Source: Streptomycetaceae bacterium (GTDB lineage: Bacteria > Actinomycetota > Actinomycetes > Streptomycetales > Streptomycetaceae). Taken from it: 64,000 bases of DNA. The translations under genes were made by a program, and so were the position numbers. Under the pieces are notes generated by a model. The model did no database searches. It saw nothing but the letters and a program-made list of their open reading frames with translations, and was not told where the DNA came from. The DNA lies in contig JAFAUH010000367.1 in the NCBI GenBank assembly GCA_019243445.1, forward strand, positions 1 through 64,000, read 5' to 3'. Shown here in pieces: positions 1-64,000 of this stretch; within the stretch, counting starts at the first letter, position 1; each line of letters begins with the position of its first letter.

Positions 1-1
1 C

Positions 2-133
2 AAGCAGCACGTCTCCCTCGAAGACATGATCATCGCGTTCCGGCGGGCCCGGATTACCGCTGCCACCGCAGCTCAACCCAGCCCCCCGCTATTCCACGAC
101 GCCCCACCGACCAGCGCCGCTACCGCCGCGTAA
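2..133 (+). CDS. C-terminal end of a probable transposase (partial)
   Basis: An open frame enters from the left edge and ends at a TAA at 131-133. The last 43 residues are visible, including VSLEDMIIAFRRARI followed by a Pro/Ala-rich tail. The SLEDMIIAFRRARI stretch reminds me of the C-termini of IS701-type DDE transposases. An N-terminal part of such a transposase leaves the window on the right, so both edges may belong to copies of one IS; that is inference. It could be the end of some other protein. Confidence 0.35.
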   Translation, partial: KQHVSLEDMIIAFRRARITAATAAQPSPPLFHDAPPTSAATAA

Positions 134-328
134 CGGCGAAACTTCAGACTGGATGAGGTCCCTGCCGCAGTGCTGGGCGTGGTCGCGGTGACACAGGAAG
201 CCAATGACCGTTCACGTCGTCTGCTTGAAGATCTCGGTGCGAGGTTGGTCAACCGCTTCGTCGAGTGGAACGAGCCCCAGGTGATGTACGTGTTCGAATC
301 AGGCGCACATCCATGGCACCCCTCTTGA
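134..328 (+). pseudogene. GNAT acetyltransferase C-terminal remnant
   Basis: Immediately after the TAA at 131-133 the same frame stays open to a TGA at 326-328. It reads like the C-terminal part of a GNAT N-acetyltransferase: VVAVTQEANDRSRRLLEDLG is the usual 'neighbours share, slip past CoA' helix, followed by a short strand ending in MYVFE. There is no start codon with a ribosome site and no acetyl-CoA loop upstream. I read it as the 3' remnant of a gene cut by the insertion that left the transposase end before it. Confidence 0.45.
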
Positions 329-420
329 CACGGAACGGCGGACTGATCGCTCCGCGGGCAGTTGGCCGAGACGTTCGCGTGGATACGCGTTGCACAAGAA
401 ATCGAACACATGGGCTAATT

Positions 421-654
421 GTGGATGTGACGACTCGTGCTTTCCCTGAGGATCTTCTACACGCCCAGCGTGAGTGGTACCGCGTGTACGGAGAGCTTGC
501 CGCGGCTGACAACGTAGCTCAGACGACGGTCCTACGGCGCCGCCTTCAGCGGCTTTCCGTGCAGATCACCACGCACCCGTACTGGGCCACCCTCCCCGGA
601 GGAGTGCCAGCAGCGCGGATAGAGCTCAAGCAAGCGGCCTGGGCCAAGACGTGA
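421..654 (+). CDS. small conserved hypothetical protein
   Basis: A 77-residue protein starting at GTG 421 (GTG 427 is also possible). It contains AQREWYRVYGELA and TTVLRRRLQRLSVQI, then a Trp/Pro segment and ARIELKQAAWAKT. I associate this pattern with small orphan proteins found beside mobile elements in Streptomyces, but no function is known to me. It is basic and helical with no membrane segment. It follows degenerate sequence, so it could be a survivor of an older element. Confidence 0.5.
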   Translation: MDVTTRAFPEDLLHAQREWYRVYGELAAADNVAQTTVLRRRLQRLSVQITTHPYWATLPGGVPAARIELKQAAWAKT

Positions 655-693
655 ACAGCAGGCTGGGCCAGCCTTCTTTCCCCGGATGCTTCG

Positions 694-1158
694 TCACCCG
701 CCCATCACCGCACGGCACGTCCCGGCCATGCTCGTGGGCAGCTGCCCGTATTCCATCGCTTCCGAGCACAGCCAGGTGCTATCCACCGGCGGACGCCTCG
801 CCCACCGCGGCGGCGTGGCCGCCGCCCCCGTAGGTCGGACGGGGAGCCGCGGCGTACGGGCGCGCGTCAGTTGCTCGCCGTGGTGATGGTGCCGCGTATG
901 CCTGCGGCGCCAACCGCTCGCGTCCAGGTCGGCCAGGCGGGGCACCGCCGCCGCGGAGGCATGCGACGGCGCTGACGGGATGACGGGGGGCGTCGAGGTG
1001 ATCGGGCGCCCGGAGCCGGTCGAGGACGCCGCAGGGGCCGACGCCGTGACCACGGCCGGGCGTCGACCGGCTACGGGACCGGACCGGAGCGCGGACGGGT
1101 GCACCGTGACGCACCCGGTGAGCAGGGCTGGGACGACGAGCAGGACCAGGCAGCGCAT
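694..1158 (-). CDS. putative lipoprotein
   Basis: Start chosen at ATG 1156-1158 because the protein then begins MRCLVLLVVPALLTGC, a signal peptide with an LTGC lipobox; Cys16 would be lipidated and exported by Sec/Lgt/Lsp. The 154-residue protein then has an Ala/Pro/Ser linker, a His/Arg-rich middle and a short Cys-containing C-terminus (STWLCSEAMEYGQL). Secreted proteins with such a terminal WxCxxA motif occur in Streptomyces, but I know no role for them. It stands alone on the minus strand; paired ACGGCCGT sites lie upstream. Confidence 0.6.
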   Translation of the reverse strand: MRCLVLLVVPALLTGCVTVHPSALRSGPVAGRRPAVVTASAPAASSTGSGRPITSTPPVIPSAPSHASAAAVPRLADLDASGWRRRHTRHHHHGEQLTRARTPRLPVRPTGAAATPPRWARRPPVDSTWLCSEAMEYGQLPTSMAGTCRAVMGG

Positions 1159-1171
1159 GTGACCACGGTCT

Positions 1172-1190
1172 ACGGCCGTACTACGGCCGT
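1172..1190. promoter_or_regulatory. tandem ACGGCCGT palindromes, possible operator
   Basis: The 8-bp palindrome ACGGCCGT occurs at 1172-1179 and 1183-1190, with centres 11 bp apart (one helical turn). They lie just upstream of the lipoprotein gene and about 100 bp upstream of the toxin-antitoxin pair. Direct evidence is only the repeat and spacing. Confidence 0.3.
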
Positions 1191-1286
1191 TGGCGTGCCG
1201 CGTGCACGCAGTCACCTGAATAGGGGAGGTGAAAAGCGGCAGGCGGACGGAGTACCGTGGCGCTGAGGACTAGGAGGAGGCCCGAG

Positions 1287-1613
1287 ATGAGCGCGCTCCC
1301 GTACGAGACGCCCGCCCCGTACGACCCGCACCGGCTGCGGGCCGACGAAGGCCCGCAGACACTCGCCGAGCTGAAAGCCGCGCTCGCCGCCGTGGCCCCC
1401 TCCGACCTGGTCATCTTCAACGCCCGGTTGAACGGCGCCCGCCTGGACGACGACGAGGTACGCGCGCTGATCACCGAATACCGACACCTCCTCGCCCTCC
1501 GTACGAGGCCGGAGGTGGCCACGGCCATCTCCGACTCGCTCGCCGGCCGCACCACGACCGTGCCCGCGACCGAGGTCTTCGCCCGGTACGGACTCGGCGA
1601 GTCCGCAGCGTGA
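1287..1613 (+). CDS. putative antitoxin of a RelE/ParE-type pair
   Basis: A 108-residue protein from ATG 1287, preceded by AGGAGG at 1273-1278. An earlier in-frame ATG at 1257 lacks a ribosome site. It is acidic and helical with no clear DNA-binding motif: an N-terminal Pro-rich region, then PQTLAELKAALAAVAPSD and DDDEVRALITEYRHLLALR. Its stop overlaps the GTG of the toxin-like gene by 4 bp, so translation is probably coupled. The antitoxin role is inferred from order, size and the partner, not from a recognised domain. Confidence 0.55.
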   Translation: MSALPYETPAPYDPHRLRADEGPQTLAELKAALAAVAPSDLVIFNARLNGARLDDDEVRALITEYRHLLALRTRPEVATAISDSLAGRTTTVPATEVFARYGLGESAA

Positions 1614-1885
1614 CCGCCGACCGACCCTGGAGTATCGACTTCCCGGAGCGGTTGAATGAGGTGTTCGCGCACCTCAGCCCCGGCGAGCGGCACGCGATCT
1701 ACGACGCATTGAAGCTGCTCGCAGACGACCCCCGCGCAGGCGCCGAGGAACCGGTGACCGGCGCTGAGCTGCGGCGTCAACTCACCGCCCCCGCCGAGGA
1801 CAGCGGCGGCCGGGTCACCATCTTGTACCGCATCCACGACGACGAGACCCGGCTCGAACTGATCTGGTTCCTCGCAGGACCCTGA
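1610..1885 (+). CDS. RelE/ParE-family toxin-like protein
   Basis: A 91-residue protein starting at GTG 1610 inside the end of the previous gene. It begins WSIDFPERLNEVFAHLSP and ends with the two-strand pattern RVTILYRIHDDETRLELIWF, which is typical of the RelE/ParE fold (RVLYRI..., then a basic or hydrophobic strand). ParE toxins poison gyrase and RelE toxins cut mRNA on ribosomes; the sequence alone does not say which. The pair would stabilise a plasmid by post-segregational killing. Length fits the family. Confidence 0.6.
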   Translation: MTADRPWSIDFPERLNEVFAHLSPGERHAIYDALKLLADDPRAGAEEPVTGAELRRQLTAPAEDSGGRVTILYRIHDDETRLELIWFLAGP

Positions 1886-2324
1886 CACCCGCGCGGGCAC
1901 CGGCCAACAGCGTCACCACTCGCGAAGCACAAAACCGAACCTGGCGAACAACTGCTGATCGATGCCAGACTTTCCGGTGTGACCACCACCCGCCGCCGAC
2001 TTGGCAACGGACCCCGCCCGAACTCCGTTGCGACGGTCACCCGCACGAGCCAATCAGCCTCCGCCGCCGAACGGGCGGCAGCGGAGGCGGCACCCCGCGC
2101 CGAGAAGCCGCCGCAGGACCGACCAGACGGGCGCCGCCCCCTCGGCACAGGCCCTCAGCAGCCCTTCAGCTGATGAGGGCCCTCCCGCGCTGATGGGGTG
2201 GGGCATGAGCGTGGCCGGGCAGCGCACCCCGCGGACGGAACAGCCTGAGCATTACGCAGAGCTACGTTTTTCGGCCCCGAACTCCCAGCTCTGTCCCGAG
2301 GGGCAAAGTAGCTGTGTGTGAGGC
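1886..2324. other. intergenic region with hairpin, no confident gene
   Basis: No convincing gene. A 64-codon frame from GTG 1979 (VTTTRRRLGNGPRP...) has low-complexity Ala/Arg content and no ribosome site. A two-level hairpin with arms GGCCCTCA (2150-2157) and TGAGGGCC (2174-2181) may terminate transcription after the toxin gene or after the convergent resolvase gene. Confidence 0.4.
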
Positions 2325-2951
2325 TCAGCTCGTGGGCTCGATCTCTTCGCCCTCGGCGAGGACGCGGTAGACGGTGGCGACTGAGGGGTGTTCGCCCTTG
2401 TTCTTGCCGGAGGTGATGACGAGCTTGCTCGCGATCTGCGGGACGGGGATGCCGTTGGCTCGCAGGCTGCGGGCGTAGGCGGCCATGTCGTCGTCGACGA
2501 CCTTGGGGCGCCCGCCGTGCCGGCCGCGCTCGCGGGCAGATACCTGGCCTTCGAGGGATTTCTCTCGGATGTACTCGCGTTCGGACTCGGCCATGCCGGC
2601 GAAGAACGCGAACAGGGCGGCGCCGTGCCCGGAGGGGTCGTAGACGCCTTGCAACGGGCCGGTGAGGAGTTCGAGTTCGATGTCGTCGGTGCGCAGGGTC
2701 TCGGCGATGGTCAGGAGCTCGGCGGCGCCGCGGCCGAGGCGTTTCATCTCGTGCACGGTGAGGATCACCCGCTGGTGCGGGACGGCCTTCTTGATGGTCT
2801 GCGCGAATTCGAGGACCTTGACGAACTCCGGCCGTACCTTGACCCGGGTGCTGATCTTCTCGGAGAAGACCGGGTCGCAGCCCGCCTCGTGAAGGGCGTC
2901 GAGCTGGCTCTGCAGCTCTTGTGAGGCGGTACTTGTGCGGGCGTACCCCAC
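2325..2951 (-). CDS. serine recombinase / resolvase
   Basis: A 208-residue resolvase/invertase starting at GTG 2951. The N-terminal catalytic domain begins GYARTSTASQ, where the Ser of the YARxSTxxQ motif attacks DNA. MKRLGRGAAEL (usual LDRLxRs) and GMAESEREYIREKSLEG (usual AEfEReliReR) follow. The C-terminal quarter (IPVPQIASKLVITSG...VATVYRVLAE) is the helix-turn-helix that binds the res site. Length and motif spacing are normal. It probably resolves plasmid multimers or serves a transposon. The gene is divergent from the cassette array. Confidence 0.87.
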   Translation of the reverse strand: MGYARTSTASQELQSQLDALHEAGCDPVFSEKISTRVKVRPEFVKVLEFAQTIKKAVPHQRVILTVHEMKRLGRGAAELLTIAETLRTDDIELELLTGPLQGVYDPSGHGAALFAFFAGMAESEREYIREKSLEGQVSARERGRHGGRPKVVDDDMAAYARSLRANGIPVPQIASKLVITSGKNKGEHPSVATVYRVLAEGEEIEPTS

Positions 2952-3151
2952 TCTCGTGGGAGTCCGGGGCCTGTCCCGACAAGCGGCAATGAACTCGCCA
3001 AACCCCCGGACGGCGCACGGAAGAGGGCTGGCCTCCGCTCGGCGGCGGGTGCGGAATCTCTGAGCGGTTTACATGGCGGGCCGGATGCCGACTGCGCGCA
3101 TCGCTGTTGTGCGCGAGATGGGCGGGCTGTCCACCAGGGCGGCAGGGGAAG

Positions 3152-3160
3152 TTATCCACA
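3152..3160 (+). promoter_or_regulatory. DnaA-box-like TTATCCACA
   Basis: A perfect match to the E. coli DnaA box TTATCCACA; Streptomyces boxes are usually TTGTCCACA. A weaker TGTCCACC lies at 3128-3135. One box is not enough to call an origin. Confidence 0.3.
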
Positions 3161-3237
3161 GTGCGGGTCGGTGGGGGGTTGGGGGCGGGCAACGGCCCGG
3201 GGGCGCCCCAACGGCCGCCACAGGCAAGCACACCGCC

Positions 3238-3282
3238 CGGAGGGGGTCAACCAGCGAAAAGCATGCTGGTTGACCCCCTCCG
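3238..3282. repeat. 18-bp inverted repeat with GAAAAGCAT loop
   Basis: Arm CGGAGGGGGTCAACCAGC (3238-3255), loop GAAAAGCAT (3256-3264), and the exact reverse complement (3265-3282). The same nine-base loop tops a different 20-bp stem at 28460-28508, and the shorter AGCGAAGCAT forms the loop at 28400-28425. A kept loop on unrelated stems suggests recognition as a folded single strand, or a shared transfer or replication protein. No T-tract follows, so it is not an obvious terminator. Confidence 0.6.
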
Positions 3283-3430
3283 AACGGCGCGCTAGGGCTA
3301 CGCCCGTCCGCCGGGGCGCCCCCGACCCGAACCCACCCCCGTATGTGGCCTACGGCCGGGGACCGGCCGACGCCGTCGCCAACGTGCCAGCTGACCAGGG
3401 GATTTCACTCGTTCAGATCATGAGCAGGAC

Positions 3431-3550
3431 TTGACCCGACTACCATAAACATGGTTCAATAGATGTGTTGGGAGGGGATGGCAGCCCCCGACCGACACCC
3501 CGGCACCTCCTGGTACCGGGACCAACCCCCTTCGCACACAAGGAGTCGAT
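3431..3550 (+). promoter_or_regulatory. cassette promoter and structured leader, copy 1
   Basis: -35 TTGACC (3431-3436), 18-bp spacer, -10 TTCAAT (3455-3460), then the conserved leader beginning AGATGTGTTGGGAGGGGATG. GUGUUGGG pairs with CCCGACAC-type sequence around a GGGG/CCCC inner stem. A second hairpin CCCGG/CCGGG follows, then ACCCCCTTCGC ahead of AAGGAG and the ATG at 3551. Confidence 0.7.
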
Positions 3551-3949
3551 ATGACGGAATTTCCCCAGAGTTTCCGGGTCACGCTGAACGACGTGGACGA
3601 AGAACGGCCCCTCAACAGTGAGATGGTCGTCACCGCGCTGGAGCGGCGGGAAGAGGCCGACTACTTCGGAGGCCGCCGCGTGGGCCTGTACGCGGCATTC
3701 AAGATGGCCCTGAGGGCCGGCGGCCAGCCGACATCGTTCGGCCTCTCCCGCCTTGAAGGCGAGCCGCACTGGGTCATCGATGACAAGTTCGGGGCGAACG
3801 GGTTCCCGCACTTCTGCCACGGGTTCGGCTCCCGCGTCACCATCCCGCGCACCGTCCGCGAGGAGATCGCCGAGGTACTGGACAACCTCGCCCGCAGCAG
3901 CGGACTCGCCGCCGAAATCGGCGCCGATATCCCGCTCATCCTCGCGTAA
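3551..3949 (+). CDS. hypothetical protein, first gene of cassette array
   Basis: A 132-residue soluble protein starting at ATG 3551, 8 bp after AAGGAG. It has mixed alpha/beta composition: MTEFPQSFRVTLNDVDEE at the start, aromatic and His-rich GANGFPHFCHGFGSRVTI in the middle, and a final amphipathic helix with TVREEIAEVLDNLARSS. I recognise no family. It has its own conserved promoter-leader and is followed by a hairpin at 3958-3986, so it is a one-gene unit. Confidence 0.6.
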   Translation: MTEFPQSFRVTLNDVDEERPLNSEMVVTALERREEADYFGGRRVGLYAAFKMALRAGGQPTSFGLSRLEGEPHWVIDDKFGANGFPHFCHGFGSRVTIPRTVREEIAEVLDNLARSSGLAAEIGADIPLILA

Positions 3950-3957
3950 CACCAACC

Positions 3958-3986
3958 TGCGGGGGCGGTACCACGCCGCCCCCGCA
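3958..3986 (+). terminator. hairpin after first cassette gene
   Basis: Arms TGCGGGGGCGG (3958-3968) and CCGCCCCCGCA (3976-3986) pair perfectly across a 7-nt loop, 9 bp after the stop codon. There is no U-tract, as is usual in Streptomyces. Confidence 0.5.
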
Positions 3987-4068
3987 CCGGACCAATCCCC
4001 CACTTCCGGCAGAAACAGCGTGGCAGCCGCCCCGCCGGAGACCCCCTTCACTCCCAAAGGAGTTCGCC

Positions 4069-4758
4069 ATGACCCGGACCGCCACCACCGCGCCGAGCCC
4101 GCTCGACATCATCACGGCCGCAGCCGCCGCCATCGCGGTACGCGGCTACTACCAGCCGCTTTCGCGCATGTGGGAATCCGCCGTGCCCACCGTTATGGAC
4201 GTCGAGCACTACCTGAACGGCACTGCCATGGACCGGGGTATCCGGCCGCGCATGGACGCCGCCCAGGCCGAGGCCGCAGCCACCGCCGCCGCAGTCCTGC
4301 AATGGGCACGCGACGGCGAGAGCGGCAACGAGTACCGGGCCAAGCTCGCCGCACTCGCCCGCGCCGAGCACGCCACCGGCCGGGATCTTTCGATCCTGTG
4401 TTCCGCAGTAGTCGCCTGGCAGCGCGACCAGCAGCGCGCGCACCGCGCCGCCGAGCGGGCCGACGAGGCCGCACACTCCCGCCATCAAGGCGCCATCGGC
4501 GAACGGCTCACCGCCGCCGTCACCGTGGACGCCGTCGTGAAACTGCCGGAACGGCATTACGGCTACCGCACCCAGCAACGGCACATGATCAAGCTCCGCG
4601 ACGAGGACCGCAACGTGTTCGTGTGGTTCTCCAGCACCGCCACCATCCCCAGCGAAGGGGACCGGCTCACCGTCACCGGCACCGTCAGCAAGCACGACAC
4701 TTACCGCGAGACCGCACAGACCTACCTGACGCGGTGCCGCTGGACAAAGGCCGACTGA
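4069..4758 (+). CDS. hypothetical protein with OB-fold-like C-terminus
   Basis: A 229-residue protein starting at ATG 4069 after AAAGGAG. Its last 150 residues are clearly paralogous to the end of the protein encoded at 6382-7626: both share ...HSRHQG..GxR/LT-x-TV, YGYRxQQR, NVxxW, a TV/TxxKHDT block and AQTxLxRCR. The C-terminal strands look like a small OB-type barrel that could bind single-stranded nucleic acid; that is inference. It lacks the N-terminal domain and Cys cluster of the longer paralogue. No conserved promoter precedes it, but the ACCCCCTTCAC...AGGAG element does. Confidence 0.6.
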   Translation: MTRTATTAPSPLDIITAAAAAIAVRGYYQPLSRMWESAVPTVMDVEHYLNGTAMDRGIRPRMDAAQAEAAATAAAVLQWARDGESGNEYRAKLAALARAEHATGRDLSILCSAVVAWQRDQQRAHRAAERADEAAHSRHQGAIGERLTAAVTVDAVVKLPERHYGYRTQQRHMIKLRDEDRNVFVWFSSTATIPSEGDRLTVTGTVSKHDTYRETAQTYLTRCRWTKAD

Positions 4759-4791
4759 CAGAAGAAACCCCGTAAGGGCCATGAGATGGGG

Positions 4792-4910
4792 TGGACAACC
4801 ACCCAAAAACATGGTTCAATAGATGTGTTGGGAGGGGATGGCAGCCCTCGACCAGCACCCCGGCACCACCCGGCACCGGGACCAACCCCCTTCACACGCA
4901 AGGAGCGAAC
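4792..4910 (+). promoter_or_regulatory. cassette promoter and structured leader, copy 2
   Basis: -35 TGGACA (4792-4797), 17-bp spacer, -10 TTCAAT (4815-4820), then the conserved leader (one base differs in the GCAGCCCTC part) and ACCCCCTTCAC-ACGC-AAGGAG before ATG 4911. Confidence 0.7.
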
Positions 4911-5645
4911 ATGAGTGACACCACAGGCAAGCTGAACAAGATCCGTGCGCTGCTCGACAAGGCGAACGATGAGGCCACGACGCTGGAGGAGGCCGAGACC
5001 TACCGGGGCAAGGCATTCGAGCTCATGGCCAAGTACGGCATCGAACAGGCTCTGTTGAACGAGGCCCGCCCCGGCAGCGACAAGCCCGCCGACCGGCTGA
5101 TCACCCTTGACAACCCCTGGGCCAGGGAAAAGGCGCACCTTGCCAACGGGCTTGCGAAGGCCCTCCGGTGCGAGCTGATCATGGTGCCGCGCAAGGACGG
5201 AAATCCCGGCCATGCCGTCCACGTCTTCGGGTACGCATCGGACCTTGAGCGGCTGGACATGCTGTTCACCTCCCTCCTCCTGCAGATGTTCGGGGAACTC
5301 GCCCGCACCCCCGTCCCCGCCAACGACACCCCGCGAGCGTTCCGCCGCTCCTGGATCCTCGGATTCGCGGCCAAGGTGAGCGCCCGCGTCCGTGAGGCCG
5401 AGCAGCACGCCCGCAACGAGGCGACCACGGCCGCCACTGTCAGCGGCCGCAGCACGGATCTTGTTCTCGCCGACCGCAAGGCCGTCGTCACCCGCGCGTT
5501 CCACGACGCCTATCCCCGTCGCCGCTCGGGAGGCCGGACCACCATGACCGGCCGTGGGTACGGCGCAGGCAAGGCCGCCGGAGCCCGCGCCGACATCGGC
5601 GGCAGCCGCATCGGTGGCGGCAGCCGACACGCCATCAGCCGCTAA
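4911..5645 (+). CDS. DUF2786-domain protein
   Basis: A 244-residue protein from ATG 4911. The N-terminus KLNKIRALLDKANDEATTLEEAETYRGKAFELMAKYGI matches the DUF2786 pattern (KIraLLaKAe.t..pEAeaf..KA.eLMakY.I), common in phage and plasmid proteins of unknown function. The middle holds FGYASDLERLDMLFTSLLLQM and a helical RVREAEQHAR segment. The last 60 residues are Gly/Arg-rich (GRGYGAGKAAGARADIGG) and probably disordered or nucleic-acid binding. A strong hairpin follows at 5654-5683. Confidence 0.75.
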   Translation: MSDTTGKLNKIRALLDKANDEATTLEEAETYRGKAFELMAKYGIEQALLNEARPGSDKPADRLITLDNPWAREKAHLANGLAKALRCELIMVPRKDGNPGHAVHVFGYASDLERLDMLFTSLLLQMFGELARTPVPANDTPRAFRRSWILGFAAKVSARVREAEQHARNEATTAATVSGRSTDLVLADRKAVVTRAFHDAYPRRRSGGRTTMTGRGYGAGKAAGARADIGGSRIGGGSRHAISR

Positions 5646-5653
5646 CCCCCAGA

Positions 5654-5683
5654 CTCCGGGGCGGGACCGCACCCGCCCCGGAG
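5654..5683 (+). terminator. hairpin terminator after DUF2786 gene
   Basis: Arms CTCCGGGGCGGG (5654-5665) and CCCGCCCCGGAG (5672-5683), 6-nt loop, 9 bp after the stop codon. Confidence 0.6.
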
Positions 5684-5780
5684 CCCATCACCACCAACAC
5701 CACAAGTCGAGGGGGCGGCAGCCCCTACCTGATACCGGCCCCACCGGGCCGGCGGAACCCCCTTCATTCAGGAGCAACAC

Positions 5781-6164
5781 ATGAGCGACACCCCTGCACA
5801 CTCCGCGGTCCACGTCAGTACCCGCTGGGCACATGAGGCGTTCACCCCGACATCGCCCAAAGTCACCGAATCCGCGCTTATCGACGCGATCCGGGTGCAA
5901 CTTCGCACGTGGGTGACCCGCTCCCTGGGAATCGCGATCCCGGACCGCATCGAGACCGCGCCCGACCTGTCGGACCTCGTCCACGACATCGCGGAGCATG
6001 CGGAGGAGCAGTGGGGCGATTTCGACGACGACAGCAGCATCATGGGAGTGGCGCACGTCATCAACGCGCACGCCGACACGCTGCGCGCCGCCTATGGACA
6101 CGGCGACGGGCACCTGTTGCAGGCCCTCACCTCTTTGAATATCGCCGCCCGCATCCTGGCCTGA
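5781..6164 (+). CDS. hypothetical protein in cassette array
   Basis: A 127-residue acidic protein from ATG 5781, after ACCCCCTTCATTCAGGAG. Mostly helical: ALIDAIRVQLRTWVTRSLG, DLSDLVHDIAEHAEEQWGDFDDD and AHVINAHADTLRAAYG. I recognise no family. The upstream region (5684-5780) lacks the conserved promoter but keeps a GGGGGCGGCAGCCCC-type hairpin and the ribosome-site-masking element, so it may be a decayed cassette or depend on read-through. A terminator hairpin follows at 6174-6198. Confidence 0.55.
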   Translation: MSDTPAHSAVHVSTRWAHEAFTPTSPKVTESALIDAIRVQLRTWVTRSLGIAIPDRIETAPDLSDLVHDIAEHAEEQWGDFDDDSSIMGVAHVINAHADTLRAAYGHGDGHLLQALTSLNIAARILA

Positions 6165-6173
6165 CAGAAGAGC

Positions 6174-6198
6174 GGGCCGGGGTGACCCGCCCCGGCCC
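6174..6198 (+). terminator. hairpin terminator
   Basis: Arms GGGCCGGGG (6174-6182) and CCCCGGCCC (6190-6198) with a 7-nt loop, 9 bp after the stop codon of the previous gene. Confidence 0.55.
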
Positions 6199-6261
6199 AG
6201 GGGTAGCCCCCGGAGCCCGAGTCGACCACCACAACTCACCCGATGGCCACGAGAGCAGGGC

Positions 6262-6381
6262 TTGACCCCACCACCAAAAACATGGTTCAATAGATGTGTT
6301 GGGAGGGGATGGCAGCCCCCGACCAGCACCCCGGCCCCACCAGGCCGGGTATCAACCCCCTTCACGCAAGGAGCAGCAATC
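6262..6381 (+). promoter_or_regulatory. cassette promoter and structured leader, copy 3
   Basis: -35 TTGACC (6262-6267), 18-bp spacer, -10 TTCAAT (6286-6291), conserved leader. The second hairpin here is CCCGGCC/GGCCGGG, differing from copies 1, 2 and 4 but still pairing. Then AACCCCCTTCACGCAAGGAG before GTG 6382. Confidence 0.7.
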
Positions 6382-7626
6382 GTGAGTGATCTCGCGTCTT
6401 TCCGGTTCGACATCCCGGCCGGCGCCGTCTGTCGGCTGGAGTCCATCGTTGAGGCGACCAACCGCCGGGCGGCTGTGCATGGACTGAGCGCCTATCGGGT
6501 TGAGTTGTCGGAACCGTTCGAGAAGCCCTGGGATGACCCGTTCACCGGCCGTGCGGTCGGCACCGTGACGACGGTGACCGCGACTCTCACCGGCGCGGTG
6601 CCCCGCCATCGAGGATGGGCGATCGTGGCCCGGCTCGATCACGACGAGGACGAGGCGGCCGGCGGAAGCGGTGAGACCGTGATGAGCCTCTTCCCCGGTC
6701 TGCCCGAGGATCTGGCAGCTGTCGCGCGCGCACACCGAGCCCGCCCCCAGCAGTGCGACGGGTGCCACGCCACCCGCCACCGCACCGCTACCTACCTCGC
6801 GTATCACCGCGAGACCGGCCGCGTCCTGCAGCTGGGATCCACCTGCGTGGAGCCGTACACCGGCCTGCCGCTGAAGGGCCTTGAGACCCTATGGCGGTTC
6901 GGAACGCTCAAAGAGGGCGACTGGGAGGAGGCAGGCGAGGGCGGATTCCCGGCCGATCTCCGGGTCGGGGTGCTGGACGTCTTGCGCGTCACAGTCGCTG
7001 TCGTCACCCTCACCGGCGGCTACCGCAGCCGCGAGATGTCATGTGGGGGCGAGACGACCACCGCCGACCTGGTGAGCGATTACTACTACAACCGCCGGGC
7101 GAACACACTGCGAAACGACGTCGATGCCGACACCAGCGCCGCCGAAACCGCCAAGGCGGTACGGGCGTGGGCACTCGCCGGACACGGCGCGGACAGTGAT
7201 TACCGGCACAAAGTGGCCGTACTCTCCAAGGGCGAGACCATCCACAACCGCCACCTTGCGGTACTCGCCTCAGCCGTCGCCGGTTGGTCCCGCGATCAGC
7301 GCCGGGCCGCCGAGGAAGCCGCCGCCCGCAACTCCCGCCACCAGGGCGAAGTAGGCCAGCGGATCACCGTCACCGCCACCGTCGCCCGCGTCCACGAGCT
7401 GGAGAGCCGCACCTACGGCTACCGCGAACAACAGCGATGGCTGGTGACTTTCCAGGACCCCGACGACAACGTGTACATCTGGTACGCCACCACCAGCAAC
7501 ATCCCCGACGAGCGCGAAACCGTCCGCCTCACTGGCACCGTCAAAAAGCACGACACGTTCCGCGACATCGCGCAAACCGTGCTGAACCGATGCCGCGTCA
7601 CCACGGCGGAACCCGCCAACGCTTAA
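6382..7626 (+). CDS. Zn-ribbon plus OB-fold-like protein
   Basis: A 414-residue protein starting at GTG 6382 (AAGGAG 9 bp upstream). Residues 1-110 are beta-rich. Around residues 124-150 CDGCHATRHR and LGSTCVEPYTG form a probable zinc site. The middle is helical (TSAAETAKAVRAWALAGHG). The last 150 residues repeat in the protein at 4069-4758 and look like a small beta-barrel (GQRITVTATVARV...NVYIWYATTSNI...VRLTGTVKKHD). A role in binding nucleic acid, perhaps single-stranded, is inference. A perfect hairpin follows the gene. Confidence 0.65.
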   Translation: MSDLASFRFDIPAGAVCRLESIVEATNRRAAVHGLSAYRVELSEPFEKPWDDPFTGRAVGTVTTVTATLTGAVPRHRGWAIVARLDHDEDEAAGGSGETVMSLFPGLPEDLAAVARAHRARPQQCDGCHATRHRTATYLAYHRETGRVLQLGSTCVEPYTGLPLKGLETLWRFGTLKEGDWEEAGEGGFPADLRVGVLDVLRVTVAVVTLTGGYRSREMSCGGETTTADLVSDYYYNRRANTLRNDVDADTSAAETAKAVRAWALAGHGADSDYRHKVAVLSKGETIHNRHLAVLASAVAGWSRDQRRAAEEAAARNSRHQGEVGQRITVTATVARVHELESRTYGYREQQRWLVTFQDPDDNVYIWYATTSNIPDERETVRLTGTVKKHDTFRDIAQTVLNRCRVTTAEPANA

Positions 7627-7635
7627 TAGCAGGTC

Positions 7636-7664
7636 CGGCCGGGGCGAGAAAGGCGCCCCGGCCG
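7636..7664 (+). terminator. hairpin terminator
   Basis: Arms CGGCCGGGGCG (7636-7646) and CGCCCCGGCCG (7654-7664), 7-nt loop, just after the stop codon. Confidence 0.6.
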
Positions 7665-7695
7665 CCGCCATTGGCGACACGCCACGGGCCGAGCG

Positions 7696-7816
7696 TTGAC
7701 AGCCCATCTAAAACATGGTTCAATAGATGTGTTGGGAGGGGATGGCAGCCCCCACCCGACATCCCGGCACCACCCGGTACCGGGACCAACCCCCTTCACC
7801 CGCAAGGAGCAAAACC
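7696..7816 (+). promoter_or_regulatory. cassette promoter and structured leader, copy 4
   Basis: -35 TTGACA (7696-7701, consensus), 17-bp spacer, -10 TTCAAT (7719-7724), conserved leader, hairpin CCCGGCACC/GGTACCGGG with one mismatch, then AACCCCCTTCACCCGCAAGG before GTG 7817. Confidence 0.72.
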
Positions 7817-8740
7817 GTGAGCACCACCTTGACCCGTCGCGGCCGTAGCTGCACGCCGGAGGAGAAGGAGAAGTTCGCCGAGCAGCGGGCCGAGACCCGC
7901 GCCCGCGTCAACCAGCTGGCGGACACCGCCATGACGGCACTGGCCACCTCCGCCCAGCTGTGGAAGACCTTCCTGCGGGCCGCCGCCGTGCACCACCAGC
8001 GGCCGGGCACGGTCAACCTTTTGTTGCTCGCCGTGCAAGCCCCTGAAGCCGAGGCCGTCAACTCCTTCCAGGGATGGCGGGCCCAAGGCCGCCAGGTCCG
8101 CCGGGGCGAGAAGGGCCACAAGATCTACACCACCGTCATCAAGCCCCGCCAAGGCGAGGCCGAGCCGCAGCACAACGACAGTGAAGACCAGGCCGCCGAC
8201 GAGCGCGGTGCCTTGGCGGGCTTCAGCGTCGGGACGGTGTTCGACATCGCGCAGACGGACCCGATCCAGGGCAAGGACCAGCCGGACCTGACATCCCCGT
8301 ACCGGATCAGCGCCGATCAGGCCGCCGCCGCCGTCCGAGCCCAGCTCGCCCGGCACGGTTTCCGCGTCGAGGAGCGCCCCGGAGCCGGAGCCGCCCACAT
8401 GGACGCACGCGAAGACGGAGACGACGGCATGTGGATCCTGCCCCTCGACCCAGCCGACGCCACCGGACCGGCCACAACCCGCGAACTGCTCGGCGTACTC
8501 GCCCACTGCGAATTCCTCGCCGCCAACGGTGGCACAGACAGCCGGACCCTGGCCGACGAGGCCGAGTCCGCCGCCCACCTGGCCGCGCTCATGCTCGGAC
8601 TGCCCACAGGACCCGCACCCTTGCCGGACATCCCTGAGATGAGCCTGGACGACCCCAACAACCCCCCGATCAAGCAGGCCGCTACCGCCGTCGTCACCAT
8701 CGGCCGCCGGATCGCCGCCGACCTGTCCGGACGCCGGTAA
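7817..8740 (+). CDS. ArdC-like single-stranded-DNA-binding domain protein
   Basis: A 307-residue protein from GTG 7817. After a helical N-terminus the segment NSFQGWRAQGRQVRRGEKGHKIYT matches the ArdC N-terminal signature (tf..W...GrqVrkGEKg). This domain binds ssDNA and in IncW plasmids belongs to an antirestriction protein that protects entering DNA. The C-terminal half (LGVLAHCEFLAANGG, ADEAESAAHLAALMLG) resembles the helical part of ArdC metallopeptidase-type partners, but no HExxH motif is visible, so catalysis is unlikely. An antirestriction or establishment role fits the context; inference. Confidence 0.7.
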   Translation: MSTTLTRRGRSCTPEEKEKFAEQRAETRARVNQLADTAMTALATSAQLWKTFLRAAAVHHQRPGTVNLLLLAVQAPEAEAVNSFQGWRAQGRQVRRGEKGHKIYTTVIKPRQGEAEPQHNDSEDQAADERGALAGFSVGTVFDIAQTDPIQGKDQPDLTSPYRISADQAAAAVRAQLARHGFRVEERPGAGAAHMDAREDGDDGMWILPLDPADATGPATTRELLGVLAHCEFLAANGGTDSRTLADEAESAAHLAALMLGLPTGPAPLPDIPEMSLDDPNNPPIKQAATAVVTIGRRIAADLSGRR

Positions 8741-8752
8741 CCCTGTCTCGGC

Positions 8753-8786
8753 GGGTGGGTGCGGGAGAGCGGTCCCGCACCCACCC
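8753..8786 (+). terminator. hairpin terminator
   Basis: Arms GGGTGGGTGCGGGA (8753-8766) and TCCCGCACCCACCC (8773-8786), 6-nt loop. Confidence 0.6.
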
Positions 8787-8822
8787 GGCCCCGAGCCCCT
8801 TCGTTCGAACAGAAATCCCGCC

Positions 8823-8885
8823 ATGACCATCAACAGCGCCGTTCCGCAGGGACGTTCACCCGCACGGAGTGCACGCGAGGCTTGA
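8823..8885 (+). CDS. possible 20-residue ORF or decayed gene start
   Basis: ATG 8823 opens a 20-codon frame (MTINSAVPQGRSPARSAREA) ending in a TGA that overlaps the next promoter's -35. Upstream is CCCCTTCGTTCGAACAG, a weak echo of the leader element, without a clear AGGAG. It may be the start of a lost cassette gene or a chance frame. Confidence 0.22.
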   Translation: MTINSAVPQGRSPARSAREA

Positions 8886-9003
8886 CCCACCGCCAAAAAC
8901 ATGGTTCAATAGATGTGTTGGGAGGGGATGGCAGCCCCCACCCGACACCCCGGCACCACCCAGTACCGGGGCCAACCCCCTTCACCCATCAAGGAGTTTC
9001 AAG
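8882..9003 (+). promoter_or_regulatory. cassette promoter and structured leader, copy 5
   Basis: -35 TTGACC (8882-8887), 17-bp spacer, -10 TTCAAT (8905-8910), conserved leader with CCCCGG/CCGGGG second hairpin, then ACCCCCTTCACCCATCAAGG before ATG 9004. Confidence 0.72.
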
Positions 9004-9387
9004 ATGAACGCCACCACCGAGCGCCCGACCCCCGCCGACCTCCCCGCCGGAACCCTCATCCGCGTCCAGCCCCACCCCCGCTACACGCGCATCCCCGCCA
9101 GCAACGGCATCGTCGTCACACCGTATGGCCCCGAAGAGACCGCGCACACGCGGGACATGGTGCTGGTGTGGTTCTGGGGACTCGGCGCCCCCGTGCCCGG
9201 CACTTCCGTTCACCTGATCTTCCCCGCCGAGATCACCCCGCTGCACACCACGCTCGACACCATGCCCGCCCCGGTGTTCGACACACTCGCCCAAACCGCC
9301 GTAGCCCACCGTGACGCTCTCCCGTGGGACGACATGAAACCCCTCGCCGACGCCATTAACGCCGCCGCCCAGCGCCGCCAGAGCTGA
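9004..9387 (+). CDS. hypothetical protein in cassette array
   Basis: A 127-residue soluble protein from ATG 9004. The N-terminal half is beta-rich (GTLIRVQPHPRYTRIPASNG, MVLVWFWGLGAPVPG) and may be a small barrel; the C-terminus is helical (APVFDTLAQTAVAHRDALPW). No family recognised. It is a stand-alone unit with promoter copy 5 and a hairpin at 9395-9425. Confidence 0.6.
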   Translation: MNATTERPTPADLPAGTLIRVQPHPRYTRIPASNGIVVTPYGPEETAHTRDMVLVWFWGLGAPVPGTSVHLIFPAEITPLHTTLDTMPAPVFDTLAQTAVAHRDALPWDDMKPLADAINAAAQRRQS

Positions 9388-9394
9388 CCTAACC

Positions 9395-9425
9395 GGCCGG
9401 GGGCGGGCCCACCCCGCCCCCGGCC
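9395..9425 (+). terminator. hairpin terminator
   Basis: Arms GGCCGGGGGCGGG (9395-9407) and CCCGCCCCCGGCC (9413-9425), 5-nt loop, 8 bp after the stop codon. Confidence 0.6.
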
Positions 9426-9715
9426 ACCCACGCCGACCAGACCAGGCCCGCCCCCGGCAACACCACCCCGCCGGCACCCACCCGCAGCGCGCGAAAGCGG
9501 ACGCCCTCCGGGCGGCACCCCCTCACCGGCGCGTTCACCGCCGCGCCCCGCCCCGGCCGCAAGCGGCCGATCCGGGCCCCGACGGGCGCCGGCCCCGGGC
9601 GCGCCACCGACCACAAAGGGCGCCGCCCCTGCACCGCGCTCCAAAGCGGCCAAAGCCCCGGCCGCCCGATCACGCCGCCGGCCACACCCCCACGACTCCC
9701 ACCAGGAGCACAGCC
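9426..9715. other. GC-rich spacer without a confident gene
   Basis: About 290 bp of very GC-rich sequence with open frames on both strands but only Pro/Arg/Ala-rich translations, which I take as composition artefacts. A ribosome site (CCAGGAGCA) appears only at its end, before ATG 9716. Confidence 0.4.
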
Positions 9716-9862
9716 ATGCCCCAACACGACGACCCGCACGAGGACCTCAACGCCCGCGCCATCCCCCGCATCCCACGCCCCCGGCGCGAAGACGAAACCG
9801 GCGGAGGCCAACCGCCCACCCACGGGCGCATCCCACCCCAAGACGGCCCCACCTCCAACTGA
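9716..9862 (+). CDS. small hypothetical protein (48 aa)
   Basis: ATG 9716, preceded by AGGAG at 9704-9708, encodes 48 residues, acidic then Pro/Arg-rich (MPQHDDPHEDLNARAIPR). Thirty-three bases later comes the next gene, so the two are probably co-transcribed. No function can be proposed; it is probably disordered. Confidence 0.45.
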   Translation: MPQHDDPHEDLNARAIPRIPRPRREDETGGGQPPTHGRIPPQDGPTSN

Positions 9863-9895
9863 CAACCCCACACCCACAACCCGAAAGAGCAATCC

Positions 9896-10285
9896 GTGAT
9901 CCCCCTCTACCTGCTGTACCTCGTGACAGGCGCCCTGATCTTCACCAGCGACGGCGCGACACCCACCACCGCGCTGCGCGACATCCAGACCGACAAGACC
10001 CGCCCGCCACTGCGCCACGAACTGCTCGCATCCATCGTCGCGTTCACCGTCGCACTCCCGCTGTGGCCGGTCGCCGTCGCGTGGCGGACAGCCCTCGTCG
10101 CCACACGCGCCATCCGCCGACGACACCCTGAACACCCCAACGTCACCAGGCTGCGAACCAAGGACCGCCGACCGATGCCACCGGCGGAACCACGTTGCCC
10201 TGCACCACCGCTCAGTCCGGAACCCGAGACGGAGCTGTCCAAGAGGCTCAGCCTGGACATCCTCACAAAAAACATGGTCCAATAA
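9896..10285 (+). CDS. small membrane protein
   Basis: A 129-residue protein from GTG 9896. Two hydrophobic segments: LYLLYLVTGALIF near residues 4-16 and LLASIVAFTVALPLWPVAVAW near 42-62; then a basic, Pro-rich cytoplasmic tail. Its final codons overlap the divergent promoter copy 6 (the -10 lies at 10278-10283). Unknown role in the envelope. Confidence 0.55.
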   Translation: MIPLYLLYLVTGALIFTSDGATPTTALRDIQTDKTRPPLRHELLASIVAFTVALPLWPVAVAWRTALVATRAIRRRHPEHPNVTRLRTKDRRPMPPAEPRCPAPPLSPEPETELSKRLSLDILTKNMVQ

Positions 10286-10399
10286 GTTGGGGTCGGGAGC
10301 ATCTCCCGACCCGCATACCGCAGCCGAACAACAGTGACGGCCAGGCAAAGTTTGGCAGCTCGCCTGGCCGTCCGACCCCCTTCACGAGGAGTCCCCACC
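10254..10399 (+). promoter_or_regulatory. divergent cassette promoter and leader, copy 6
   Basis: -35 TGGACA (10254-10259), 18-bp spacer ending AAAAAACATGG, -10 TCCAAT (10278-10283). The leader sequence is different but the architecture is the same: hairpin 1 GGTCGGGAG/CTCCCGACC, hairpin 2 GACGGCCAGGC/GCCTGGCCGTC, then GACCCCCTTCACGAGGAG before ATG 10400. This supports a selected RNA structure. Confidence 0.65.
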
Positions 10400-10657
10400 A
10401 TGCTACGTGACTCGCGGCGCTCTCCCGAAAAGCCGGAGCCGTACGACTGGGTCCAGGTCCGGCCCGCCAACCGTGCCGGCATCGACCCGACCCAGACCTA
10501 CCTCGTCGCCGACCAGCACAGCCTGTACGCCTACGAGCTCAACCACCGCAAGGATCATCCCGATCACCAGGACCGGGCCGCCGTCGTCGACATCGACGAC
10601 GTCACGCTCGTCACCCGATTCGCCGAAACCGGCGCCCGCAGCTGGAGGCCGCTATGA
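10400..10657 (+). CDS. hypothetical protein
   Basis: An 85-residue protein from ATG 10400 (AGGAG 8 bp upstream). Contains DWVQVRPANRAGIDPTQTYL and DRAAVVDIDDVTLVTRF, suggesting a small beta-rich fold. It ends in an ATGA overlap with the next gene. No family recognised. Confidence 0.55.
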   Translation: MLRDSRRSPEKPEPYDWVQVRPANRAGIDPTQTYLVADQHSLYAYELNHRKDHPDHQDRAAVVDIDDVTLVTRFAETGARSWRPL

Positions 10658-11166
10658 CCACGGCCCTCACCAGCGCGCGGTCGCACCTCATATCCAGGAG
10701 CCCGCACATGCCACCCCGCCACGCAGCCGACCAGGACCCCAACCGGCTCATCACACCCGCCGAGTTCGCCCGGCTGCTCGGGCACAAGGACACCACCACG
10801 CTCAGCCACTGGATCAAAAACCCGCCGCCCGGATTCCCCACCCCCAAAGCCTGGGACGAACTGCCCAGCGGACGCCGCCGCCCCCGATGGAAACTCCGCC
10901 ACGCCCAGGAATACGCCAGCACACCCCGGCCCAGCCGGACCGGCGCCGGCCGCCGCACAGGATCCCGCAACGCCCCGCCCCACGCATACACCGGAGACCC
11001 CCGTCTCGACCTCGCCCGCAGCCTGCTCACCAAGCACCCCCACGCCACCACCGGCGAACTCGCCAAGCACCTAGCACAGCAACTCCAGCAACCGCCCTCG
11101 CACACCACACTGACCCGCATCATCAACACCGCCCGCCAACACCCCACCCCAGAGACCGACTCATGA
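10654..11166 (+). CDS. putative DNA-binding protein
   Basis: A 170-residue basic protein from ATG 10654, overlapping the previous stop by 4 bp. ITPAEFARLLGHKDTTTLSHWIKNPPPGFPTPKAW resembles the AlpA/excisionase-type winged helix, where a helix-turn-helix is followed by a Pro-rich wing. The rest includes RSLLTKHPHATTGELAKHLAQ, a second helical element. It could be a regulator or an excision factor for the recombinase at 17.9 kb; inference from motif only. Confidence 0.5.
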   Translation: MTTALTSARSHLISRSPHMPPRHAADQDPNRLITPAEFARLLGHKDTTTLSHWIKNPPPGFPTPKAWDELPSGRRRPRWKLRHAQEYASTPRPSRTGAGRRTGSRNAPPHAYTGDPRLDLARSLLTKHPHATTGELAKHLAQQLQQPPSHTTLTRIINTARQHPTPETDS

Positions 11167-11342
11167 ACCACTGCCCCCGCTGTACCGGCCCCCTCGGTCA
11201 CCAGCCCGCACGCTCCCGCACCACTACCGCACGCAACATCCCCATCTGCACACCTTGCGGACACCACGAAGCTGACTGCGACGCACGCCAGTTGCCCCCC
11301 ATTCCGCCCGGCGAGTGGCCCGTCACCTCAGCAGAGCGTTGA
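11163..11342 (+). CDS. small zinc-ribbon protein
   Basis: A 59-residue protein from ATG 11163, overlapping the previous stop (ATGA). It has a CPRC pair near the start and ICTPCGHHEADC later, four or more Cys/His in zinc-ribbon spacing. Third gene of the 10400-11342 operon. Function unknown. Confidence 0.5.
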   Translation: MNHCPRCTGPLGHQPARSRTTTARNIPICTPCGHHEADCDARQLPPIPPGEWPVTSAER

Positions 11343-11540
11343 TGGCTTGCCAACTACTCGACAAATAGGGCAAATCATTCGAACTAGAATGAATCCGCTG
11401 GTACGTCAACTACCCAGCAAATAAGAAGAATCGCACAAGAAGGATTATCTATCCGCCCTGACCCTGTGGACACAGAAAAAACTTCCGCGATATGCGCATG
11501 TCGGTGCATCACCGAGTCCGACAGGTCTATGATCACGTAC

Positions 11541-11780
11541 GTGGCAGGAGTACGAGGACTCAAACAGAGCGGCCGGACGGGGAAATTCGACCCGGAAGAG
11601 GTCGTGACCCTGACCCTCCGCTTCCGGCCTGATGACCCATACCGCCCTCTGTACGAGGAGCTCGTGAAACGCCTGGACGTGTCCGGCGCTGAAGTAGCGC
11701 GCCGTGGCATGAAGGCGCTTCACGATGAGCTCAGCCGCACGGGATGGACGCCTGCGGAGGAGGCCCGCATAGCCAGCTGA
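11541..11780 (+). CDS. small regulator-like protein, copy A
   Basis: A 79-residue protein from GTG 11541. This start was chosen because TATGAT (11528-11533), a good -10, sits 7 bp upstream, implying a leaderless mRNA; the paralogue at 14733 has the same arrangement. FDPEEVVTLTLRFRPDDPYRPLYEELVKRLDVSGAEVARRGMKAL gives a strand followed by helices, as in small ribbon-helix-helix-like repressors; that fold is inference. A start at ATG 11529 or 11466 is possible. Followed by a hairpin and structured leader A. Confidence 0.5.
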   Translation: MAGVRGLKQSGRTGKFDPEEVVTLTLRFRPDDPYRPLYEELVKRLDVSGAEVARRGMKALHDELSRTGWTPAEEARIAS

Positions 11781-11790
11781 CAAAAAGAAG

Positions 11791-11809
11791 GCCCCCGCTT
11801 TGCGGGGGC
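11791..11809 (+). terminator. hairpin after regulator copy A
   Basis: GCCCCCGC (11791-11798), TTT, GCGGGGGC (11802-11809). The same element follows copy B at 14992-15008. Confidence 0.5.
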
Positions 11810-11825
11810 GGCCAACAGGACAAAT

Positions 11826-11996
11826 GAAGCTTGCCTGAGGCCCCTCACTCCACGGCTAGCAACCACCGAGGAGCCTCACCAGTAGGAACCCCTGCCAGGG
11901 GGTCCCCGCGAATCCCACCCCGAACGGCTGCCAGGCCGCCGGGTCAGTCTTCTTTTGCCCCTCGTAACCAGAGAGGCCGTTGCCATCGTACCAACA
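11826..11996 (+). ncRNA. structured leader RNA, copy A
   Basis: Homologous to the leader at 15034-15199. Outer stem GAGGC/GCCTC. Second hairpin GGAACCCCT-GCC-AGGGGGTCC. Third hairpin CGGC-TGCCAG-GCCG, then a pyrimidine tract with TTCTTTTG, like an attenuator. Stem bases differ between the copies while pairing is kept. Confidence 0.5.
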
Positions 11997-12059
11997 GGCA
12001 GCGGTGGCGGTACCTCCATGCCTGGATCCGGTGTGTCTTGGCCGGATCTACATGTCGAC
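11997..12059 (+). repeat. 63-bp repeat, copy A
   Basis: Identical to 15200-15262 except for one base. It includes GGATCCGG...CCGGATC and the start of the small gene at 12018. Flanking sequence is much more diverged. Confidence 0.85.
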
Positions 12060-12209
12060 GAGTTCTGCGACCGCACCGGAACACCGTGGCGATCCACCCA
12101 GCAAGGAGACCTTGCCTGGACGGCGTACCAAGCCGAGCGCCGCCGACGTGGAAAAACCGACGAAGACCCCTTCAGGGCCTACAACCCTTTCCGCCAGGGC
12201 CGCCGCTGA
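12018..12209 (+). CDS. small protein sharing the N-terminus of the Rep-like protein
   Basis: A 63-residue protein from ATG 12018, beginning MPGSGVSWPDLHVD exactly as in the larger protein at 15188; afterwards it is unrelated (EFCDRTGTPWRSTQQGDLAW...). The other copy starts ten or so codons earlier, but here that ATG is ATC, so a start at 11955 or 12018 must be used. It may be a truncated duplicate, a competitor of the larger protein, or a coding by-product of a conserved DNA/RNA element. Confidence 0.4.
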   Translation: MPGSGVSWPDLHVDEFCDRTGTPWRSTQQGDLAWTAYQAERRRRGKTDEDPFRAYNPFRQGRR

Positions 12210-12517
12210 CAGACAGCCCCAGTGTTCAGGAAACTGAACGCCGTAGCGGTACTGCTTGCTCGGATACTCCCCGGAGCCCAAAAACTCAAACGGTCCCTGC
12301 CACGGGGGAAGCAGGGACCGCCGGGGCCGTGCCTCGGGGGAGGGGCACGGTGCTGTCAGCGTAATAGATCAGTCGGCGAGCGGGTCGTAGAGCACTCGCC
12401 GCGCGGCTGCCGTCCAACAAGGGAACCATCACCGGCCCGATCCACGGAGGCCGCCGCCCACCCAGCACTGCCGACGACACGCCACCGAACGTCTGCACGG
12501 TTGCGCACCCCGCCCCA
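12210..12517. other. hairpin-rich intergenic region before helicase
   Basis: About 300 bp without a gene. Perfect hairpins: GTTCAG/CTGAAC near 12223-12238; CGGTCCCTGC/GCAGGGACCG at 12291-12300 and 12311-12320; CCGTGCC/GGCACGG at 12327-12333 and 12344-12350; CGGCGAG/CTCGCCG at 12374-12380 and 12395-12401. Some are likely terminators; the density could also mark a replication region. Confidence 0.45.
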
Positions 12518-12529
12518 TTTCCGTAACAT
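12501..12529 (+). promoter_or_regulatory. promoter of helicase gene, probably leaderless
   Basis: -35 TTGCGC (12501-12506), 17-bp spacer, -10 TAACAT (12524-12529). Transcription would begin near 12536, about at the GTG at 12538, so the mRNA would have almost no leader. The -10 lies inside inverted-repeat site O1. Confidence 0.5.
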
Positions 12530-12547
12530 TCATGTGCGTGACGAAAA
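12518..12547. promoter_or_regulatory. CGTnAC-N10-GTGACG site O1 (helicase promoter)
   Basis: TTTCCGTAAC (12518-12527), 10-bp gap, GTGACGAAAA (12538-12547). It covers the -10 and start codon, the position expected for a repressor operator. The same motif recurs inside four genes. Confidence 0.6.
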
Positions 12548-14520
12548 TGGTTGATGGGGTATCCGCAGATGGAGTGGTGGTGATCGAGCAGGCGGCGCCG
12601 ACGTGCGAGGGGTGCGGCAAGCCGCTACCTCCGCCCACACCGGGCAAGGGACGCCCCCGCGCGTACCACAACAGCACCTGCCGCATGCGAGCCCACCGCA
12701 AGAAGCGCCAGCCCGGCCGCGCCGAGGCCCTGGTGATCCTCGCGGACCTGCGTCTACCGGTCATCAGCGAGCGCGCGTTGGACCAGCTCGACGCGAAAAC
12801 ACTGGCCGAGGTGATCCGGCAGGCCCAGGCCGCCCGTACCGCCCTCGCCCGGCTCACCGAACTCATCCCCGCCGAGCCCGCTGTGAACGGCACCGTCGCT
12901 ACCGTGCCCGCCCAGTCGGCGGCCGGCGACGAACTCGCCGAGCACCAGGCCACCCCCGAGCAGCTTGCCGTCCCGGTCCCGGAGTCGGCCAGCGTCACCG
13001 AGGAGCCGGTGACGCAAACCCCGGCGCCCGTCGCCCCGCCGCCGAGCGAGGCCCCCGCGGTGCAGCTGCGCGAAGTGGCCGGCATGCGGCCCACCGCCGA
13101 GCAGGCCGCCATCATCGACGCGTGCGCCTCCGGCGTCGACCTGGTCGTTGAAGCCGGCGCGGGCACCGGCAAGACCACCACGCTCCGCATGGCCAGTACG
13201 CAGATGCGCGGCCGCGGACTGTACGTCGCCTACAACCGCTCCATCGCCCAGGACGCGAAGAAGGCGTTCCCGGCACACGTGCAGTGCTCCACCGCGCACA
13301 GCCTCGCGTTCCGGGCCCACGGCCGTGACTACAAGCACCGGCTCAACCTCCGTGTCCCGGCCCAGCGCACCGCCGAGCTGTTGCGGATCGTGGAGCCGTT
13401 GCGAGTCAATCGCGACATCGTGTTGGCGCCGGCCGCGCTCGCCCGGCTCGCCTCCGACGCGGTCGACGCGTTCGCCTACTCCGCCGACACCGAGGTGATG
13501 GTCAAGCACGTGCCGCCACTCGAAGGGGTGACGCGGGCGGAGATGGAAGAGTTGCGGCGCGAAATCCTGCCGCACGCCCGCCGACTGTGGCGCGAGACCC
13601 AAAACCTCGACAGCCAACACCGGTACACCCACGACTACTACCTGAAAGCGTGGGCCCTCACCTGCCCGAAGCTGAAGGCGGACTTCGTGCTACTGGACGA
13701 GGCCCAGGACTCCAACCCCGTGGTCGCGCACCTCGTGCAGGCCCAAGACGCCCAGCGCATCGCCGTGGGCGACTCCGCCCAGGCGATCTACGGATGGCGC
13801 GGAGCCGTCGACGCGCTCGCCACGTGGCCCGCCCAAAAGCGCCTGTACCTACAGCAGTCATGGCGATTCGGGCAGGCCGTCGCCGACGAGGCGAACCGGT
13901 GGCTTAACCAGGTCGGTGCCCCCATCCGCCTCTACGGCAACCCCGCCATGAAATCCCGCGTCCTGCCCGGGAGCTGCGGCGAGTACGCCGATGCCGTGTT
14001 GTGCCGCACCAATGCGGAGGCGATGGCCCGCGCCATGTCCGTGCTCGAAAACGGTCGCCGCCCGGCCCTGGTCGGCGGCGCCGGCCAGATCAGGGCACTG
14101 GCCGAGGCCGCGTTGGACCTACGATCCGGCCGCCCCACTAGCCACCCCGAACTACTCGCGTTCCAGACGTGGGACCAGCTCCGGCGGTACGTCCGCGACG
14201 AGAACAGCGGCAGCGACCTGCGGGTGTTCGTCCGCCTCATCGACGACTACGGCCCCGAGCAGGTCATCAAGGCCGCCAACGCCCTGGTCGAGGAGAAGGC
14301 CGCCGACGTGATCCTGAGCACCGCCCACAAGGCCAAGGGCCGCGAGTGGCCCACCGTCCTGATCGCCTCCGACTTCAGCGAGCCCAAACGGCAGGAGAAC
14401 GGCGACCCCGGTCCCATCCGCCGCGACGAGGCGATGTTGGCGTACGTCGCCGTCACCCGCGCCCGCCTCACACTCGACAACGAAGGACTCGCCTGGATCA
14501 ACGAGTACGACCAGCTGTAG
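12532..14520 (+). CDS. UvrD/Rep-family superfamily 1 helicase with N-terminal Zn-ribbon
   Basis: Up to 662 residues (ATG 12532; GTG 12538 and ATG 12547 are alternative starts). Residues about 25-55 hold CEGCGKPLPPP...STCRMRAHRKK, a zinc-ribbon-like site. A Pro/Glu linker carries site O2. The motor core has motif I AGAGTGKTTT (about 207-216), motif II LLDEAQDSN, motif III GDSAQAIYGWRGA, motif V TAHKAKGREW and motif VI YVAVTRAR, as in 3'-5' UvrD/PcrA helicases that unwind DNA with ATP. The core is shorter than PcrA (2B domain reduced). Next to a probable initiator it may serve plasmid replication; inference. Confidence 0.85.
   Translation: MCVTKMVDGVSADGVVVIEQAAPTCEGCGKPLPPPTPGKGRPRAYHNSTCRMRAHRKKRQPGRAEALVILADLRLPVISERALDQLDAKTLAEVIRQAQAARTALARLTELIPAEPAVNGTVATVPAQSAAGDELAEHQATPEQLAVPVPESASVTEEPVTQTPAPVAPPPSEAPAVQLREVAGMRPTAEQAAIIDACASGVDLVVEAGAGTGKTTTLRMASTQMRGRGLYVAYNRSIAQDAKKAFPAHVQCSTAHSLAFRAHGRDYKHRLNLRVPAQRTAELLRIVEPLRVNRDIVLAPAALARLASDAVDAFAYSADTEVMVKHVPPLEGVTRAEMEELRREILPHARRLWRETQNLDSQHRYTHDYYLKAWALTCPKLKADFVLLDEAQDSNPVVAHLVQAQDAQRIAVGDSAQAIYGWRGAVDALATWPAQKRLYLQQSWRFGQAVADEANRWLNQVGAPIRLYGNPAMKSRVLPGSCGEYADAVLCRTNAEAMARAMSVLENGRRPALVGGAGQIRALAEAALDLRSGRPTSHPELLAFQTWDQLRRYVRDENSGSDLRVFVRLIDDYGPEQVIKAANALVEEKAADVILSTAHKAKGREWPTVLIASDFSEPKRQENGDPGPIRRDEAMLAYVAVTRARLTLDNEGLAWINEYDQL
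12993..13014. promoter_or_regulatory. CGTCAC-N10-GTGACG site O2 (inside helicase gene)
   Basis: CGTCAC at 12993-12998 and GTGACG at 13009-13014, followed by CAAA. Encodes VTEEPVTQ in a disordered linker. Confidence 0.6.
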
Positions 14521-14528
14521 GCCGCCAA

Positions 14529-14583
14529 CTCCCGCCCACCTTTCCGTCACGCCACAGGAGCGTGACGGAAAGGTGGGCGGGAG
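14529..14583. terminator. 23-bp perfect hairpin after helicase gene
   Basis: Left arm 14529-14551 and right arm 14561-14583 pair over all 23 bp, with a 9-nt loop. The top of the stem is TTTCCGTCACG/CGTGACGGAAA, so it also resembles the O-type inverted repeat, with 11 bp between half-sites instead of 10. Likely terminator, possibly also a protein site. Confidence 0.65.
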
Positions 14584-14732
14584 GCTCAAGAACTGACATC
14601 ACGCCAGGAAGAAATGAAATAGGGCAATCCGGCCACAACTTCCCTTCTGAACCTGTGGTGGACAGAAAAAAACTCCAGCAACACACCGAAGGATGTCCCG
14701 GACGACCATGGCGATGCTCTACGATCTTCACT

Positions 14733-14978
14733 GTGCCACCCTCACGAGGCAAACAGCAGCGCGGAAAGACGGCCCAGTTCAAGCCGGACCGCCCGATCCG
14801 CGCCGAAGTCGAGTTCGCACCCGGTGACGAGCCGTACCGCCCCGCGTTCGAGTGGCTGGTGCATGACATGGGCGTGTCCGGAGCTCAGGTACTCCGCGAG
14901 GCTGTGATGGAGCTCTGGCAGAAGAGGGCCGCTCAACGGGGCATGACGCCGGAGGAGGCTCAGCAGATAGCCAGCTGA
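14733..14978 (+). CDS. small regulator-like protein, copy B
   Basis: An 81-residue paralogue of the 11541 gene. GTG 14733 is 7 bp after TACGAT (14720-14725), again suggesting a leaderless mRNA. Shared pattern: V..R....RGKT..F.P.....V.F.P.D.PYRP..E.LV....VSGA.V.R..M..L......R.G.TPEEA..IAS. Short strand then helices, possibly a DNA-binding dimer. A related AGAAAAAACT-containing sequence lies upstream of both copies. It precedes leader B and the Rep-like gene and is a candidate copy-number regulator. Confidence 0.5.
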   Translation: MPPSRGKQQRGKTAQFKPDRPIRAEVEFAPGDEPYRPAFEWLVHDMGVSGAQVLREAVMELWQKRAAQRGMTPEEAQQIAS

Positions 14979-14991
14979 CGACATAAATAAG

Positions 14992-15008
14992 GCCCCCGAG
15001 TAGGGGGC
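14992..15008 (+). terminator. hairpin after regulator copy B
   Basis: GCCCCC (14992-14997), GAGTA, GGGGGC (15003-15008); counterpart of 11791-11809. Confidence 0.45.
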
Positions 15009-15033
15009 GCGCCAACAGGGACAAAAGAAGATC

Positions 15034-15187
15034 ACCGAGGCCCCTCGCCTCAAAACGGACGCCAATCCAGCCGAGGAAGCCTCACCCACTAGGGACCTTG
15101 CCAAGTCCCTGCGAAACCCAACCTGACGGTTGCCACGCCGTCGGGCCGGTCTCTTTTGTGCCCACACAGAGGAAGGACACGGCTGCC
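15034..15187 (+). ncRNA. structured leader RNA, copy B (Rep-like gene)
   Basis: Leader of the 15188 gene. Outer stem GAGGC/GCCTC with inner CCTCG/CGAGG. Second hairpin AGGGA-C-CTT-GCC-AAG-TCCCT. Third hairpin GACGG/CCGTC around TTGCCACG, followed by GGTCTCTTTTG. Both lower hairpins show TGCCA at the apex, as in copy A. The layout suits attenuation or antisense control of replication; inference. Confidence 0.5.
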
Positions 15188-16909
15188 ATGATGCCACATG
15201 GCAGCGGTGGCGGTACCCCCATGCCTGGATCCGGTGTGTCTTGGCCGGATCTACATGTCGACACCGCTACCGTACAAAATTTCGAAACCCGTCCGGCTGT
15301 TCTACGGTTCCCGCAGCTCACCGAGCGGGCGTGGTTCCGGACGGTCGGGATCATTCATGACCGCGGTATGCCGTACCGCTTGTACCGGCTGACCGAATTC
15401 CTGTCACAGTGCCGGGTCGACCGCATGACCGGCCGCGTGCTAGGCCTGTGGTTCACCGAGGAGACCGACGGCGGGATGAAGCTCGCCGAGGAGTACGCCG
15501 AGCGCCACCAGCTGCACGCCAAGGCATTTTGGGAGGATTGGGCAGGGTTGCGCACGGCAGGACTCGCGGAACGGGTCGTTGCTCCGGCGCCGGGCCGTCA
15601 CGCCGTCTACGCGCTGTGCCTGCGCACGGAGTCGATCCCCCACGGCCTGCCGGAAGACCTCGCCCGCCAACTGCGCGTGTGGGCCCTGCCCGAGGAGGAG
15701 CCGGCCGAGGAGGAAGACACCCTGTACGGGCGCCTGTCGGAGGCGGTGGACCCCGCATCGTGGGCCGAGCCGGTCACCCACGAGGTAACCGAGCGCCAGG
15801 CCGCCACACTGGCCGCCATGCCACGTTGGGAGCACCCCGACGGCAGCCCGGCCGCCGAAGCGGCCTCAGAGCTCCGCAAGGCGGCCGCCAGGCTGCCCGA
15901 GGAGGAGCGCCCCCGCGAGTGGATCCGCAGCTCAGCGATCGCCAAGCCGGCCACCACCGACCGCCTCGACCAGTGGCTCGAACTCGCCGCATACACCCAA
16001 CCCGAAACGTCTCCTCTATACCGAGAGGGCTCACAACTATCTGGTTTTGGTTTTAGTGCAGGTAGTAAGGGGTTTAGGCCGTCGAAGAACATCGAAGAGA
16101 CAAAGACGACGCCTTCGGCGGCAGCTAGAAGAAGGGGGCTGGTTCCGTCCGGTGACCCGCTGCCCGCCGTCGCGGATCGGGTCATGCGGCGCGCGTGGGC
16201 GGCGTGGAGGCGTCAACTGGGCCGGGACAAGGTGATTTTGCCGGTCGGTGCCGGTTCGCCGTTCACCGAGCGGCACAGCGGCTCGTCCTGGGATGACCTG
16301 CACCGCACGGTGGGGATCGCCTTGCGCCGTGGCGCGACCGAGTCCGAGCTGGTCGAGCTGATCACGCACAACATCCCGGCTGACATCGGCGACGTCAGCC
16401 GCCTTGTGGGGTGGCGGTTGTGGCGCCTGATCAACGCCCGCACCGACGCACTCCCGTACCGCAAGCCCCCAGCGGTGAAGATCGCCGCCCACGTCACCAC
16501 GTGGGACGAGGCCAGCCCGGCCGCCCGGATGCGGATGCGTGCTGACTCCCGCGCCGCAGAACCCGAGGTGCCAGGCACCCCGAACCCGCTCGCCGAAGCC
16601 GCCCGGGCCAAGGCCCGCGAGGAGGCTGAGCGCCGCCGTGCGCAGGCCGAGGCCGAACGCCGGGCCCGGTACGCCCGGTGGGGCATCAGCGTGCAGCCGA
16701 TCCGAGAGCCTGAGCACGTCATGCAGGCCATCGCCGACGAGCTCAACCCGCCGCGTACCGGCGAGGACGCACGAGCTGCTGCCCTGGACAAGGCCCGGCG
16801 CGAGAAGCGCGAACGCAAGCAGGCCCGCACCGTCGACCCCGTCGCCGCCGCCCGGATGCGGGCCCGGCTCGAACGCCTTGGGATCCGCCCCACCAAGGAC
16901 CCGGAATGA
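15188..16909 (+). CDS. putative plasmid replication initiator (Rep-like)
   Basis: 573 residues from ATG 15188, chosen because GAGGAAGGA precedes it by 10 bp. After the repeat-encoded Gly/Ser-rich start, residues about 35-150 read like a winged helix (FPQLTERAWFRTVGIIHDRG, LTEFLSQCRVDRMTGRVLGLWF, AEEYAERHQLHAKAFWEDWA). A second helical domain near 320-430 (MRRAWAAWRRQLGRDKVILP, VGIALRRGATESELVELITHN) precedes a long charged coil (EAARAKAREEAERRRAQAEAE). I recognise no exact family. The DNA-binding look, elaborate leader, helicase neighbour and plasmid context support Rep; a transcription factor is the alternative. Confidence 0.45.
   Translation: MMPHGSGGGTPMPGSGVSWPDLHVDTATVQNFETRPAVLRFPQLTERAWFRTVGIIHDRGMPYRLYRLTEFLSQCRVDRMTGRVLGLWFTEETDGGMKLAEEYAERHQLHAKAFWEDWAGLRTAGLAERVVAPAPGRHAVYALCLRTESIPHGLPEDLARQLRVWALPEEEPAEEEDTLYGRLSEAVDPASWAEPVTHEVTERQAATLAAMPRWEHPDGSPAAEAASELRKAAARLPEEERPREWIRSSAIAKPATTDRLDQWLELAAYTQPETSPLYREGSQLSGFGFSAGSKGFRPSKNIEETKTTPSAAARRRGLVPSGDPLPAVADRVMRRAWAAWRRQLGRDKVILPVGAGSPFTERHSGSSWDDLHRTVGIALRRGATESELVELITHNIPADIGDVSRLVGWRLWRLINARTDALPYRKPPAVKIAAHVTTWDEASPAARMRMRADSRAAEPEVPGTPNPLAEAARAKAREEAERRRAQAEAERRARYARWGISVQPIREPEHVMQAIADELNPPRTGEDARAAALDKARREKRERKQARTVDPVAAARMRARLERLGIRPTKDPE
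15200..15262 (+). repeat. 63-bp repeat, copy B
   Basis: Partner of 11997-12059, one mismatch. Spans the first codons of the Rep-like gene (GSGGGTPMPGSGVSWPDLHV). Confidence 0.85.
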
Positions 16910-16983
16910 ACCCGCGCGCACCCCGTGGCCCGGTAGGCTCGTTGACCACAGCACAAGCCCACCCCGACGAGAGGACAGCGGCG

Positions 16984-17304
16984 ATGAGCGAGCACCGGGC
17001 CGATGAGCTCGTGCAGGCCCGCCGCTTCCTGCTGTCCGCCCCGGGCCCGGCCGTCACCAATGAGGTGGAGGCCCTGCGGTTGCTCGCTCAGATCGAGGGC
17101 GAGGCCGACGAGCGGCTGACCCTCGCCCTGGAGGGGACCAGCCCGGCCCCGGACGAGTTCGCCGGATACCGGCGGCGCCGCGCGTACGTGTGGGCCCGCC
17201 TCGCCCAGCTCCGCCCGGAGTTCGAGCAGACCGCGGCCGACGCGGTGCGCAGGTGGCAAGAGGCCGACGTGATCCGGGCCGCCGTCGAGGAGGCGGCCCG
17301 GTGA
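16984..17304 (+). CDS. small helical hypothetical protein
   Basis: 106 residues from ATG 16984 after GAGAGGA; an ATG at 16906 overlapping the previous stop is an alternative. Acidic and almost all helical (RADELVQARRFLLSA, ALRLLAQIEGEADERLTLALEG, YVWARLAQLRPEFEQTAADAV), so it may form a coiled-coil dimer. Overlaps the next gene by GTGA. Role unknown; operon with the Rep-like gene is likely. Confidence 0.5.
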   Translation: MSEHRADELVQARRFLLSAPGPAVTNEVEALRLLAQIEGEADERLTLALEGTSPAPDEFAGYRRRRAYVWARLAQLRPEFEQTAADAVRRWQEADVIRAAVEEAAR

Positions 17305-17828
17305 CCACCCCGACGCGGCAGACGCTCAATGTCTTCATGCTGCCACTTCAGATGCCCGGCCCGGACGCGGTGCTCTACCGGCCCATCCGCACGACCCGCG
17401 ACGTAGATGGCGAGTGTGACGGACTGGATATGGCAGCACGGTGGTGGGACCAACTTGCCCGCGACCGCACCGGCGTATGGCTGTACCGCACGGTCACCGA
17501 CCCCGTGGCCGCCACCGCGCTCGCACTGCCGCAGCTGCTGCCGCCGGACCTGGCCCACAAGCTCGAACGGACCTGCGAGTTGACCGTCGCATGGGACCAG
17601 GCCGAAGCCCGCGACGACGAGCACGAGTGCACCCGGCTCAACGCCTGCCTGGACGTGCTGGCCACCGACGAGATGACGCTTGTGCGCGCCGCACTGAGTG
17701 AGGCGTACTTCCGCTGGAAGTCCGCCCGGCGGCACTCCACCGGCGCCGCCGACGGCTGGATTCCCGCACCCCGCGACCTCACCGGCCGCGCCGAGGCGTA
17801 CCGCTACGGCCGACGGCCCCGCCCATGA
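17301..17828 (+). CDS. hypothetical protein, end of Rep operon
   Basis: 175 residues from GTG 17301, coupled to the previous stop. Contains LNVFMLPLQMPGPDAVLYRPI, ALPQLLPPDLAHKLERTCELTVAWDQAEARDD and VRAALSEAYFRWKSARRH; helical and soluble. No family recognised. It ends 65 bp before the end of the convergent recombinase gene. Confidence 0.5.
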   Translation: MTTPTRQTLNVFMLPLQMPGPDAVLYRPIRTTRDVDGECDGLDMAARWWDQLARDRTGVWLYRTVTDPVAATALALPQLLPPDLAHKLERTCELTVAWDQAEARDDEHECTRLNACLDVLATDEMTLVRAALSEAYFRWKSARRHSTGAADGWIPAPRDLTGRAEAYRYGRRPRP

Positions 17829-17893
17829 CGACCTGTCCCCCGGCCGACGCCGACCTCACGGGCACCACCGCGACGCCGCCCCGTCCGCTTGCG

Positions 17894-19423
17894 CTACGCG
17901 CCGGCCGCTGCCAGGTACGCGAGGCGGCGCCGGGCGGCGTTGGGGTCGCCCATGTGCACGGTGGGGTTGTGTTCCCAGGGGATGGCTCCGACCCGGTACC
18001 GGGCCAGTGCCTTGGATCCGGGCGCGAACCGAGCATGCAGCTCGATGACGTGGCGGGGAGTGCCGGCCCGTTCCATGTGGCGCACGCAGCCGCGGCGCAT
18101 CGAGTGCCCGGTGTACCGCTTGAGTTTGCGGCGCAGGGCCCGGCGGCGGAGCCGCCGTTCGGTGCGGATCGCCTCGCGCTCCGCGTCGCTGTCGGCGGCG
18201 GCGAGTTCGGCGCGTTCCGCGCAGGTGCTGAGGAGTTCGCGTTCCTCTGGCCGCAGGTCGCGCACCAGGCCGGCCGCTTTGGCGCGGTCGGCGATGATGT
18301 TGCGCAAGGTGCGGTCGCCGATACCGCCGGCCCGGCGTTCGTCGGCCGGGCGGCGCCCGGCGCACTGGCCGGTGTCGCCGAGGCGGCCCCATCGGTCGAT
18401 CCGTCGCAGCAGCGGCCCGGTGTGCTCCGCGCCGTGTTCGGCGAGCAGTGCCATCCAGGCCCGCCACGCGGTCACCGGGCACAGGGCCGCATCGTCTTGT
18501 GCCACCAGGCGCACGACGTCGCGCAGCTTGCCGTAGGGGTTTGTCTTGGAGCGGCGCAAGGTCAGTTCCAGGGCCGGGCGTTGGATCACCTTGCCGGTGG
18601 CCAGGTCGTAGATGTCCGCGCTCACCTCGGTGACGTCGAGGACGGACAGCGAGACCGGCTCGCTGGCGCGGCCGGCCATGTACCAGTGCAGCAGCAGCGC
18701 GACCGCGTCCCGCAGGCCCCGGGCGGTGTTCCGGTCGCAGGTGGCCACCATCGCGGCCAGGTGCTCGCGGGTGCATTCGGTGGCCTGCAGCACGTCGCCG
18801 GCGCCCGCTGGGTCGGTGGCCTCTTCGGTGGACCGGCTCGCCAGCACTCGGGCGATCAGGTCGCGTTCGTCGTCTCGGACCGGGTGTCCGTTGAGCGCGC
18901 GGACGCTGGCCACCGTGGTGACGTAACTGGTGATCGTGTCGGTGGGGTGCTGTTGGTCGGCGAGGTGGTTGGCCCAGTCCGCCAGGGTGCCGGCATTGGT
19001 GGGCACGCGGCCGTGTTCGTTGCACCAGGCCGTGAATGCCTCAGCCCGAGAGGCACGGGAACGGCGGGTGTTGGCCGGTTCCGCCAGCGCGGCCCGGCGG
19101 GCCGTTGCCTCATTGATGGTGAAGCCGCCGGGCGTGCGTACCCGCCCCGGTTCGGCCGCGGTGTAGTGGCCGGGCAGCACCAGACCTCCCGTACCCGGGC
19201 GCCGGGCGCGCTCCAGCACGCTGCCGCCGGCCCCGTGCCCGTTTTTCGTCACGGGGTCGGGTGTGACGATGGTCGGTGTTGCCGCCCGGTGATGTGCGGC
19301 CAACTGGGCCGCCATGGCTGCGAGCTGTGCGGCCACGTCCTCACCGGCCGCCGCCCGCGCGGCAAGCTGCGCGATGGTGTCGGCCAGCTCGCCGGCGGCG
19401 AGCTCCACCACGGCTCCGGTCAC
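17894..19423 (-). CDS. tyrosine recombinase / integrase
   Basis: 509 residues from GTG 19423. The N-terminal 120 residues are an Ala-rich helical extension and linker with site O3. A SAM-like core-binding domain follows (RRSRASRAEAFTAWCNEHGR...TSYVTTVASVRALNG). Catalytic residues of the lambda-integrase fold are visible: Arg in YMAGRASEPVSL, Lys in LRRSKTNPYGK, HxxR as GHSMRRG and a Tyr in ALARYRVG. It cuts and rejoins DNA through the Tyr. It could integrate or excise the element or resolve dimers. Longer than typical integrases. No tRNA or att repeat was seen next to it. Confidence 0.85.
   Translation of the reverse strand: MTGAVVELAAGELADTIAQLAARAAAGEDVAAQLAAMAAQLAAHHRAATPTIVTPDPVTKNGHGAGGSVLERARRPGTGGLVLPGHYTAAEPGRVRTPGGFTINEATARRAALAEPANTRRSRASRAEAFTAWCNEHGRVPTNAGTLADWANHLADQQHPTDTITSYVTTVASVRALNGHPVRDDERDLIARVLASRSTEEATDPAGAGDVLQATECTREHLAAMVATCDRNTARGLRDAVALLLHWYMAGRASEPVSLSVLDVTEVSADIYDLATGKVIQRPALELTLRRSKTNPYGKLRDVVRLVAQDDAALCPVTAWRAWMALLAEHGAEHTGPLLRRIDRWGRLGDTGQCAGRRPADERRAGGIGDRTLRNIIADRAKAAGLVRDLRPEERELLSTCAERAELAAADSDAEREAIRTERRLRRRALRRKLKRYTGHSMRRGCVRHMERAGTPRHVIELHARFAPGSKALARYRVGAIPWEHNPTVHMGDPNAARRRLAYLAAAGA
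19247..19268. promoter_or_regulatory. CGTCAC-N10-GTGACG site O3 (inside recombinase gene)
   Basis: CGTCAC 19247-19252 and GTGACG 19263-19268, with TTTTT before it (AAAAA on the coding strand). Encodes VTPDPVTK in the linker. Confidence 0.6.
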
Positions 19424-19752
19424 CGTGCGCCCTCGCGCCGCCGGTCGGCCACCGTCAGCGCGGCAGCGGCGAGACTGGCCGCGGTGACGCCGGCCGCCGA
19501 GCCGTACCAGATCCAGCCCACCGGCGCGGTGCCGTGCGGACCGATGAGGCCGATGAACGGCAGTGCCAGCGTCAGCCAGGCGGCGACCAGCGGCCGGGCG
19601 GTCCCGGCCAGGTCACTGCGCCGGGCCGTGACGAGCAGGCCCACGGCCATCACGAGCGCGGCCGGAGGCAGCCAGTCGCAGGCAATGACCTGGAACATCC
19701 CCCAGTCCACTGACACGTGGTCGAAGTTGGTCACCTCATACGATGAGCTCAC
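19420..19752 (-). CDS. small membrane protein
   Basis: 110 residues from ATG 19752. Three hydrophobic segments: near residues 19-42 (FQVIACDWLPPAALVMAVGL), 57-74 (LVAAWLTLALPFIGLIG) and 80-101 (WIWYGSAAGVTAASLAAAAL). The N-terminus would be outside and the Arg-rich tail inside. The stop overlaps the recombinase start by 4 bp, so they are co-translated. Function unknown. Confidence 0.6.
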   Translation of the reverse strand: MSSSYEVTNFDHVSVDWGMFQVIACDWLPPAALVMAVGLLVTARRSDLAGTARPLVAAWLTLALPFIGLIGPHGTAPVGWIWYGSAAGVTAASLAAAALTVADRRREGAR

Positions 19753-19755
19753 TGG

Positions 19756-20067
19756 TCAGCGTCCTTCCTGGTCTTGGGACCGCTCGACGTCGAAGGCGCG
19801 GTTCCATCCCGCTTCGGCCACGGCGTACAGCTGTGGGTCATCGCACACGGCCTCTTGGATCTGTCGGCCGACCGTTTCCATGCGCGCGCCCAATGGCGAG
19901 GCGGCGACGTCCGGATGGGACACCGCAGTTTGCAGGCCCATCATCACGACCCAGGCGTCTTGCCGGGTCATGCCCAACGTGACCGGGCCCATGTCGGCCC
20001 AGCGGGTATACGCGTCGTGCATCAGGCGGACGGACGCCGCCTCACTCTCGCTCGCTTCGTCGGTCAC
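19756..20067 (-). CDS. hypothetical protein
   Basis: 103 residues from GTG 20067. Acidic and helical; MHDAYTRWADMGPVTLGMTRQDAWVVMMGLQ and MGARMETVGRQIQEAV-like segments. No family recognised. Three bases separate it from the membrane protein downstream, so it is part of the recombinase operon. Confidence 0.5.
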   Translation of the reverse strand: MTDEASESEAASVRLMHDAYTRWADMGPVTLGMTRQDAWVVMMGLQTAVSHPDVAASPLGARMETVGRQIQEAVCDDPQLYAVAEAGWNRAFDVERSQDQEGR

Positions 20068-20083
20068 CGCAACTCCCGCTTCC

Positions 20084-20389
20084 TCACTGGGCCCAGGAGC
20101 GCAGCGCGATCCCGGCGCCGGCGGCGCGGGCGGCGAGCTCGCGCAGGCCGGGCAGGCGCACGGTACGCACCGGGTCGCTCATCACCGTGGTGGCGCGGCA
20201 GTCGGCGCACCACCGCCAGGCCGGAACAGGCTTCGATACGTGGTGGAACGTGCGGGTACCGCACCGTTCGCACCGCACGCGCACCCGCATGCCGCCGCGG
20301 CGCATCGGCCGACGGCTCATTTCCCCATGCATGCCGCCCCTTTCGCCGGGTCCGTTCCGGTCCGTCCGCTCCTGCGCCGGTTGTGACAT
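20084..20389 (-). CDS. zinc-ribbon protein
   Basis: 101 residues from GTG 20389 (ATGs at residues 20, 24 and 29 are possible starts). VRCERCGTRTFHHV and WRWCADCRATTVM form a two-CxxC zinc ribbon, followed by a basic helical tail. First gene of the minus-strand recombinase operon, divergent from 20.6 kb. Perhaps a DNA-binding accessory factor; unproven. Confidence 0.5.
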   Translation of the reverse strand: MSQPAQERTDRNGPGERGGMHGEMSRRPMRRGGMRVRVRCERCGTRTFHHVSKPVPAWRWCADCRATTVMSDPVRTVRLPGLRELAARAAGAGIALRSWAQ

Positions 20390-20485
20390 ACCGTCACTGA
20401 ACGCGCTCGCCCCACACTACCAATGATTTCCGACTCTTCCACGGTATTGGAAATTAGTGCGTGGAATTTGTCATGAACATGATTT

Positions 20486-20535
20486 AGATTACGTTAAGTT
20501 ACGTCATTTAGTTTCGTTTAGTTAGGTTGCGTTAC
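20486..20535. repeat. AT-rich region with 5-bp GTTnn periodicity
   Basis: Between divergent genes the sequence falls to about one-third GC and runs in a 5-base rhythm (ACGTTAAGTTACGTCATTTA, then GTTTCGTTTAGTTAGGTTGC). Such iterated GTT/TTA words suggest a cooperative protein site or a melting region. Confidence 0.45.
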
Positions 20536-20555
20536 ATCACAAGAGACGATACGAT
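20527..20555 (+). promoter_or_regulatory. promoter of the 20.6-kb operon
   Basis: -35 TTGCGT (20527-20532), 17-bp spacer, -10 TACGAT (20550-20555). Transcription would start close to ATG 20562. A 22-bp palindrome (20575-20596, centre GCCTGCAGGC) follows within the first codons or leader. Confidence 0.5.
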
Positions 20556-20621
20556 ACTGGCATGACGTCGGACCCGCTGGGCCTGCAGGCCCAGCGGAGC
20601 GAACGAATGGGAGGGCGTGCG

Positions 20622-20828
20622 ATGACGCCGGAAGAGCAAGAGATCGTGACGACGCAGTTCAACGACGACCGCAAACCACTGCACGAGTTCACCTCGGACC
20701 AGCGGCACTGGCTGTGCACCGGCATCGACCGCAACCCCGGCCAGGCCACCCCCGGATACATCGAGGCCGAAGACGCCCGCTTCGGCATCGACCGCCAGGC
20801 AGCCACCCGCGGCCCCGACCCCTTCTGA
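20622..20828 (+). CDS. small hypothetical protein
   Basis: 68 residues from ATG 20622, 6 bp after GGGAGGG. An in-frame leaderless ATG at 20562 would add 20 residues encoded by the palindrome region and cannot be excluded. MTPEEQEIVTTQFNDDRKPL, then FTSDQRHWLCTGIDRNPG; acidic, no family recognised. First gene of the 20.6-26.3 kb rightward set. Confidence 0.5.
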   Translation: MTPEEQEIVTTQFNDDRKPLHEFTSDQRHWLCTGIDRNPGQATPGYIEAEDARFGIDRQAATRGPDPF

Positions 20829-20956
20829 CACACCACCAGCGCGGGCAGGCCCGACCCGCCCGCACAGTCGTCACCAACCCGCCTCCGACACGACCCCAGA
20901 GCGGCGGGGGCGGTAACCGCGCCCGAGACACACATCAACCAGGAGACATCGACGAG

Positions 20957-21418
20957 ATGACCAACGCGACCATCCCGACGACGTACCAGACCCACCAGCG
21001 CCGTGCCATCGAGCTGGACGGCACCGTCCACGCGGCCCGGTACGCAGGCGACCGCGATCACTTCACGACGGCCTGCGCCGCTACCCGGTACCCGGCCCCC
21101 GCCATCGACCGCCTGGTGAACGACGTGGACGCCTGGACGGTGACCTGCCCCGCGTGCCGGACCGCCCTGGCCCTCGTCATCACCTGCCCGCTGTGCAAGA
21201 CCGCCGGCGCCCAGGAGTACGGCGAGCCGATCCCCGGCACCGACGACTACGCGGACTGCGCCCGCTGCATCAACCCCGCCTGCGGCAACCGCTGGGGCCT
21301 GGACCCCGGCGCCGACGGCTCCTGCACCTCCTGCACCTCCTGCGGCGGCTCCGGCCACACCGGCCGCGGCAGCCTCCGCGACCCGAAGTGCTCCTGCGGG
21401 GAGCTGAGCAACTACTGA
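20957..21418 (+). CDS. multi-cysteine zinc-binding protein
   Basis: 153 residues from ATG 20957 (AGGAGA upstream). After an N-terminal 55 residues it has CPACRTAL, CPLCKTAG, CARCINPACGNRWG, SCTSCTSCGGSG and CSCGE: several CxxC pairs, as in DnaJ-like zinc fingers or rubredoxin-like ribbons. Probably binds at least two zinc ions. Role unknown; perhaps nucleic-acid or protein binding. Confidence 0.55.
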   Translation: MTNATIPTTYQTHQRRAIELDGTVHAARYAGDRDHFTTACAATRYPAPAIDRLVNDVDAWTVTCPACRTALALVITCPLCKTAGAQEYGEPIPGTDDYADCARCINPACGNRWGLDPGADGSCTSCTSCGGSGHTGRGSLRDPKCSCGELSNY

Positions 21419-21560
21419 GAGCATGGGCCTTTCCGACGAGCTCAACCGCCGCTCGGCTGCACCCCGCCGAAGCCCGCGGCGCGTAACGACAGTGGTGAGG
21501 GGCTCGCCTCACCACCCACCCATCCACTGGATCACTGAACACCAAGGCAAGGAACGGAAC

Positions 21561-23420
21561 ATGGGCGGCGAGCGACTGAACCCGCTGATGACGGGCGTGG
21601 ACCCTTACACCGCGGCCGCGTACCTGGCAGCGCCGATCCGCATCGAGCCCGCCACCGGCACGGCGACCGGCCACATTGAGCTCTCCGACCGGTCCCGCCG
21701 CGGGCCCGAGAGGCGCGAACTCGCCGCCCACCTCGCCAGCTTCTACCAGGTGCACGTCGAACGCGTCACCCGCTTCCGCCAGGTAACCATCGACGGGCCG
21801 ATGGAGCTCGACCACCGTGGCCGGCTCCGCCCCACCAGCTCCACCCGCGAGCGCATCGAGCACCGCACCGGCCACGGCCGCACCGACCTGACAGTGACCG
21901 GCGCCCTCGCCGACGTAGCCCGCTTCGCCGCAGTGCTGCCCGTCGCACTCGCCGCGATCGACAAACTGTCCGCCCACTGGGCCCGCCCCTACCGGCAGTG
22001 GCTCACCGGCCCGGGCGAATGGCTCATGTGCCCCTCCGAACACGCCACCGCCGTACGCCGGTGGCGCCGCCAGTTCGCCGAGGCATTCGCCTACGCGCTC
22101 GGCACCGGCCGGGTGGCCAGCAACCGCGACTACGACCCGGCTGACCCGCACCGCCACGCCGAGGCCGCAGCCCAAGCAGCCCTGCGCGAACTCGGTTGGC
22201 TGTGGCTGGAAGAACTGGAAGGCCCCGACCAGCGCCGCACCGCCGCCATCTACACCGGATGCGCCCAACTCGACCAGGACACCCCCGCCCTCGTTTCCGT
22301 CACCGACGAGCCAGTAACGGAAACGCTCGCCACCAACCAGGACGACACGGAAACGCTCGCCACCAACCAGGACGACTCCGACGGCTGCGACCACACGACG
22401 CTCACGCCGGCCGCCACCGAAACCGTCACCGAGCAGCCCGTGACAAAAACCGCGGCCGCCGTCGACCCGGAGGCCGAGCGCGCCGCCCAGTGGGCCGCAA
22501 CCTCCGGCGCTCTGCCGATGGATGGCCCCGGCATCATCGGACCCGGCACCCACGTGACCTACCGAGAAGGCCGCGGCCCCGGCATGCGCTCCAAGCACGG
22601 CACACACGGCATGGTCGTGTCCATCGGCCGCAAGGCCGTCGCGTGGCGCCCGTACGGCAGCACCCGCACCCTGCGCACCCCGCTGGACGACATGCGCGTC
22701 TACCTCCCGCCGACCAGTACGACCCCACCGGCCACCGGCCGCGCCGCGTACTGGCGCACCTGGAGCCTCGCCGACCACCTCGCCTACGCCCACCGTCCCA
22801 CCGCGCCCACGGCCGCTCAAGAGCCCGTGCAGGCCCTCGCCGGGCCGTTGCAACTCTCGCTGTGGCCCGCCGAGGTGGCACCCCACGCCGAACGCCGCCC
22901 GACCGTGCGGCCAGTGACCGTCACAGCGGAGCCGGTGACGCAAACCCCCGGCGACCTCGCCCAGGTCGTGCCCCTACGACAGCCCGCCGCCGGCCCGGTG
23001 GTGGTCATCCCCTGCAGCGCGGGCAAACTCGACCGCCCGGCACCCGCCGGCGAGCTCTACACCGGCAGCCTGCACACCATGTGCCGCAAGGCCGCCGACG
23101 CGCTCACCGCGACCGGCGGAACCACCCTCGTGCTCAGCGCCCGCTACGGCCTAGTGACGTTCAACCAGGTCATCGCCCCCTACGAGCTGCGCATCGGCGA
23201 GCCCGGGTCGGTCACCGTCGCCGAGCTGCACGAGCAGGCCGCCCGGCTGCACCTCGCCGACGCCACCGACGTGACCGTGCTGGCCGGCGCCGCCTACGCC
23301 GCCGCCGTGCGGGCCGTATGGCCCACTGTCGCCCTGCCGCTCGCCGGCAGCCGCGGAATCGGCGAGATGCGCCACCGCCTCGCCACCCTCGCCCGGACCA
23401 CCCAGGCCCCCGCCGCGTAA
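21561..23420 (+). CDS. large protein with C-terminal DUF6884-like domain
   Basis: 619 residues from ATG 21561 after AAGGAAC; an ATG at 21423 has no ribosome site. The N-terminal 230 residues are helical with DPYTAAAYLAAPIRIEPATG and EWLMCPSEHATAVRRWRRQF. A linker holds a tandem ETLATNQDD repeat and sites O4-O6. A small barrel follows (GTHVTYREGRGPGMRSKHGT). The last 150 residues (VVVIPCSAGKLDRPAPAGELY, LVLSARYGLVTFNQVIAPYE) match the DUF6884 pattern of a Cys-containing Rossmann-like fold seen near DNA-modification genes. Enzymatic role unknown. Confidence 0.65.
   Translation: MGGERLNPLMTGVDPYTAAAYLAAPIRIEPATGTATGHIELSDRSRRGPERRELAAHLASFYQVHVERVTRFRQVTIDGPMELDHRGRLRPTSSTRERIEHRTGHGRTDLTVTGALADVARFAAVLPVALAAIDKLSAHWARPYRQWLTGPGEWLMCPSEHATAVRRWRRQFAEAFAYALGTGRVASNRDYDPADPHRHAEAAAQAALRELGWLWLEELEGPDQRRTAAIYTGCAQLDQDTPALVSVTDEPVTETLATNQDDTETLATNQDDSDGCDHTTLTPAATETVTEQPVTKTAAAVDPEAERAAQWAATSGALPMDGPGIIGPGTHVTYREGRGPGMRSKHGTHGMVVSIGRKAVAWRPYGSTRTLRTPLDDMRVYLPPTSTTPPATGRAAYWRTWSLADHLAYAHRPTAPTAAQEPVQALAGPLQLSLWPAEVAPHAERRPTVRPVTVTAEPVTQTPGDLAQVVPLRQPAAGPVVVIPCSAGKLDRPAPAGELYTGSLHTMCRKAADALTATGGTTLVLSARYGLVTFNQVIAPYELRIGEPGSVTVAELHEQAARLHLADATDVTVLAGAAYAAAVRAVWPTVALPLAGSRGIGEMRHRLATLARTTQAPAA
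22292..22325. promoter_or_regulatory. CGTCAC-N10-GTnACG site O4
   Basis: The most symmetric copy: CGTTTCCGTCAC (22292-22303), 10-bp gap, GTAACGGAAACG (22314-22325); 11 of 12 arm positions pair. Encodes VTDEPVTE. Confidence 0.6.
22424..22445. promoter_or_regulatory. CGTCAC-N10-GTGACa site O5
   Basis: CGTCAC 22424-22429 and GTGACA 22440-22445, then AAAA. Encodes VTEQPVTK. Confidence 0.5.
22919..22940. promoter_or_regulatory. CGTCAC-N10-GTGACG site O6
   Basis: CGTCAC 22919-22924 and GTGACG 22935-22940, then CAAA. Encodes VTAEPVTQ. Confidence 0.6.
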
Positions 23421-23479
23421 CCGGCACGGCATGATGCTCCGTTGACAACTACAACTGACCTGATCAGAAGCGAGAGACC

Positions 23480-24607
23480 GTGACCGACCAGACGTCCAGC
23501 ATCGCCCCGGACCTCACCGGCCCGAAGCCGAAGCGGTGCCGCTTTCCCGGGTGCACCAGGCCGCCAGTGGCGCCCACCGGCCCCGGCCGTCCCCCGGAGT
23601 ACTGCGACGACCCCAAGCACGACAAGATCACCAGGTTCCGGGAGGAGCAGCGGCAGAAGCGTGAGAAGGCCGCTGCAGCGGGTCGCCGCATCGAGGAGGA
23701 CCCCGCCCGCCCGGTGGACTACTCCGCCACGCGCACCCGCGACTTGCTGCCTGCGGTAGTGCAGGCCATCACCACCCAACAGCAGTACCTCGCCGAAGTG
23801 CTGGAACAACTTGAGACGCTGAGCGACCCGGGCGCCGTGGCAACCGAGGTGGAGACCATCCGGGTAGAGGCCGCAGAGCAGGTGGCCAAGGCCGAGGCCG
23901 CCCGGCTCACCGCCGAGCGCGAGAAGGAGACCGCGGTCAAGGACGCCGAGGAGGCAGCCGCCATCGCCGAAGAACGCGACAAAGACGCCACCGCCGCCGA
24001 AGAACGTGCCGCGGCCGCCGCGCGCCAGGCGGAGGAAGCCAAGGCCGCCGCACAGCAGGCGATCGAGGAGGTGAAGCGCGAGGCGACCAAGCAAGCCGAG
24101 CGCATCGAGGCGGAGAAGGCCGCCGAGATCAAGCGCATCCAGGCCGCCGCCGACCAGCGTGTGACGGACGTGGAAGAGGCAGCCGCAGCCACCGCGCGCC
24201 AGGCGGAGGAAGCCAGGACTGCCGCACAGCAGGCGATCGAGCAGGCCCAGGCCGAACGCAACCGCGCCCGCGACGAGGCGGTACGGGCGAAGGCCGAAGC
24301 CAAAGCCGCCGACAAGGAGCGGCAGCGCCTCGCCGACGAGCTCGCCGCAGAACGCCAAGCATGGCGCCAAGAGCGCGAGACGATGCGCAAGGAGTTCGCT
24401 GACGAGCTCGCCGCCGAGCGCAAGGCGTGGCGCCAAGAGCGCACAGCGATGCGGACTGAGTACACCACCCAGCTCGCCGCAGAGCGCGAGGAGTTCCGGC
24501 GCGAGCTCGCCGCCCTCACCCAGCAGCCCACCGCCGCCGACCAGGACGAGCAGCAGTCAGCACCGGAGCCCACCGGCCGCCGCACCGCGCGGCGGGCCAC
24601 CAAGTGA
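23480..24607 (+). CDS. coiled-coil protein with N-terminal Cys cluster (KfrA-like)
   Basis: 375 residues from GTG 23480. The N-terminus has CRFPGCTRPPV and EYCDDPKHDKITRFREE, a probable zinc site. From about residue 110 to 350 the protein is an almost unbroken Ala/Glu/Arg coiled coil with internal repeats (RQAEEAKAAAQQAIEE twice; DELAAERxAWRQERxxMR twice). Plasmid proteins of this build, such as KfrA, bind DNA at one end and form filaments that aid stability. That role is inference. The Cys cluster, not a helix-turn-helix, would be the DNA-binding part. Confidence 0.6.
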   Translation: MTDQTSSIAPDLTGPKPKRCRFPGCTRPPVAPTGPGRPPEYCDDPKHDKITRFREEQRQKREKAAAAGRRIEEDPARPVDYSATRTRDLLPAVVQAITTQQQYLAEVLEQLETLSDPGAVATEVETIRVEAAEQVAKAEAARLTAEREKETAVKDAEEAAAIAEERDKDATAAEERAAAAARQAEEAKAAAQQAIEEVKREATKQAERIEAEKAAEIKRIQAAADQRVTDVEEAAAATARQAEEARTAAQQAIEQAQAERNRARDEAVRAKAEAKAADKERQRLADELAAERQAWRQERETMRKEFADELAAERKAWRQERTAMRTEYTTQLAAEREEFRRELAALTQQPTAADQDEQQSAPEPTGRRTARRATK

Positions 24608-24646
24608 CCCCTGCCCTATCCATCCTGCGAGCCGAGGAGGCGACGC

Positions 24647-25279
24647 GTGCACGCAGCTGACGTGATCAGCGGGGCCCTGTTGGGAGGCGGCGCGGTCGCC
24701 CTCGCCCGCGCGGCATGGCTGGCCACCGCCGGCGCCCCGCCGCCGAGCTCCGGCCGGCCCAACCGCACCGCGCTGTGGGGCACCAGTGGACTGATCGCCG
24801 TCGGCTGCGGAGTGTACGTGCGCGAGGTATGGGCCGGCCCGCCGCCCCTGCACCCTGCCGGCACCACCGCTGGCGACCCATGGTGGCAAGTAGCCGCCGT
24901 CAGCGCCGCCGTGCTCGCCGCAGCCGCCGCCGCAGGCGTGGCCGTGCTCGCCGCCCGCACCGCAGCAGCCGTGCGCCGTCGCCGTCGCCGCTACCGACGA
25001 TCTATCGGCGACGGGGACTTGAGCGCGCTCACCACCCGGCACGACGCGATACGCGAACAGTACGGCGCACTGCTCGCCGCCGAGCCGTACCGACTCGACC
25101 AGCTCGCGGCCGCACTCGCCCGCGCTGCCGACCTACAGCCCAAGGCGGCCGCCAGCTACACCCACCGATCCGAGTACGCCCGGGCCGTCGGCGAAGCGGA
25201 GGCCGCATGGCAGCCGCTCGCCGCAGCCGCCCGCCGCCAGGGCCTCGCCCTACCGGACGCCGACCAGCTCGACAGCTGA
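24647..25279 (+). CDS. membrane protein
   Basis: 210 residues from GTG 24647. Hydrophobic segments near residues 5-25 (VISGALLGGGAVALARAAWL), 43-58 and 80-107 (AVSAAVLAAAAAAGVAVLAA), then a run of Arg residues marking the cytoplasmic side, and a helical soluble C-terminus (LDQLAAALARAADLQ). Function unknown; possibly in mating-pair or plasmid spread functions. Confidence 0.55.
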   Translation: MHAADVISGALLGGGAVALARAAWLATAGAPPPSSGRPNRTALWGTSGLIAVGCGVYVREVWAGPPPLHPAGTTAGDPWWQVAAVSAAVLAAAAAAGVAVLAARTAAAVRRRRRRYRRSIGDGDLSALTTRHDAIREQYGALLAAEPYRLDQLAAALARAADLQPKAAASYTHRSEYARAVGEAEAAWQPLAAAARRQGLALPDADQLDS

Positions 25280-25330
25280 AACTCGGCACCGCCGTTGTCC
25301 GCCACGGAAGCACACAACCGGAGGGGAACC

Positions 25331-25678
25331 ATGCTCAACCGATACGCGGGCACGTGCCGTTGCGGCACGTACGTCTACCCCGGAAAAGGGGCGTACGTGG
25401 CCGGGAAGGTGACGTGCTCCGAGCACGCGCCCGCCGGGGCAATGGTCCCGCCCGACCCGTCACCGCCGCCCGCCGGCATGCACGAGGTGGAGATGCACAT
25501 CACCGGAGACCTGCACGGGTGCGACGCCGCATTGGAAACGCTGCGACTGTCCCCGCTCACCAACGTGATGACCGCACAGCGCGCCACTCCCGAGCCCGGC
25601 CGCGTCGAGGTCACCGCCCGCGTGCGGTTCTACGGCGAACGGTGGCAGGCCGAAGAAGACTGGGAGGCCCGCCCGTGA
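25331..25678 (+). CDS. hypothetical protein with short Cys motif
   Basis: 115 residues from ATG 25331 (GGAGGGG 6 bp upstream). Starts LNRYAGTCRCGTYVYPGKG and VTCSEHAP, a small zinc knuckle, followed by a Pro-rich hinge and a beta-rich C-terminus (EVEMHITGDLHGCDAALETL, RVEVTARVRFYGERW). Overlaps the exonuclease start by GTGA. Unknown function, presumably linked to the exonuclease. Confidence 0.5.
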   Translation: MLNRYAGTCRCGTYVYPGKGAYVAGKVTCSEHAPAGAMVPPDPSPPPAGMHEVEMHITGDLHGCDAALETLRLSPLTNVMTAQRATPEPGRVEVTARVRFYGERWQAEEDWEARP

Positions 25679-26310
25679 CCACCACCCCGGACCTCGCCGA
25701 ACTCCGGCGCACACGCGCACGACAGGCCCCGATCGAGCAATGGGCCCGCGACGTACTCGCCGACCCCGGCACCGTCGCCCTGGACCTAGAGACCACCGGA
25801 CTGGGCCGCGCGTACGTGGTCGAGGCCGCCGTTGTCCGCATGGACGGCACCGCCATGCTGGACACCCTCGTCAACCCGCGGCACCCGATCTCACCGGATG
25901 CGACCAAGGTGCACGGTCTCACCGAGGACCACGTGAGGCACGCGCCCACATGGCCGGAGATCCTGCCCGAGCTCACCCGGATCTTGGCAGACCGCCGCAT
26001 CGTCATCTACCACGCCGCTTTTGACCGGCGGATCCTGCGCAACGAGATGGACCGATACCACCGTACCCAAGACCCGAGCACCGCAGTGCCCACCGACCAG
26101 TGGCACCCGCTCGCCGGGCAGTGGGTCGAGAAGCTGCACACCGAGTGCGCGATGAAGAAGCACGCCGAGTGGGTCGGCCAGTGGTCGACCCAGCACGACC
26201 ACTGGCGGTACTGGCCTCTGCCCGGCGACCACCGCGCCGCCGGAGACTGCCGTGCCCTCATACGCCGGCTGCGCGACATCGCCGGGCACCAGCCCGGCGA
26301 AGACGAGTAA
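25675..26310 (+). CDS. DnaQ-like DEDDh 3'-5' exonuclease
   Basis: 211 residues from GTG 25675, coupled to the previous gene. ExoI motif VALDLETTGLG (catalytic Asp and Glu), ExoII region IVIYHAAFDRRILRNEM (Asp), ExoIII-like GDHRAAGDCRALIRRL (His and Asp); this is the DEDDh family that includes the proofreading epsilon subunit of DNA polymerase III. VHGLTEDHVRHAPTW is the usual segment between motifs. It would trim 3' ends, perhaps in replication or repair of transferred DNA. Confidence 0.85.
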   Translation: MTTTPDLAELRRTRARQAPIEQWARDVLADPGTVALDLETTGLGRAYVVEAAVVRMDGTAMLDTLVNPRHPISPDATKVHGLTEDHVRHAPTWPEILPELTRILADRRIVIYHAAFDRRILRNEMDRYHRTQDPSTAVPTDQWHPLAGQWVEKLHTECAMKKHAEWVGQWSTQHDHWRYWPLPGDHRAAGDCRALIRRLRDIAGHQPGEDE

Positions 26311-26339
26311 CCACCGCAGCCCAGCCCCCAGAATCCAGC

Positions 26340-26387
26340 CACACCTGCGGGAACCTAACGGGCGCCCGTTAGGTTCCCGCAGGTGTG
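26340..26387. terminator. 24-bp perfect palindromic terminator
   Basis: Bases 26340-26363 are the exact reverse complement of 26364-26387 (CACACCTGCGGG... on the left, ...CCCGCAGGTGTG on the right). It sits between the convergent exonuclease and membrane-protein genes, so it should stop transcription from both sides. Confidence 0.8.
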
Positions 26388-26389
26388 TG

Positions 26390-27032
26390 TTATGCGCGAG
26401 GTGTGTCCGTCTCGGTAGGACCGAGATCGCTGATGGCGCGCAGTGCGGTTGCATACCGCTCGTTCTCAATGCGGCTGCGCCGCCACTGCCACAGGGCATG
26501 CGCCACGCCGAGGACAGCCGAGGCGCCGACTACTGCTTCGCCCAGCTGGGTCAGCTGCCGGTTGCGTTGCTGCTCCGTCAGCGCCTCGAAGGCAGCCTGA
26601 TGGTAGACCAGCTCCCACCACAGATACCCCATCACAGCGGTCACGGCGAAGACCGAGGCCAGCACGAGCCACAACCACAGTATCGCCTCAACCGACCACA
26701 ACGGCCGCCGTACCGGAAGTCCGAGCGCTCTGTGTGCCGCGCGAGCCAGGGCACGCTCCCGCCGCTGTACCACGTAGCTCGCGCCGCCGACGGGCAGGCA
26801 GGACAGACTCAGCAGGGAGCCGGTGTTCGTCAGCAATGCTCCTGTGCTGGGCAGCATGATGTTCAGGAAGTCGATCACTAGCCCGAGGAAGAACAACACC
26901 AGCGCGAGACCGCGCAGCCGGTTGGACCACGGAAAGGTCACGGCCCTTGAACCAGTCCTGCCCGGCGCGCCACGCGCCAGCGCACAGCACAGCGAACAAG
27001 AACACGGCGAAGACGATGGCCGCGAGCGGCAC
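26390..27032 (-). pseudogene. membrane protein gene, probable frameshift near 26941
   Basis: Two frames seem to belong together. GTG 27032 has a strong ribosome site (GGAGGGG 6 bp upstream) and encodes MPLAAIVFAVFLFAVLCAGA, a membrane segment, then loses coding character near 26940. A second frame, GTG 26941 to 26390, encodes 183 residues with segments LALVLFFLGLVIDFLNIM, AILWLWLVLASVFAVTAVMG and AVVGASAVLGVAHALW. Either there are two genes with a weak start for the second, or one gene with a frameshift. Four membrane segments in total, unknown role. Confidence 0.45.
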
Positions 27033-27046
27033 GGTATTCCCCTCCC

Positions 27047-27742
27047 TTACTCGCCGCTCTGTGCGGCGAGCCAGTCCATCAGTTGCTCAGGTGTGAAGAA
27101 CTCCCCTTGGTCATCATGGGGTTCGCTGACCAGTCGACGTCCGGCGGGAGGCACACCACGCCTCCCTGCCCAGGCCCGGGCAGCGACCCTAGGCGGCATC
27201 TCGCCGTCCGGGATCAGCGTTCCGGTGTTCGCGTACGGGTCGCCCGCCGCCCGCGCGGCGGTCACCACGGCGCCGAGAGCGGCCGGCTCCTGGACGCCCT
27301 CGCTGATGGCCTCCAGGAGCGCATCGCGAATCACACGTGCAGCTCCTCCGGCCCCGCGGCGGTCCGCCTTGCCGACCCGGCCCGGGTAGGTCAACCGGTC
27401 CCGGTGCCAGGCGTCATCGACGTTGTCGACCTGTTCACCGAGCCGCAGACAGTTCGGGCGGCAACACAGACTGAGATCGCATTCGTGCCGGACGACGAAC
27501 CCAGGCGGGATCGGTCCGTGATGGGCACCCCACATCCATCGCGATGGGCGTACCACCACATCGTCACCCGACGCCGCCTCTCGGACCCAAAAGCGCCCGT
27601 AGCCGTCATCGCTGAGTGCCCCGCAGTAAATCCAGTCCCGATCGGTGACAACGATCTTCGACCGTATGCGGGCCCACTCCCCCAGGTCCGCCCGCGGGGG
27701 AATGTCGACCGGTGGGCGGACCACCTCCGGAACGGTAGGCAC
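27047..27742 (-). CDS. HNH endonuclease-like protein
   Basis: 231 residues from ATG 27742. WIYCGALSDDGYGRFWV and then FVVRHECDLSLCCRPNCLRLGEQVDNVDDAW form the HNH_3-type core (usually vcHkCdnp.CvNPdHL..gT..dN). The first His and the Asn-x-L are in place, with Cys residues replacing some neighbours. Such enzymes nick DNA and often travel as homing-like genes. The C-terminal half is a separate helical region ending EFFTPEQLMDWLAAQ. Directly upstream of the membrane-protein gene in one operon. Confidence 0.65.
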   Translation of the reverse strand: MPTVPEVVRPPVDIPPRADLGEWARIRSKIVVTDRDWIYCGALSDDGYGRFWVREAASGDDVVVRPSRWMWGAHHGPIPPGFVVRHECDLSLCCRPNCLRLGEQVDNVDDAWHRDRLTYPGRVGKADRRGAGGAARVIRDALLEAISEGVQEPAALGAVVTAARAAGDPYANTGTLIPDGEMPPRVAARAWAGRRGVPPAGRRLVSEPHDDQGEFFTPEQLMDWLAAQSGE

Positions 27743-27751
27743 AGCCGGCGG

Positions 27752-28156
27752 TCAGACGGACGCCGCCGCAGCAGCGGCCGCACCCTGTTCGGGAATCGCG
27801 GACGCCGCCGAGTCGACCCGCTCGCTCGACTCACCCGAGGAGGCCGCCGCTTTGTCGTCGCTGCGTTTGTCGTTGCCGTCTGCCCGGTCGCCGACCGCGT
27901 CGCCCGTGCTGCCGACCTCTTCCACGAACTTGAGGTATGCGGCCACGTCCCGCGGCTCCAGGTCGAGGAGGATAGCGGCGCGTTCCTTGCCAACCAGCTC
28001 GACCACCGAGGCGACCGCCCGGGCCGCCGCGACGCGCGCCGCGTATTCGTCGTCCAGTGCCTTGAACGCCGCGTCGGCCGCCTCGCGCTCGCGCTTGTGC
28101 TGCTCACGCAGCGCGGCCCGTCGTTCCTGAATCTTGTTGTTGCGTGCAGATGCCAT
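27752..28156 (-). CDS. hypothetical helical protein
   Basis: 134 residues from ATG 28156; an upstream in-frame start at 28186 lacks a ribosome site. Strongly charged helix at the start (KIQERRAALREQHKREREAA), then VVELVGKERAAILLDLEPRDVAAYLKFVEE, which looks like a small DNA-binding helical motif, then an acidic/Ser/Ala disordered tail. First gene of the minus operon, divergent from the relaxase region; could be a relaxosome accessory protein. That role is inference from position. Confidence 0.5.
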   Translation of the reverse strand: MASARNNKIQERRAALREQHKREREAADAAFKALDDEYAARVAAARAVASVVELVGKERAAILLDLEPRDVAAYLKFVEEVGSTGDAVGDRADGNDKRSDDKAAASSGESSERVDSAASAIPEQGAAAAAAASV

Positions 28157-28227
28157 GCCCGCAGTGTAGGAGACGACCCCCGGCACGTGGCACCACCTTG
28201 CCCGCCGGATTCCTAACGGCTCCCTCC

Positions 28228-28508
28228 CGGCACACGCGGCCGGCCGATGGCCGCCCGCGTGTGCCGCTCACTGTAGCGCTGTGGCGGGCCGGTTGGGGTG
28301 ACCGGCCGGGGATGGCGGCGTTCGCCGCCCTACGGGCCGCCCAAGGGCGTCCCGAGGCTCACGCAAGCGTGAGCCAGTCGAGCACAGCTCGACAGACGAG
28401 CTCATCCAGCGAAGCATGGATGAGCAGGCATCAGCAGAGCTGATGCCAAAGGCAAGGACAGCTGATAGCTCAGCTCAGCGAAAAGCATGCTGAGCTGAGC
28501 TATCAGCT
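28228..28508. other. candidate oriT: run of eight hairpins
   Basis: Eight inverted repeats in 281 bp, just before the relaxase gene: 28228-28266 (12-bp arms starting CGGCACACGCGG), 28287-28307, 28314-28329, 28356-28375 (GGCTCACG/CGTGAGCC), 28377-28393 (GTCGAGC/GCTCGAC), 28400-28425 (GCTCATCC/GGATGAGC, loop AGCGAAGCAT), 28428-28446 (GCATCAGC/GCTGATGC), and 28460-28508 (20-bp arms, loop GAAAAGCAT). MobF relaxases recognise a hairpin beside nic next to their gene, so this is where I would place oriT. The nick site cannot be read from sequence alone. Confidence 0.6.
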
Positions 28509-28640
28509 CAAAAACAACAGCACACCTCTTGCTACCCGGAACGATCATGAAAAACAAGGGTACGATCTGCGGGTGATTCTCGCCCCGAACAGCCGCGCGA
28601 GTGCCTCTGTGCGCCCGCAGGCCGGGGCGGTGAATGCCGC

Positions 28641-31600
28641 ATGATCACACTGCATGCGATCTCCGCGGGCAGCGGCATCGACTACCTCATGCGCACCGTC
28701 GCCAGCGGCGACAAAGAGATCAAAACCAAGGACCTCAACGCCTACTGGTCATCCGGCGGTGACACCCCCGGCGAGTGGATCGGCCGCCAGGCCGCCGCGC
28801 TCGGACTGTCCGGCCAGGTCACCCAGGAAGCCGCCGATGCGATCTTTAAAGACGGCATCGACCCAGCCACCGGCAAGCCGCTGGGCATGCGGTGGAAGCA
28901 GTACCCCAGTGCGGATGAGCGGTATGAGGCCATGTTGGCGCGCGAGCCGCATGCCACCGAGGCCCGCAAGATCGAGCTCCGCAAGAAGGCTGACAAGTTG
29001 GGCCAGCAGACCGCCCGTGCCGGATGGGAGAGCGTCTTTTCCCCCGTCAAGTCGTGGTCGATCCTGTGGGGTGTCAGCAATGACGAGATGCGGGCCCGCC
29101 TGGAAGAGGCCGAGAAAGCCGCGTTCGAGAAGGTGTGGACCCGCATCGAGCGCGAGGCCGCATGGACCCGCAACGGGCCCCGCGGTGGACAGGTCCAGGT
29201 CGAGGCTGAGGGGCTGATGGCAGCCGCGTTCATCCACCGGTCCAGCCGTGCAGGTGACCCCGACTTTCACCGGCACGTCGCCATCAGCACCAAGGTGCAG
29301 GACAAAGAGGGCCGGTGGCTCGCCCTGGATGCCCGCCCACTGCACCGCATCACCGTGGCACTCAGCGAGATGTACACCACCGAGCTTGAGCGCGAGATGT
29401 GGCAGCGGTTCGGCATCCTCGCCGCCCCGCGCGAGGACAGCATCCGGCCTGACAAGCGCCCGATTCGCGAATTCCTCAGCGTGTCCGCCCCGGTGGTCTC
29501 CCTGTTCTCCCAGCGCCGCCGACAGACCGAGCGCGAGCTCAAGCGCATGGTGACCGACTTCCGCGAGCGCGAGGGACGCGAGCCATCCCGGGCCGAACAA
29601 TACGAACTCGCCCAAGCCGCCGCGCTCACCGCCCGCCCAGACAAGCGCCCCAAGAACGTGGGTGCCGAGCGCCGCCAGTGGCGCCGCCGCGCATGGCAGG
29701 CCGGCGTGCGCTTTCCCGGGCAGTGGGTCAAGCAGGCCCAGACCGCCAGCCGTACTGCACTCGCCGAACGCCCGGAAGTGCCGCCGCTTCAGGACGTGGC
29801 CGCCGCCGTACTGGCCACACTGGAGAGCGAACGCGAGACCTGGACCCGCTCCAACGCCGAGGCAGAGACCTACCGTCAGCTCACCGCAGCCGGATGGCAC
29901 CTCGCGGCCGGCGACCGGTTCGATGTCCTCGTTGCCCAGGTCACCGACCACGTGCTGAGCCCGGAAAAGTGCGAACTCCAAAGCCCGCCGGAAGTGCTCA
30001 CCATCCCCTCGCGCTACCTGCGCCAGGACGGATCGCCCATCTTTGTACAGGTCGGCAGCGCCCGCTACACCTCCCACCGCATCAAGGGATGGGAGGCCGA
30101 TTTGGTCGAGGCCGCCACCCGCCCGGCCCCCGTACGGCTGCTCACGCCCGAGCAGATCGACGCCGCGCTAGCCGCCGGAGACGCCGAACGCGGCTTCATC
30201 CCGACCGACGAACAGCGGGCCGTCGTCCACGGCGTGTTCACCCGCGACGTGCGCGCAACGGCCATCATCGGCCCGGCAGGCACCGGCAAGACCACGATCA
30301 TGCGTCTGGTCAAGGAGGTGACCGACGCCCACGGCATCGAGGTGTTGGGGCTCGCCGGCGGTCAGCTCCAGGCCGACCAGCTCGCCGAAGCTGCAGGCAT
30401 CAGGGCCGAGAACATCGCCCGATGGCGGACCATGTCCGAGCAGTACGGCCGCGGGCAAGCACGGTGGACCCTGCGCCCGGACACCATCGTGATCGTGGAC
30501 GAGGCCGGGCAGGCATCCACCCCCGACCTGCACGCCATCCTCACCCAGGTGGAGGGCGCCGGCGGCCGACTGCTGCCCGTCGGCGACCCGCGGCAGCTCG
30601 GTTCCCCCGGAGTCGGCGGCGCCCTTGCACTGCTGGAGTCCGACAGCGAGGCCCTGCACCTGTCCGAGGTAAGGCGGTTCCGCTCCGCCGACGGCGACCT
30701 ACGACAGTGGGAGATCGACGCCGCAAACGCGCTCGCCCGAGGCGACGCCGAAGCATCCTGGGAGGCGTACAACTCCCGCGGCCGCATCCACGTGGGCACG
30801 CTCGATGAGATGCTGAACGCCGCCTACGAGGCATGGCAGCGCGACACTGCCGACGGCTTGACCAGCATTCTGATCGCCCCGACGAACGCGATCGCCGCCC
30901 AACTCTCCGACCGCGCGAGGGACGACCGCATCGCCGCCGGCATCGTGGACGACACCCGCACCGTCACCCTCGCCGACGGCAACAAGGCCGGCGCCGGAGA
31001 CCAGATCGTCACCCGCGCCAACAACCGAGACATCCGGTGCGAGAACAACACCCGCCTGTGGGTCCGCAACGGCGACATCTGGACCGTGCGCGACGTGCGC
31101 CGCGACGGCTCCCTATTGGTTGAGCACGCCGCCACCGGCGGCCACGCCATTCTCCCCGCCGACTACGTCACGAACGGTGGCGTCGAACTCGGCTACGCCA
31201 TCACCAAAGACCGCGCGCAAGGGGTCACGGTGCAGACCGGGCACGGCCTTCTTGTGCCCGGCATGGACGCCAACAGCGCCTATCCCACGCTCACCCGCGG
31301 CACCTACACCAACCACGCCTACCTGTCGAACGAGTCCCAGACCATCGACCTGGAGACCGGCGAACCGGGCCGTGCGCTCACCGGCCGACAGGCGTGGGCC
31401 GGCATCGTCGCCCGCGACGGCACCCAGCTTTCCGCCACCGCCACCCAGCGGAAACTGTGGGACGAGGCCGACGCCATCCGCACCCACGCGCACCGGTTGC
31501 GGTACGTCCTGGACGAGCTCGCCAGCGTCGCCTGCCGCGATGCCCTCGCCGAACTCATCGGCGCCAAGCTCGCAGACGCCCTGTACACTTCGCCCGCGTG

Positions 31601-33656
31601 GCCCGCCCTGCGGGCTCAGCTCACCCGGCTCGCGGACGACGGATACGACACCGACCGCCTCGCAGTCGCCGCCGACGCGATGCGCGACTGGACAGCCGTA
31701 CGCGACTACGCGGCCATCCTTCATTCCCGCATCCGAGTTCTGGTCGACAGTGACGGCGACAGTTTCCAGCTCGCCGAGGACGCCGACCGTCCAGCCAGTG
31801 CACCGACCTACATCACTGACCCGGTCGCCACCGGAAGCGACGTACTCAAGGCCATGGGCCTGTCCCTCCCGGAGACCCAGGCCGACGAGACAGATGACCG
31901 GTTCGCGTTCGCACACACCCTTGCCCGCGCGACCCGCGAGCGCGCCGACCGCCTCGCAGGCCAGGCCCAAGACGACGCAAGGGCCGGCCACGGGTGGGCA
32001 GCTGCCTACGGCCCAGAGCCCGAAACGCTCGCCGATGCGGTTGCCTGGCGCGACCGGATCGCCGCCGCAGCCGCGTTCCGCGACCTCGCCGACTACACCG
32101 GAGCCGACCCCACCGGCCCCGCACCGACCGAGGACGAACCCGAATTGCGCGGACTGTGGCGAGCCGCCCAACAACTCCCGGACGACGCCACCGCCTACAC
32201 AAACGCCCTCGCACTGGTTGCCTCCGGCGCCACCTGGCTGGACGCCGTCGGCACCCCACCACCCCCCGGTGACCCGGCACGGCCCGCGTGGGTCCGCGCA
32301 GTCGCCGCCGTCGCCGACTACCGCAGGTTGTGGGAGTACGGGCACGAGACCGCCGCCATCGGCGACCGCCCCACCGAGCCGGTGCAGCGCGCCGACTACG
32401 ACAACACTAAGCGCGCATTGGACGCGCACCGATGGGTGCGCCAACACCCCAAACTTGCCGACGCGGACGCCGACACTCTCGCCGTGCTCATCGCCCGCGG
32501 GCACGTCGGCGAGGCCATCGCCGAGCAGGCCGCCGCCGCCATCGCCGCCCACGACGCCGCCATTCGCGCCCAAGTGGCCGCCGAGCAGGCCGCCGAAGAC
32601 GCCGCCAACCGAGTTGCCGCCGCACGCGAGCAAGCCGCCGCCGAACAGGCCGCCGGCCAGGCCCAGGCCGCGGCCGAGCTCACCGCAGCAGCCGAACGCG
32701 CCCGCATCGAAGCCCAGCAGGCCCGCACCCAGGTCGAAGCGACACGGGCCGAGGTGGAGGCCACCGCCCCCGCCGCGCTCGCCGCCCGCGAGGACATGCG
32801 CCGCGCCGAGGACGCCCGCCGCATCCTCGCCCACCGCACCCTCAACCCTGAACCGGACGCCCCAAACGACGGTCCGGAGCAAGGTCCCCGCGCGTGGGAA
32901 CAGCGCCCGCACGGCGACCTCACCGACCGCGAGTTGGTCACCGCCGCAGGCCGCGCCGTCGCCGCCGCCGTCGAGATCGAGAAGGCCGCCGAGGCCCAAA
33001 GCGCCGCCCAGGCCGCCGAGGTGGCCGCTGAGCTGCGCGATCACGCCGCCGAACTGCGGACTGAGTCCCGCACCCGCGCGGTGATGGAACCCGAGCAGCG
33101 CGAGGCCGAGACCCGCGAACGTGCCACCCACCGCAACCGCACCGCCGCGCGGCTGGACCGCTTGTACGCCGACCGCACCGGCCCCGAGGCCCTGCACGCC
33201 GCCCGCGGCCGCAGCAAGCACACCACACCGGACGCCCCAGAGACGACCGGCCGTCACCGCACCAGCGACGCACAGCAGCAGGCCAAACCCACGGCCGATG
33301 CTCCCGCACGCCAGCGCAAGCGCACCGAGACCCCGCAGCCGGCGAAGCCGCCGCGCAACCGCACCGCCGCGCGGTTGGACCGCCTGTACGCCGACCGCAC
33401 CGGGCCGGATGCCCTGCGCGAGGACCGGCGCCGCAGCCAACCGGCGCCGCAGAACCGGCCTACCCCCGAGAGCAAGCCCACCGCGTCGACCCCGGAGCAC
33501 AAACCGGCACCGAAGAAGCGCCGCAGTGTGGCCAAGCGTCTGGACGAGCTGTACGAGCGCGACGCACGCGGCTCCAAGGACGACCCGAAGGCCCCGGGCA
33601 AGGACCGCCGGCGCCGCCAGCCGCCGCCGCGCCGCCCCGGCGGACCGAGCATCTAA
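28641..33656 (+). CDS. MobF-type relaxase/helicase (TraA-like)
   Basis: 1671 residues from ATG 28641. The N-terminal TrwC-type relaxase domain has Tyr15 in SGIDYLM (and Tyr35 in NAYW) as nicking tyrosine candidates, FSPVKSWSILWG, and the metal-binding His set IHRSSR...DPDFHRHVAIS near residues 197-213. A RecD-like helicase follows: Walker A GPAGTGKTT near 544-552, Walker B IVIVDEAGQ, and later YAITKDRAQGVTV. From about 1250 it is an Ala/Glu coiled coil and a basic tail with three RTAARLDRLYADRTGP-like repeats. It would nick oriT, stay bound to the 5' end and unwind the strand for transfer. Confidence 0.9.
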   Translation: MITLHAISAGSGIDYLMRTVASGDKEIKTKDLNAYWSSGGDTPGEWIGRQAAALGLSGQVTQEAADAIFKDGIDPATGKPLGMRWKQYPSADERYEAMLAREPHATEARKIELRKKADKLGQQTARAGWESVFSPVKSWSILWGVSNDEMRARLEEAEKAAFEKVWTRIEREAAWTRNGPRGGQVQVEAEGLMAAAFIHRSSRAGDPDFHRHVAISTKVQDKEGRWLALDARPLHRITVALSEMYTTELEREMWQRFGILAAPREDSIRPDKRPIREFLSVSAPVVSLFSQRRRQTERELKRMVTDFREREGREPSRAEQYELAQAAALTARPDKRPKNVGAERRQWRRRAWQAGVRFPGQWVKQAQTASRTALAERPEVPPLQDVAAAVLATLESERETWTRSNAEAETYRQLTAAGWHLAAGDRFDVLVAQVTDHVLSPEKCELQSPPEVLTIPSRYLRQDGSPIFVQVGSARYTSHRIKGWEADLVEAATRPAPVRLLTPEQIDAALAAGDAERGFIPTDEQRAVVHGVFTRDVRATAIIGPAGTGKTTIMRLVKEVTDAHGIEVLGLAGGQLQADQLAEAAGIRAENIARWRTMSEQYGRGQARWTLRPDTIVIVDEAGQASTPDLHAILTQVEGAGGRLLPVGDPRQLGSPGVGGALALLESDSEALHLSEVRRFRSADGDLRQWEIDAANALARGDAEASWEAYNSRGRIHVGTLDEMLNAAYEAWQRDTADGLTSILIAPTNAIAAQLSDRARDDRIAAGIVDDTRTVTLADGNKAGAGDQIVTRANNRDIRCENNTRLWVRNGDIWTVRDVRRDGSLLVEHAATGGHAILPADYVTNGGVELGYAITKDRAQGVTVQTGHGLLVPGMDANSAYPTLTRGTYTNHAYLSNESQTIDLETGEPGRALTGRQAWAGIVARDGTQLSATATQRKLWDEADAIRTHAHRLRYVLDELASVACRDALAELIGAKLADALYTSPAWPALRAQLTRLADDGYDTDRLAVAADAMRDWTAVRDYAAILHSRIRVLVDSDGDSFQLAEDADRPASAPTYITDPVATGSDVLKAMGLSLPETQADETDDRFAFAHTLARATRERADRLAGQAQDDARAGHGWAAAYGPEPETLADAVAWRDRIAAAAAFRDLADYTGADPTGPAPTEDEPELRGLWRAAQQLPDDATAYTNALALVASGATWLDAVGTPPPPGDPARPAWVRAVAAVADYRRLWEYGHETAAIGDRPTEPVQRADYDNTKRALDAHRWVRQHPKLADADADTLAVLIARGHVGEAIAEQAAAAIAAHDAAIRAQVAAEQAAEDAANRVAAAREQAAAEQAAGQAQAAAELTAAAERARIEAQQARTQVEATRAEVEATAPAALAAREDMRRAEDARRILAHRTLNPEPDAPNDGPEQGPRAWEQRPHGDLTDRELVTAAGRAVAAAVEIEKAAEAQSAAQAAEVAAELRDHAAELRTESRTRAVMEPEQREAETRERATHRNRTAARLDRLYADRTGPEALHAARGRSKHTTPDAPETTGRHRTSDAQQQAKPTADAPARQRKRTETPQPAKPPRNRTAARLDRLYADRTGPDALREDRRRSQPAPQNRPTPESKPTASTPEHKPAPKKRRSVAKRLDELYERDARGSKDDPKAPGKDRRRRQPPPRRPGGPSI

Positions 33657-33681
33657 CCCGCGCCAGAGAGGACCGCCGACG

Positions 33682-33823
33682 GTGTTCTACAACCCGCCGC
33701 ACCGCACCAAATCAGCCCCCCAGTTGGGAGCGGTGGGCCCAGGCCGGGCCGTTTGGCCCCTGGGCCACCGATGAGGACCAGGCCGAGGCCGAGCACGACC
33801 GCGAGGAGAACACCGCCGCATAG
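33682..33823 (+). pseudogene. small gene with +1 frameshift in a C6 run
   Basis: GTG 33682 follows GAGAGGA and encodes VFYNPPHRTKSAP; after the CCCCCC at 33716-33721 the good coding frame is one base ahead (SWERWAQAGPFGPWATDEDQ, then an acidic tail to TAG 33821-33823). In the original frame the protein ends at 33774 with no sense. It is either a real frameshift mutation, a sequencing error in a homopolymer, or a programmed slip. A 46-residue acidic protein would result. Confidence 0.5.
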
Positions 33824-33908
33824 CCGGTGACCCCCGCCACCATGTGGAAGACGGCGAAGGCCAACCGGCCCGCCGAGTACCCGACAACCCGCAAGGAGAA
33901 TCCACCGT

Positions 33909-34493
33909 ATGACCACCGACCCGCGCGGACGCCGCGACGGACGCGAGCCCCTGGCGTCCGCCGAGCAGCTGAACCAGGCGATTTCCGCACTCGGCATCGA
34001 CGGGGGAGACGGGCCGCCGATGCCTCGCGCGAAAGCCCTTGGCGTGCTGCTGTTCTGCGTCGAGATGCTGTGCATGTTCGACGGTGACCGACTCGACGCC
34101 GCCGAAATCCGCGCCGGCTACCTCAACATGGCGCTGATGGCCGGCATGGTGATCAGCGACGAGCAGATGCCCGCCGGCACCGTCTTCCCCGCCTGCGAAG
34201 TCACCGCGGAACTCTACGACGAGGTCTCGTTCGTCTTCGGCCGCATGATCGAACACCGGCTCACCTCCACCCTGCTCGACCTCGAAGAGATGGCACCACC
34301 AGCCGAGCCTGGCGTGATCAGCATCGGTCAGCCACTGGTGTCGTGGCTGCGCGCCGTCTGCGCCATCGCCCCGCTCGTCAACGCCGGTGAAGCCCCCCGC
34401 ACCGACATCCTGAAGGCCGCGAAGACCGCGAAGAAACACGCCGCAGAGGCCCGGCAGCACCTCGCCCACCTGATCAAGGCCGCCTCGGGCTGA
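33909..34493 (+). CDS. hypothetical protein downstream of relaxase
   Basis: 194 residues from ATG 33909 (AAGGAG 9 bp upstream). Helical: AEQLNQAISALGIDGG, AKALGVLLFCVEMLCMFDGDRL, AAEIRAGYLNMALMAGMVISDEQ, YDEVSFVFGRMIEH, and a charged final helix (DILKAAKTAKKHAAEARQHL). It has moderately hydrophobic helices but no certain membrane segment. No family recognised. Co-directional with the relaxase. Confidence 0.55.
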   Translation: MTTDPRGRRDGREPLASAEQLNQAISALGIDGGDGPPMPRAKALGVLLFCVEMLCMFDGDRLDAAEIRAGYLNMALMAGMVISDEQMPAGTVFPACEVTAELYDEVSFVFGRMIEHRLTSTLLDLEEMAPPAEPGVISIGQPLVSWLRAVCAIAPLVNAGEAPRTDILKAAKTAKKHAAEARQHLAHLIKAASG

Positions 34494-34522
34494 ACGTGAC
34501 GTTCAGCGTGCTCGCCGAGGCG
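34481..34522 (+). terminator. two-level hairpin over the stop codon
   Basis: Outer arms CGCCTCGG (34481-34488) and CCGAGGCG (34515-34522) enclose GCTGAACGT/ACGTTCAGC (34489-34507). The stop codon of the preceding gene is inside the stem. Confidence 0.55.
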
Positions 34523-34615
34523 GAGGCACGGCCAAAGAGCATCACGCACCCGCGCCAAGCGGGGCGGCCGACAACGACAAACTAAGCTAACTGAGTTCTG
34601 GGGAAGGAGACAGCT

Positions 34616-34807
34616 GTGAACGAGCGCTCCATCGCACGCGGTGTCGAGAAGGGGATCCGTAGGGCTCAGCGCCAGCGCGAGCGGCCATCCTTGAGGCAGT
34701 ACAAGGGTTGGCGGTTCCCCCTGGCATTGATCCTGCGGTACCCGAAGGTGACCGGCGGTCTCGGCATCGTGTTCCTGGTTGTGCTGGCCAAGTACGGGAA
34801 GTCGTGA
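34616..34807 (+). CDS. small single-span membrane protein
   Basis: 63 residues from GTG 34616, after AAGGAGA. Basic N-terminus (NERSIARGVEKGIRRAQRQR) then hydrophobic YPKVTGGLGIVFLVVLAKYG. Topology would be N-in with one span. Followed by a bidirectional hairpin. Could assist the transfer apparatus; unknown. Confidence 0.5.
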   Translation: MNERSIARGVEKGIRRAQRQRERPSLRQYKGWRFPLALILRYPKVTGGLGIVFLVVLAKYGKS

Positions 34808-34874
34808 CAGCACCGGCCGCTTCGGGGGGCATACGACGCGCCGCCCGACGAGGAGGACAACGGGCCGGATAGCC

Positions 34875-34914
34875 GTGTGGCCACCACCCCCAAAGGCGGG
34901 GATAGTGGCCACAC
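34875..34914. terminator. bidirectional hairpin terminator
   Basis: GTGTGGCCAC (34875-34884) and GTGGCCACAC (34905-34914) with an inner CCCC/GGGG pairing, between convergent genes. Confidence 0.6.
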
Positions 34915-34929
34915 AAAGAAGAGACAGGT

Positions 34930-35460
34930 TCAGCGGCGGGCCATGATCGTGGTCTGCACGGCTTTGAGCGCGTATTCACTCGGTCGCGTGTGCGCGCCCC
35001 GCCGGCAGTCCCGGCCGGCGTCGCCCAACGCAGTGATCATGCGTCGGTAGAAGTCTTCCAAATCGCTGTGCCAGCGGCCCGCGTAGCCGGGAGTCGGCGG
35101 GTTGTAGGCATCCAGGCGGCCGAAGGCGATGGCCGCCAGGTCACAGGCCAGGCCCTGATGCTGCTGCCAGCACGCCGGGATGATCTGCTCTTCCTGCCAT
35201 CCGTAGGAGTAGTTGAGCCACATCACCACGTCATCCAGCCAGCCGAACACCGCGTCGGCGAACTCACTGTCGCCCAATGCGGGAAGGTTCCACGGCCGAG
35301 TGACGTTCTCCTCGGTCACCTCGCCGGTGGCCAGGTCAACCCGCTCACCATCCGCGCCCTCTTCTTCATCCTCTTCCGCTTCCTCCGCCTCGATCAGCGC
35401 GAGCTGCTTTGCGACCAGCTCGGGCAGCTCGGGCCACGGCCAGATATCACGGTCACTCAT
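34930..35460 (-). CDS. hypothetical protein of transfer operon (DUF4913-like?)
   Basis: 176 residues from ATG 35460; its start overlaps the end of the coupling-protein gene. Acidic N-terminus (EAEEAEEDEEEGADGE), then NLPALGDSEFADAVFGWLDDVVMWLNYSYGWQEE, WHSDLEDFYRRMITALGD and a basic end. The Trp-rich middle recalls DUF4913 proteins (short domain, often in actinobacterial transfer clusters), but I am unsure. The acidic tail may contact the ATPase. Confidence 0.5.
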   Translation of the reverse strand: MSDRDIWPWPELPELVAKQLALIEAEEAEEDEEEGADGERVDLATGEVTEENVTRPWNLPALGDSEFADAVFGWLDDVVMWLNYSYGWQEEQIIPACWQQHQGLACDLAAIAFGRLDAYNPPTPGYAGRWHSDLEDFYRRMITALGDAGRDCRRGAHTRPSEYALKAVQTTIMARR

Positions 35461-36953
35461 CAGCTTTCATCCTTCGTCATATCCATCCCGTTCGCGCCGT
35501 TCACAGACCGCCAGGCGGCCGCGTTCTGCTCCAAGAACCGCCGACGCTCGGCTGTCGCTCGGGCCCGCGCCGCGTCCGCCATGTCCCGTACCTGCTGGAT
35601 CTCATCCTCGATCTGCGACCAATCCTCACCCTCGGACAACTTGGGCAGTCGGGTCAGAACCGGGGGCAGGTTGCCCGCCAGCAACAAAGCTTCACCCTTG
35701 TCCGTGTCGAGCTGTGCAATCTCATGCGCCCGTAGAACCGGTTGCCACTCCTCAGTCACTGACCGGGAGGGGCCGCTGTTGCGCTGCCCGGACGAGGCCG
35801 TCGTACGGAAGACCCGGACTTCACCGCACCGCTTCGACAATTTGGCCAACCAGTCTTGATCCCCGACGCCGCCGAAGACCAACGTGTTGTTCGTGAACGA
35901 GGCGAGTTCATCCGCAGCCGCCTTGCCGAACCGTGCCTCTGCGGACGCCCAGCCCTGGACGAGGTACACCACCAGCAGGCCACGACCGCGGCCATCCGCC
36001 ACGCGCTGACGCAGGCTCGGCAACGGCGAAATGTTCGGCGCCTCATCCAGCGCCGCGAGGACGGGCGGATCCAGCCGCCGCGCCGGCTTGGTGTACGCGA
36101 GCCGTTCGGCCCGGTCGAGGATGTCCTCAGTCATGGCCGTGATCAACGGTGAGACGGACGAGTACGGCGAATCCTTGCCCAGCAGGTAGATGGTGCCGCG
36201 CGCATCCAACAGGCTCTCGATATCGGTAACGCGGTCCGGTTTGACGTCGATGGCGTCAACCACGGCCTCGTGTTTGAAGCACGCGAGCGCGCGTCGGAGT
36301 GTCGATTTGGTGTTTCCCACGGTCCGCTCATCACCGGTGATGGCCGTCATCAGCATGTCGGCCCAGCCGGGTCCGGCGCCCGGATGGTGGTCGAGAATCG
36401 CCCGGGGTGCAGGGTCGTCGAACCGGCTCGCCCACCGCAGCACCCAGCGGAACGGTGCCCCATCCAGCGCTGCCGCGTGCAGCAGACAGGCCAGCAGGTC
36501 GCCCGCCTGGCCGCGGTAAAACGAAGCTCCCTCATCGCCGCTGCGGTGCTGACCGCCGCTGGCACCCGAGACGAACGCCGCCGCTCGCAGGTCCGCAATC
36601 TGTGTGTCTTCCGCCCCGTACACCGGATTCCACCGCAGCGGCTCCACTCCGGGGCAGACCCCTTGCGGGTCGATGGAGACCACCGGACCGCGGCGGACGC
36701 GGGCCCCATAGGTCCACTCAACCGTGTCCGGTTTCGTCGACGTGGCCAGCACCCCGCCGGGAAAATCCCGGATGACACGGGCCATGAACCGGAACGTCTT
36801 CCCCGAGCCCATCGGGCCGATTACCCGCAGAGCCTGGTCATAGGGCGAGTACAGCGGCAGGTCCATGGTCGGCCGCAGCGGATGCCCCAGGTAGTACCCG
36901 AACTCCTCCGGCTGCAGCTCGACGCCGCCCGCAGAGATGGTGTCAACGGCCAC
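35460..36953 (-). CDS. type IV coupling ATPase (VirD4/TraG/TraD-like)
   Basis: 497 residues from ATG 36953. Walker A GPMGSGKT near residues 46-53, DPQGVCPGVEPLRWNPV in place of the usual Dp.Ge, Walker B VLAALDEAPNI near 300, then LVVYLVQGWASAEARFG and LVFGGVGDQDWLAKLSKRCG, typical of the TraG/TraD C-terminal motor motifs. The N-terminal membrane anchor normally present is missing; the small membrane protein at 36943-37206, overlapping its start, may supply it. It would hand the relaxase-DNA complex to the secretion channel. Confidence 0.85.
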   Translation of the reverse strand: MAVDTISAGGVELQPEEFGYYLGHPLRPTMDLPLYSPYDQALRVIGPMGSGKTFRFMARVIRDFPGGVLATSTKPDTVEWTYGARVRRGPVVSIDPQGVCPGVEPLRWNPVYGAEDTQIADLRAAAFVSGASGGQHRSGDEGASFYRGQAGDLLACLLHAAALDGAPFRWVLRWASRFDDPAPRAILDHHPGAGPGWADMLMTAITGDERTVGNTKSTLRRALACFKHEAVVDAIDVKPDRVTDIESLLDARGTIYLLGKDSPYSSVSPLITAMTEDILDRAERLAYTKPARRLDPPVLAALDEAPNISPLPSLRQRVADGRGRGLLVVYLVQGWASAEARFGKAAADELASFTNNTLVFGGVGDQDWLAKLSKRCGEVRVFRTTASSGQRNSGPSRSVTEEWQPVLRAHEIAQLDTDKGEALLLAGNLPPVLTRLPKLSEGEDWSQIEDEIQQVRDMADAARARATAERRRFLEQNAAAWRSVNGANGMDMTKDES

Positions 36954-37206
36954 GACTCAGCAGCCCCTTTCGCGGTACTTCGGTGATCCGCGGTTGCGGA
37001 AGGCCCGGCCGCACCTGGTCGCCCTTGCGCCGGACCGCCTCCGCCGACAGGCGCTCGCGCAGCTGCCGAGGCGAGGCGAACCCGCCGGCCGGGTCGTCGG
37101 CAGGCCGCGACCCGGCCCGCGGAGCCTTGGCGAACGTGCCGCGTACGTACCCGGCGATGCACGCGCCGAGCACCGCGAGCAGGAACAACCCGATACCCGA
37201 GATCAT
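36943..37206 (-). CDS. small membrane protein, possible anchor of coupling ATPase
   Basis: 87 residues from ATG 37206. One N-terminal span (ISGIGLFLLAVLGACIAGYVRG), then a basic cytoplasmic tail with SPRQLRERLSAEAVRRKGDQV. It overlaps both the upstream ATPase gene end (4 bp) and the coupling-protein start (11 bp). The split of anchor and motor into two genes is inference from this order. Confidence 0.6.
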   Translation of the reverse strand: MISGIGLFLLAVLGACIAGYVRGTFAKAPRAGSRPADDPAGGFASPRQLRERLSAEAVRRKGDQVRPGLPQPRITEVPRKGLLSRGR

Positions 37207-38753
37207 GACTCCTCCAAGACAAGCCGCCGGCCCGTCATCGCCTCGTCCGTATCGGTCATCCAGGTCTCCAGACGCGTGCGGATATGCCGCACCCGCCGCG
37301 GAGCCTCCTTGCCGATCTTGAGAATATGGCAGCCCTTATCCAGCGCCCCGAGAGTGTCGAACAGCGTCGCCGGGAGCCGGAATTGGGTGACCGCCTCCGT
37401 TGCGTCCTCCGCCCGCGACTGCTGGTAGATATGGATGATGTCCGCCTCACGGATCAGCGACATAGCGTCCGAGTCCTTCGGCACGTCCGAGATGTGATGG
37501 AAGACCGTGACGAAGGACAGGCCGATACCGCGGCCCCGCTTCGCGAGCGAGCGCAAGATGGTGGCCACCGAAGTGGTTCCCGGCGACTGCAGCCGAGTGG
37601 TGTGGTAGCCCTCTTCCAAGATGATGATCCGGCGGCCGGGCCGGTGAGCCCACACCGCTGTCAAGAACGACGAGACGAGCGCCATCACCAGCGCGAGCGC
37701 CGGCGAGTCCTCCGGCAGCGCCGAGGTGTCGAACACCAGCAGCGGGGCATCCAGGTCCAAATCCGCGCTGGTCTCCCGGTCGATCAGCCCCGACAGGTCA
37801 CCGTCAATGAACCGCTCCAGGTCCATCGCCAGCTCAAGGCCCCACTCAATGACGCGGTCAGTGGTGACGATCCCGCGCCGCGACAGGTGCGGGCGGGGCA
37901 CCGCGGACTCCTTCGGGTCGTACAGTGCGTCCACCACATCGTGCAGCGTCGCAACCCGGCTCTCGTCTCGGGCCCGCTCCAGCGCGGCTCGGTGCGCGAC
38001 CCGCAGCGCGTAGTGCTCCGTGCTGGACAGCCGGCCGTGCGCGTGCTCAGCCACCATCAGCAACAGCCGGTCCTGACCGACGCGTTCATCGCCGGATTCG
38101 TCCAGCGAGGTGGCGGAGATGCGCGGATCCAACAAGTTGATCGTGGTCCCGCCCGCGCGGGCGAACCGCACAACGGGCACCTCGCACAGCTCCGCCGCGC
38201 GCAGGTATTCGCCGCTCCCTTGCTGGTCTTTGCGGTCGAAAACCGCCACCTGACGCCCCAGCGCTACGGGCCGGACGCAGTATTGCGTCTTGACCAGCGA
38301 CGACTTACCCGAGGAGATGTCGCCGAGGACCACAACGTTCGGGCTCGTGATTCGATTCTGCTCATACAGCTCATGCGGGTCGGTCGACACCGGTTGTCCA
38401 GTGTCCATATCAATGCCGGTGATCGGACCTGCAAGCGGCGGGTGCGTGCTCACGATCGCCGGATTCAACGCCCCGGCCTGCCGCGTCGAGGTGAAAATCG
38501 TCTCTTCGTCAGCCTCATACGCACCGAACCGGCCCCGCTGCACCTGCGGTGTAGCAGGCCACTCGGACGCCGGGTCCTCGTGGTGTTCGGCCGCTTCCTT
38601 CGCTAGCTCCGACCCGTCCGGCAACGGCGCGACCAGCTCAGCCGCCCGCCGCTGCGAGCGCCCCCACCGCCGCCGCTGCGTTCCCTCGCCCTCGCTCTGT
38701 GCCGGAATCGACGCCGTCTCGGGGCCGGTCCTCACCGGGCCTTCACCGCTCAT
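37203..38753 (-). CDS. VirB4/TraC-like secretion ATPase
   Basis: 516 residues from ATG 38753. The N-terminal 100 residues are charged and disordered. Walker A VVLGDISSGKSSLVKT near residues 140-152, AVFDRKDQQGSGEYL strand, Walker B RRIIILEEGYHTT near 375, and FVTVFHHISDVPKDSDAMSLIREAD as in VirB4 C-terminal halves. It powers channel assembly or DNA transfer. It lacks the N-terminal VirB4 domain, which the SCO6880-like gene next door may replace. Confidence 0.8.
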   Translation of the reverse strand: MSGEGPVRTGPETASIPAQSEGEGTQRRRWGRSQRRAAELVAPLPDGSELAKEAAEHHEDPASEWPATPQVQRGRFGAYEADEETIFTSTRQAGALNPAIVSTHPPLAGPITGIDMDTGQPVSTDPHELYEQNRITSPNVVVLGDISSGKSSLVKTQYCVRPVALGRQVAVFDRKDQQGSGEYLRAAELCEVPVVRFARAGGTTINLLDPRISATSLDESGDERVGQDRLLLMVAEHAHGRLSSTEHYALRVAHRAALERARDESRVATLHDVVDALYDPKESAVPRPHLSRRGIVTTDRVIEWGLELAMDLERFIDGDLSGLIDRETSADLDLDAPLLVFDTSALPEDSPALALVMALVSSFLTAVWAHRPGRRIIILEEGYHTTRLQSPGTTSVATILRSLAKRGRGIGLSFVTVFHHISDVPKDSDAMSLIREADIIHIYQQSRAEDATEAVTQFRLPATLFDTLGALDKGCHILKIGKEAPRRVRHIRTRLETWMTDTDEAMTGRRLVLEES

Positions 38754-40288
38754 GCCTTGACTCCCCGTGCCATCGGAAGCGCCGTGACCAGCGCCTTGTG
38801 GTGCTTGTAGTCCTGCCAGTCCAACCGGGTGATCCCGCCATCCTCCGCCGCCGAAGTCACGCGCCGACGGGCCGCATCCAGCAATTCCGGATCATCCGGA
38901 ACGGAGACCATCACCCGCACAGACGGATACACACCGGCCACCACCGGCCGCAGCAGGTCATACAGGGTCCGCCGCGACGCCGACATCGACGCCTCCGTCT
39001 CCCCCGTCGACACCTGCCCCTTCTTGCGCTGCCCGCGCTGTGTGGCCACGTCGTACGTCAGCCCGATACGGGCGATATCCCGTGCCCGAGCCTTCGGGAC
39101 GAGCCGGAACTGCGAGACCACGGTGCGGATGGTGGCCGGGTTGACCCGCGTCACCAGGTGCTCCATGAACCGCGCGTTCACCGCCTGCGCCGGCCAGGCA
39201 TCCCGCGGCACGTGCGCAACCGCGTGGTACCAGTCCCGAGCCGCCCCCTCGATCCGGACGAACTTCGGCTCCGCGTACCGCACGCCGAAGCGGTCCGTAG
39301 CGCGGTGATAGCCCCATCCGTCGGCCACCGTACCGATCCCCTCCAGGGCGTCCATGTCCATATCCGGGTCATGCAGGTGCCTGATCAGCGCACCGAGCCG
39401 ACGCGGGCCGAGCACCGCCCGCAACCGATACCCGGAAGCGGAGACCCGGCGCACGACCTCGCCGACCGTCTCGAACGTCTCCTCCGCGATCCGCTCCAGA
39501 TCCGCCGACCCCGAAATGGTGGCCGCCAAGTGCGCCAACGGGATACGCACCGTGGCAAAACTCCGGTACTCCTCCGTGTTACCCGCCGCGAAACGAGACA
39601 GCTCCTCCATGGACTGACGCAACCGCGCCGGCGCATCCGGTACCACCAGGCCCGACATGTGCTCGCGGTACGCGGCCGGGTGCACCGGCAGCACCCTCGT
39701 TGCGATGTCGAGTTGGTCAACCGGGATCTCCGCCGAGGCCAAGCCGCCCAACAGCCGCTCGAACAACAGCCCCGCGGTGTTGACCGCCCGCACCGGCAAC
39801 AGCCCGTCGCCGCCGCCCTGGATCTCGAACGTGGCCGTCAGGTGACCCGTCGACCACGACGCCCGCCGGTGATCCTTGTGGTGGATGATCGCCATAGGAG
39901 CGGTAGGAGTCGACGGCGGCGCGTACGCCAGCACGCGCACCTCCCCCACCTCCGCCGGCAACGCCTCACCCGGCACGAACTCCGGCCCACCGCCGCGACG
40001 ACGCCGCGCGAGCCGGAACGCGGTCCGGTCTTTCAAGGAGCCGGTCCACGACTCCCCCGTGATCGTCTTCCGCCGGGACAAACCGACCGCGACGGCCCCC
40101 AGCACGATGCCGCCCAGCATCACCAGCACCGAACGCGTGGCCAGCAGTGCCAGCATCCACGCGGCGATGAAGACGCCACCGGCGGCCAGTTGGCGCCCCG
40201 TGACGCCGGTGAACAGCGTTCGCCGACGGGTCTCCCCGCCCAGGACGTACGTCCTCTCCTGCGCTGCCATCTCCCTGCCACCTTTCAT
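38750..40288 (-). CDS. SCO6880-family transfer protein (PrgI-like N-terminus)
   Basis: 512 residues from ATG 40288 (ATG at residue 7 possible). RTYVLGGETRRRTLFTGVTGRQLAAGGVFIAAWMLALLATRSVLVM gives a PrgI-like pair of membrane spans. A long soluble region follows (LTATFEIQGGGDGLLPVRAVN, GWGYHRATDRFGVRYAEP, MSASRRTLYDLLRPVVAGVYP). It matches my memory of SCO6880-type proteins of Streptomyces, which sit beside VirB4-like ATPases. Likely the N-terminal half of a split VirB4. Coupled by ATGA to the ATPase. Confidence 0.75.
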   Translation of the reverse strand: MKGGREMAAQERTYVLGGETRRRTLFTGVTGRQLAAGGVFIAAWMLALLATRSVLVMLGGIVLGAVAVGLSRRKTITGESWTGSLKDRTAFRLARRRRGGGPEFVPGEALPAEVGEVRVLAYAPPSTPTAPMAIIHHKDHRRASWSTGHLTATFEIQGGGDGLLPVRAVNTAGLLFERLLGGLASAEIPVDQLDIATRVLPVHPAAYREHMSGLVVPDAPARLRQSMEELSRFAAGNTEEYRSFATVRIPLAHLAATISGSADLERIAEETFETVGEVVRRVSASGYRLRAVLGPRRLGALIRHLHDPDMDMDALEGIGTVADGWGYHRATDRFGVRYAEPKFVRIEGAARDWYHAVAHVPRDAWPAQAVNARFMEHLVTRVNPATIRTVVSQFRLVPKARARDIARIGLTYDVATQRGQRKKGQVSTGETEASMSASRRTLYDLLRPVVAGVYPSVRVMVSVPDDPELLDAARRRVTSAAEDGGITRLDWQDYKHHKALVTALPMARGVKA

Positions 40289-41883
40289 CAGAGCGCCGCC
40301 GCAGCAGCTTCCCCGCCGGCCGCCTCGCCACCGGCACCGCCGCCAGAACCACCACCGCCGCCGGGCCGAGGCCCGGGCAGCGGGCCGGCGGAGCCGTCCC
40401 CGTCATCACCGCCGCCGGTCTGCTGCTTGCCGTAGTCGTCCCCCGCGTGCGACCCGGCCCGCGTACCGTCTTCGTACGGGTCACCCGGCCCCGGCGCCGA
40501 GTCCCGAGAATCAGCCGCCGCATCGTGCGTCGACTCGATCGGCCCGGTGCCGTCGCTGCCCGACTTGCCGCCGCCGGAATTGTCCGGGCCCGGGTCATCC
40601 CCGCCCGCGTCCTCTTCCTGGCCGCCGCCGGAGCCCTCGCCGCCCTCGTTCCCACCGTTCCAACTCCGCGGCTCCAACTTCGAGAAGGAGCCCGAGTACA
40701 CATCCCCCGGCGTGGGCTGAGGCGCCGCCGCTCGAACCTCCGCGTCCATCTGCTCCGTGTCCGGCGCGACGACGCCCAGCAGCCACACCGCCACGATCGG
40801 AAAAATATCGATCATGATCAGGGACACCAGCAGGAACAGCAGCATGGTGACCGTGGAATTCGACCCGCCCTGAGCGTTGATGTTGTCGTTGAACCCAGAC
40901 CACACGGTCCAAAAGAAGAAGAAAATCACGACTGGCAGGAACATCATCCCCAGGATGATTCCGCATAGCCGCCGCAGAATCCGTGCCCACGGCGGGTAGA
41001 CCGCCGACACCAGCGCCAGCGGCACCAACAGCCCGCACATCATCAGGCCCCAGTTTGAAATGGCGACCTCCACCAGGAGGACCACACCGAAGCAGAGGAT
41101 CAGCGCCATGAGCACAATCACCATCACGGTGCCGCCCATGTCCGACCAGCCGCCTTTGCCGGCCGTATCCTGAATGACCTTCAGCAGACCGCCGACCGCG
41201 CCATTGGCCTGCACCGCCGCTTGTGTCGAGAATGTCTTGGTCAGCTCCGACGCGACCTGTTGCAGGCTGTAGAGGACCGCCGGGCCCAGCGCGCAGGCCG
41301 GCACCACGAACAGGAGCCGCCAGCCCGACTGACGCAGCAGCTCGACACCCGACACACTTCCCTCCGGGCCGCCGATCTTCGCCGTCACCACCGCCAGCAG
41401 GAACGCGAGCAGAATCAACGACAAACCGAAGGACACCGCATATTGGTCAGCCCACCACTTTTGATCGAAAGCCGGAGTTCCGAGCTTTTCCGCAGTCGAC
41501 TCGATGAATGTCAGGACGAAAATCACCGCGTGGCACAGACCTTGCGCCCACGAGTCAAGGAAGTTCTGAGGGTTGAGCGCGTCCACCGCCTTCGTGGCGG
41601 AGTCCGCGGCACTGACCAGGGAACCGACCCCGGGAATACTTTTCGCGGCTCCGAGGAACTTCTTGCCGCCGGTACAGATGAGCCCGCCAATTCCGGTGCC
41701 GCAGCCATCATCCGGTGCGGCTGCCGCCGGAGCGGCCGGAGTCATCACCAGGGCGAGGGTCACGAAGCCCAAGACTCCGGCGAACGTTCTACGGGGCCGC
41801 ATTGAGGCCCGCACTGCCAGCCACGACAGGCCGGCCGAGAGCGTGGCCTCACCGCAGCGGCCGGCTCGCCGAACTGTGTTCAC
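40288..41883 (-). CDS. VirB6/TrbL-like polytopic membrane protein
   Basis: 531 residues from GTG 41883, overlapping the previous stop by 4 bp (the ATG at 41802 is an alternative). A signal-like segment AGVLGFVTLALVMTPAAPAAAA precedes a Cys-containing loop. About six spans follow: LCHAVIFVLTFIE, VSFGLSLILLAFLLAVVTA, LLFVVPACALGPAVLYSL, VMVIVLMALILCFGVVLLVE, GMMFLPVVIFFFFWTVWSG, MLLFLLVSLIMIDIFPIVAVW. The tail is long, Gly/Asp-rich and disordered. It should form the inner-membrane channel. Confidence 0.75.
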   Translation of the reverse strand: MNTVRRAGRCGEATLSAGLSWLAVRASMRPRRTFAGVLGFVTLALVMTPAAPAAAAPDDGCGTGIGGLICTGGKKFLGAAKSIPGVGSLVSAADSATKAVDALNPQNFLDSWAQGLCHAVIFVLTFIESTAEKLGTPAFDQKWWADQYAVSFGLSLILLAFLLAVVTAKIGGPEGSVSGVELLRQSGWRLLFVVPACALGPAVLYSLQQVASELTKTFSTQAAVQANGAVGGLLKVIQDTAGKGGWSDMGGTVMVIVLMALILCFGVVLLVEVAISNWGLMMCGLLVPLALVSAVYPPWARILRRLCGIILGMMFLPVVIFFFFWTVWSGFNDNINAQGGSNSTVTMLLFLLVSLIMIDIFPIVAVWLLGVVAPDTEQMDAEVRAAAPQPTPGDVYSGSFSKLEPRSWNGGNEGGEGSGGGQEEDAGGDDPGPDNSGGGKSGSDGTGPIESTHDAAADSRDSAPGPGDPYEDGTRAGSHAGDDYGKQQTGGGDDGDGSAGPLPGPRPGGGGGSGGGAGGEAAGGEAAAAAL

Positions 41884-42794
41884 TGTGAGTCCCCCACTTC
41901 CGCCGGGTTCGACTCGCTCGCGTCCCGGTACAGCTCCCAGCCCGAGCCGTAGGCCGCCAGGATCTTCGCCCGCTCCGCGTAGGTAGTCACGGCCTGCCCG
42001 GAGTTCGCAGGCGCCGGAGGCGTGGTGAGCCCGCCGGCGTCCGTGCTGCTGATGCGCCAGTCTCCGGCAGCCCACTTCATGGCGAACTGTCCGAGCATCC
42101 AGTTGGTAGTGAGATCACTTTGCGAGCCAGGGCCGATGACGCCAGAGATGCACACCTGCCACACGTCGACCGTCACGGCGTCCGTCGAGGAGTCGACCAC
42201 TTTGTACGCGCCGAGTTCCGGGTGACACAGCGAGGTGAACCGTCGGTCGTTCACGGGCTGACCAGTAGCCGGGTCGAGGAGTTGGCCCGAGCTGTTGAGG
42301 TTGTTCTGTGCCTGGTAGAGTTTGGCCTTGTCCTCTGTGTCCGGTGCAACCTTGCCCCACACGTCCTTGACCCAGGCATCACGGTCCGCAGGCGTCAGCC
42401 GCTCCATGGCGTAGGCCGCCGACATCGCGGTCGTGGCCGCTTCAACGGCGCCGTCGGTGGTGCGCGGGAACCCTCTAGGCAGGCCGCCGATACGGCTGGT
42501 GCCGTCGGCGCCGGAGGCCAGGGCGGTGCCGAAGGGCAGGCCCCCGGTGTCCGAGCCGGCCGAAGCCGGCGCCGAGGCGGCCGGCGTACCGCCCTTGTGA
42601 CTGCCGCCGGTGTCCTTGTGGCCGCCGCCGATCGTCACGGCCGCCACGATCGTGACCAGGGCACCGACGCCCAAGGCCCCGAAGACTTTTGCATCCTTGC
42701 CCTTGCCCTTGCGCTTGCCGCCCGGCCCGGCCGAGGCGGACGACGACCGCCGCGGCTGCGGTCCGCTCGGTTGCCAGTCGATCCGTACGTTCAT
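41880..42794 (-). CDS. VirB8/TcpC-like membrane protein
   Basis: 304 residues from ATG 42794. Basic N-terminus (KRKGKGKDAK), one span (VFGALGVGALVTIVAAVTIG), Ser/Ala/Gly linker, then an extracellular domain (DGAVEAATTAMSAAYAMERLTPADRDAWVKDV ... TVDVWQVCISGVI...AMKWAAGDWRISSTDAG) with the NTF2-like pattern of VirB8. Such proteins form the outer collar of Gram-positive transfer channels. Two Cys residues could form a disulfide. Confidence 0.75.
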   Translation of the reverse strand: MNVRIDWQPSGPQPRRSSSASAGPGGKRKGKGKDAKVFGALGVGALVTIVAAVTIGGGHKDTGGSHKGGTPAASAPASAGSDTGGLPFGTALASGADGTSRIGGLPRGFPRTTDGAVEAATTAMSAAYAMERLTPADRDAWVKDVWGKVAPDTEDKAKLYQAQNNLNSSGQLLDPATGQPVNDRRFTSLCHPELGAYKVVDSSTDAVTVDVWQVCISGVIGPGSQSDLTTNWMLGQFAMKWAAGDWRISSTDAGGLTTPPAPANSGQAVTTYAERAKILAAYGSGWELYRDASESNPAEVGDSQ

Positions 42795-42832
42795 GATGTG
42801 GTGCCCCTCCCGTGCGCCCGGTGCGCGGATAC

Positions 42833-43147
42833 TCAGCTGGAGACCAAGATGCCGTAGATCACGGGCAGGGCCGTCAGCCCGATGATGGCGGCGGCCGCCT
42901 TGACAACATCGGTCTTCACGTCGTCCAGGTCATCGCCGTAACCGCCCTTTTTAGCCCGGGACAGCCGCGCCACCCCGATCATGAGGTGGTAAACCGCGTA
43001 CACGAAACACAACGCGTAGACCAGCGACAGGAACATGCCGACCTTGGAGGTCAGCAGGCTCTGAAACGGGCCAAAGCTGGGCGATACGCCGTTAAACGGG
43101 TTGAAACCGGCGGCGAGTTGAACCGTCCGGTCGGTCAGGTGGTGCAC
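42833..43147 (-). CDS. small two-span membrane protein (pilin/TrbC-like position)
   Basis: 104 residues from GTG 43147 with AGAGGAT 7 bp upstream. FNPFNGVSPSFGPFQSLLTS, then MFLSLVYALCFVYAVYHLMIGVA, a basic loop (RLSRAKKGGYGDDLDDVK) and VVKAAAAIIGLTALPVIYGI. Size, two spans and position match VirB2/TrbC or TcpE-like subunits. It could be a minor channel subunit instead. Confidence 0.6.
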   Translation of the reverse strand: MHHLTDRTVQLAAGFNPFNGVSPSFGPFQSLLTSKVGMFLSLVYALCFVYAVYHLMIGVARLSRAKKGGYGDDLDDVKTDVVKAAAAIIGLTALPVIYGILVSS

Positions 43148-43181
43148 GTCAGATCCTCTCTGTGTGGTTAGTTGAAGCAGG

Positions 43182-44552
43182 TCACAGCGCCGCGGCCATA
43201 CCCGCACACGCATACAGCCACGCCCGGTGCGAGCGCTCGCTGATGCGGTCGTAGTTGATGACCCCGCCGTCCACCAAGGCCGGGTCGAACGGCACCTCAT
43301 ACACCCCGCGGGTACGGCCTCCGAAGATGCTGCGGATCGTGGCCTTCATCTTCGGGTCGTACTTCTCCGCCGGTTCGGCCAGCACTGTGATAGCGCGGTG
43401 CCGCAGTTGGCCGGGCCCGAACACTTCCTTCTCCAGGGAATCGAGCATCCATAGGGCAGCCTGTGCCGAGTCCTGCCGGATGGTGGTGGTCACGACCAGC
43501 AGGTTCGAGGCTTGCACCGACGTCAGCCAGTTCGCGGCCCTGATGTTATTGCCGGTGTCAACCAAGATCATCTTGTAGAAGCGGGAGAACAGCCGGTGAA
43601 GCCGGATCACATCGCCGGCGTCGATGTGACCGGTCACCTCCGCCCGGTCATCGCTCGCCAACACGTCAAAGAAGGCCGGCCCCTGCCCGCGCACATACAA
43701 GCCCAGGTCGCCGACCCTCGCCTGTGCGTTGTTCTCGAACTGGTGGAGGTTTTGCAGCAGTTCACGGGCGGTGTTGGTGTGCCCACCCCCCATCGCGCGC
43801 TGCCCCAGCGTGCCGCGGGTCTCGTTGTTGTCCCAGGCCACGACACCGCCGCCGCGGTGCACGCCGAAGGTACGCGCGGCCATCAGCGTGGAGGTAGTGG
43901 TGCTCGCCCCGCCCTTGGGGTTGACGAACACGATGGTCCGTGGCCCGGCGAAGGACTTCTGTACCTCCGTCAGCGCGGCCCGGTACTGCGCTTCCTCCGT
44001 GCTCATGGCCGGGGAGAACCGACCGCCGCTCATCCGGCGGATGCGCCCGCGCCAACCCCATTCCGCCGGCGAGGCCGGCGCGTTCTGCCGGGACGTCGCG
44101 GCGAACTGGTCGTACCCAAAGGCCGGTGAAGGCTCCGCCATCGGCCCCGCCGGGTGCCGCCCGGCCGCAGGAGCCACCGGAGAAGGCTGCGGGTGGCTGT
44201 AGCCGGCCGCCGGGTACGGGTCTTGCGGCCACGGCTGACCGGCCGGCGCCGGGTAGCCGTGCGGCCCGGCCGCGTACGTGTTTTCCGTCACATGCTCGGG
44301 CGTGACGATGGTGGCCGGGTCTGGCGGAGGCGCCGCCACCGGCTCGACCGGACGCGAACCCGGATCGCCAGCAGCGGCCGGCGCCTCCTTCTCCGGCTCC
44401 GCGGCCGCTTCCGTCTCGTTCGCGTCCTTCTCCGGTTCGGCCCCGGGCGGGGGCACTTGGACCAGCCGAGCGGTGACGTTGCGACGCGACGCGGCCGGAT
44501 GCTGGAACGCGTCCGCGGTCAACGGCAGCTCTTCGCTGTGGTGCTCGCTCAT
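43182..44552 (-). CDS. ParA/MinD-like ATPase of the transfer cluster
   Basis: 456 residues from ATG 44552. The first 190 residues are Pro/Ala/Glu-rich and disordered and carry site O7 (encoding VTPEHVTE). Then RTIVFVNPKGGASTTTSTLM, a deviant Walker A (KGGxSTT), VVAWDNNETRGTLGQRA, and ILVDTGNNIRAANWLTSVQ, the MinD/ParA switch regions. The final part resembles secretion-associated ParA-like proteins that position or regulate channels. It is distinct from the partition ParA at 47.9 kb. Confidence 0.75.
   Translation of the reverse strand: MSEHHSEELPLTADAFQHPAASRRNVTARLVQVPPPGAEPEKDANETEAAAEPEKEAPAAAGDPGSRPVEPVAAPPPDPATIVTPEHVTENTYAAGPHGYPAPAGQPWPQDPYPAAGYSHPQPSPVAPAAGRHPAGPMAEPSPAFGYDQFAATSRQNAPASPAEWGWRGRIRRMSGGRFSPAMSTEEAQYRAALTEVQKSFAGPRTIVFVNPKGGASTTTSTLMAARTFGVHRGGGVVAWDNNETRGTLGQRAMGGGHTNTARELLQNLHQFENNAQARVGDLGLYVRGQGPAFFDVLASDDRAEVTGHIDAGDVIRLHRLFSRFYKMILVDTGNNIRAANWLTSVQASNLLVVTTTIRQDSAQAALWMLDSLEKEVFGPGQLRHRAITVLAEPAEKYDPKMKATIRSIFGGRTRGVYEVPFDPALVDGGVINYDRISERSHRAWLYACAGMAAAL
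44286..44307. promoter_or_regulatory. CGTCAC-N10-GTGACG site O7 (inside ParA/MinD-like gene)
   Basis: CGTCAC 44286-44291 and GTGACG 44302-44307, with TTTTC before it (GGAAAA on the coding strand). Encodes VTPEHVTE. Confidence 0.6.
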
Positions 44553-44782
44553 GCCGTGCTCTCCTTGCTCGCCGCGTCCCAGGGTCGATCACCTTGGTAA
44601 ACGCTGTGCCACCAGCGGGGACGTTGGCCGCGTGTAGGCCAGTTCGCGCCGCGCGAGGTTCGGATGAACGACCGCCCCGCGACGTACGTGGACAGCGTCC
44701 CGCTACACGGCGGCACCCGCACCGCTCCCGGCCGAGAGCCGGTTGTCAGTGGTGAGGCGCATACTCGGCTACCTGACGCCAT
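44549..44782 (-). CDS. small hypothetical protein, first in transfer operon
   Basis: 77 residues from ATG 44782, with its stop overlapping the ATG of the next gene (ATGA), which favours a real gene. GTLSTYVAGRSFIRTSRGAN and RPRWWHSVYQGDRPWDAA; basic, Trp-rich, no membrane span. No family recognised. It might be a leader that couples translation of the operon. Confidence 0.4.
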   Translation of the reverse strand: MASGSRVCASPLTTGSRPGAVRVPPCSGTLSTYVAGRSFIRTSRGANWPTRGQRPRWWHSVYQGDRPWDAASKESTA

Positions 44783-44834
44783 CTCGCGTCACCCCCCTTT
44801 GTGACTAACTAAAAACCGCTCAGATTTAAGGCCA

Positions 44835-44863
44835 TTGTACGCCCGCCAAGGAATCTCTACCAT
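44835..44863 (+). promoter_or_regulatory. promoter of XRE regulator, leaderless
   Basis: -35 TTGTAC (44835-44840), 17-bp spacer, -10 TACCAT (44858-44863), and ATG at 44870, 6 bp later. The region 44783-44869 also must hold the divergent promoter of the transfer operon. Confidence 0.5.
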
Positions 44864-44869
44864 CCTCCT

Positions 44870-45370
44870 ATGGCAAATCGTGATGCGGCAGTCGCCAACC
44901 GGGCCAACTGGGTTGTCCGGCACCATGTCCCAGTGACACGGACGAGCTTGGCCACTTGGGACGCCGACAAGTTCCGCGCGGCATACCGCGCGCGAGGATG
45001 GACATTGCAGCAGGTATCAGTACGATCCGGCATCCCATATTCCGCGGTGCGTAGTTACTCCGCAGGAGGCGCCAGCCCCACGGCCGCGCGTCTCGTCCAG
45101 CTCGCCCAGGCCCTCGAAGTCCCCACCACCGAACTCGCCCCGCTCAGCAAAGACCCCACCCTCCACGAGCTGAGGTGGCACATGGGGTTGACCGTCGCCC
45201 AACTCGCCGGGTACGTCGACTACAGCCTGTCCCACACCTCCGCCGTGCTCTCCGGCGCTGTGCCCATCACCGAGCCGGCCCGCTGGTCGAAAGCCCTTGG
45301 CACCACGCAGCGGGCGGTGAAAGCGGCGTGGGAGGCCTCGCGTTCGCAGCAGGCGGAGGACGCCGGATGA
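44870..45370 (+). CDS. XRE-family regulator
   Basis: 166 residues from ATG 44870. FRAAYRARGWTLQQVSVRSGIPYSAVRSYSAGGASPTAARLVQLAQAL is a Cro/CI helix-turn-helix; a second similar unit follows (LRWHMGLTVAQLAGYVDYSLSHTSAVLSG), so it has tandem HTH domains. It lies between the divergent transfer operon and the cell-wall hydrolase, with which it overlaps by 4 bp. It is a good candidate for controlling transfer gene expression. Confidence 0.75.
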   Translation: MANRDAAVANRANWVVRHHVPVTRTSLATWDADKFRAAYRARGWTLQQVSVRSGIPYSAVRSYSAGGASPTAARLVQLAQALEVPTTELAPLSKDPTLHELRWHMGLTVAQLAGYVDYSLSHTSAVLSGAVPITEPARWSKALGTTQRAVKAAWEASRSQQAEDAG

Positions 45371-46392
45371 TCAAAGCAGTGGCCATAGCCGCCGGGGCAG
45401 GCGTGGTGGTGACAGCCCCCTTCATATTCATCCTCGGGTTCTCCGGAGGAACCGATACCACCACCACCGTGGCCGACACGCTCGACCTCAAGCAGGTGCC
45501 CACCGTCTACCAGCAGTGGATCGTGAAGGCGGCCCAGACCTGCCCGCAGATCACCGGGCCGCTGCTCGCCGCCCAGATCGACACCGAGTCCAGTTGGAAC
45601 CCCGAAGCCCAAAGCCCCGCAGGCGCGGTGGGACTCAGCCAGTTCATCCCCTCCACCTGGGCCGCGTGGGGCGTCAACGGCAACCCCAGTCAGGACGGCA
45701 CCGCCGTGCCGAAAGACCCGGCCGACGCCATCATGACGCAGGCCAAGTACGACTGCGCGATTGCCGCGAAGATGAAAGAAGACCTCAAAGCGGGCATAGT
45801 GTCCGGCGATCTGCTCTCACTCACCCTCGCCGGCTACAACGCCGGCATCGACGCCGTCGAGCAGTACCACGGCATCCCGCCCTACCCCGAGACACAGCAG
45901 TACGTCAAAGACATCCTTTCCAAAATGGCGTCATACTCCGCGCCCGTTGGCAACGGCAGCGAGCAATCCGCGTTCGGCGCCCAAGTCGTTGCGGCCGCCA
46001 TGAAGTGGAAGGGAACGCCCTACAGCTGGGGCGGAGGCGACACCAGCGGGCCCACGTACGGCGTCGGCGAAGGCGCCGACACCAACGGGTTCGACTGCAG
46101 TGGCCTCGTGTTGTACGCCGTCTACCAAGCATCCGGCGGGAAAATCGCGCTGCCGCACAGCTCCGAACTACAGGCCACCATGGGCCAGGAGGTACCCGAC
46201 CCATCCCTGATGAAAGTCGGCGACGTGATCGCCTTTCAACTCAAGGCCCCCGGAGATTACGACCATATCGCCATATATGTGGGCGATGGGGATTTTATTG
46301 AGGCGCCAAAAATGGGGGAACCAGTGCGTATTTCCAGTTTGTCAGATCCGTACTATGCGAACAGGGTTAAGACGATCCGGAGGTTCGGGTGA
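45367..46392 (+). CDS. lytic transglycosylase / NlpC-P60 peptidase (VirB1-like)
   Basis: 341 residues from ATG 45367. N-terminal span (VAIAAGAGVVVTAPFIFILG). SLT transglycosylase domain: PLLAAQIDTESSWNPEAQSPAGAVGLSQFIPSTWAAWG (catalytic Glu in IDTESS) and LAGYNAG. Then the NlpC/P60 domain: TNGFDCSGLVLYAVY (catalytic Cys), LPHSSELQ, GDVIAF and DYDHIAIYVGDG (His). This two-enzyme form opens peptidoglycan glycan and peptide bonds for the mating channel, as CwlT/TcpG do. Confidence 0.9.
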   Translation: MIKAVAIAAGAGVVVTAPFIFILGFSGGTDTTTTVADTLDLKQVPTVYQQWIVKAAQTCPQITGPLLAAQIDTESSWNPEAQSPAGAVGLSQFIPSTWAAWGVNGNPSQDGTAVPKDPADAIMTQAKYDCAIAAKMKEDLKAGIVSGDLLSLTLAGYNAGIDAVEQYHGIPPYPETQQYVKDILSKMASYSAPVGNGSEQSAFGAQVVAAAMKWKGTPYSWGGGDTSGPTYGVGEGADTNGFDCSGLVLYAVYQASGGKIALPHSSELQATMGQEVPDPSLMKVGDVIAFQLKAPGDYDHIAIYVGDGDFIEAPKMGEPVRISSLSDPYYANRVKTIRRFG

Positions 46393-47042
46393 GCAACACC
46401 ACGACACGCACCGGGCAGGCCGCAGCAGCCGCCGTGATGATACTTGCCCTCGCCGCATGCGGCACCATGCCGACCAACCCCCCGGATGCCAAGGCGCCGA
46501 CGAAGCCGACCGTCCCCGCTGACAGTGCCAACGCACCCGCGCCCACGTCGACGACACCGAGCCTGACCCCACCGACCTACCCCACCGGCAAGGCGGGCAT
46601 CCCCCGCGGCCCCCTGCCCAACCCGGCTCGCGTCAACGGCCAGGATCCCGACGCGGTCGTAGTCGCCGCACTCACGGTCATGTACGCGATGGACACCGCC
46701 ATCGACACCACCCCGCACGACGCCACCGTACGGGCCGCGCCGTACCTCACCCCCGCCTACGCAGACCAGCTGAAAGACCACCAGCCCGCTATGGCTCCGG
46801 GCGCCCAGTGGCAGACCTGGACCGCCCACCACGCCTACACCACCGCCACGATCACCCCGGCCGAGGACCCCGGCCGCCCCTCCGACACCCCCACTACCGC
46901 GTACCGGCAGTACACCATCACCACCACCGCCCACGGAGACGACGGGTACACCGACCCGGCCGGCCCCACCGGAACCGCGTTCGTGGAGCTCACCCGCACC
47001 GACGGCGGACCTTGGCGAGTCGCCACCGTCCAAGTGCGCTGA
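46389..47042 (+). CDS. lipoprotein of transfer cluster
   Basis: 217 residues from GTG 46389, coupled to the hydrolase. Signal peptide with lipobox: AAAAVMILALAACGTM, Cys about residue 24. A Pro/Thr linker follows, then a folded region with AVVVAALTVMYAMDTAIDTTP, APYLTPAYADQLKDHQ and TAFVELTRTDGGPWRVATVQV, reminiscent of NTF2/VirB8-type folds. It probably works at the outer face of the membrane in the mating channel. Confidence 0.65.
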   Translation: MSNTTTRTGQAAAAAVMILALAACGTMPTNPPDAKAPTKPTVPADSANAPAPTSTTPSLTPPTYPTGKAGIPRGPLPNPARVNGQDPDAVVVAALTVMYAMDTAIDTTPHDATVRAAPYLTPAYADQLKDHQPAMAPGAQWQTWTAHHAYTTATITPAEDPGRPSDTPTTAYRQYTITTTAHGDDGYTDPAGPTGTAFVELTRTDGGPWRVATVQVR

Positions 47043-47059
47043 CCAGCAAGGAAAACGAC

Positions 47060-47097
47060 GAGGAGGGGGACCGGCCGCCAGGCCGGTCCCCCTCCTC
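47060..47097. terminator. 17-bp hairpin terminator
   Basis: Left arm 47060-47076 (GAGGAGGGGGACCGGCC) and exact reverse complement 47081-47097, loop GCCA. Between convergent genes. Confidence 0.75.
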
Positions 47098-47110
47098 TGC
47101 TTCCGGGTGG

Positions 47111-47404
47111 TCAGCGCCGGAATGAGAAGGCGTCGCCGCGGCTCATCATGGCCGCAGCCGCCCACCGGTCGACGAACACCACTTCTACGGGCGGACCGTC
47201 CGCCATCCGGTCGAGCCGGTTCAACCCGGCCGCCAGCCTCGTCACCTCGTCCACCGGCACCACCCGGGCCACCGTGACGCGGCTCTCCCGCATCACCTGC
47301 AACCGGCCCTCGCGCTCCTCAGCCCGCCGCCGATCCAGCGCGCCGCCCAGCAGCCGTGCCAGCGACTCCGCGTCCTCGACCACCTCCAGGCCCTCGCGCA
47401 TCAC
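47111..47404 (-). CDS. hypothetical protein
   Basis: 97 residues from ATG 47404, overlapping the stop of the upstream small gene. MREGLEVVEDAESLARLLGGALDRRRAEE, RESRVTVARVVPVDEVTRLAAGLNRLDRMADG and a final hydrophobic strand. Short, soluble, no family recognised. Second gene of a minus-strand pair. Confidence 0.5.
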   Translation of the reverse strand: MMREGLEVVEDAESLARLLGGALDRRRAEEREGRLQVMRESRVTVARVVPVDEVTRLAAGLNRLDRMADGPPVEVVFVDRWAAAAMMSRGDAFSFRR

Positions 47405-47595
47405 GCCACCACCCCGACCGCCACCGCAACGGCCAGCAGGTCATCCGCCGGCGGCCGCGGCGCCGGAACCAGCGGCCGCGGCCGCGAGTACCGCCCCACC
47501 GCGAACCGCACCGGCCCGGCCGCATCCGTCGGCACCGCCCGGACATCGAGCACTCGCCGCCGTCCGTCCGACAGCGTCTCCTCTACGCTCAGCAT
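47401..47595 (-). CDS. small hypothetical protein
   Basis: 64 residues from ATG 47595, chosen for the GGAGG 7 bp upstream (a longer frame to 47799 runs through the partition promoter). LSVEETLSDGRRRVLDVRAVP, then RFAVGRYSRPRPL. Divergent from parA across the AGAGGTG repeats. Function unknown. Confidence 0.45.
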   Translation of the reverse strand: MLSVEETLSDGRRRVLDVRAVPTDAAGPVRFAVGRYSRPRPLVPAPRPPADDLLAVAVAVGVVA

Positions 47596-47707
47596 GTAGA
47601 TCCTCCAATCAGGATCGAGGCCCGGCGGCATGCGCAGCCACTCGCAGCCGCAGGGCCGACCTTGAGGGGTCGGGCCGTCAACGCCCGGCCCTTCTTTCAT
47701 TGTTTGC

Positions 47708-47749
47708 GACTCTAACACCTCTGCCACATTAAACAGAGGTGTTAGAGTC
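47708..47749. promoter_or_regulatory. 15-bp inverted repeat in the parA promoter region
   Basis: GACTCTAACACCTCT (47708-47722), 12-bp gap, AGAGGTGTTAGAGTC (47735-47749). It contains the AGAGGTG repeat in both orientations. A possible -35 TTGCGA (47704-47709) and -10 CATTAA (47727-47732) lie across it, so binding would repress parA. Confidence 0.6.
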
Positions 47750-47962
47750 AACGTGTTTCGCAGAGGTGTTGCCGCTGCCGGTTCTTCGGCATCCGGCACC
47801 TGTAGTGACTACGGTGGTGTCTGCACTGTCCGCAGAGGTGCCACAACCGCCAGAGGAGGCACCTTGAGCAGAGGTGGAAGAGGTGGCAGAGGTGTTTGTG
47901 CAGAGGTGCCGGAATCAGCAGAGGTGCCAGCTATGACACAGGTAGCAAAGCATTCAGAGGTG
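47716..47962. repeat. AGAGGTG repeat cluster, candidate centromere
   Basis: AGAGGTG or its complement at 47716, 47735, 47762, 47834, 47870, 47879, 47888, 47902, 47920 and 47956: ten sites in about 250 bp, some 9 bp apart. Further copies lie after parB and before the 50.8-kb gene. Iterons like these are typical binding sites of ribbon-helix-helix ParB-type proteins. Confidence 0.65.
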
Positions 47963-48688
47963 GCAGATGTGCCGCAGCAAACAGGGGCACCAGAGGCGGA
48001 ACGAGCTGCTGTTACCACTCGCGTGATCGCCATCTGCAACCAGAAGGGCGGAGTTGGCAAGACGACCGCCACCATCAATCTGGGGGCGACGCTGGCCACA
48101 TACGGCCGTCGTCTCCTGGTCGTGGACAGCGACCCCCAGAAGAGCGCTTCATCTGGGTGGGCCCGCCAGGCGATCAAGCGCGGGGGTGACCTCCCGTTTG
48201 ACTACACGTACGAGACGAACCCGGCGAAGCTCGCCAAGCTGCGCGGACTCGGGTGTCAAGAAGTCATCATCGACACGCCTGGTTCACTGGAGAACGAAGA
48301 ACTCCAGCACTACATCATCAAGGAACTGGCGGACGAGCTCATCGTGCCCATGGAAGCGGCGTACCTGAGCTTCGACCCGACGGAAGCGTTCCTCAAGAAG
48401 TACATCCTTGGCACGGGCAAGCCGTACCGGCTGCTGATGAGCCGTACGCACCCCAGCAAGCCCGGCCGGGTGGACGAGACGAAGAAGTGGGCCGCCAAAC
48501 GAGGGTTCCACTACTTCGAGACCCATATCCGAACGTACGACGCCCACGAGAGCGCGCCAGCCGCGGGGTTGGTCTGCACCCAGTACACGCGGTCGAACAG
48601 CGGTGCGTACTTCGCCAACGCTAAGAACGATTTCCAAGGCGTCGCCCTCGAATACCTCGCAGGCGCAACGAGCAAGGCAGGAGCGTAA
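47933..48688 (+). CDS. parA: ParA partition ATPase
   Basis: 251 residues from ATG 47933, 8 bp after the AGAGG of one repeat, which doubles as ribosome site. Walker A ICNQKGGVGKTTATINLG near residues 38-53, VVDSDPQKSASSGWARQ (A'), and VIIDTPGSLENEEL (B). The short N-terminus lacks a helix-turn-helix, so it is the small (type Ib) ParA. It would move plasmids along the nucleoid with the gene product at 48692. An earlier frame from 47753 is repeat-encoded and unlikely. Confidence 0.85.
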   Translation: MTQVAKHSEVADVPQQTGAPEAERAAVTTRVIAICNQKGGVGKTTATINLGATLATYGRRLLVVDSDPQKSASSGWARQAIKRGGDLPFDYTYETNPAKLAKLRGLGCQEVIIDTPGSLENEELQHYIIKELADELIVPMEAAYLSFDPTEAFLKKYILGTGKPYRLLMSRTHPSKPGRVDETKKWAAKRGFHYFETHIRTYDAHESAPAAGLVCTQYTRSNSGAYFANAKNDFQGVALEYLAGATSKAGA

Positions 48689-48691
48689 GAC

Positions 48692-49069
48692 GTGGCCCGC
48701 GTCAACTTGGACGAAACGGACAGCCCGGCCGAGACGGACGAGCCCGAGGCGACCAGCTCGGGCAAGACCGACCCGGAGCCGGCCGACCCGCCCAAGCGAA
48801 CAGCTAAGAAGGCCGCGACGCCCGTGCCTCGGGGGCAGGTTGCCGGCAAGGAGAAGCTACAGCCGTACGTCAGCATCGAGATTGCCGAAGCGGCCCGTAA
48901 CGCGGTGGTGGCCACGACGCCCTACGAGGGCGGTTACCAGTCGATCAGCGACCTGATCGAGGACGCCATTGCCGAGAAGGTGCAACGCCTCCAACGCAAG
49001 TTTAACAACGGCGAACCGTTCCCGACCAGGCCGAAAAGAAGGCTCAAGACCGGCCGACCGTCGAGGTAA
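48692..49069 (+). CDS. small ParB-type centromere-binding protein
   Basis: 125 residues from GTG 48692, three bases after parA. The first 60 residues are disordered and acidic/basic (ETDSPAETDEPEATSSG). Then LQPYVSIEIAEAARNAVVAT, YQSISDLIEDAIAEKVQRLQRKF: a strand followed by two helices, matching ribbon-helix-helix proteins. In type Ib systems such proteins bind parS iterons and repress the operon; the nearby AGAGGTG repeats are the obvious target. Confidence 0.7.
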   Translation: MARVNLDETDSPAETDEPEATSSGKTDPEPADPPKRTAKKAATPVPRGQVAGKEKLQPYVSIEIAEAARNAVVATTPYEGGYQSISDLIEDAIAEKVQRLQRKFNNGEPFPTRPKRRLKTGRPSR

Positions 49070-49192
49070 CACCTCTGTTGTAGGTGTCAGAGCTACAGCC
49101 TGTGTCACCTCTGCCAGAGACGACAGAGCGGCCCCGGTCCGCCACCAAGCAAACCCGGGGCCACCCCCAATCACGAGGAGAAGACTCCCCTT

Positions 49193-49276
49193 ATGTACGA
49201 CATTACGGCCTCGCAAGAGTGCCGGCGTACCAACTCCCGGACGAATGGCCCGATCACGCCGGGGGGTAACCGGTGA
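49193..49276 (+). CDS. 27-codon leader ORF coupled to DUF2637 gene
   Basis: ATG 49193 opens a 27-residue frame (MYDITASQECRRTNSRTNGP...) whose TGA overlaps the GTG of the next gene. GAGGAG lies 11 bp upstream. It may exist only to bring ribosomes to GTG 49273. Confidence 0.35.
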   Translation: MYDITASQECRRTNSRTNGPITPGGNR

Positions 49277-50808
49277 TTCAGTCCCCGGTGATCCGCACCG
49301 TCCTAGTCGTCTTCGTCGCTCTGGTCTGCGCGGGCATGGCGGTGGCCATTGCCGTGCGGCTGGCCCGCTACGTGCTCGACCAGGTGCGCAAGATGAGGCC
49401 GACCGGTGCCGACAGCGCCGAGGCGGGCAAAGCGCGGGTCGCCGCCCGCCGCAAGATCAAGAACTTGGCGTTCTTGTGCGTATTCAGCGCGGTGCCCGCG
49501 ACCCTCAGCTACTCCCACCTGATCGAGTACGCACACACCGCGCTCGACCTGCACGGTGGCTTGCAGTACCTCGTTCCGCTCGCGCTGGACGAGGCCGCCA
49601 TGTACGTGATGATGCTCGCCTTCGGCGACGTCGACGCCGGCGAGTCCGCCGCCGCGAACCGCACGCTCGTGTGGGCGTTCGTGGCCGGGTCGGCATGGTT
49701 CAACTGGATTCAGGCCCCTCGCGGTACCGGGCACACCGGCGCCCCCGAGTTCTTCGCCCTCATGTCCGTGGCCGCCGGCGTGCTGTTCGAGCGGGGATTG
49801 GTTGCCGTCCGCAGGGACCACGACCAGGCGACGGGCAAGGGCCGCCGACCGCTGCCGCGGTTCGGCGTGCTGCGGTGGCTCACCGCCCCGGTGGAGACCG
49901 CCAGCATGATGCGGCTCGCCATCACCGAACCGACCATCACCACCGAGGCCGACGCACTGGCCGCCGTCCGACTCCGTCGGGCCATCGCCGACGCCCGCCG
50001 CCAAGCCGAGCGCGAGGCCCGCGCGGAGGCTGCCGCAGCGGCGCCCGCACAGTGGTGGCGGCGCCGGGTGGTAGTCGCCACAGCTCAGCCGGTGGTCAGC
50101 CTGCCGACCGGCACGACCGCGCCGGCCGCCGCCGTCGCCACCGTCCTCGCCCCCTACGCGCGTGCCATCGAGGCCCAGGAGCTCCCCGACGACAGCGCGT
50201 CCCCACTCGCGCTTGAGCCCGTGCTACGAGCCGCGGCACAGATCGGCACACCCGCCGAGCAGGAGCGTGCCGCCGAGGAACTGGCCGAGCACGTCGAGCG
50301 CATCGAGGCCCTGGCCACCGAGGCGGAGAAAGCTGTGCTGGCACACGGTGCGGCACACTCCGCAGCCACCAACAACGAGCCCGGCACACCGGCACACGAC
50401 GGCCTCGCCGCCCCGGCACACAGCGAACTCCCCGCCGACGAGCCGTTGGCCGAGTGTGTCGAGGAGGACCAGGACGAGCCCGCCGTCAAAACCGCTGCGG
50501 CACACGGTGTGCCGATCAGCCCGCGTATCACCACCCGTGTGCCAGAGCAGCGCGACGAGGAGCCTCAAGAGCCGCGCAACGACGCCGAGGCCGCAGAGCT
50601 CGACCTGACCCGCTACGCGACCAAGCGCGCCAAGCTGGAGGCCCTGTACGAGGCCCGCATCCGGCCGGACGACCCACGCACCAACAACGCCATCGCCGAG
50701 GCCCTGTTGGAAGAGATGGCACAGCACGGCGTCACCTTGGACCGAGGCGCCGCCAACCGGTACGTCGGCGAGCTCCGCAGCGGCAGCAGCCCGCGGCTGG
50801 TCGCCTAA
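49273..50808 (+). CDS. DUF2637 membrane protein (plasmid spread type)
   Basis: 511 residues from GTG 49273. Spans: TVLVVFVALVCAGMAVAIAV, NLAFLCVFSAVPATLSYSHLIEYA, LQYLVPLALDEAAMYVMMLAFG, TLVWAFVAGSAWFNWIQAP and EFFALMSVAAGVLFERGL. The YSHL...PLALDEA pattern is the DUF2637 signature of Streptomyces plasmid proteins often linked to spread (Spd) functions. A long cytoplasmic part ends with LDLTRYATKRAKLEALYEARI and TLDRGAANRYVGELR, a likely small DNA-binding helical motif. GGCAC repeats crowd its second half. Confidence 0.7.
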   Translation: MIQSPVIRTVLVVFVALVCAGMAVAIAVRLARYVLDQVRKMRPTGADSAEAGKARVAARRKIKNLAFLCVFSAVPATLSYSHLIEYAHTALDLHGGLQYLVPLALDEAAMYVMMLAFGDVDAGESAAANRTLVWAFVAGSAWFNWIQAPRGTGHTGAPEFFALMSVAAGVLFERGLVAVRRDHDQATGKGRRPLPRFGVLRWLTAPVETASMMRLAITEPTITTEADALAAVRLRRAIADARRQAEREARAEAAAAAPAQWWRRRVVVATAQPVVSLPTGTTAPAAAVATVLAPYARAIEAQELPDDSASPLALEPVLRAAAQIGTPAEQERAAEELAEHVERIEALATEAEKAVLAHGAAHSAATNNEPGTPAHDGLAAPAHSELPADEPLAECVEEDQDEPAVKTAAAHGVPISPRITTRVPEQRDEEPQEPRNDAEAAELDLTRYATKRAKLEALYEARIRPDDPRTNNAIAEALLEEMAQHGVTLDRGAANRYVGELRSGSSPRLVA

Positions 50809-51690
50809 CAGCGTATGAAAGACCGCTGCCAGAGGTGCCAGCAATGACAGAGGTGTTACCTGTGGCACAGACGGCACAGCCAGCAGAGGGGCACGGCAAA
50901 CACGTGCCGCGCCCCCGGCACATCCGGCACACGCAGTGTGCCGTCGAGCCCACCGAGAGGGAGAGATGACGACGACCGGCACACAGCCCGAGCCGCCAGC
51001 ACGGCGTCCGCTTGCCCATCGGCCGCTGCCCATTCCGCGCGTGCCGGATGCGGCGGCACACGACCGTGCCGCCGAACTGACCGACCGCCTGACACAGGCC
51101 GGCGAGCGCATCGCCCGAGCCCTGGACGCGCGGACCGCGATCGAGCAGGCTCAACAGGACGCCGAGACGGCACGCCACGAACGCGACCAGGCACACACCG
51201 CCGTGAAGGAGGCTCGACGAGAAGCAGAAGCCGCCAGGGAGGCTGCCGAGACCGCCAGGCAGGAGCGACAGGAGCTTGCCGAGGAAGCCCAGCGGGCCCG
51301 TGGTGAAGCCGCCCAGGCTCGCCAGGAGGCCCAACGTGCCCTCGCAGAAGCAGAGGAAGCACGGGATAGCGCCCAGAAGGCGCATGCCGCCCAGCAGCGG
51401 GCCGAGGGCGCTCGGCGAGCCGCTATGCAGCTCGCCGAGCAGGCACAGCACGCGGCCCGCACGGCACACGGCGAAGCCGAAGCCCTGCGGCAGCAACTCG
51501 CCGCGGCACAACGCCAGCAGTTCGCTGACGCCGAGCGAGCCGAAGAGGCACGCCGACAAGCGGTCGAGGCACAGACGGCACACGCCGCAGCGGAGGAACG
51601 AGCCCGCCAAGCCGAACAGGCATGTGCCGCGGCACAGGACGAAGCACTGCGCGAGCGTGCCGAACGTGAAGCGGCACAGATCACGACGAG
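50335..51690 (+). repeat. dense GGCAC/GGCACA array inside coding sequence
   Basis: About twenty GGCACA copies, plus GTGCC in the other orientation, fall in 1.35 kb covering the end of the DUF2637 gene, a 41-codon gene and the coiled-coil gene. Two make perfect palindromes, CGGCACAC-G-GTGTGCCG (50498-50514) and CGGCACAC-GCA-GTGTGCCG (50925-50943). GCA is otherwise a rare Ala codon here, but is used when it creates GGCAC. The candidate oriT also contains CGGCACAC/GTGTGCCG (28228-28266). Confidence 0.55.
50844..50969 (+). CDS. 41-residue ORF between DUF2637 and coiled-coil genes
   Basis: ATG 50844 follows AGAGGTG (a par repeat acting as ribosome site) and its stop overlaps the next ATG (ATGA). 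MTEVLPVAQTAQPAEGHGKH, then a His/Arg-rich end. The start resembles that of parA (MTQVAKHSEVADV), also behind AGAGGTG. Probably a coupled leader peptide. Confidence 0.45.
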   Translation: MTEVLPVAQTAQPAEGHGKHVPRPRHIRHTQCAVEPTERER

Positions 51691-51814
51691 CGGCACCGTC
51701 CCCGAGGCCGAAGCCTCGCCGAGCCTGGCCGCTGCCCAGAAGGCTGCCCGGCCGACCGGCACTCCGGTGAAGATGAATAAGCGCCCCGGGCAACGGCGCA
51801 AGCGCCGCCGGTAG
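50966..51814 (+). CDS. KfrA-like coiled-coil protein
   Basis: 282 residues from ATG 50966, coupled to the small ORF. A short N-terminal region (HDRAAELTDRLTQAGERIARALDARTAIEQ) is followed by about 190 residues of Ala/Glu/Gln/Arg coiled coil (EAAREAAETARQERQELAEE and similar) and a very basic tail (KMNKRPGQRRKRRR). Long plasmid coiled-coil proteins like KfrA bind DNA near their gene and stabilise plasmids. The GGCAC array lying on its gene may be its binding site; inference. Confidence 0.55.
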   Translation: MTTTGTQPEPPARRPLAHRPLPIPRVPDAAAHDRAAELTDRLTQAGERIARALDARTAIEQAQQDAETARHERDQAHTAVKEARREAEAAREAAETARQERQELAEEAQRARGEAAQARQEAQRALAEAEEARDSAQKAHAAQQRAEGARRAAMQLAEQAQHAARTAHGEAEALRQQLAAAQRQQFADAERAEEARRQAVEAQTAHAAAEERARQAEQACAAAQDEALRERAEREAAQITTSGTVPEAEASPSLAAAQKAARPTGTPVKMNKRPGQRRKRRR

Positions 51815-52063
51815 GCCCTCAGCCCACGCCGCTGCGATGCTCACCGCAGAGGAGCGGTGGCACAACTGACACCAACGACCGATCCAGCAAAGGTGGCAGA
51901 AGTGGCAGAGGTGTTCTAGACCTAGCCCACTCCACCCCCGTGAGGCGAGCCGAGGAGGCCGTATTGCCGCTCCACATCGACCGGCAGGCCGACCTCGTGC
52001 ACCCCGCACATGCTGAAGGGCCGACCCCTCGATCAGGGGTCGGCCCTTCAGATCAGTTGGCCG
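51815..52063. other. intergenic region with par-like repeats
   Basis: Contains AGAGGTG near 51905 and related AAGGTGGCAGAAGTGG sequence, then a terminator hairpin (52013-52051). No gene seen. Confidence 0.4.
52013..52051. terminator. 17-bp hairpin terminator
   Basis: CTGAAGGGCCGACCCCT (52013-52029), CGATC, and the exact reverse complement (52035-52051), between convergent genes. Confidence 0.75.
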
Positions 52064-52297
52064 TTACGTGGGTAGGTCGAACTCGCCTTTCTTCGCGCCG
52101 TCGAGCCAGCAATCGAAGACGAAGCGGGTCACGACGAACGGCGGGTTGCTCAGGTCCTCATTATCCCTGATGGCTACTCGACCATCGGGGAGGAAGGCGA
52201 CCTCAAGGCATCCGCCTTGGCTGCCGCTGGCGGATGCCTTGAACCAGGCAGCATTTTCCAAGTAGTTGGGCTCGGTGCGCCCGGTGTTGCTGGTCAT
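52064..52297 (-). CDS. DUF397-domain protein
   Basis: 77 residues from ATG 52297. WFKASASGSQGGCLEVAFLPDGRVAIRDNEDL is the DUF397 pattern (W.kSs.S...G.CVEvA...g.v.vRDSk). In Streptomyces such proteins pair with XRE/DUF5753 regulators, like BldB-type neighbours of WhiJ, and modulate them. Its start overlaps the stop of that partner by 4 bp. Confidence 0.85.
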   Translation of the reverse strand: MTSNTGRTEPNYLENAAWFKASASGSQGGCLEVAFLPDGRVAIRDNEDLSNPPFVVTRFVFDCWLDGAKKGEFDLPT

Positions 52298-53157
52298 TGC
52301 ATGATCTCCTCTGCGGTGCGTCGAAGCAGCGCCGTTGACTCATCAGGAGCGAGAGCCATAGCCCTCAACAGGTCGAACGTGCTCACGAAGCGTCGTACAT
52401 CGTGTTTTTTCTGCATGTAGAGGTTCCCGGCTGGGCTCTCCACGTAGACGACTGGGTCGTCTGACTCGAACTCCAGAACTGAGAAGGCGCCGTCGAGGCC
52501 GGGATGGGCGCCCTTGCTGGTAGGCATGACCTGGATCGTGATGTTCGGTGCTTCGGCCATGGTGACCAGGTGCTGTAGCTGGGCGCGCATCACCGCGGTG
52601 CCGCCGACCGGCCGGTGTAGTACCCCTTCGTCGAGGATTTCCCAGAACTCCAGCGGATCGTTCCCTCTGGTCAGGAGCTTTTGCCGCTCGACCCGGAACG
52701 CCACCATGTCGTCGACGTCGGAATAGCGGTTATTGGGGTTGGCCTGGATGACGGCGCGAGCGTAGTCCTCGGTCTGCAACAGGCCGTGCGGGATAAGAGG
52801 TTCCCACGTGCGTTCGGCGCGTGCGTCGCTCTCCAATGCGGCGAGTGTGTCCAGGCCGCTTGGCAGTGCGCGCTCGTAGGATTCCCACCAGCCGCGTTGC
52901 TGTGCGTTGGTGAGCATGTCGAGGAGCATGTCGATCTGCCGCTCGTCGGTGACGCCGTAGAGCTTGCACATGGCCCGGATGTCTGCCGGCTTGACGGCGA
53001 CTCGGCCTTTGGCGGTTTCGATTCTGCTCACGCGTGTGTGTGAGCACTTGAGCTCGGCGGCTACCTGCTCGGTGGTGAGGCCGACGGCTGTACGGAGGCG
53101 GCGCAGTTCGGCGCCGAGCTGCCGGCGGTGCGTTGGCCCGCTCGGTGCCGGTGTCAT
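52294..53157 (-). CDS. XRE regulator with DUF5753 domain
   Basis: 287 residues from ATG 53157 (a frame from 53307 is longer but lacks a ribosome site). N-terminal HTH: LGAELRRLRTAVGLTTEQVAAELKCSHTRVSRIETAKGRVAV. The rest is DUF5753: WWESYERALPSGLDTLAALESDA, PHGLLQTEDYARAVIQ, RQKLLTRGNDPLEFWEILDEGVLHRPVGG and LEFESDDPVVYVES. Typical of the many WhiJ-like regulators in Streptomyces that act with a DUF397 partner. TGCGCA repeats upstream may be its operator. Confidence 0.88.
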   Translation of the reverse strand: MTPAPSGPTHRRQLGAELRRLRTAVGLTTEQVAAELKCSHTRVSRIETAKGRVAVKPADIRAMCKLYGVTDERQIDMLLDMLTNAQQRGWWESYERALPSGLDTLAALESDARAERTWEPLIPHGLLQTEDYARAVIQANPNNRYSDVDDMVAFRVERQKLLTRGNDPLEFWEILDEGVLHRPVGGTAVMRAQLQHLVTMAEAPNITIQVMPTSKGAHPGLDGAFSVLEFESDDPVVYVESPAGNLYMQKKHDVRRFVSTFDLLRAMALAPDESTALLRRTAEEIMQ

Positions 53158-53180
53158 GCGCCGTCCTCGCTTCCGTTGCG

Positions 53181-53299
53181 TGCGCACACTTGGTTCCTGC
53201 CAGTCTGCCGTACGGCGTGGCCGAGCTGCACACATAGGGTTCCCTTTCCGCCGACGACACGCATGGATTCGTGTTGCGCACTTGCGCAATTCGTGCGCA
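53181..53299. promoter_or_regulatory. TGCGCA palindrome cluster
   Basis: TGCGCA at 53181, 53275, 53283 and 53294, upstream of the regulator and of the divergent gene at 53409. Possible autoregulatory operator. Confidence 0.35.
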
Positions 53300-53408
53300 C
53301 GGACCACTCTAGGGGAGTGCGGTCACTACGCAAAGCGTCGCTTTGATCACTAGTGGTCATCCGTAGTTGGCCCGTCCATGCCCAGCTCACGAGCCGAGGG
53401 GGCGAGTT

Positions 53409-53663
53409 ATGCCCGCGAAGCAAACGGCCGCGCCGTTCACAGTCGGCGATCGAGTCCACGGAATCTCCTACGTGCCGCCAGAACAGACACGCGACAAGCG
53501 ACCGGAGCCCTTTGAAGGAACTGTCGTTCAGGTCGGCTCGGGATACGCCGGGGTGGACCGGGATCGCGCCTATCTGTGGGTTCTCCTTCGTGACGGCACC
53601 GAGCGCCAGGCACTCGTGCGTGACACGACGCTTATCGAGCCCGCAAGGCGGGTGGTGTCGTGA
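53409..53663 (+). CDS. small hypothetical protein
   Basis: 84 residues from ATG 53409. A small beta-barrel look: FTVGDRVHGISYVPPEQ, FEGTVVQVGSGYAGVDRDRA, LWVLLRDGTERQALVRDTTL. KOW/SH3-like strand pattern of an mRNA- or DNA-associated protein, but no family named with confidence. Divergent from the XRE regulator. Confidence 0.5.
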   Translation: MPAKQTAAPFTVGDRVHGISYVPPEQTRDKRPEPFEGTVVQVGSGYAGVDRDRAYLWVLLRDGTERQALVRDTTLIEPARRVVS

Positions 53664-53734
53664 TCGCCCCGTTGCTTGTGATCTGACCGTTTCGCGCGGT
53701 CGAGGCCGCGCCGTCCCTGACGAGGAGTCGGGCT

Positions 53735-54253
53735 ATGGCACTTCCGCCCGCGATATTCGATGACCTGCACCGTGTCCCCCCGCAGGGTCTCGCCGCCCGT
53801 GTCGTCCAGCGTCACAGTGAGCGGGGGCGTCGTGCCGCCATCTGCCTGGACGGCTGGTCACCGCAGACGCCGGCCGCCGCTCGCGCGTTCATCCGGCAGG
53901 CCGCTGCGGCTTGGAGACTTCCCAGGCCGCAGACCCAGGACCTGGTACAGATCGTGTCCGAACTGGCCACCAACGCCGTCGAGCACACCCACAGCCAGAC
54001 CATCACCGTCACTGCGGCGGTGATCCCTGGTGCCGCTGTCGTCAGCGTGACCGACCGCGGCCCGCACAAGCCGCTCGCCGTACCGGCCGCCGACGACCGG
54101 GCCGAGCACGGGCGCGGCCTGCACATCGTCGACACCCTGTCCCAGACATGGGGGCACCTGCACACCGGCACCGGCACTCGCGTATGGGCACGCGTCGCAC
54201 TGCCCCTCGGCGCGGTGCCCTGTCGCCAGCCGGCCACCGGGGGCACCGCGTGA
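53735..54253 (+). CDS. HATPase-domain protein (RsbW-type anti-sigma-like)
   Basis: 172 residues from ATG 53735 after GACGAGGAG. The Bergerat fold is visible: LPRPQTQDLVQIVSELATNAVEHTHSQ (N-box), VVSVTDRGPHKPL (G1) and HGRGLHIVDTLSQTWG (G2). Common in Streptomyces as regulatory kinases that phosphorylate anti-anti-sigma factors. GTGA overlap with the next gene indicates joint translation. Confidence 0.8.
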   Translation: MALPPAIFDDLHRVPPQGLAARVVQRHSERGRRAAICLDGWSPQTPAAARAFIRQAAAAWRLPRPQTQDLVQIVSELATNAVEHTHSQTITVTAAVIPGAAVVSVTDRGPHKPLAVPAADDRAEHGRGLHIVDTLSQTWGHLHTGTGTRVWARVALPLGAVPCRQPATGGTA

Positions 54254-54630
54254 AACCCGAGGAGCTGTGGGGCTCTTACCTCTGGTCACCCGGGATCTGC
54301 TTTCGCTGCGGCGCGGTGGCGCCGGTGGCCGCCTGCGGAGAGATCCACTCGGCGGCGACCGGCACTTGCTCGGTGATCGAGTCCTGCGCCGCGTGCCTGA
54401 TCGCCATGGAGCACATCCACACCGCCCGCATCCGGTGGCAGCGCCAAGGCATCCGACCTCAGACGCCCGAAGAGCTCACCAACTACTTCGTGACCGCGGC
54501 CCGCAGCCCGGAGAACGCCCAGTGGCTCCGCGAATGGCTCGCCCACCTGTTGGTCCAGCTCGATGCCGACACGGTCGATGCCCTGGTGTTCGGCGTGCGC
54601 GGCAGCGTCGAAATCCCGGATGCCTCATGA
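54250..54630 (+). CDS. hypothetical Cys-containing protein
   Basis: 126 residues from GTG 54250. ICFRCGAVAPVAACGE and SCAACLIAMEHIHTARIRW suggest a zinc site, followed by a helical region (ELTNYFVTAARSPENAQWLREWLAHLLVQ). Translationally coupled to the HATPase gene, so probably acts with it, perhaps as a sensing partner. No family recognised. Confidence 0.5.
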   Translation: MKPEELWGSYLWSPGICFRCGAVAPVAACGEIHSAATGTCSVIESCAACLIAMEHIHTARIRWQRQGIRPQTPEELTNYFVTAARSPENAQWLREWLAHLLVQLDADTVDALVFGVRGSVEIPDAS

Positions 54631-54701
54631 CGCCCCCGGCCGCCGCAAAGCGCCATCACTTTGTCCGTATGCCCGGCCTGTCATCCAAGGAGCCCATAGC
54701 C

Positions 54702-55367
54702 ATGCCTCACCACCCGCAGCCCGCCGGGGCGATGCGGCTGCCACGACCCACCACCGTCCCCTACATCGCCGCGAGAAGTGATGAACTCGGGGGGTTCGAG
54801 GTGGAGTTGACCGTACGCAGGGACGGGCGGGGGGTGGGCTACGGGCTGGAGAGAGAGGGTGACCGAGACGCCCGCGGCGTGCTGTGGGCCCGCGTCTCCA
54901 CCTCAGACGGAACCGGCCGACCGCTCTTCGACCAGGTCCATCCCACCAGGCAGCGCAAATGCGTGGAACTCGCCCTTTGCCAAGTATGTGCAAAACCGGC
55001 CAGTCGTACGAAAAAGGGCACCCTGTTTCTGACGCGGCGAGAGTCGGCGGAACACATGTGGGCCGCTTGGCCAGATGGCTGTTTGACGATGCAGCCGCCG
55101 CTGTGCGTGCCCTGCGCCCGGATCGCGGTGGAGCAGTGTCACCACCTCATTGGCCGGTACGTGGCCATCCGAGCCAGAAAGACGCGGCTGCATGGTGTGT
55201 TCGGCACCCTGTACGTCCCCGGCCTGTACGGCACCGTCCGGGCAGTGGACGACCGAGGCCAGGGCGTGACACTGCCGTACACCGACCCTGCCGCCCGGTG
55301 GCTACTCGCCTCCCAGATGGTGTGCGAACTGCGCCGCTGCACGGTTGTAGACCTCACCAGCGAGTAG
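54702..55367 (+). CDS. hypothetical protein with Cys pairs
   Basis: 221 residues from ATG 54702, which has AAGGAG 9 bp upstream; ATG 54627, overlapping the previous stop, would add 25 residues. GAMRLPRPTTVPYIAARSDE, GRGVGYGLEREGDRDARGVLW, then LCQVCAKPASRTKKG and LCVPCARIAVEQCHHLI, two CxxC pairs that may bind zinc. Ends YVPGLYGTVRAVDDRGQGV and a helix. I recall similar orphan proteins in Streptomyces genomes, function unknown. Confidence 0.5.
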   Translation: MPHHPQPAGAMRLPRPTTVPYIAARSDELGGFEVELTVRRDGRGVGYGLEREGDRDARGVLWARVSTSDGTGRPLFDQVHPTRQRKCVELALCQVCAKPASRTKKGTLFLTRRESAEHMWAAWPDGCLTMQPPLCVPCARIAVEQCHHLIGRYVAIRARKTRLHGVFGTLYVPGLYGTVRAVDDRGQGVTLPYTDPAARWLLASQMVCELRRCTVVDLTSE

Positions 55368-55600
55368 CCAGCGGCCCGGATTCCCGGGCCCCTCAACGCC
55401 CCGCCCTGCGCCGCTCCCCCGACGGCCGGGCGGGGCTCCGTTCTCGAACAGCCCTGCCAACCGAAGAAGAACGGTGTCGCGGTGGAGCTGGGAACGGCAC
55501 CGTGTGGGGTCCTCGGACGGCTACTGTGACCTAAACCGCGCAGCACCGTCGACTCGCCGTCAGATCCGTGTGCTGGCGTGGCCAGATTGGGAGCTTCTTC
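55368..55600. other. intergenic region with terminators before sugar cluster
   Basis: Two hairpins follow the previous gene: GGCCCGG/CCGGGCC near 55375-55392 and a 9-bp GCCCCGCCC/GGGCGGGGC stem near 55400-55437. A possible -10 TACTGT lies at about 55523. No gene seen. Confidence 0.4.
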
Positions 55601-56788
55601 GTGAACAGTGACGTCAACCGCCTCCCGCACGGTGCGAAGCGGCCCTTCCGCCTGATCGTGACGGGCGGCGGGACGGGCGGTCATACGTACCCCGCACTGA
55701 CCGCGGTTCGCACTCTTCAGGGCAGGCTCGCGGCCATCGGCCAAGCGCTGGAGGTGCTGTGGGTCGGGACGGCCGGAGGCTTGGAGGAGCGCGTGGCCGC
55801 CAGCGAGGGGATCGAGTTCCGCGCGGTCGCCACCGGCAAGGTGCGCCGCTCCAGCAATCCGCTGAAGCTCGTCTCTCCGGCCAATATGAAGGACATGGGC
55901 CGGGTGCCGCTCGGCGTCGCCCAGGCCCGTGCGATCGTTGCCGACTTCGGCCCCGATGTGGTGCTGGCAACCGGCGGCTACGTTGCCGTGCCCGTGGGGT
56001 TGGCCGCGAAGATGTGCCGCCGCCCGCTGGTGGTCCACGAGCAGACGGTCCGGCTCGGCTTGGCCAACCGGATGCTCGCCCGCGCCGCGACTCGTTTCGC
56101 CGTGTCCTCCGAATCAACCCTGAAGTTGCTGCCGGAGTCGGCCCGGACCGCCGCCGTGGTCACGGGTAACCCGGTGCGGCCCGAGGTGCTGGCCGGGCAG
56201 CCGGACAAGGCCGTTGAAGCACTTGGCCTGTACGGGTTCGACCGCCATCTGCCCACCGTCTATGTCACCGGCGGCGCTCAGGGATCGCAGCAGATCAACA
56301 CGGTGGTGCGTGACATCCTGCCGTGGCTGCTGCCTCAGGCGAACGTGATCCACCAGTGCGGGCCGATCAACGTCGCGGACCTGCGCCAGAGCGCGGCATC
56401 CCTGCCTGCGGAGTTGGCGGCCCGCTACCTGCTGACCGGTTTCGTCGGGCCGGAGTTGCCCGACGTGCTCGCCTTGGCCGACGTGGTGGTCTCCCGCAGT
56501 GGTGCCGGCACCCTCGCGGAGCTGACCGCGCTGGGCAAGACCGCCGTTCTCATCCCTTTGGCTTCCTCCGCGGGAGGCGAGCAGGCGCACAACGCCCGCC
56601 ACTTGGCCGACGCCGGGGCCGCGGTCGCTCTTGTTGGCGAGGTGACCGCGGAGAGCCTGCGGGAAGCCGTCGGCCCGTTGCTCGCGGACCCGCATCGGCG
56701 GATCGGCATGGCGGAGCGGGCCCGGTCGCACGGCCGGCCAGACGCGGCTGACCGGCTTGTGGACGTCGTCCTGGCAGCCGCCGCGTAG
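55601..56788 (+). CDS. MurG-like UDP-GlcNAc glycosyltransferase
   Basis: 395 residues from GTG 55601. RLIVTGGGTGGHTYPALTAVRTL is the MurG GGGTGGHxxP loop. The body has LWVGTAGGLEERVAASEGIEF, VLATGGYVAVPVGLAAK and HEQTVRLGLANRML, then the donor-site half with VYVTGGAQGSQQINTVV and ADVVVSRSGAGTLAELTALGK. In MurG this enzyme makes lipid II. Here it lies among sugar-modifying genes away from cell-division genes, so it is probably a dedicated paralogue for a natural product or glycan. It faces the other cluster genes, which run on the minus strand. Confidence 0.85.
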   Translation: MNSDVNRLPHGAKRPFRLIVTGGGTGGHTYPALTAVRTLQGRLAAIGQALEVLWVGTAGGLEERVAASEGIEFRAVATGKVRRSSNPLKLVSPANMKDMGRVPLGVAQARAIVADFGPDVVLATGGYVAVPVGLAAKMCRRPLVVHEQTVRLGLANRMLARAATRFAVSSESTLKLLPESARTAAVVTGNPVRPEVLAGQPDKAVEALGLYGFDRHLPTVYVTGGAQGSQQINTVVRDILPWLLPQANVIHQCGPINVADLRQSAASLPAELAARYLLTGFVGPELPDVLALADVVVSRSGAGTLAELTALGKTAVLIPLASSAGGEQAHNARHLADAGAAVALVGEVTAESLREAVGPLLADPHRRIGMAERARSHGRPDAADRLVDVVLAAAA

Positions 56789-56791
56789 CGG

Positions 56792-57232
56792 TCAGCTTTG
56801 CTGCAGGTGCCGTCTGGCACCAGCCTCGATGATCCCGGCGCAGATGGCGAACGCCTCGTCGTCTTGCCCCCACGGGTCGGGAACGTCCCGGTCGCCGAGG
56901 TACAGCGCCAGCTTGGCGGCGGTGCGCACGTCGGCGAGGCCCTGTAGCGCCGCCAGATTGGCATGATCCATGGCCAAGATGACGTCCGCCCACGCCAACA
57001 GCTCGGGGCTGACCTGGACGCTGCGGTGGCTGGTGAGGTCATAGCCGCGCTGGGCTGCAGCGGCGACCATGGCCGGGTGGGCGGGCTGGCCGACCCACTT
57101 GCCACACAGGCCGGCCGAGCGGACGTCCACGGCCGGGCCACCGAGTTGGGTGAGGACGACGGCGGCGAGCGGGGAGCGGCAGTGGTTACCCAAGCAGACC
57201 GTCAAGATTCGCCTGGCGCCGGGGGCCGTCAT
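56792..57232 (-). CDS. low-molecular-weight protein-tyrosine-phosphatase family
   Basis: 146 residues from ATG 57232. ILTVCLGNHCRSPLA holds the CX5R loop (Cys to Arg) of LMW phosphatases, and DVPDPWGQDD supplies the DPW/DP acid loop near residue 121. RSAGLCGKWVGQPAHPAM matches the family region after the loop. These remove phosphate from Tyr residues or sugar-1-phosphate-like substrates and often sit in glycan clusters. Overlaps the aminotransferase stop by ATGA. Confidence 0.85.
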   Translation of the reverse strand: MTAPGARRILTVCLGNHCRSPLAAVVLTQLGGPAVDVRSAGLCGKWVGQPAHPAMVAAAAQRGYDLTSHRSVQVSPELLAWADVILAMDHANLAALQGLADVRTAAKLALYLGDRDVPDPWGQDDEAFAICAGIIEAGARRHLQQS

Positions 57233-58374
57233 CGGGATGCCTCCGCTACGGTGAGGGCCTTCTCCAGCAGCGAGGCGACGTGCTGCACGTGCTCTTCGGT
57301 CAGGTGTTGGTGGAAGGGCAGGGTCAGGATCTGCTGGCCGATCGCCTCGGTGGCCGGCAGGGGGCGGTGCCAGCGCGCGAAGGCAGGCTGGAGATGGTTC
57401 GGCGGGTAGTGCACGCCCACCCCGACGCCGTGTTCGCGCAGGAAATCGAAGACGCGGTCGCGCCAGGGCACCCGCACCACGCACAGGGACGGTACGGAGT
57501 GCTCGACATCCACGTCCACCAGTGTGACGCCGTCCAGGGGCGCCAGGGCGGCTTTGTAGGCGCGCCACAGTTTCTTGCGTGCACTCTCGGCCGTGGTGAA
57601 GTTGGCGAGCTGGACGCTGCCGATCGCCGCGTTGATCGAGGACATCTGATACCGCAGGCCGAAGCCGGCCACCGTGTACGAGGTGGCCGCGGATCGCTCG
57701 GCCGCCGACTCGATGACCCCCAGCAGGCGCAGGCTCCGGGCCGTCTTCGCCGCTTCGACACCGCGCGGGATGATCAGGCCGCCTTGCCCGCACGTCAGGT
57801 TCTTGATCGGGCCGAAGCTGAAGCAGGTGGTGGCGTGCCCGCTGGCGCCGACGCGCGTGGTGCCGTTGAAGGAGCCGAAGGCGTGCGCGGCGTCCTCGAT
57901 GACGAGGATGCCGCGTTCGGCGAGCGCGTCATGGATGCCGGACAGGTCGACGGCCCTGCCGCCGTAGAGCACCGGTAGGACGGCGCGCGTGGCCGGGGTG
58001 ACTGCCTCCAGCACATCGTGGCCGGTGACGCACAGCGTGCCGGGGTCGACTTCGATGAAGCGGGGGGTCGCTCCGCAGGCCGTGATCGCCTGGATGGTCG
58101 CGCAGAACGTCATCGACGGCACGATCACCTCGTCGCCTGGGCCGATCCCGGCGGCCAGGAGGGCGATGTGGAGCGCGGCGGTCCCCGAGGCGACCGCCAC
58201 CGCGTCGGGCACGCCGAGGAATTGGGCGATGTCCCGCTCGAACTGCTCGGTGATCTCGGTGTGCCCGTACTGGCCGCTGTGCAGCGCGCGCAAGACGGCT
58301 TGTCCTTCCGGGCCGTACAGGAAGGGGCTCGCGTTCCGGCTCGCGTCCAAGATCGCGGGAAAAGTCATGGTCAT
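57229..58374 (-). CDS. DegT/DnrJ/EryC1/StrS aminotransferase
   Basis: 381 residues from ATG 58374. FLYGPEGQAVLRALHSGQYG, VAVASGTAALHIALLAAGIGPGDEVIVPSMTF, IEDAAHAFGS (cofactor-binding Asp), and FGPIKNLTCGQGG, where the Lys at about residue 189 holds PLP (usually SFhgxKnltxgEGG). HYPPNHLQPAF and LPFHQHLTEEHV end the fold. Such enzymes aminate keto sugars made by dTDP-glucose dehydratases; the neighbour at 59402 fits that order. Confidence 0.88.
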   Translation of the reverse strand: MTMTFPAILDASRNASPFLYGPEGQAVLRALHSGQYGHTEITEQFERDIAQFLGVPDAVAVASGTAALHIALLAAGIGPGDEVIVPSMTFCATIQAITACGATPRFIEVDPGTLCVTGHDVLEAVTPATRAVLPVLYGGRAVDLSGIHDALAERGILVIEDAAHAFGSFNGTTRVGASGHATTCFSFGPIKNLTCGQGGLIIPRGVEAAKTARSLRLLGVIESAAERSAATSYTVAGFGLRYQMSSINAAIGSVQLANFTTAESARKKLWRAYKAALAPLDGVTLVDVDVEHSVPSLCVVRVPWRDRVFDFLREHGVGVGVHYPPNHLQPAFARWHRPLPATEAIGQQILTLPFHQHLTEEHVQHVASLLEKALTVAEASR

Positions 58375-58410
58375 AGCCCTTCTCTCACTCGACGGGGTAG
58401 GGCAGGGAGT

Positions 58411-59400
58411 TCAAGGAGCTGGCGGGAGGTCCTGTTCACCGGCGGCCAGGGTCTCGGTGTACTTGGCGAGGTAGACCCCGGGCTTGTAGCTGAGCCGGTC
58501 GTGGTCGACGGGCAGGCCGAACAGGCCGCTGAGGGCCTGCCCGACCAGATCGGCGCCGGCCGCCTCGCTCAGCAGGAAGCCCCCGGCCACGCGGGCGTTC
58601 AACTCGCTCATCACGATCCGGTCCGGGCCGCTTTCGCGGATGAATCCCTGCGCGCAGCACGCCCCGACGGCTCCCACAGCGGCCAGTGTCGCCTTGACCA
58701 GCTCCGCGGCCTGCTGATCGCGGAAGGTGCGGGAGACCACCGCAAGGCCGCCTTTGACCAAGAGCCGGTACCGCAGGATCACCGAGGCCCGGCCAGCGCG
58801 GTCCACCAGGCAGTCCGCGGTGAACTCACGGCCATCGACCCGCTCTTGAACAATGGGGTCCGCAACGAGCTCGCACAACACCTCCGCCTGTTTGCGGGTC
58901 GAGCAAAAGTGCACGTCCTGCGCACCTTGCCCGCGCCGCGGCTTGACGACCAGCGCTCGCCCGTCCGGCACCTCGTCGATCTCGTGCGGCAGCCAGGTGC
59001 GGGGCACCGGAATACGATGCTCACCCGCTACCGCACAGAAGGCGGCTTTGTCGACGCACGCCTCCACTGCGTGCGCCTGCGGCAGCCAGGTCCTCACGCC
59101 GAGCTCGTCCAAGAGGCCGCGCATCGCGGCGAGTTGAGGGAGTTCTTGCTCGACGGTGGACATGATGGCGTCGGGTTCCAGCGCGCGGCACAGACCCAGC
59201 AGTTCATCGCGGTAGGCCGGATTGTTGGCCGGCACCATGGTGCGCGCGGTGATACAGGGCAGCCCAAGCCCCGGGGCCAGCGGGTTCGCGTCGACGCCGA
59301 TGACCTCGCAGCCGAGCCGCATCAAGCTCCTGGCCAGGTCGAACCCGCCGGCGCCGCCCACGCCGGTGACGAGGATGCGCCGGGGCCGGTCGGCCGCCAT
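58411..59400 (-). CDS. ATP-grasp family ligase
   Basis: 329 residues from ATG 59400. RRILVTGVGGAGGFDLARSL N-terminal fold, then the ATP-grasp core: VPRTWLPHEIDEVPDGRALVVKPRRGQGAQDV, EVLCELVADPIVQERVDGREFTADCLVD, SVILRYRLLVKGG and VMSELNARVAGGFLLS (the metal-binding E-x-N). Forms an amide or ester by acyl-phosphate. In sugar clusters it might join an amino acid to the amino sugar; substrate unknown. Confidence 0.82.
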   Translation of the reverse strand: MAADRPRRILVTGVGGAGGFDLARSLMRLGCEVIGVDANPLAPGLGLPCITARTMVPANNPAYRDELLGLCRALEPDAIMSTVEQELPQLAAMRGLLDELGVRTWLPQAHAVEACVDKAAFCAVAGEHRIPVPRTWLPHEIDEVPDGRALVVKPRRGQGAQDVHFCSTRKQAEVLCELVADPIVQERVDGREFTADCLVDRAGRASVILRYRLLVKGGLAVVSRTFRDQQAAELVKATLAAVGAVGACCAQGFIRESGPDRIVMSELNARVAGGFLLSEAAGADLVGQALSGLFGLPVDHDRLSYKPGVYLAKYTETLAAGEQDLPPAP

Positions 59401-59401
59401 C

Positions 59402-60415
59402 TCAGCGGCCCGTCTTGGCGGTGAGGTTGATCTCCGGCACCGGGGCGGCCGGGTTGCGCAGCAAAGGCGCCCATCGGCCGGGGTTGCTGTGGTACCATGC
59501 CGCGGTCTCGGCGAGCCCGTCTTGGAACGTCCAGGCCGGCTGGTAGCCGAGATCGCCCGTGATCTTCGTCCAGTCCATCGCGTACCGGATGTCGTTGGCC
59601 CTGCGGTCCGGCACGTACGTCACCGCCTCCCAGTTGGCTCCGCACTCCCGCAAGATCAGCCCGGTCAGTTCCTTGTTGGTCAGGTCGGTGCCGCCGCCGA
59701 TGTTGTAGACCTCCCCCGGCACCCCGCCGCGCAAGACCAGCTCGATCCCGCGGCAGTTGTCCTCGACGTGGAGCCAGTTGCGCACGTGTCGGCCGTCCCC
59801 GTGGAGGGTGAGCGGCTTCCCCTTGAGGAGGTTGGTCACGAACAGCGGGATGATCTTCTCGGGGTGTTGGCAGGGGCCGTAGTTGTTCGAGGAGCGGGTG
59901 ACGCACACCGGGACGCCGTAGGTGTGGAAGTACGACAGGACGATCAGGTCGCTGGCCGCCTTCGACGCGGCGTACGGGACGGTCGGCCGCAACGGGTCGC
60001 GCTCGGTGGCCGAGCCCGCCTCCAGCGGCCCGTAGACCTCGTCCGTGGACACGTGCACGAACTTCTCCACGCCGAAGCGCATGGCGGCATCCAAGAGGAC
60101 CTGCGTGCCGAGCACATTGGTGGACAAGAAGCTGCCCGCCTCGAAGAACGAGCGGTCCACGTGCGACTCGGCGGCGAAGTGCACGATTGCGGTGTGCCGT
60201 TGGACGAGTTCGTCGACCAGTCGGGCATCGAGGATGTTCCCCTCGATGAAGGCCAGCTTCGGGGAGAGGAAAGCCTCCCCCAGGTTCTCGATGTGCCCGG
60301 CGTACGTGAGGGCGTCGAGCACGGTGACCCGCGCGATGTCATCAGCCCGCAGCAGGCGCTTGACGAAATGCGAGCCGATGAACCCTGCGCCACCCGTGAC
60401 CAGAGTCTCTTCCAT
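59402..60415 (-). CDS. rfbB: dTDP-glucose 4,6-dehydratase
   Basis: 337 residues from ATG 60415. TLVTGGAGFIGSHFVKRLL is the NAD-binding GGAGFIGS, HFAAESHVDRS and VHVSTDEVYG follow with the catalytic TDE, then YAASKAASDLIVLSY gives the YxxxK pair and CVTRSSNNYGPCQHPEKIIP the substrate loop. This enzyme makes dTDP-4-keto-6-deoxyglucose, the substrate for a DegT aminotransferase. Full length, with every key residue in place. Confidence 0.92.
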   Translation of the reverse strand: MEETLVTGGAGFIGSHFVKRLLRADDIARVTVLDALTYAGHIENLGEAFLSPKLAFIEGNILDARLVDELVQRHTAIVHFAAESHVDRSFFEAGSFLSTNVLGTQVLLDAAMRFGVEKFVHVSTDEVYGPLEAGSATERDPLRPTVPYAASKAASDLIVLSYFHTYGVPVCVTRSSNNYGPCQHPEKIIPLFVTNLLKGKPLTLHGDGRHVRNWLHVEDNCRGIELVLRGGVPGEVYNIGGGTDLTNKELTGLILRECGANWEAVTYVPDRRANDIRYAMDWTKITGDLGYQPAWTFQDGLAETAAWYHSNPGRWAPLLRNPAAPVPEINLTAKTGR

Positions 60416-60650
60416 GAGCGAACCAATCTGGGAGTGCTGTTGATGGGGGGCGAACGCGGCACTGAACCAACGGAGGCCGCTCGTCTACGCTGGCCGATCT
60501 GACGGGCCATTGGGTAGAGCAGGCGGCGTTGCTGTGTGCTGCGCTCACGAGCAACAGGGAGCAACACCCCAGCGGCTCCCGCCGCCCGGCGCCGGCCCGC
60601 TACAGTGCGCTCACTGCACGTGTCCGATCATGCGCGCAGCGGAGGCGCCA

Positions 60651-62021
60651 ATGAAACGTGGATCCCGTCTGAAGGACGCCGGCACGCCCCGCGGCTATCT
60701 GCTGACCCGAGCTCGCCACGTACGGGGTTGGAGCCAGCCGGAGATGGCCCGCCGCCTGTGCGCGCTCAGCCGTAAACGCGGACACCCGATTCACACCGGC
60801 CGGGACGGCGTGTGTCACTGGGAGCACGAGCGGGAGCCGGACCGTCCCACCCAACTGCTCATCGCCGAACTTCTGGGTATTCCGCCGGAGACCGTGTATG
60901 AGCGACCATGGCCTGAGTGGCTGTCCGAGGATCCTGCCCAGCGGCCAACTCCCCGGCCCTGGAGGCTACTCGGTGCCGTGGATGCCTTGACCGACCTCGC
61001 AAGGGATACCGCCGTGGACGTCACACGCAGGGACCTCGTCCTGATCGCAGGTGGAACACTCACCGCCTCGCTGCTTGCCTGGCTGACCGCCGACCCGGTG
61101 GCCGCAGGCCAACTCACCACCGGACGGCGTATCGGTGAGGCCGCCGTCGCCCGGATCGAGGACCGGGCCCGGATGCTGCGGCGCCTGGACGACGAAGACG
61201 GCGGCGGCACCGTCCTGGCAGAAGCCTCCAGCGCCCTCGCCCTCGTCCACGGCCTGATCCGGGAACGCTCCTACAGCGATACGCACGGCTCCCGCCTGTA
61301 CGCCGCCGCTTCCGACCTCGCCCGCCAGCACGCCGCCGCCCTCTTCGACATCCACGGCGAATGCGCCGACAGCACGTTCGACACCGCCCTGCGCACCGCC
61401 CAGGCCGCCGCAGACGACGCGCTCGGCGCCAACGCCCTGTCCTTTTGGTGCGTGTCCGCCTACAACACCGGCCGCCTGCACGACGCCGAGAACATGGCCA
61501 ACACCGCCCTGGCCTCAGTCCGCGGCAAAGCCACCCCCCGCGTGGAGGCCCTGCTGCTCACCCGTCGCGGCCGGGCCCGCGCCCACCTCGGCGACACCCG
61601 GTGCTGGGCCGACTTCGACCGCGCCGAAACCCTCCTCGCCCAGGCGAACGGCCACCAAGACCCCGACTGGTCCACCTGGTTCGACCAGGCGGAAATCCTC
61701 GGTGCCCGCGCCTCAAGCCACCGCGACATGCACCAACCCGGCCCCGCCGAAACCGTCTTCGCTCAGGCCCACGCCCTGTTCGCCCCCTCGGCGGTGCGCA
61801 CCCACGCCCTGTACCTGTCCCGAGAAGCCGATGCACAGTACGCCCAAGGCCAGATCGAGCAAGCATGCGCGACAGCGCACCACGCGCTCGACCTGACCGA
61901 GACCATCAGCTCCCGCCGCACCAAAGCGCCGCTACTCGACCTCGCCGGCAAACTCGCCGCCCACCCCGCCCCCGACGCCCGGGACTTCAGCGACCGGGCC
62001 CGCACCCTCCTGGCGGCATAG
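60651..62021 (+). CDS. HTH regulator with TPR-like repeats
   Basis: 456 residues from ATG 60651 (GGAGG 5 bp upstream). The N-terminal XRE HTH (TPRGYLLTRARHVRGWSQPEMARRLCALSRKRG) is followed by a WEHEREPDRPTQLLIAELLG segment, then a spacer with LVLIAGGTLTASLLAWLTADPVAAG. The rest is a helical tetratricopeptide-like solenoid (AENMANTALASVRGKATPRVEALLLTRRGRARAH and similar). Streptomyces has many such peptide- or ligand-sensing regulators. Divergent from the sugar cluster, which it may control. Confidence 0.78.
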   Translation: MKRGSRLKDAGTPRGYLLTRARHVRGWSQPEMARRLCALSRKRGHPIHTGRDGVCHWEHEREPDRPTQLLIAELLGIPPETVYERPWPEWLSEDPAQRPTPRPWRLLGAVDALTDLARDTAVDVTRRDLVLIAGGTLTASLLAWLTADPVAAGQLTTGRRIGEAAVARIEDRARMLRRLDDEDGGGTVLAEASSALALVHGLIRERSYSDTHGSRLYAAASDLARQHAAALFDIHGECADSTFDTALRTAQAAADDALGANALSFWCVSAYNTGRLHDAENMANTALASVRGKATPRVEALLLTRRGRARAHLGDTRCWADFDRAETLLAQANGHQDPDWSTWFDQAEILGARASSHRDMHQPGPAETVFAQAHALFAPSAVRTHALYLSREADAQYAQGQIEQACATAHHALDLTETISSRRTKAPLLDLAGKLAAHPAPDARDFSDRARTLLAA

Positions 62022-62094
62022 CACCGGAGAACAAAACGCCACAAGACACGCATAGCTATTTTCCTGGTGCAGGCCGTCCGTGCACGGTGGTTGG

Positions 62095-63117
62095 TCAGCC
62101 CAGCACGCGCCAGGGCTCGCGACCGTCCTCGTAGGGCTTGAGGTCACGTGCGTACTTGGGGTGGACCGGTTCGCGGCGCACGACGATCCGCAGGCCCTCG
62201 GGCCGGCCAGTCAGATCGAGCAGGCCGGTGATCTCCACCAGGGCCGCGTCGTCGCGGGGACAGCCCTTCGCGTCCAGCGCGGGCGTCCACGCATCCTCGG
62301 GGACCTTGGCCAGCGCCGCCCAGAAGTCCTCGTCTCGGCTCCACCCGACCGAGAACTCCCAGCGGTTGGCCTTGTTGCCGCCCCCGGAGGCGATCCAGGC
62401 CAGCCACTCCTTGGTGGCTCCGGCGCCGTCGGCGCGGAAGAGGATCGTGCGTCGGCGGCGGGTGGGCAGCTGCCGGACCGCCTCGGTGGACACCTCGATG
62501 TGGTCGGATGCGGTGTTCGCACCCGCGCTTCCCGGGCGCAGGCGGCACACCAGATGCTCGTCGGTGTTGTCGCAGAACATCAGCAGCGGGTGCAGGCCGA
62601 AGCCCTTGCGATGCGGCTCGGCACCCTCCTTGGCGGAGTGCACGGGCACGAACGAGGCATCGATGTCCAGCACCGTCCAGCCGACAAGCGGCTTGCCGTC
62701 CACCCGAATCCAGGGGAAGCCGCCGGGGCGCAGGTCCAGCAGGTCGTACACACGGGAGCGGACCTTGGCGCGCGCGGAGGCGATCTTCGCGAGCTGGACC
62801 GGCCCGATTGCCTCCAGCGTGCGGTACAACGTGGACGCGGAGGCCGGATGCCCCAACACCAAGGCGGCCTGCCGCATCACCTCGATTCCCGCGATCGAGC
62901 GTGCACCCAGCAGCACCGCGCACGCCGCCGACACCAGCACACCGCCGCGGTCGTGAACCGGGTGGAAGTCCCACCGCACCAGCGCCGAAGACAGCGCGTC
63001 GGTCAGCCCGACCTTGTCCGCCAGACGCCGCACGGGCACGATCCCCGCCTTGCCCACCAGCTTCCGCCCGCCCGCCGACAGCGACAGACCCTCCGCCCAC
63101 CCGGTAAGCTTCGACAC
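62095..63117 (-). pseudogene. IS1380-family transposase, C-terminally truncated
   Basis: 340 residues from GTG 63117 (GGAGGAGG about 10 bp upstream); a TTG at 63159 is possible. VHDRGGVLVSAACAVLLGARSIAGIEVMR, FPWIRVDGKPLVGWTVLDIDASFVPVH (catalytic Asp), ILFRADGAGATKEWLAW and WEFSVGWSRDEDFW follow the IS1380 transposase plan. It stops after DGREPWRVLG, about 100 residues short of the usual 450 or so, and nothing resembling the missing end lies downstream. So this IS has lost its 3' end, probably by a deletion or recombination next to the HTH gene. Confidence 0.8.
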
Positions 63118-63224
63118 CCGGAGGGTGCCTCCTCCCCAACGTGATCCAGTTCTAGACAAACCAGATCATCGCAGGTCGAGGCGCCCTTCTCTCGCGTTCT
63201 CACGCAGCGTCACCAGGCCGGGCA

Positions 63225-63246
63225 AGCCTCATGAATTCATGAGGCT
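63225..63246. repeat. 22-bp palindrome upstream of transposase
   Basis: Perfect palindrome centred on GAATTC (CTCATGAATTCATGAG inside). It may mark the IS end or operator. Confidence 0.5.
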
Positions 63247-63347
63247 GGGCACTGGACTGAAGTTTCGCCATTTTCATGATCGACTCGGCGTTGGCGGGTC
63301 ACGCTGTGTGAGATTGGCCGAACAGGCGGCATGACGGCCCGTCAAGC

Positions 63348-63401
63348 GGAAGCATCGGTGGTCTCTGTCCACCTCTGTGCGAGGGGCCCACCGATGCTTC
63401 C
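63348..63401 (+). repeat. 14-bp inverted repeat over a transposase start
   Basis: GGAAGCATCGGTGG (63348-63361) and CCACCGATGCTTCC (63388-63401). The ATG of the IS701-like gene (63394) lies in the right arm, so read-through transcripts would hide the start. Confidence 0.55.
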
Positions 63402-64000
63402 ACCTCCGACCGTACCGGCATCGCTGGTCGACGTCTTGCAGACCGTGCGATCCTGCTTCACCGCGCCGACGTTCGCCACCTTGTGCTCGCTGGTGACCGG
63501 GGTGCTCGCGGCCGATGGGCCGCGCACGGTGACCGGGATGTGGAGCGCGGCCGGGCTGGCTGGGCGGTGCCACTGGTCACGCGGACACCGGTTCTTCTCC
63601 CGCGCGGTGTGGGACCTGGACCGGGTGGGGCTGGCGCTGGCCCGGGCGGTGGTCACGGCGTTCCTCCCCGAAGGCGGCGCGGTCACCGCGGCGGTGGACG
63701 ACTCGCTGTTCCACCGGTACGGGAAGAAGGTCCACGGCGCGAAGTACCAGCACGACGGATCGGCCAAGGGGCGCGACGGCATCGGGCGCGGCAACTGCTT
63801 CGTGATCGTCGGGATCGTGGTGGCGCTGCCGTTCCTGGCCCGCCAGATCTGCCTGCCGGTGATGTTCCGCCTGCACATCCCCAAGGTCAGCGCCTCGAAG
63901 ACCGAGCAGGCCCGCGAGTTGGCCGGCCTGCTCGCAAAGGCTCTGCCCGGGCGCCGGCTGCACGTGGTAGGCGACGCGCTGTACCGGGGCCCGGCCTGGC
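63394..64000 (+). CDS. IS701-type DDE transposase (partial, N-terminal part)
   Basis: 202 residues from ATG 63394 to the window edge. SLVDVLQTVRSCFTAPTFATLCSLVTGVLAADGPRTVTGMWSAAG is the IS701-type N-terminus (usually R.cFt..tf..f..L..G.La...rrTV.gm), HRFFSRAVWDLDRVGLALAR follows, and VTAAVDDSLFHRYGKKVHGAKYQ contains the first catalytic Asp. The frame is intact so far. The fragment at the left edge may be the end of another copy. Confidence 0.75.
   Translation, partial: MLPPPTVPASLVDVLQTVRSCFTAPTFATLCSLVTGVLAADGPRTVTGMWSAAGLAGRCHWSRGHRFFSRAVWDLDRVGLALARAVVTAFLPEGGAVTAAVDDSLFHRYGKKVHGAKYQHDGSAKGRDGIGRGNCFVIVGIVVALPFLARQICLPVMFRLHIPKVSASKTEQARELAGLLAKALPGRRLHVVGDALYRGPAW

Follow-up and report, generated by a model that had tools for sequence, protein, structure and literature searches.

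At this locus, copies of one promoter and leader precede a series of different accessory genes. The window, meaning the whole stretch of 64,000 nucleotides of Streptomycetaceae DNA that was analysed, contains the five near-identical promoter-leader units and the diverged sixth that a sequence-only reading had described (Table 1), and the 17-18 bp spacers given in that reading were confirmed for all six promoters. The -35 elements match the sigma-70-type TTGACa at 5 or 6 of 6 positions and TGG precedes the -10 in every unit (6/6), which is the arrangement of a sigma-70-type promoter with an extended -10 (TTGACa, 17-18 bp, TGn plus a -10 hexamer). The -10 hexamer itself (TTCAAT or TTTAAT) is weak. 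With up to 3 mismatches allowed, AAAACATGGTTCAAT occurred six times in the window against 0.14 occurrences expected, a number reached in 0 of 100 shuffles, and in the whole genome assembly it was confined to the window array. Among 60 units elsewhere, 43 had at least 4 of 6 matches in the -35, compared with 11 in shuffled upstream sequences.

The sequence had been described as conserved for about 40 bp past the -10, a limit that is too short: the conserved part reaches the Shine-Dalgarno sequence (SD), and the five copies are alike over 119 nt, with leaders 73-87% identical over that length. The main conserved unit, overlooked previously, is an RNA leader of about 85 nt that ends at the SD and occurs also without a promoter. 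Two such promoterless leaders (3959-4068 and 5707-5780) had been missed, and with them the window holds eight leaders, a promoter being present in 6/8. In each, a hairpin with an NGGC(A/G) loop is followed by a pyrimidine-rich box (CCCCCUUC in the window), which lies roughly 17 nt ahead of the start codon. The box ACCCCCTTC occurred 8 times in the window against 0.7 expected, every time preceding a gene. Of the hairpins in which many units were said to end, part are these promoterless leaders. A leader comparable to the diverged leader 6 precedes DUF6211 genes on other plasmids. No Rfam match over the gathering threshold was obtained in the window array or in five other array loci, and the leader was not described by any Rfam family or open-access paper found. 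A leader peptide was considered and rejected: an ATG overlaps the first hairpin (P1), but the reading frame that it opens is not constant, relative to the gene, from copy to copy.

Table 1. Positions of the array features and of the relaxase region within the window.
Feature	Coordinates	Strand	Details
Hairpin at head of array	3227..3293	.	29-nt arms, loop GAAAAGCAT; DNA fold z -8.5
Promoter unit 1	3431..3460	+	-35/-10 at 3431/3455; -35 TTGACC, 18 bp, TGG-TTCAAT
Leader 1	3465..3550	+	P1 3465-3498, P2 3499-3520, box ACCCCCTTC 3525-3533, SD
Unit 1 gene	3551..3949	+	132 aa, without Pfam match
Promoterless leader	3959..4068	+	hairpins, TGGCAGC loop, ACCCCCTTCAC box, SD
Gene	4069..4758	+	229 aa; C-terminal domain in common with 6382 gene
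Promoter unit 2	4792..4820	+	-35/-10 at 4792/4815; TGGACA, 17 bp, TTCAAT
Leader 2	4825..4910	+	
DUF2786/DUF7168 gene	4911..5645	+	
Promoterless leader	5707..5780	+	GGGGGCGGCAGCCCC hairpin, ACCCCCTTCA box, SD
Gene	5781..6164	+	127 aa, no family
Promoter unit 3	6262..6291	+	-35/-10 at 6262/6286
Leader 3	6296..6381	+	
Gene	6382..7626	+	414 aa; Cys-rich middle, predicted OB-like C-terminal barrel
Promoter unit 4	7696..7724	+	-35/-10 at 7696/7719; TTGACA, 17 bp, TTCAAT
Leader 4	7729..7816	+	
ArdC-N gene	7817..8740	+	ssDNA-binding anti-restriction domain, PF08401 E 1.4e-7
Promoter unit 5	8882..8910	+	-35/-10 at 8882/8905
Leader 5	8915..9003	+	
DUF6409 gene	9004..9387	+	marker of arrays; E 3.5e-18
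Promoter unit 6	10254..10283	+	-35/-10 at 10254/10278; TGGACA, 18 bp, TCCAAT
Leader 6, diverged	10286..10399	+	two hairpins, second with TTTGGCAGC loop; CCCCCTTCA box
DUF6211 gene	10400..10657	+	
Conserved last array gene	10654..11166	+	weak HTH similarity; candidate regulator
Hairpin cluster	28356..28508	.	directly upstream of relaxase gene; candidate oriT
MobF/TrwC relaxase-helicase gene	28641..33656	+	co-oriented with array

The units had been taken to carry one gene each, which does not apply to the three with two genes (3551+4069, 4911+5781 and 10400+10654). The genes are for the most part unrelated, as had been claimed, with the exception of those at 4069 and 6382, whose proteins have a C-terminal domain in common (45% identical over 151 aa). 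The family of the 414-aa protein encoded at 6382 was represented in 12 other array regions among those compared, and none of its relatives was encoded on viral contigs. The predicted structure of this protein (mean pLDDT 73) had OB folds as top PDB matches, among them ssDNA-binding proteins, POT1 and RPA, at E 0.02 or worse, which is only suggestive of an OB-fold protein. The family of the last array gene was present in 10-12 of the other array regions. PADLOC and NCBIfam gave no matches for the array proteins.

A search for the promoter-leader with other genes behind it had been proposed, and the same leader architecture was found on many plasmids. Of 299 Streptomycetaceae genomes that were sampled, at least 19 had it, as co-oriented arrays mostly on plasmids, and one S. 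griseorubiginosus plasmid had 39 copies of the box. A 7-mer of the box lay within 45 nt of the start codon in 24/33 array genes versus 0/15 others, and further array/other comparisons gave 27/33 versus 0/9, 7/8 versus 0/40 and 11/20 versus 0/33. Boxes on the array strand outnumbered those on the opposite strand (39:1, 16:0, 12:0, 6:0 and 8:0), and the lone opposite-strand copy, on the S. griseorubiginosus plasmid, also precedes a gene. The distance from box to start codon was tight (16.6, sd 1.6, in the window; 21.2, sd 2.7, in S. griseorubiginosus), and that from hairpin to box was looser. With a strict stem threshold, however, the hairpin was detected in only 52/94 array genes (6/97 others). 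The same P1 was found behind different promoter classes, which means that hairpin and promoter are separable; promoterless leaders are located inside units. Matches to the hairpin-box-SD spacing pattern over 200 genomes, and to the 14-base promoter core in viral contigs, were mostly due to chance, and a single match in another family also looked like chance.

Promoter, loop and box were uniform inside one plasmid and different between plasmids, regardless of the gene behind them, with boxes including CCCCCTTC, CTCGAAACC, AACCTTCAAC, CCACCAACA and others. Leader similarity was 0.887 for different genes of the same plasmid, 0.819 for the same gene on different plasmids and 0.799 for neither, and thus follows the plasmid rather than the gene. 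The identity among the window leaders and the two genes with a common domain might point to recent tandem duplication of one gene plus promoter, but most of the genes are unrelated, and ParB-N, ArdC, DUF6409 and 6382-type genes bear such leaders on many plasmids. On many plasmids the same architecture is found before genes of the same family and before genes of other families, and similarity follows the plasmid, so that this origin is hardly credible. The sequence-only reading would have failed if the repeats were recent tandem duplications only, which the comparison between plasmids contradicts.

Across 34 units, 88% of cells were paired, versus 33-56% when the alignment was slid, and 9 pairs had two-sided changes versus 4.1 when shuffled (0 of 500). 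Single mismatches within P1 were G.U in 23 cases and A.C in 4, read on the sense strand. The covariation and this 23:4 excess indicate selection acting on the sense RNA.

A hairpin loop in common with the relaxase region had been reported and was verified: GAAAAGCAT, the loop of the 3227-3293 hairpin (at 3256), is also that of a hairpin before the relaxase gene (at 28480), and a third, shorter version, GCGAAGCAT, is at 28409. In 5/5 MobF plasmids examined, the relaxase gene lay downstream of the array and in the same orientation. The link to MobF is not absolute, since S. phaeochromogenes NZ_CP108590 has the array and no annotated relaxase, and the relaxase of Streptomyces sp. NBC_00134 is not annotated as MobF. 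With the ArdC-like, methyltransferase and ParB-N (ParB-like) genes that the arrays hold, this may be the pattern of a leading region, a block beside oriT (here putative) that is rich in anti-defence genes and read from the T-strand, and it makes the early-establishment role proposed by the sequence-only reading plausible rather than certain. ArdC of R388, as described in PMC7213743, is required in the recipient and not in the donor.

Activity of the promoters on single-stranded DNA had also been suggested. Transcription of the array toward the relaxase gene and putative oriT would make the T-strand the template, as in F-type leading regions, and establishment-type genes near oriT are likewise a feature of the Frpo/ssi and leading-region anti-defence islands (PMC11541004). 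However, the window promoters have an ordinary double-stranded -35/-10 and are not formed by a DNA hairpin. In an Frpo/ssi promoter, the -35 and -10 share a single stable hairpin that the transferred strand forms as ssDNA. When five of the window promoter regions were folded as the minus strand, the predicted T-strand, they were no more stable than shuffles (z +0.9, -1.25, +1.5, -0.9 and 0.0), and strong ssDNA stability was seen only in the 3227-3293 hairpin (z -8.5). As the excess of G.U over A.C in the sense strand of P1 also counters it, the repeated promoters are very improbable as Frpo-like promoters firing on the incoming strand.

Given the module, its conservation at the RNA level, its position at gene starts, its uniformity within plasmids and its co-location with the relaxase gene, the best explanation, to which an even chance is given, may be that a repeated cis-module defines a regulon of the plasmid, which is read through a plasmid factor and made up of establishment genes. 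Each mRNA would start from a sigma-70-type promoter specific to the plasmid (TTGAC, 17-18 bp, TGn extended -10), with the predicted 5' end at or close to the start of P1, which has the NGGC(A/G) apical loop; P2 and the plasmid-specific box follow just upstream of the SD, and downstream genes of a unit repeat hairpin, box and SD without a promoter. A plasmid-encoded factor, probably a protein, would read hairpin and box at translation initiation or mRNA stability and set the expression of all array genes jointly, and these would serve establishment after transfer through anti-restriction, ssDNA-binding and partition-like functions. More tentatively, the reader might be a single RNA-binding protein encoded by the plasmid, with the GGC(A/G)-loop hairpin and a plasmid-specific code word next to the SD as its recognition sites on dozens of genes; it would switch these jointly after transfer and insulate co-resident plasmids from one another.

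The leader might simply be an unregulated aid to expression, in which a 5'-terminal hairpin protects the mRNA, a standby or enhancer box stands before the SD, and recombination between copies maintains uniformity without a trans-acting reader. P1 does begin at or near the predicted +1 in promoter-bearing units, the box is fixed relative to the start codon, and neither a factor nor an sRNA was found; a trans-acting sRNA was rejected, as neither the rest of the window contig (64.0 of 64.7 kb covered) nor four complete plasmids contained a 9-nt reverse complement of the box. A pure stabiliser, however, should need neither a conserved NGGC(A/G) loop nor a box that is constant inside each plasmid but changes from one plasmid to the next, and plasmid-wise uniformity across unrelated genes is better suited to a matching reader, which leaves this a rather doubtful possibility. 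Readthrough controlled by P1 and P2, as in transcription attenuation or antitermination of the kind of HK022 put RNA, is unlikely. There are two hairpins close to the promoter, and EGeRS1-B of pLS20 blocks readthrough (PMC8708921), but a U-run is absent after P2, promoterless leaders are often without P2 and close before the next start, and the box is tied more to the start codon than to the hairpin. An SD switch would suit the CCUU/AAGG stems in several window folds: CCUU in the box would pair with AAGG in the SD and so mask the SD, and a 5' GGAGGGG could pair with CCCCUUC instead. It is improbable and was rejected, as the boxes of other plasmids (CUACAC, CUCUCACC, CUCGAAACC, CCACCAACA) pair with the SD poorly or not at all.

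The nearest analogues of the leader are EGeRS1 and SAS/ESAS. EGeRS1 of the pLS20-family Bacillus plasmids, which are conjugative, resembles the window leaders in consisting of conserved structured repeats; these lie immediately before the RBS of ardC and of further putative establishment operons, and their mechanism is unknown (PMC8708921). It is 400-750 bp long, has no detectable promoter and heads operons, whereas the Streptomycetaceae leader, at its length of about 85 nt, usually lies behind its own promoter and is also found inside units. In the EGeRS2/Reg regulon of p576, strong promoters likewise recur in front of ardC and further establishment genes, but the regulon is defined by operators of the ribbon-helix-helix repressor Reg flanking the promoters, with reg in the regulon (PMC8708921); in the window array, the conserved last gene has only weak HTH similarity. 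SAS/ESAS of Cluster K mycobacteriophages are short conserved boxes that stand where translation begins in many unrelated genes; around half of them have an inverted repeat upstream, which varies in sequence between subclusters, and their function is unknown (PMC3203893). SAS, however, is GGGATAGGAGCCC at the start codon, and the repeats in these phages are 17 bp long, whereas here the boxes differ from it and are pyrimidine-rich, and occur with GGC(A/G)-loop hairpins and promoters on plasmids.

In conjugative plasmids of Streptomyces and its relatives, many genes are preceded, just before their start, by a copy of the same small folded RNA leader, in many cases with a copy of one promoter in front of it; this would mark the genes as a set under joint control, which probably assists the plasmid in settling in a new host. 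With promoter, GGC(A/G)-loop hairpin and box as a sequence handle, as many as about 40 genes of a single plasmid, most of them uncharacterised, can be marked as one regulon, which allows a computational listing of candidate establishment and anti-defence genes in Actinobacteria.

The six -35/-10 pairs reported by the sequence-only reading were found where it had placed them and were checked base by base, with spacers of 17-18 bp. In the window units, TGG precedes all of the -10 hexamers and constitutes a TGn extended -10, which partly accounts for the conserved AAACATGG. Five copies of the promoter-leader aligned with 73-87% identity across 119 nt. The window contains 6 occurrences of the promoter core (0.14 expected), which was not detected outside the array in the remainder of the 5.36-Mb assembly. 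The conservation had been described as ending about 40 bp past the -10; this was refuted, as two hairpins and a pyrimidine-rich box (ACCCCCTTC) are conserved up to the SD.

The order within the leader is first hairpin (P1), second hairpin (P2), box, AAGGAG and start codon, and P1 starts 5 nt 3' of the -10 hexamer. P1 of units 1 and 3 reads, from 5' to 3', GUGUUGG, GA, GGGG, AUGGCAGC, CCCC, GA and a CCGACAC-like arm. Unit 2 carries a single C-to-U change relative to this form, and in units 4 and 5 the internal loop is closed to one A.A mismatch. A search of the window with the box revealed two extra leaders lacking a promoter; although diverged, these and unit 6 have retained the GGCAGC loop, the box and the SD.

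Features of the window and its leader array
Feature	Position	Observation
Apparent serine recombinase gene	2325-2951 (minus)	resolvase-like; just 5' of array
Array head hairpin	3227-3293	TTGACC in stem; very stable as ssDNA (z -8.5)
Units 1-6 (starts)	3431, 4792, 6262, 7696, 8882, 10254	
Promoterless leaders	3959-4068; 5707-5780	precede genes at 4069 and 5781
Gene for 414-aa protein	6382-7626	predicted OB-like barrel
Last array gene	10654-11166	weak HTH
Two copies of one stretch	11747-12059; 14945-15262	~3.2 kb apart, either side of UvrD-like helicase gene; matches of 79 nt (91% identity), 51 nt and 35 nt (both 75%)
Perfect 24-bp inverted repeat	14529-14583	7-nt spacer; directly 3' of helicase gene
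Protein with C-terminal DEDDh/RNase T-type exonuclease domain	24715-26310	upstream of relaxase gene; PADLOC match PDC-S48
Perfect 24-bp inverted repeat	26340-26387	0-nt spacer; 3' of DEDDh exonuclease gene
Hairpin cluster	28356-28508	immediately 5' of mobF
Relaxase gene mobF	28641-33656 (+)	

Pair counts in the alignment gave 88% paired cells, compared with 33-56% with slid partners, and 9 pairs with two-sided changes, compared with 4.1 in shuffles (0/500 shuffles). When G.U and A.C were scored alike as mismatches, the single internal P1 mismatches over 64 distinct hairpins comprised 23 G.U and 4 A.C (binomial p = 3e-4, indicative only because the copies are related). This excess of G.U shows that the fold forms in the sense strand, RNA being the simplest form for it. 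Promoter regions folded as the predicted T-strand showed no special stability. The array head hairpin, with TTGACC in its stem and high predicted stability as ssDNA, could be the array's sole promoter or priming site for single-stranded DNA.

A GGC(A/G)-loop hairpin was present 5' of 52 of the 94 array genes and 6 of the 97 others on four annotated plasmids; the p-value (3e-14) is descriptive, since the limits of the array block were judged by eye. On four plasmids, the plasmid's box 7-mer lay within 45 nt of the start of 24/33, 27/33, 7/8 and 11/20 array genes, compared with 0/15, 0/9, 0/40 and 0/33 non-array genes, respectively. The exact 9-mer CTCGAAACC occurred 39 times on the array strand of the S. 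griseorubiginosus plasmid and once on the opposite strand, where it also sits before a gene. An SD, a start codon and an open frame come after nearly all boxes. The distance from box to start varied little (sd 1.6-4.0 on four of the five plasmids and 6.4 on the remaining one), whereas that from loop to box was looser (sd 4.8-11.6), which ties the box to translation initiation.

The search of actinobacterial plasmids proposed by the sequence-only reading showed that the architecture recurs on other plasmids with differing sequences. DNA similarity led to two complete Streptomyces plasmids with arrays. Further array regions, with identical architecture and different sequences 5' of their genes, were reached through the marker family DUF6409 in 13 of 299 sampled Streptomycetaceae genomes. 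A covariance model built from 34 units matched 24 of these 299 genomes, a lower bound, as are all its counts, since 15 candidates per genome were scored. Nineteen of the 24 had 2-12 matches each, mostly clustered on a single contig and strand; two single weak matches inspected (genomes G147 and G250) bore no resemblance to the leader. Across 247 class-wide sampled genomes, the model matched only the window's own genome. Named hosts include S. griseorubiginosus, S. xanthii, S. phaeochromogenes, S. alboflavus, S. europaeiscabiei and Kitasatospora. Promoter classes vary by plasmid (AACATGGTTTAAT, AAGGCAGAATTA, GAGGTAATATTG, GTGGTATAGTTT) and P1 is constant. Two leader arrays, L221 (G184:C1, 5.9 Mb) and L171 (G294:C1, 7.9 Mb), lie within chromosome-size contigs and are perhaps integrated plasmids or ICEs. 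The S. europaeiscabiei plasmid (L007 17006, 18217) carries a second leader subfamily with promoter TGTAAAGTTGTTC and a GGGGCGGCACCC hairpin, which lacks the CCTTCAC box and heads other genes on the same strand.

Leader identity, high in all classes as gaps were not counted, was 0.887 for different genes on the same plasmid, 0.819 where one gene family was compared across plasmids, and 0.799 for the remaining pairs. The copies on a plasmid thus change together, either by concerted evolution or along with a reader. Apart from the one opposite-strand copy before a gene, a search of the window and four complete plasmids turned up no reverse complement of the box, making a base-pairing sRNA an unlikely reader. 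Two proteins are candidates for a reader: the product of the conserved last array gene, with weak HTH similarity, and the widely conserved 414-aa protein, with a predicted OB-like barrel.

Five MobF plasmids were examined (window, S. griseorubiginosus, S. xanthii, S. alboflavus and Kitasatospora NBC_01246), and on each the array lies 5' of mobF in the same orientation as that gene. The sequence-only reading matched the loop of the head hairpin to two hairpins near the relaxase; of the hairpins directly before mobF, one (28480) shares this loop and another (28409) has a shorter version of it. The cluster before mobF is a run of four or more hairpins; GCGAAGC/GCGAAAAGC loops, the kind that forms exceptionally stable DNA mini-hairpins, are present in two of them. 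CACACCTC lies just 3' of this cluster and is found again 5' of mobF in both S. griseorubiginosus and Kitasatospora. The cluster is a candidate oriT; if so, the array would be the leading region, with transcription directed toward oriT. Anti-defence genes of the leading region were transcribed toward oriT in a published survey (PMC11541004). The array encodes ArdC-like proteins, and R388 ArdC is needed in recipients and not in donors (PMC7213743). The position upstream of mobF and the ArdC-like genes make it plausible that the array genes serve establishment.

The defining features of the nearest system by setting, EGeRS1 (PMC8708921), and by form, SAS/ESAS (PMC3203893), were tested and were absent from the window leader. 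No paper on this element was found in the open-access literature. We rate the element as a new family of structured leaders by which a plasmid regulon is defined.

Follow-up and report, generated by a model that had tools for sequence, protein, structure and literature searches.

The described systems closest to the locus examined here combine a small repressor protein with an antisense RNA. Specifically, the available portion of the pMV158 source describes a copG–RNAII–repB region in which an RHH repressor gene is followed by an intergenic stretch from which both strands are transcribed and then by the replication gene; the antisense transcript, RNAII, is 48 nt long and complementary to sequence just upstream of the translation start (PMC4485353). 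For pIP501 (copR–RNAIII–repR), the excerpt consulted presents two-part control in which a 136-nt antisense RNA acts against a 329-bp leader (PMC4981023). The Streptomyces theta replicons SCP2, pFP1, pFP11, and pWTY27 are described as a rep gene plus iterons or a Rep-bound non-coding site, and the word "antisense" is absent from that paper (PMC3583192). With respect to translation, Streptomyces infC begins with ATC, and IF3 represses non-canonical starts, including the GTC of sigR, according to the sections available (PMC5472188).

Here, we describe a module that recurs on Streptomyces plasmids and occurs twice in the DNA analysed. We consider it probable, on sequence comparison, that the module controls replication through a CopG-like repressor and an antisense RNA, working as in pMV158 and pIP501 ahead of unrelated Reps. 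The logic would be that of pMV158 (CopG plus RNAII) and of pIP501 (CopR plus RNAIII attenuation). We do not claim membership in either system, since their Rep types are different and the antisense RNA here is a prediction from sequence. As in pMV158, a gene of the RHH (CopG) family lies directly upstream of the replication gene, both in the window and in related loci, and the predicted antisense RNA is complementary just upstream of the translation start. In contrast to pMV158, that RNA would be ~195 nt long, its -10 box overlaps the Rep start codon, the Rep is unrelated, and several cargoes exist; no rolling-circle initiator of the RepB type is recognised, the 573-aa window Rep having no Pfam or NCBIfam match. 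With pIP501, the module shares a small repressor gene (CopR is likened by description), a leader of a few hundred nucleotides, a predicted antisense RNA, and two-part control, but attenuation is only a candidate mechanism here, and most members have weak plus-strand terminators. The theta replicons resemble the module's carriers in that they too are rep-bearing Streptomyces plasmids of comparable size, and the RepB of pWTY27 is a predicted primase/polymerase, a type to which one cargo class here also seems to belong (PMC3583192, in the part available). infC and sigR likewise begin with non-canonical codons, but they are chromosomal genes, and an antisense promoter under the start codon goes unmentioned in the accessible sections of that paper (PMC5472188).

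Layout of the two modules

The window, i.e., the whole 64,000-nt stretch analysed (G000:C359, a contig of a 5.36-Mb assembly split into 414 contigs), contains two modules 3.2 kb apart. Each has the order CopG-like ORF, hairpin, leader, gene, as follows.

Copy 1
11528-11533, plus strand: operon -10 box TATGAT, 8-13 nt upstream of the CopG-like start; the mRNA is probably leaderless
11541-11780, plus strand: CopG/RHH-like ORF, GTG start
11781-11978, minus strand: predicted antisense RNA, ~195 nt, deduced from promoter plus terminator, with its start placed 7 nt downstream of the -10 box
11791-11809, minus strand: antisense terminator hairpin GCCCCCGCAAAGCGGGGGC, tail CTTCTTTTTG; the sole terminator-like site in 11400-12300 (900 bases)
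11836-11878, plus strand: hairpin 1 (H1), from the fold
11885-11905, plus strand: hairpin 2 (H2), TGCCA loop, from the fold
11919-11943, plus strand: hairpin 3 (H3), attenuator candidate, TGCCA loop, from the fold
11944-11957, plus strand: T-rich tract 3' of H3
11971-11976, plus strand: Shine-Dalgarno (SD)-like GAGAGG, 8 nt upstream of ATC
11984: leader end; the cargo starts at 11985
11985-11990: ATCGTA, predicted AUC start codon on the plus strand and -10 box TACGAT on the minus strand, with G at -14 (C at 11992)
11985-12209, plus strand: cargo of 74 codons, a leader-encoded N terminus joined to a C-terminal piece from a different plasmid protein
12030-12037, plus strand: GGTGTGTC element, at a fixed distance from the start

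Copy 2
14720-14725, plus strand: operon -10 box TACGAT
14733-14978, plus strand: CopG/RHH-like ORF, GTG start
14992-15008, minus strand: antisense terminator hairpin, tail CTTATTTATG; one of four scan matches
15037-15083, plus strand: H1, from the fold
15091-15110, plus strand: H2, loop CTTGCCAA, from the fold
15122-15145, plus strand: H3, attenuator candidate, loop TTGCCA, from the fold
to ~15158, plus strand: T-rich tract 3' of H3
15187: leader end; the Rep-like gene starts at 15188
15188-15193: ATGATG in place of ATCGTA, a canonical start codon; the minus-strand -10 is damaged (CATCAT)
15188-16909, plus strand: Rep-like protein gene, 573 aa
15233-15240, plus strand: GGTGTGTC element

A UvrD-like helicase is encoded at 12532-14520, between the modules. 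The first-pass annotation had reported two leaders with a common order and pairing. Both leaders and their named hairpins are present where it placed them; with copy 2 as query, the copies are 76% identical over all 278 query bases (E 2.0e-42), and the minimum-energy folds of both include all three hairpins. Its interval, 11826-15187, encloses the leaders, but the decisive elements lie partly outside it. Its Rep-like gene follows copy 2, but copy 1 precedes a short fused remnant.

Among 12 upstream proteins of the CopG-like family, five match Pfam RHH_1 (best E 2.5e-4). The window's two members have no Pfam match at E<=0.1, and a PDB sequence search with the CopG-like profile gave seven matches, ParD antitoxins included, with E values from 0.23 to 1.5, none significant. 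A TANNAT box begins 12-13 nt 5' of the CopG-like start in 11/12 loci; the sense operons share the box type found on the minus strand.

We propose that each leader serves as the control region for an operon of plasmid replication. Transcription from the operon's promoter (TANNAT, 8-13 nt 5' of the first start) would give a probably leaderless mRNA carrying the CopG-like repressor, the leader, and the replication gene. A second promoter, its -10 box on the minus strand exactly under the replication gene start codon, would drive an antisense RNA of ~195 nt that starts opposite the SD region, spans the hairpins, and ends next to the CopG-like ORF, at the minus-strand terminator. Base pairing of the sense and antisense RNAs would begin at the hairpin loops and block replication gene expression, either through premature termination at hairpin 3 or through SD masking. 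Thus, plasmid number would be self-limiting. The replication gene would start at an AUC or AUA codon, and because these codons are weak, further repression by host IF3 is expected.

Start element and minus-strand terminator

The start hexamer reads ATCGTA in 34 of 40 aligned leaders, ATCCTA in two, ATAGTA in two, ATCATA in one, and ATGATG in one, namely copy 2. ATNNTA is present in 39/40, and the base at +8 is C in 40/40. The 40 leaders are related, not independent, and include a few that are almost the same as one another (L029 and L083); they comprise the 37 used for the terminator and SD counts plus L081-L083. L060, a further match outside the alignment, likewise reads ATCGTAGC. On the minus strand, where the C at +8 becomes G at -14, the element reads G(-14)-n-TANNAT, an extended -10 box lying under the start codon. 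Extended -10 boxes are read by the main Streptomyces sigma factor. A sigma-70 scan gave no full promoter at either window start, with no recognisable -35. Codon 2 varies across the 40 leaders (GTA, CTA, ATA), its third base always being A except in copy 2 (ATG). Since variation in codon 2 spares the A at its third position and the element also persists ahead of non-coding cargo, we attribute the constraint to the nucleotides.

The same six bases would also begin translation. The frame from ATC is open over 35 codons in 32/32 leaders with protein cargo, copy 1 included; stops occur in the other two frames in 31/32 and 13/32. The best SD-like hexamer lies 5-12 nt, mostly 6-8 nt, before ATC (L068 has no convincing one), and in 20/32 protein-cargo leaders there is no canonical start between ATC and the upstream in-frame stop. 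The predicted start codon is AUC or AUA, replaced by ATG in copy 2. Further along, the same frame also has GTG, ATG, or TTG codons (canonical ones near codons 11-17), but these lack a clear SD, so an AUC start is likely and a later one possible. Downstream, GTGTGTC is fixed at +46 from the start in 20/25 loci, also ahead of non-coding cargo. We considered GGTGTGTC as a DNA operator and rejected it, there being no consistent second site upstream and no excess of GGTGTGTC within the window.

Between the CopG-like ORF and the leader lies a hairpin whose T run is confined to the minus strand; it is present in copy 1, in similar form in copy 2, and in the relatives L043 and L064. Strictly defined minus-strand terminators occur in 11/37 leaders versus 3.4% of shuffled regions, the strict scan giving no match in the remaining 26/37. 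Strict plus-strand terminators occur in only 5/37, a count that lends little support to attenuation at hairpin 3. Together, the minus-strand promoter element and terminator delimit an antisense unit of ~195 nt that spans the leader.

Leader folds, rival readings, and divergence of the copies

Fold stability differs between the copies: the z value of copy 2 is -2.75, with 3/200 shuffles equally stable (moderate evidence), and that of copy 1 is -0.26, with 82/200 equally stable, which is no evidence by itself. TGCCA, claimed earlier for each apex, is found in both copies in the loops of H2 and H3 but not in H1. The T-rich tract is present as described, but it begins 3-4 nt past the H3 stem, so by consensus H3 would be a weak intrinsic terminator; H3 of neither copy is among the sites in the terminator scans of both. 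A single A-G mismatch interrupts the copy-1 H2 stem. The stem changes had been called compensatory. Pairing is indeed kept as the H2 arms differ, but that comparison involves two copies only; adding two relatives gives an RNAalifold consensus of 24 pairs, three with a kept double change, a low number because H2 is too variable to align. In a second leader class, 6/31 consensus pairs have a kept double change, and leader covariation is weak overall. What favours the earlier suggestion of an attenuator-like leader under antisense control is the CopG-like ORF upstream, the minus-strand promoter element and terminator, and recurrence before different Rep genes, rather than covariation.

The relative G177 has TGCGA in both loops where both window copies have TGCCA; a loop core shared by H2 and H3 within one leader is expected if one partner meets both loops. 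A fourth relative, L064, has no H2, and its TGCCA is found in H1 instead; in the second leader class TTCCTA is repeated across several hairpin loops. On the antisense strand, the YUNR loop motif occurs in 43/173 distinct loops compared with 18.6% in shuffles, a modest excess; the sense strand has 22/173. SD masking by local hairpins was rejected as an explanation: the mean unpaired fraction over the SD is 0.28 versus 0.34 in shuffles, barely beyond them, and the overall difference is not significant. Rfam 15 families gave no match at gathering cut-off in the window, nor did Rfam in 20 related loci. Searches of open-access papers on antisense control of replication in Streptomyces plasmids, on AUC starts, and on large structured RNAs with such plasmids, judged by titles and abstract openings, gave none that describes the present arrangement.

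Could these features be explained without an antisense RNA? An RNA-binding protein might read the repeated loop motif, TGCCA here and TTCCTA in the other class, and so make or break a terminator. Repetition of a motif within a single leader, as with TGCCA in H2 and H3 of both copies or TGCGA in both G177 loops, fits such a reader. However, the motifs vary between plasmids that have homologous upstream proteins, no candidate RNA-binding protein is recognised beside the module in the window, and a protein reader would leave the minus-strand -10 and terminator without a function; we judge it improbable. A similarly low probability attaches to the idea that the inverted repeats are DNA sites, either iterons or operators, for the Rep or the CopG-like protein. 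This would parallel the iteron-type Streptomyces theta replicons, among which pWTY27 and pFP11 use rep plus iterons according to the available part of the source (PMC3583192). Yet a DNA site would preserve its arms, whereas the H2 arms differ strongly among copies and relatives with pairing kept, and one and the same module stands before unrelated Reps and an RNA.

ATCGTA could, alternatively, be kept merely as a weak AUC start, with IF3 and the leader fold exerting control and no antisense RNA involved. The SD-like hexamer 5-12 nt before ATC and the frame open in all 32 cases agree with this, as does the ATC start documented for Streptomyces infC in the portion of the paper available (PMC5472188). 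Such a scheme does not account for TA being fixed in codon 2 or C at +8, for the element's presence before non-coding cargo (eight loci), or for the minus-strand terminators, and we think it quite unlikely. Antisense control together with a CopG-like repressor is the reading that we favour.

In copy 1, the minus-strand box is intact and the cargo is a fused remnant rather than a Rep gene; in copy 2, ATG is present and a T of the minus-strand box is lost. The best explanation would be that copy 1 lost its replication gene and that copy 2 gained ATG and suffered damage to its antisense promoter. Because the antisense promoter is kept in copy 1 and damaged in copy 2, RNA from copy 1 may act in trans on copy 2, as we tentatively propose; exact runs of 9-10 bases are common to both leaders within the antisense span. 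Positions 11997-12059 and 15200-15262 (GGCAGCGG to CATGTCGAC, 63 bases) differ at one base, beside strongly diverged leaders, which looks like local gene conversion.

Cargoes, distribution, and implications

The module precedes unrelated cargoes: the window-type Rep, primase-like Reps, or, at eight loci, a structured RNA of ~650 nt without a Rep ORF. Among the proteins, the L025 cargo has a sub-threshold match to an archaeo-eukaryotic primase (AEP-TOTE) plus winged-helix matches that are at best close to the cut-offs, and the L016 cargo has winged-helix matches only. The copy-1 cargo joins its leader-encoded N terminus to 54 aa that form the end of a longer plasmid protein elsewhere (CDS 898-1668 of L084). 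Structure prediction for the Rep (four sequences) gave low confidence (mean pLDDT 47, pTM 0.30).

At L014, L015, L017, L022, L023, L024, L046, and L055, the start is not followed by a long frame; a conserved region of ~650 nt is found instead. This structured RNA candidate (L022 ~3060-3780; L047 9660-10480) usually lies directly behind the leader, in the place of rep. An alignment of eight sequences, i.e., seven RNA-cargo loci (L055 left out) and L047, which lacks a leader, yields a consensus fold of 147 pairs, 28 of them with at least one kept double change; in the apical helix (columns 535-551), pairing is held through GC, CG, AU, and UA changes. Rfam at gathering cut-offs gave no match for the RNA cargo in the plasmid loci tested, and a search of the L022 RNA at E up to 5 gave seven weak matches, mostly miRNA-type and all under gathering. 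On two complete RNA-cargo plasmids, L040 (34,066 bp, circular) and L041 (32,797 bp, linear record), relatives of both Rep types are absent at E<=0.01, in a search that recovered 5/5 control loci, and a Pfam scan of ten proteins (eight from L040) recognised none as a Rep. R2, a model of 137 central positions of the RNA, finds it in 3/394 family genomes: G338 with a leader (L055), G068 without one, and G140, where the blastn match covers 78 bases only and the 620 bases read contain no leader. Occurrence of the RNA without the module slightly weakens the idea that it is a primer. That the module drives this non-coding RNA instead of a Rep on some Streptomyces plasmids, with the RNA as replication initiator or primer, is a tentative suggestion that we hold to be on the whole doubtful.

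Relatives of the Rep-like protein occur at 41-48% identity on six Streptomyces plasmids, with a shorter match on a seventh, and relatives of the CopG-like protein on 14; the leader of one relative, used as a query, matches 11. Read locus by locus, the module is present in 19 Streptomyces plasmid records (L004-L009, L014-L025, L046). Its carriers include plasmids of S. tendae 139 and S. chartreusis NBC_00865. R1, a model of the 76-nt start element built on sequence alone from 23 examples, includes by construction both window copies, along with G131, G177, and two further sites in the window's own genome. Among 394 family genomes, it matches 26 at E<=0.001 and 15, own genome included, at E<=1.5e-5. 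We used the latter matches plus L068 (E 3.0e-4, clear start element) and excluded other weak ones, L075 (E 7.3e-4) among them although it reads ATCGTAGC. Some records coincide (L051 with L029, L052 with L028, L059 with L043, and L077, L079, and L080 with L003 and the window copies), the L078 leader is the same as that of L064, and L010 is a Rep fragment alone, without a leader. Homologues of the kind that the first-pass annotation proposed to search for exist in 19 plasmid records and 15/394 family genomes, with weak covariation (3/24 and 6/31 pairs).

In the window's own genome, the module is found four times: once each on contigs C252 and C351 and twice on C359. The modules at G000:C252:9914-9979 (L028, L052) and G000:C351:4589-4661 (L003, L077), one preceding a window-type Rep and the other a different Rep type, suggest several related replicons within one strain. 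At L056 (G273:C1:5086255-5086320), the module is probably integrated in the chromosome, the genome being a single 7.3-Mb contig. In contigs of the family genomes, a peptide-pattern search found no Rep relatives, and alignment found three loci; in viral contigs, both approaches found none, and a single pattern match there was judged chance, as it has no leader, SD, or long frame. Several module plasmids also carry genes annotated "RNase adapter RapZ" (L006 6880-7287; L017 5175-5189, cut; L022 4717-5178; L041 30894-31355). L015 1223-2371, upstream of the CopG-like ORF, matches the NCBIfam EACC1-associated caspase domain (E 2e-11, under the curated cut-off).

If the RNA proved to be an initiator, actinobacterial plasmids without a Rep would start replication from an RNA under antisense control, a ColE1-like logic with a different RNA. 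If the proposed control module is real, CopG-plus-antisense copy control in Streptomyces plasmids would be a portable cassette placed before unrelated Reps and a large RNA. The same six bases would serve a non-canonical start codon as well as an antisense promoter, linking replication of the plasmid to host IF3. The model would explain why 5' ends were missed in annotated rep genes of plasmids, and incompatibility would become predictable from loop sequences, offering a handle for the construction of compatible Streptomyces vectors.
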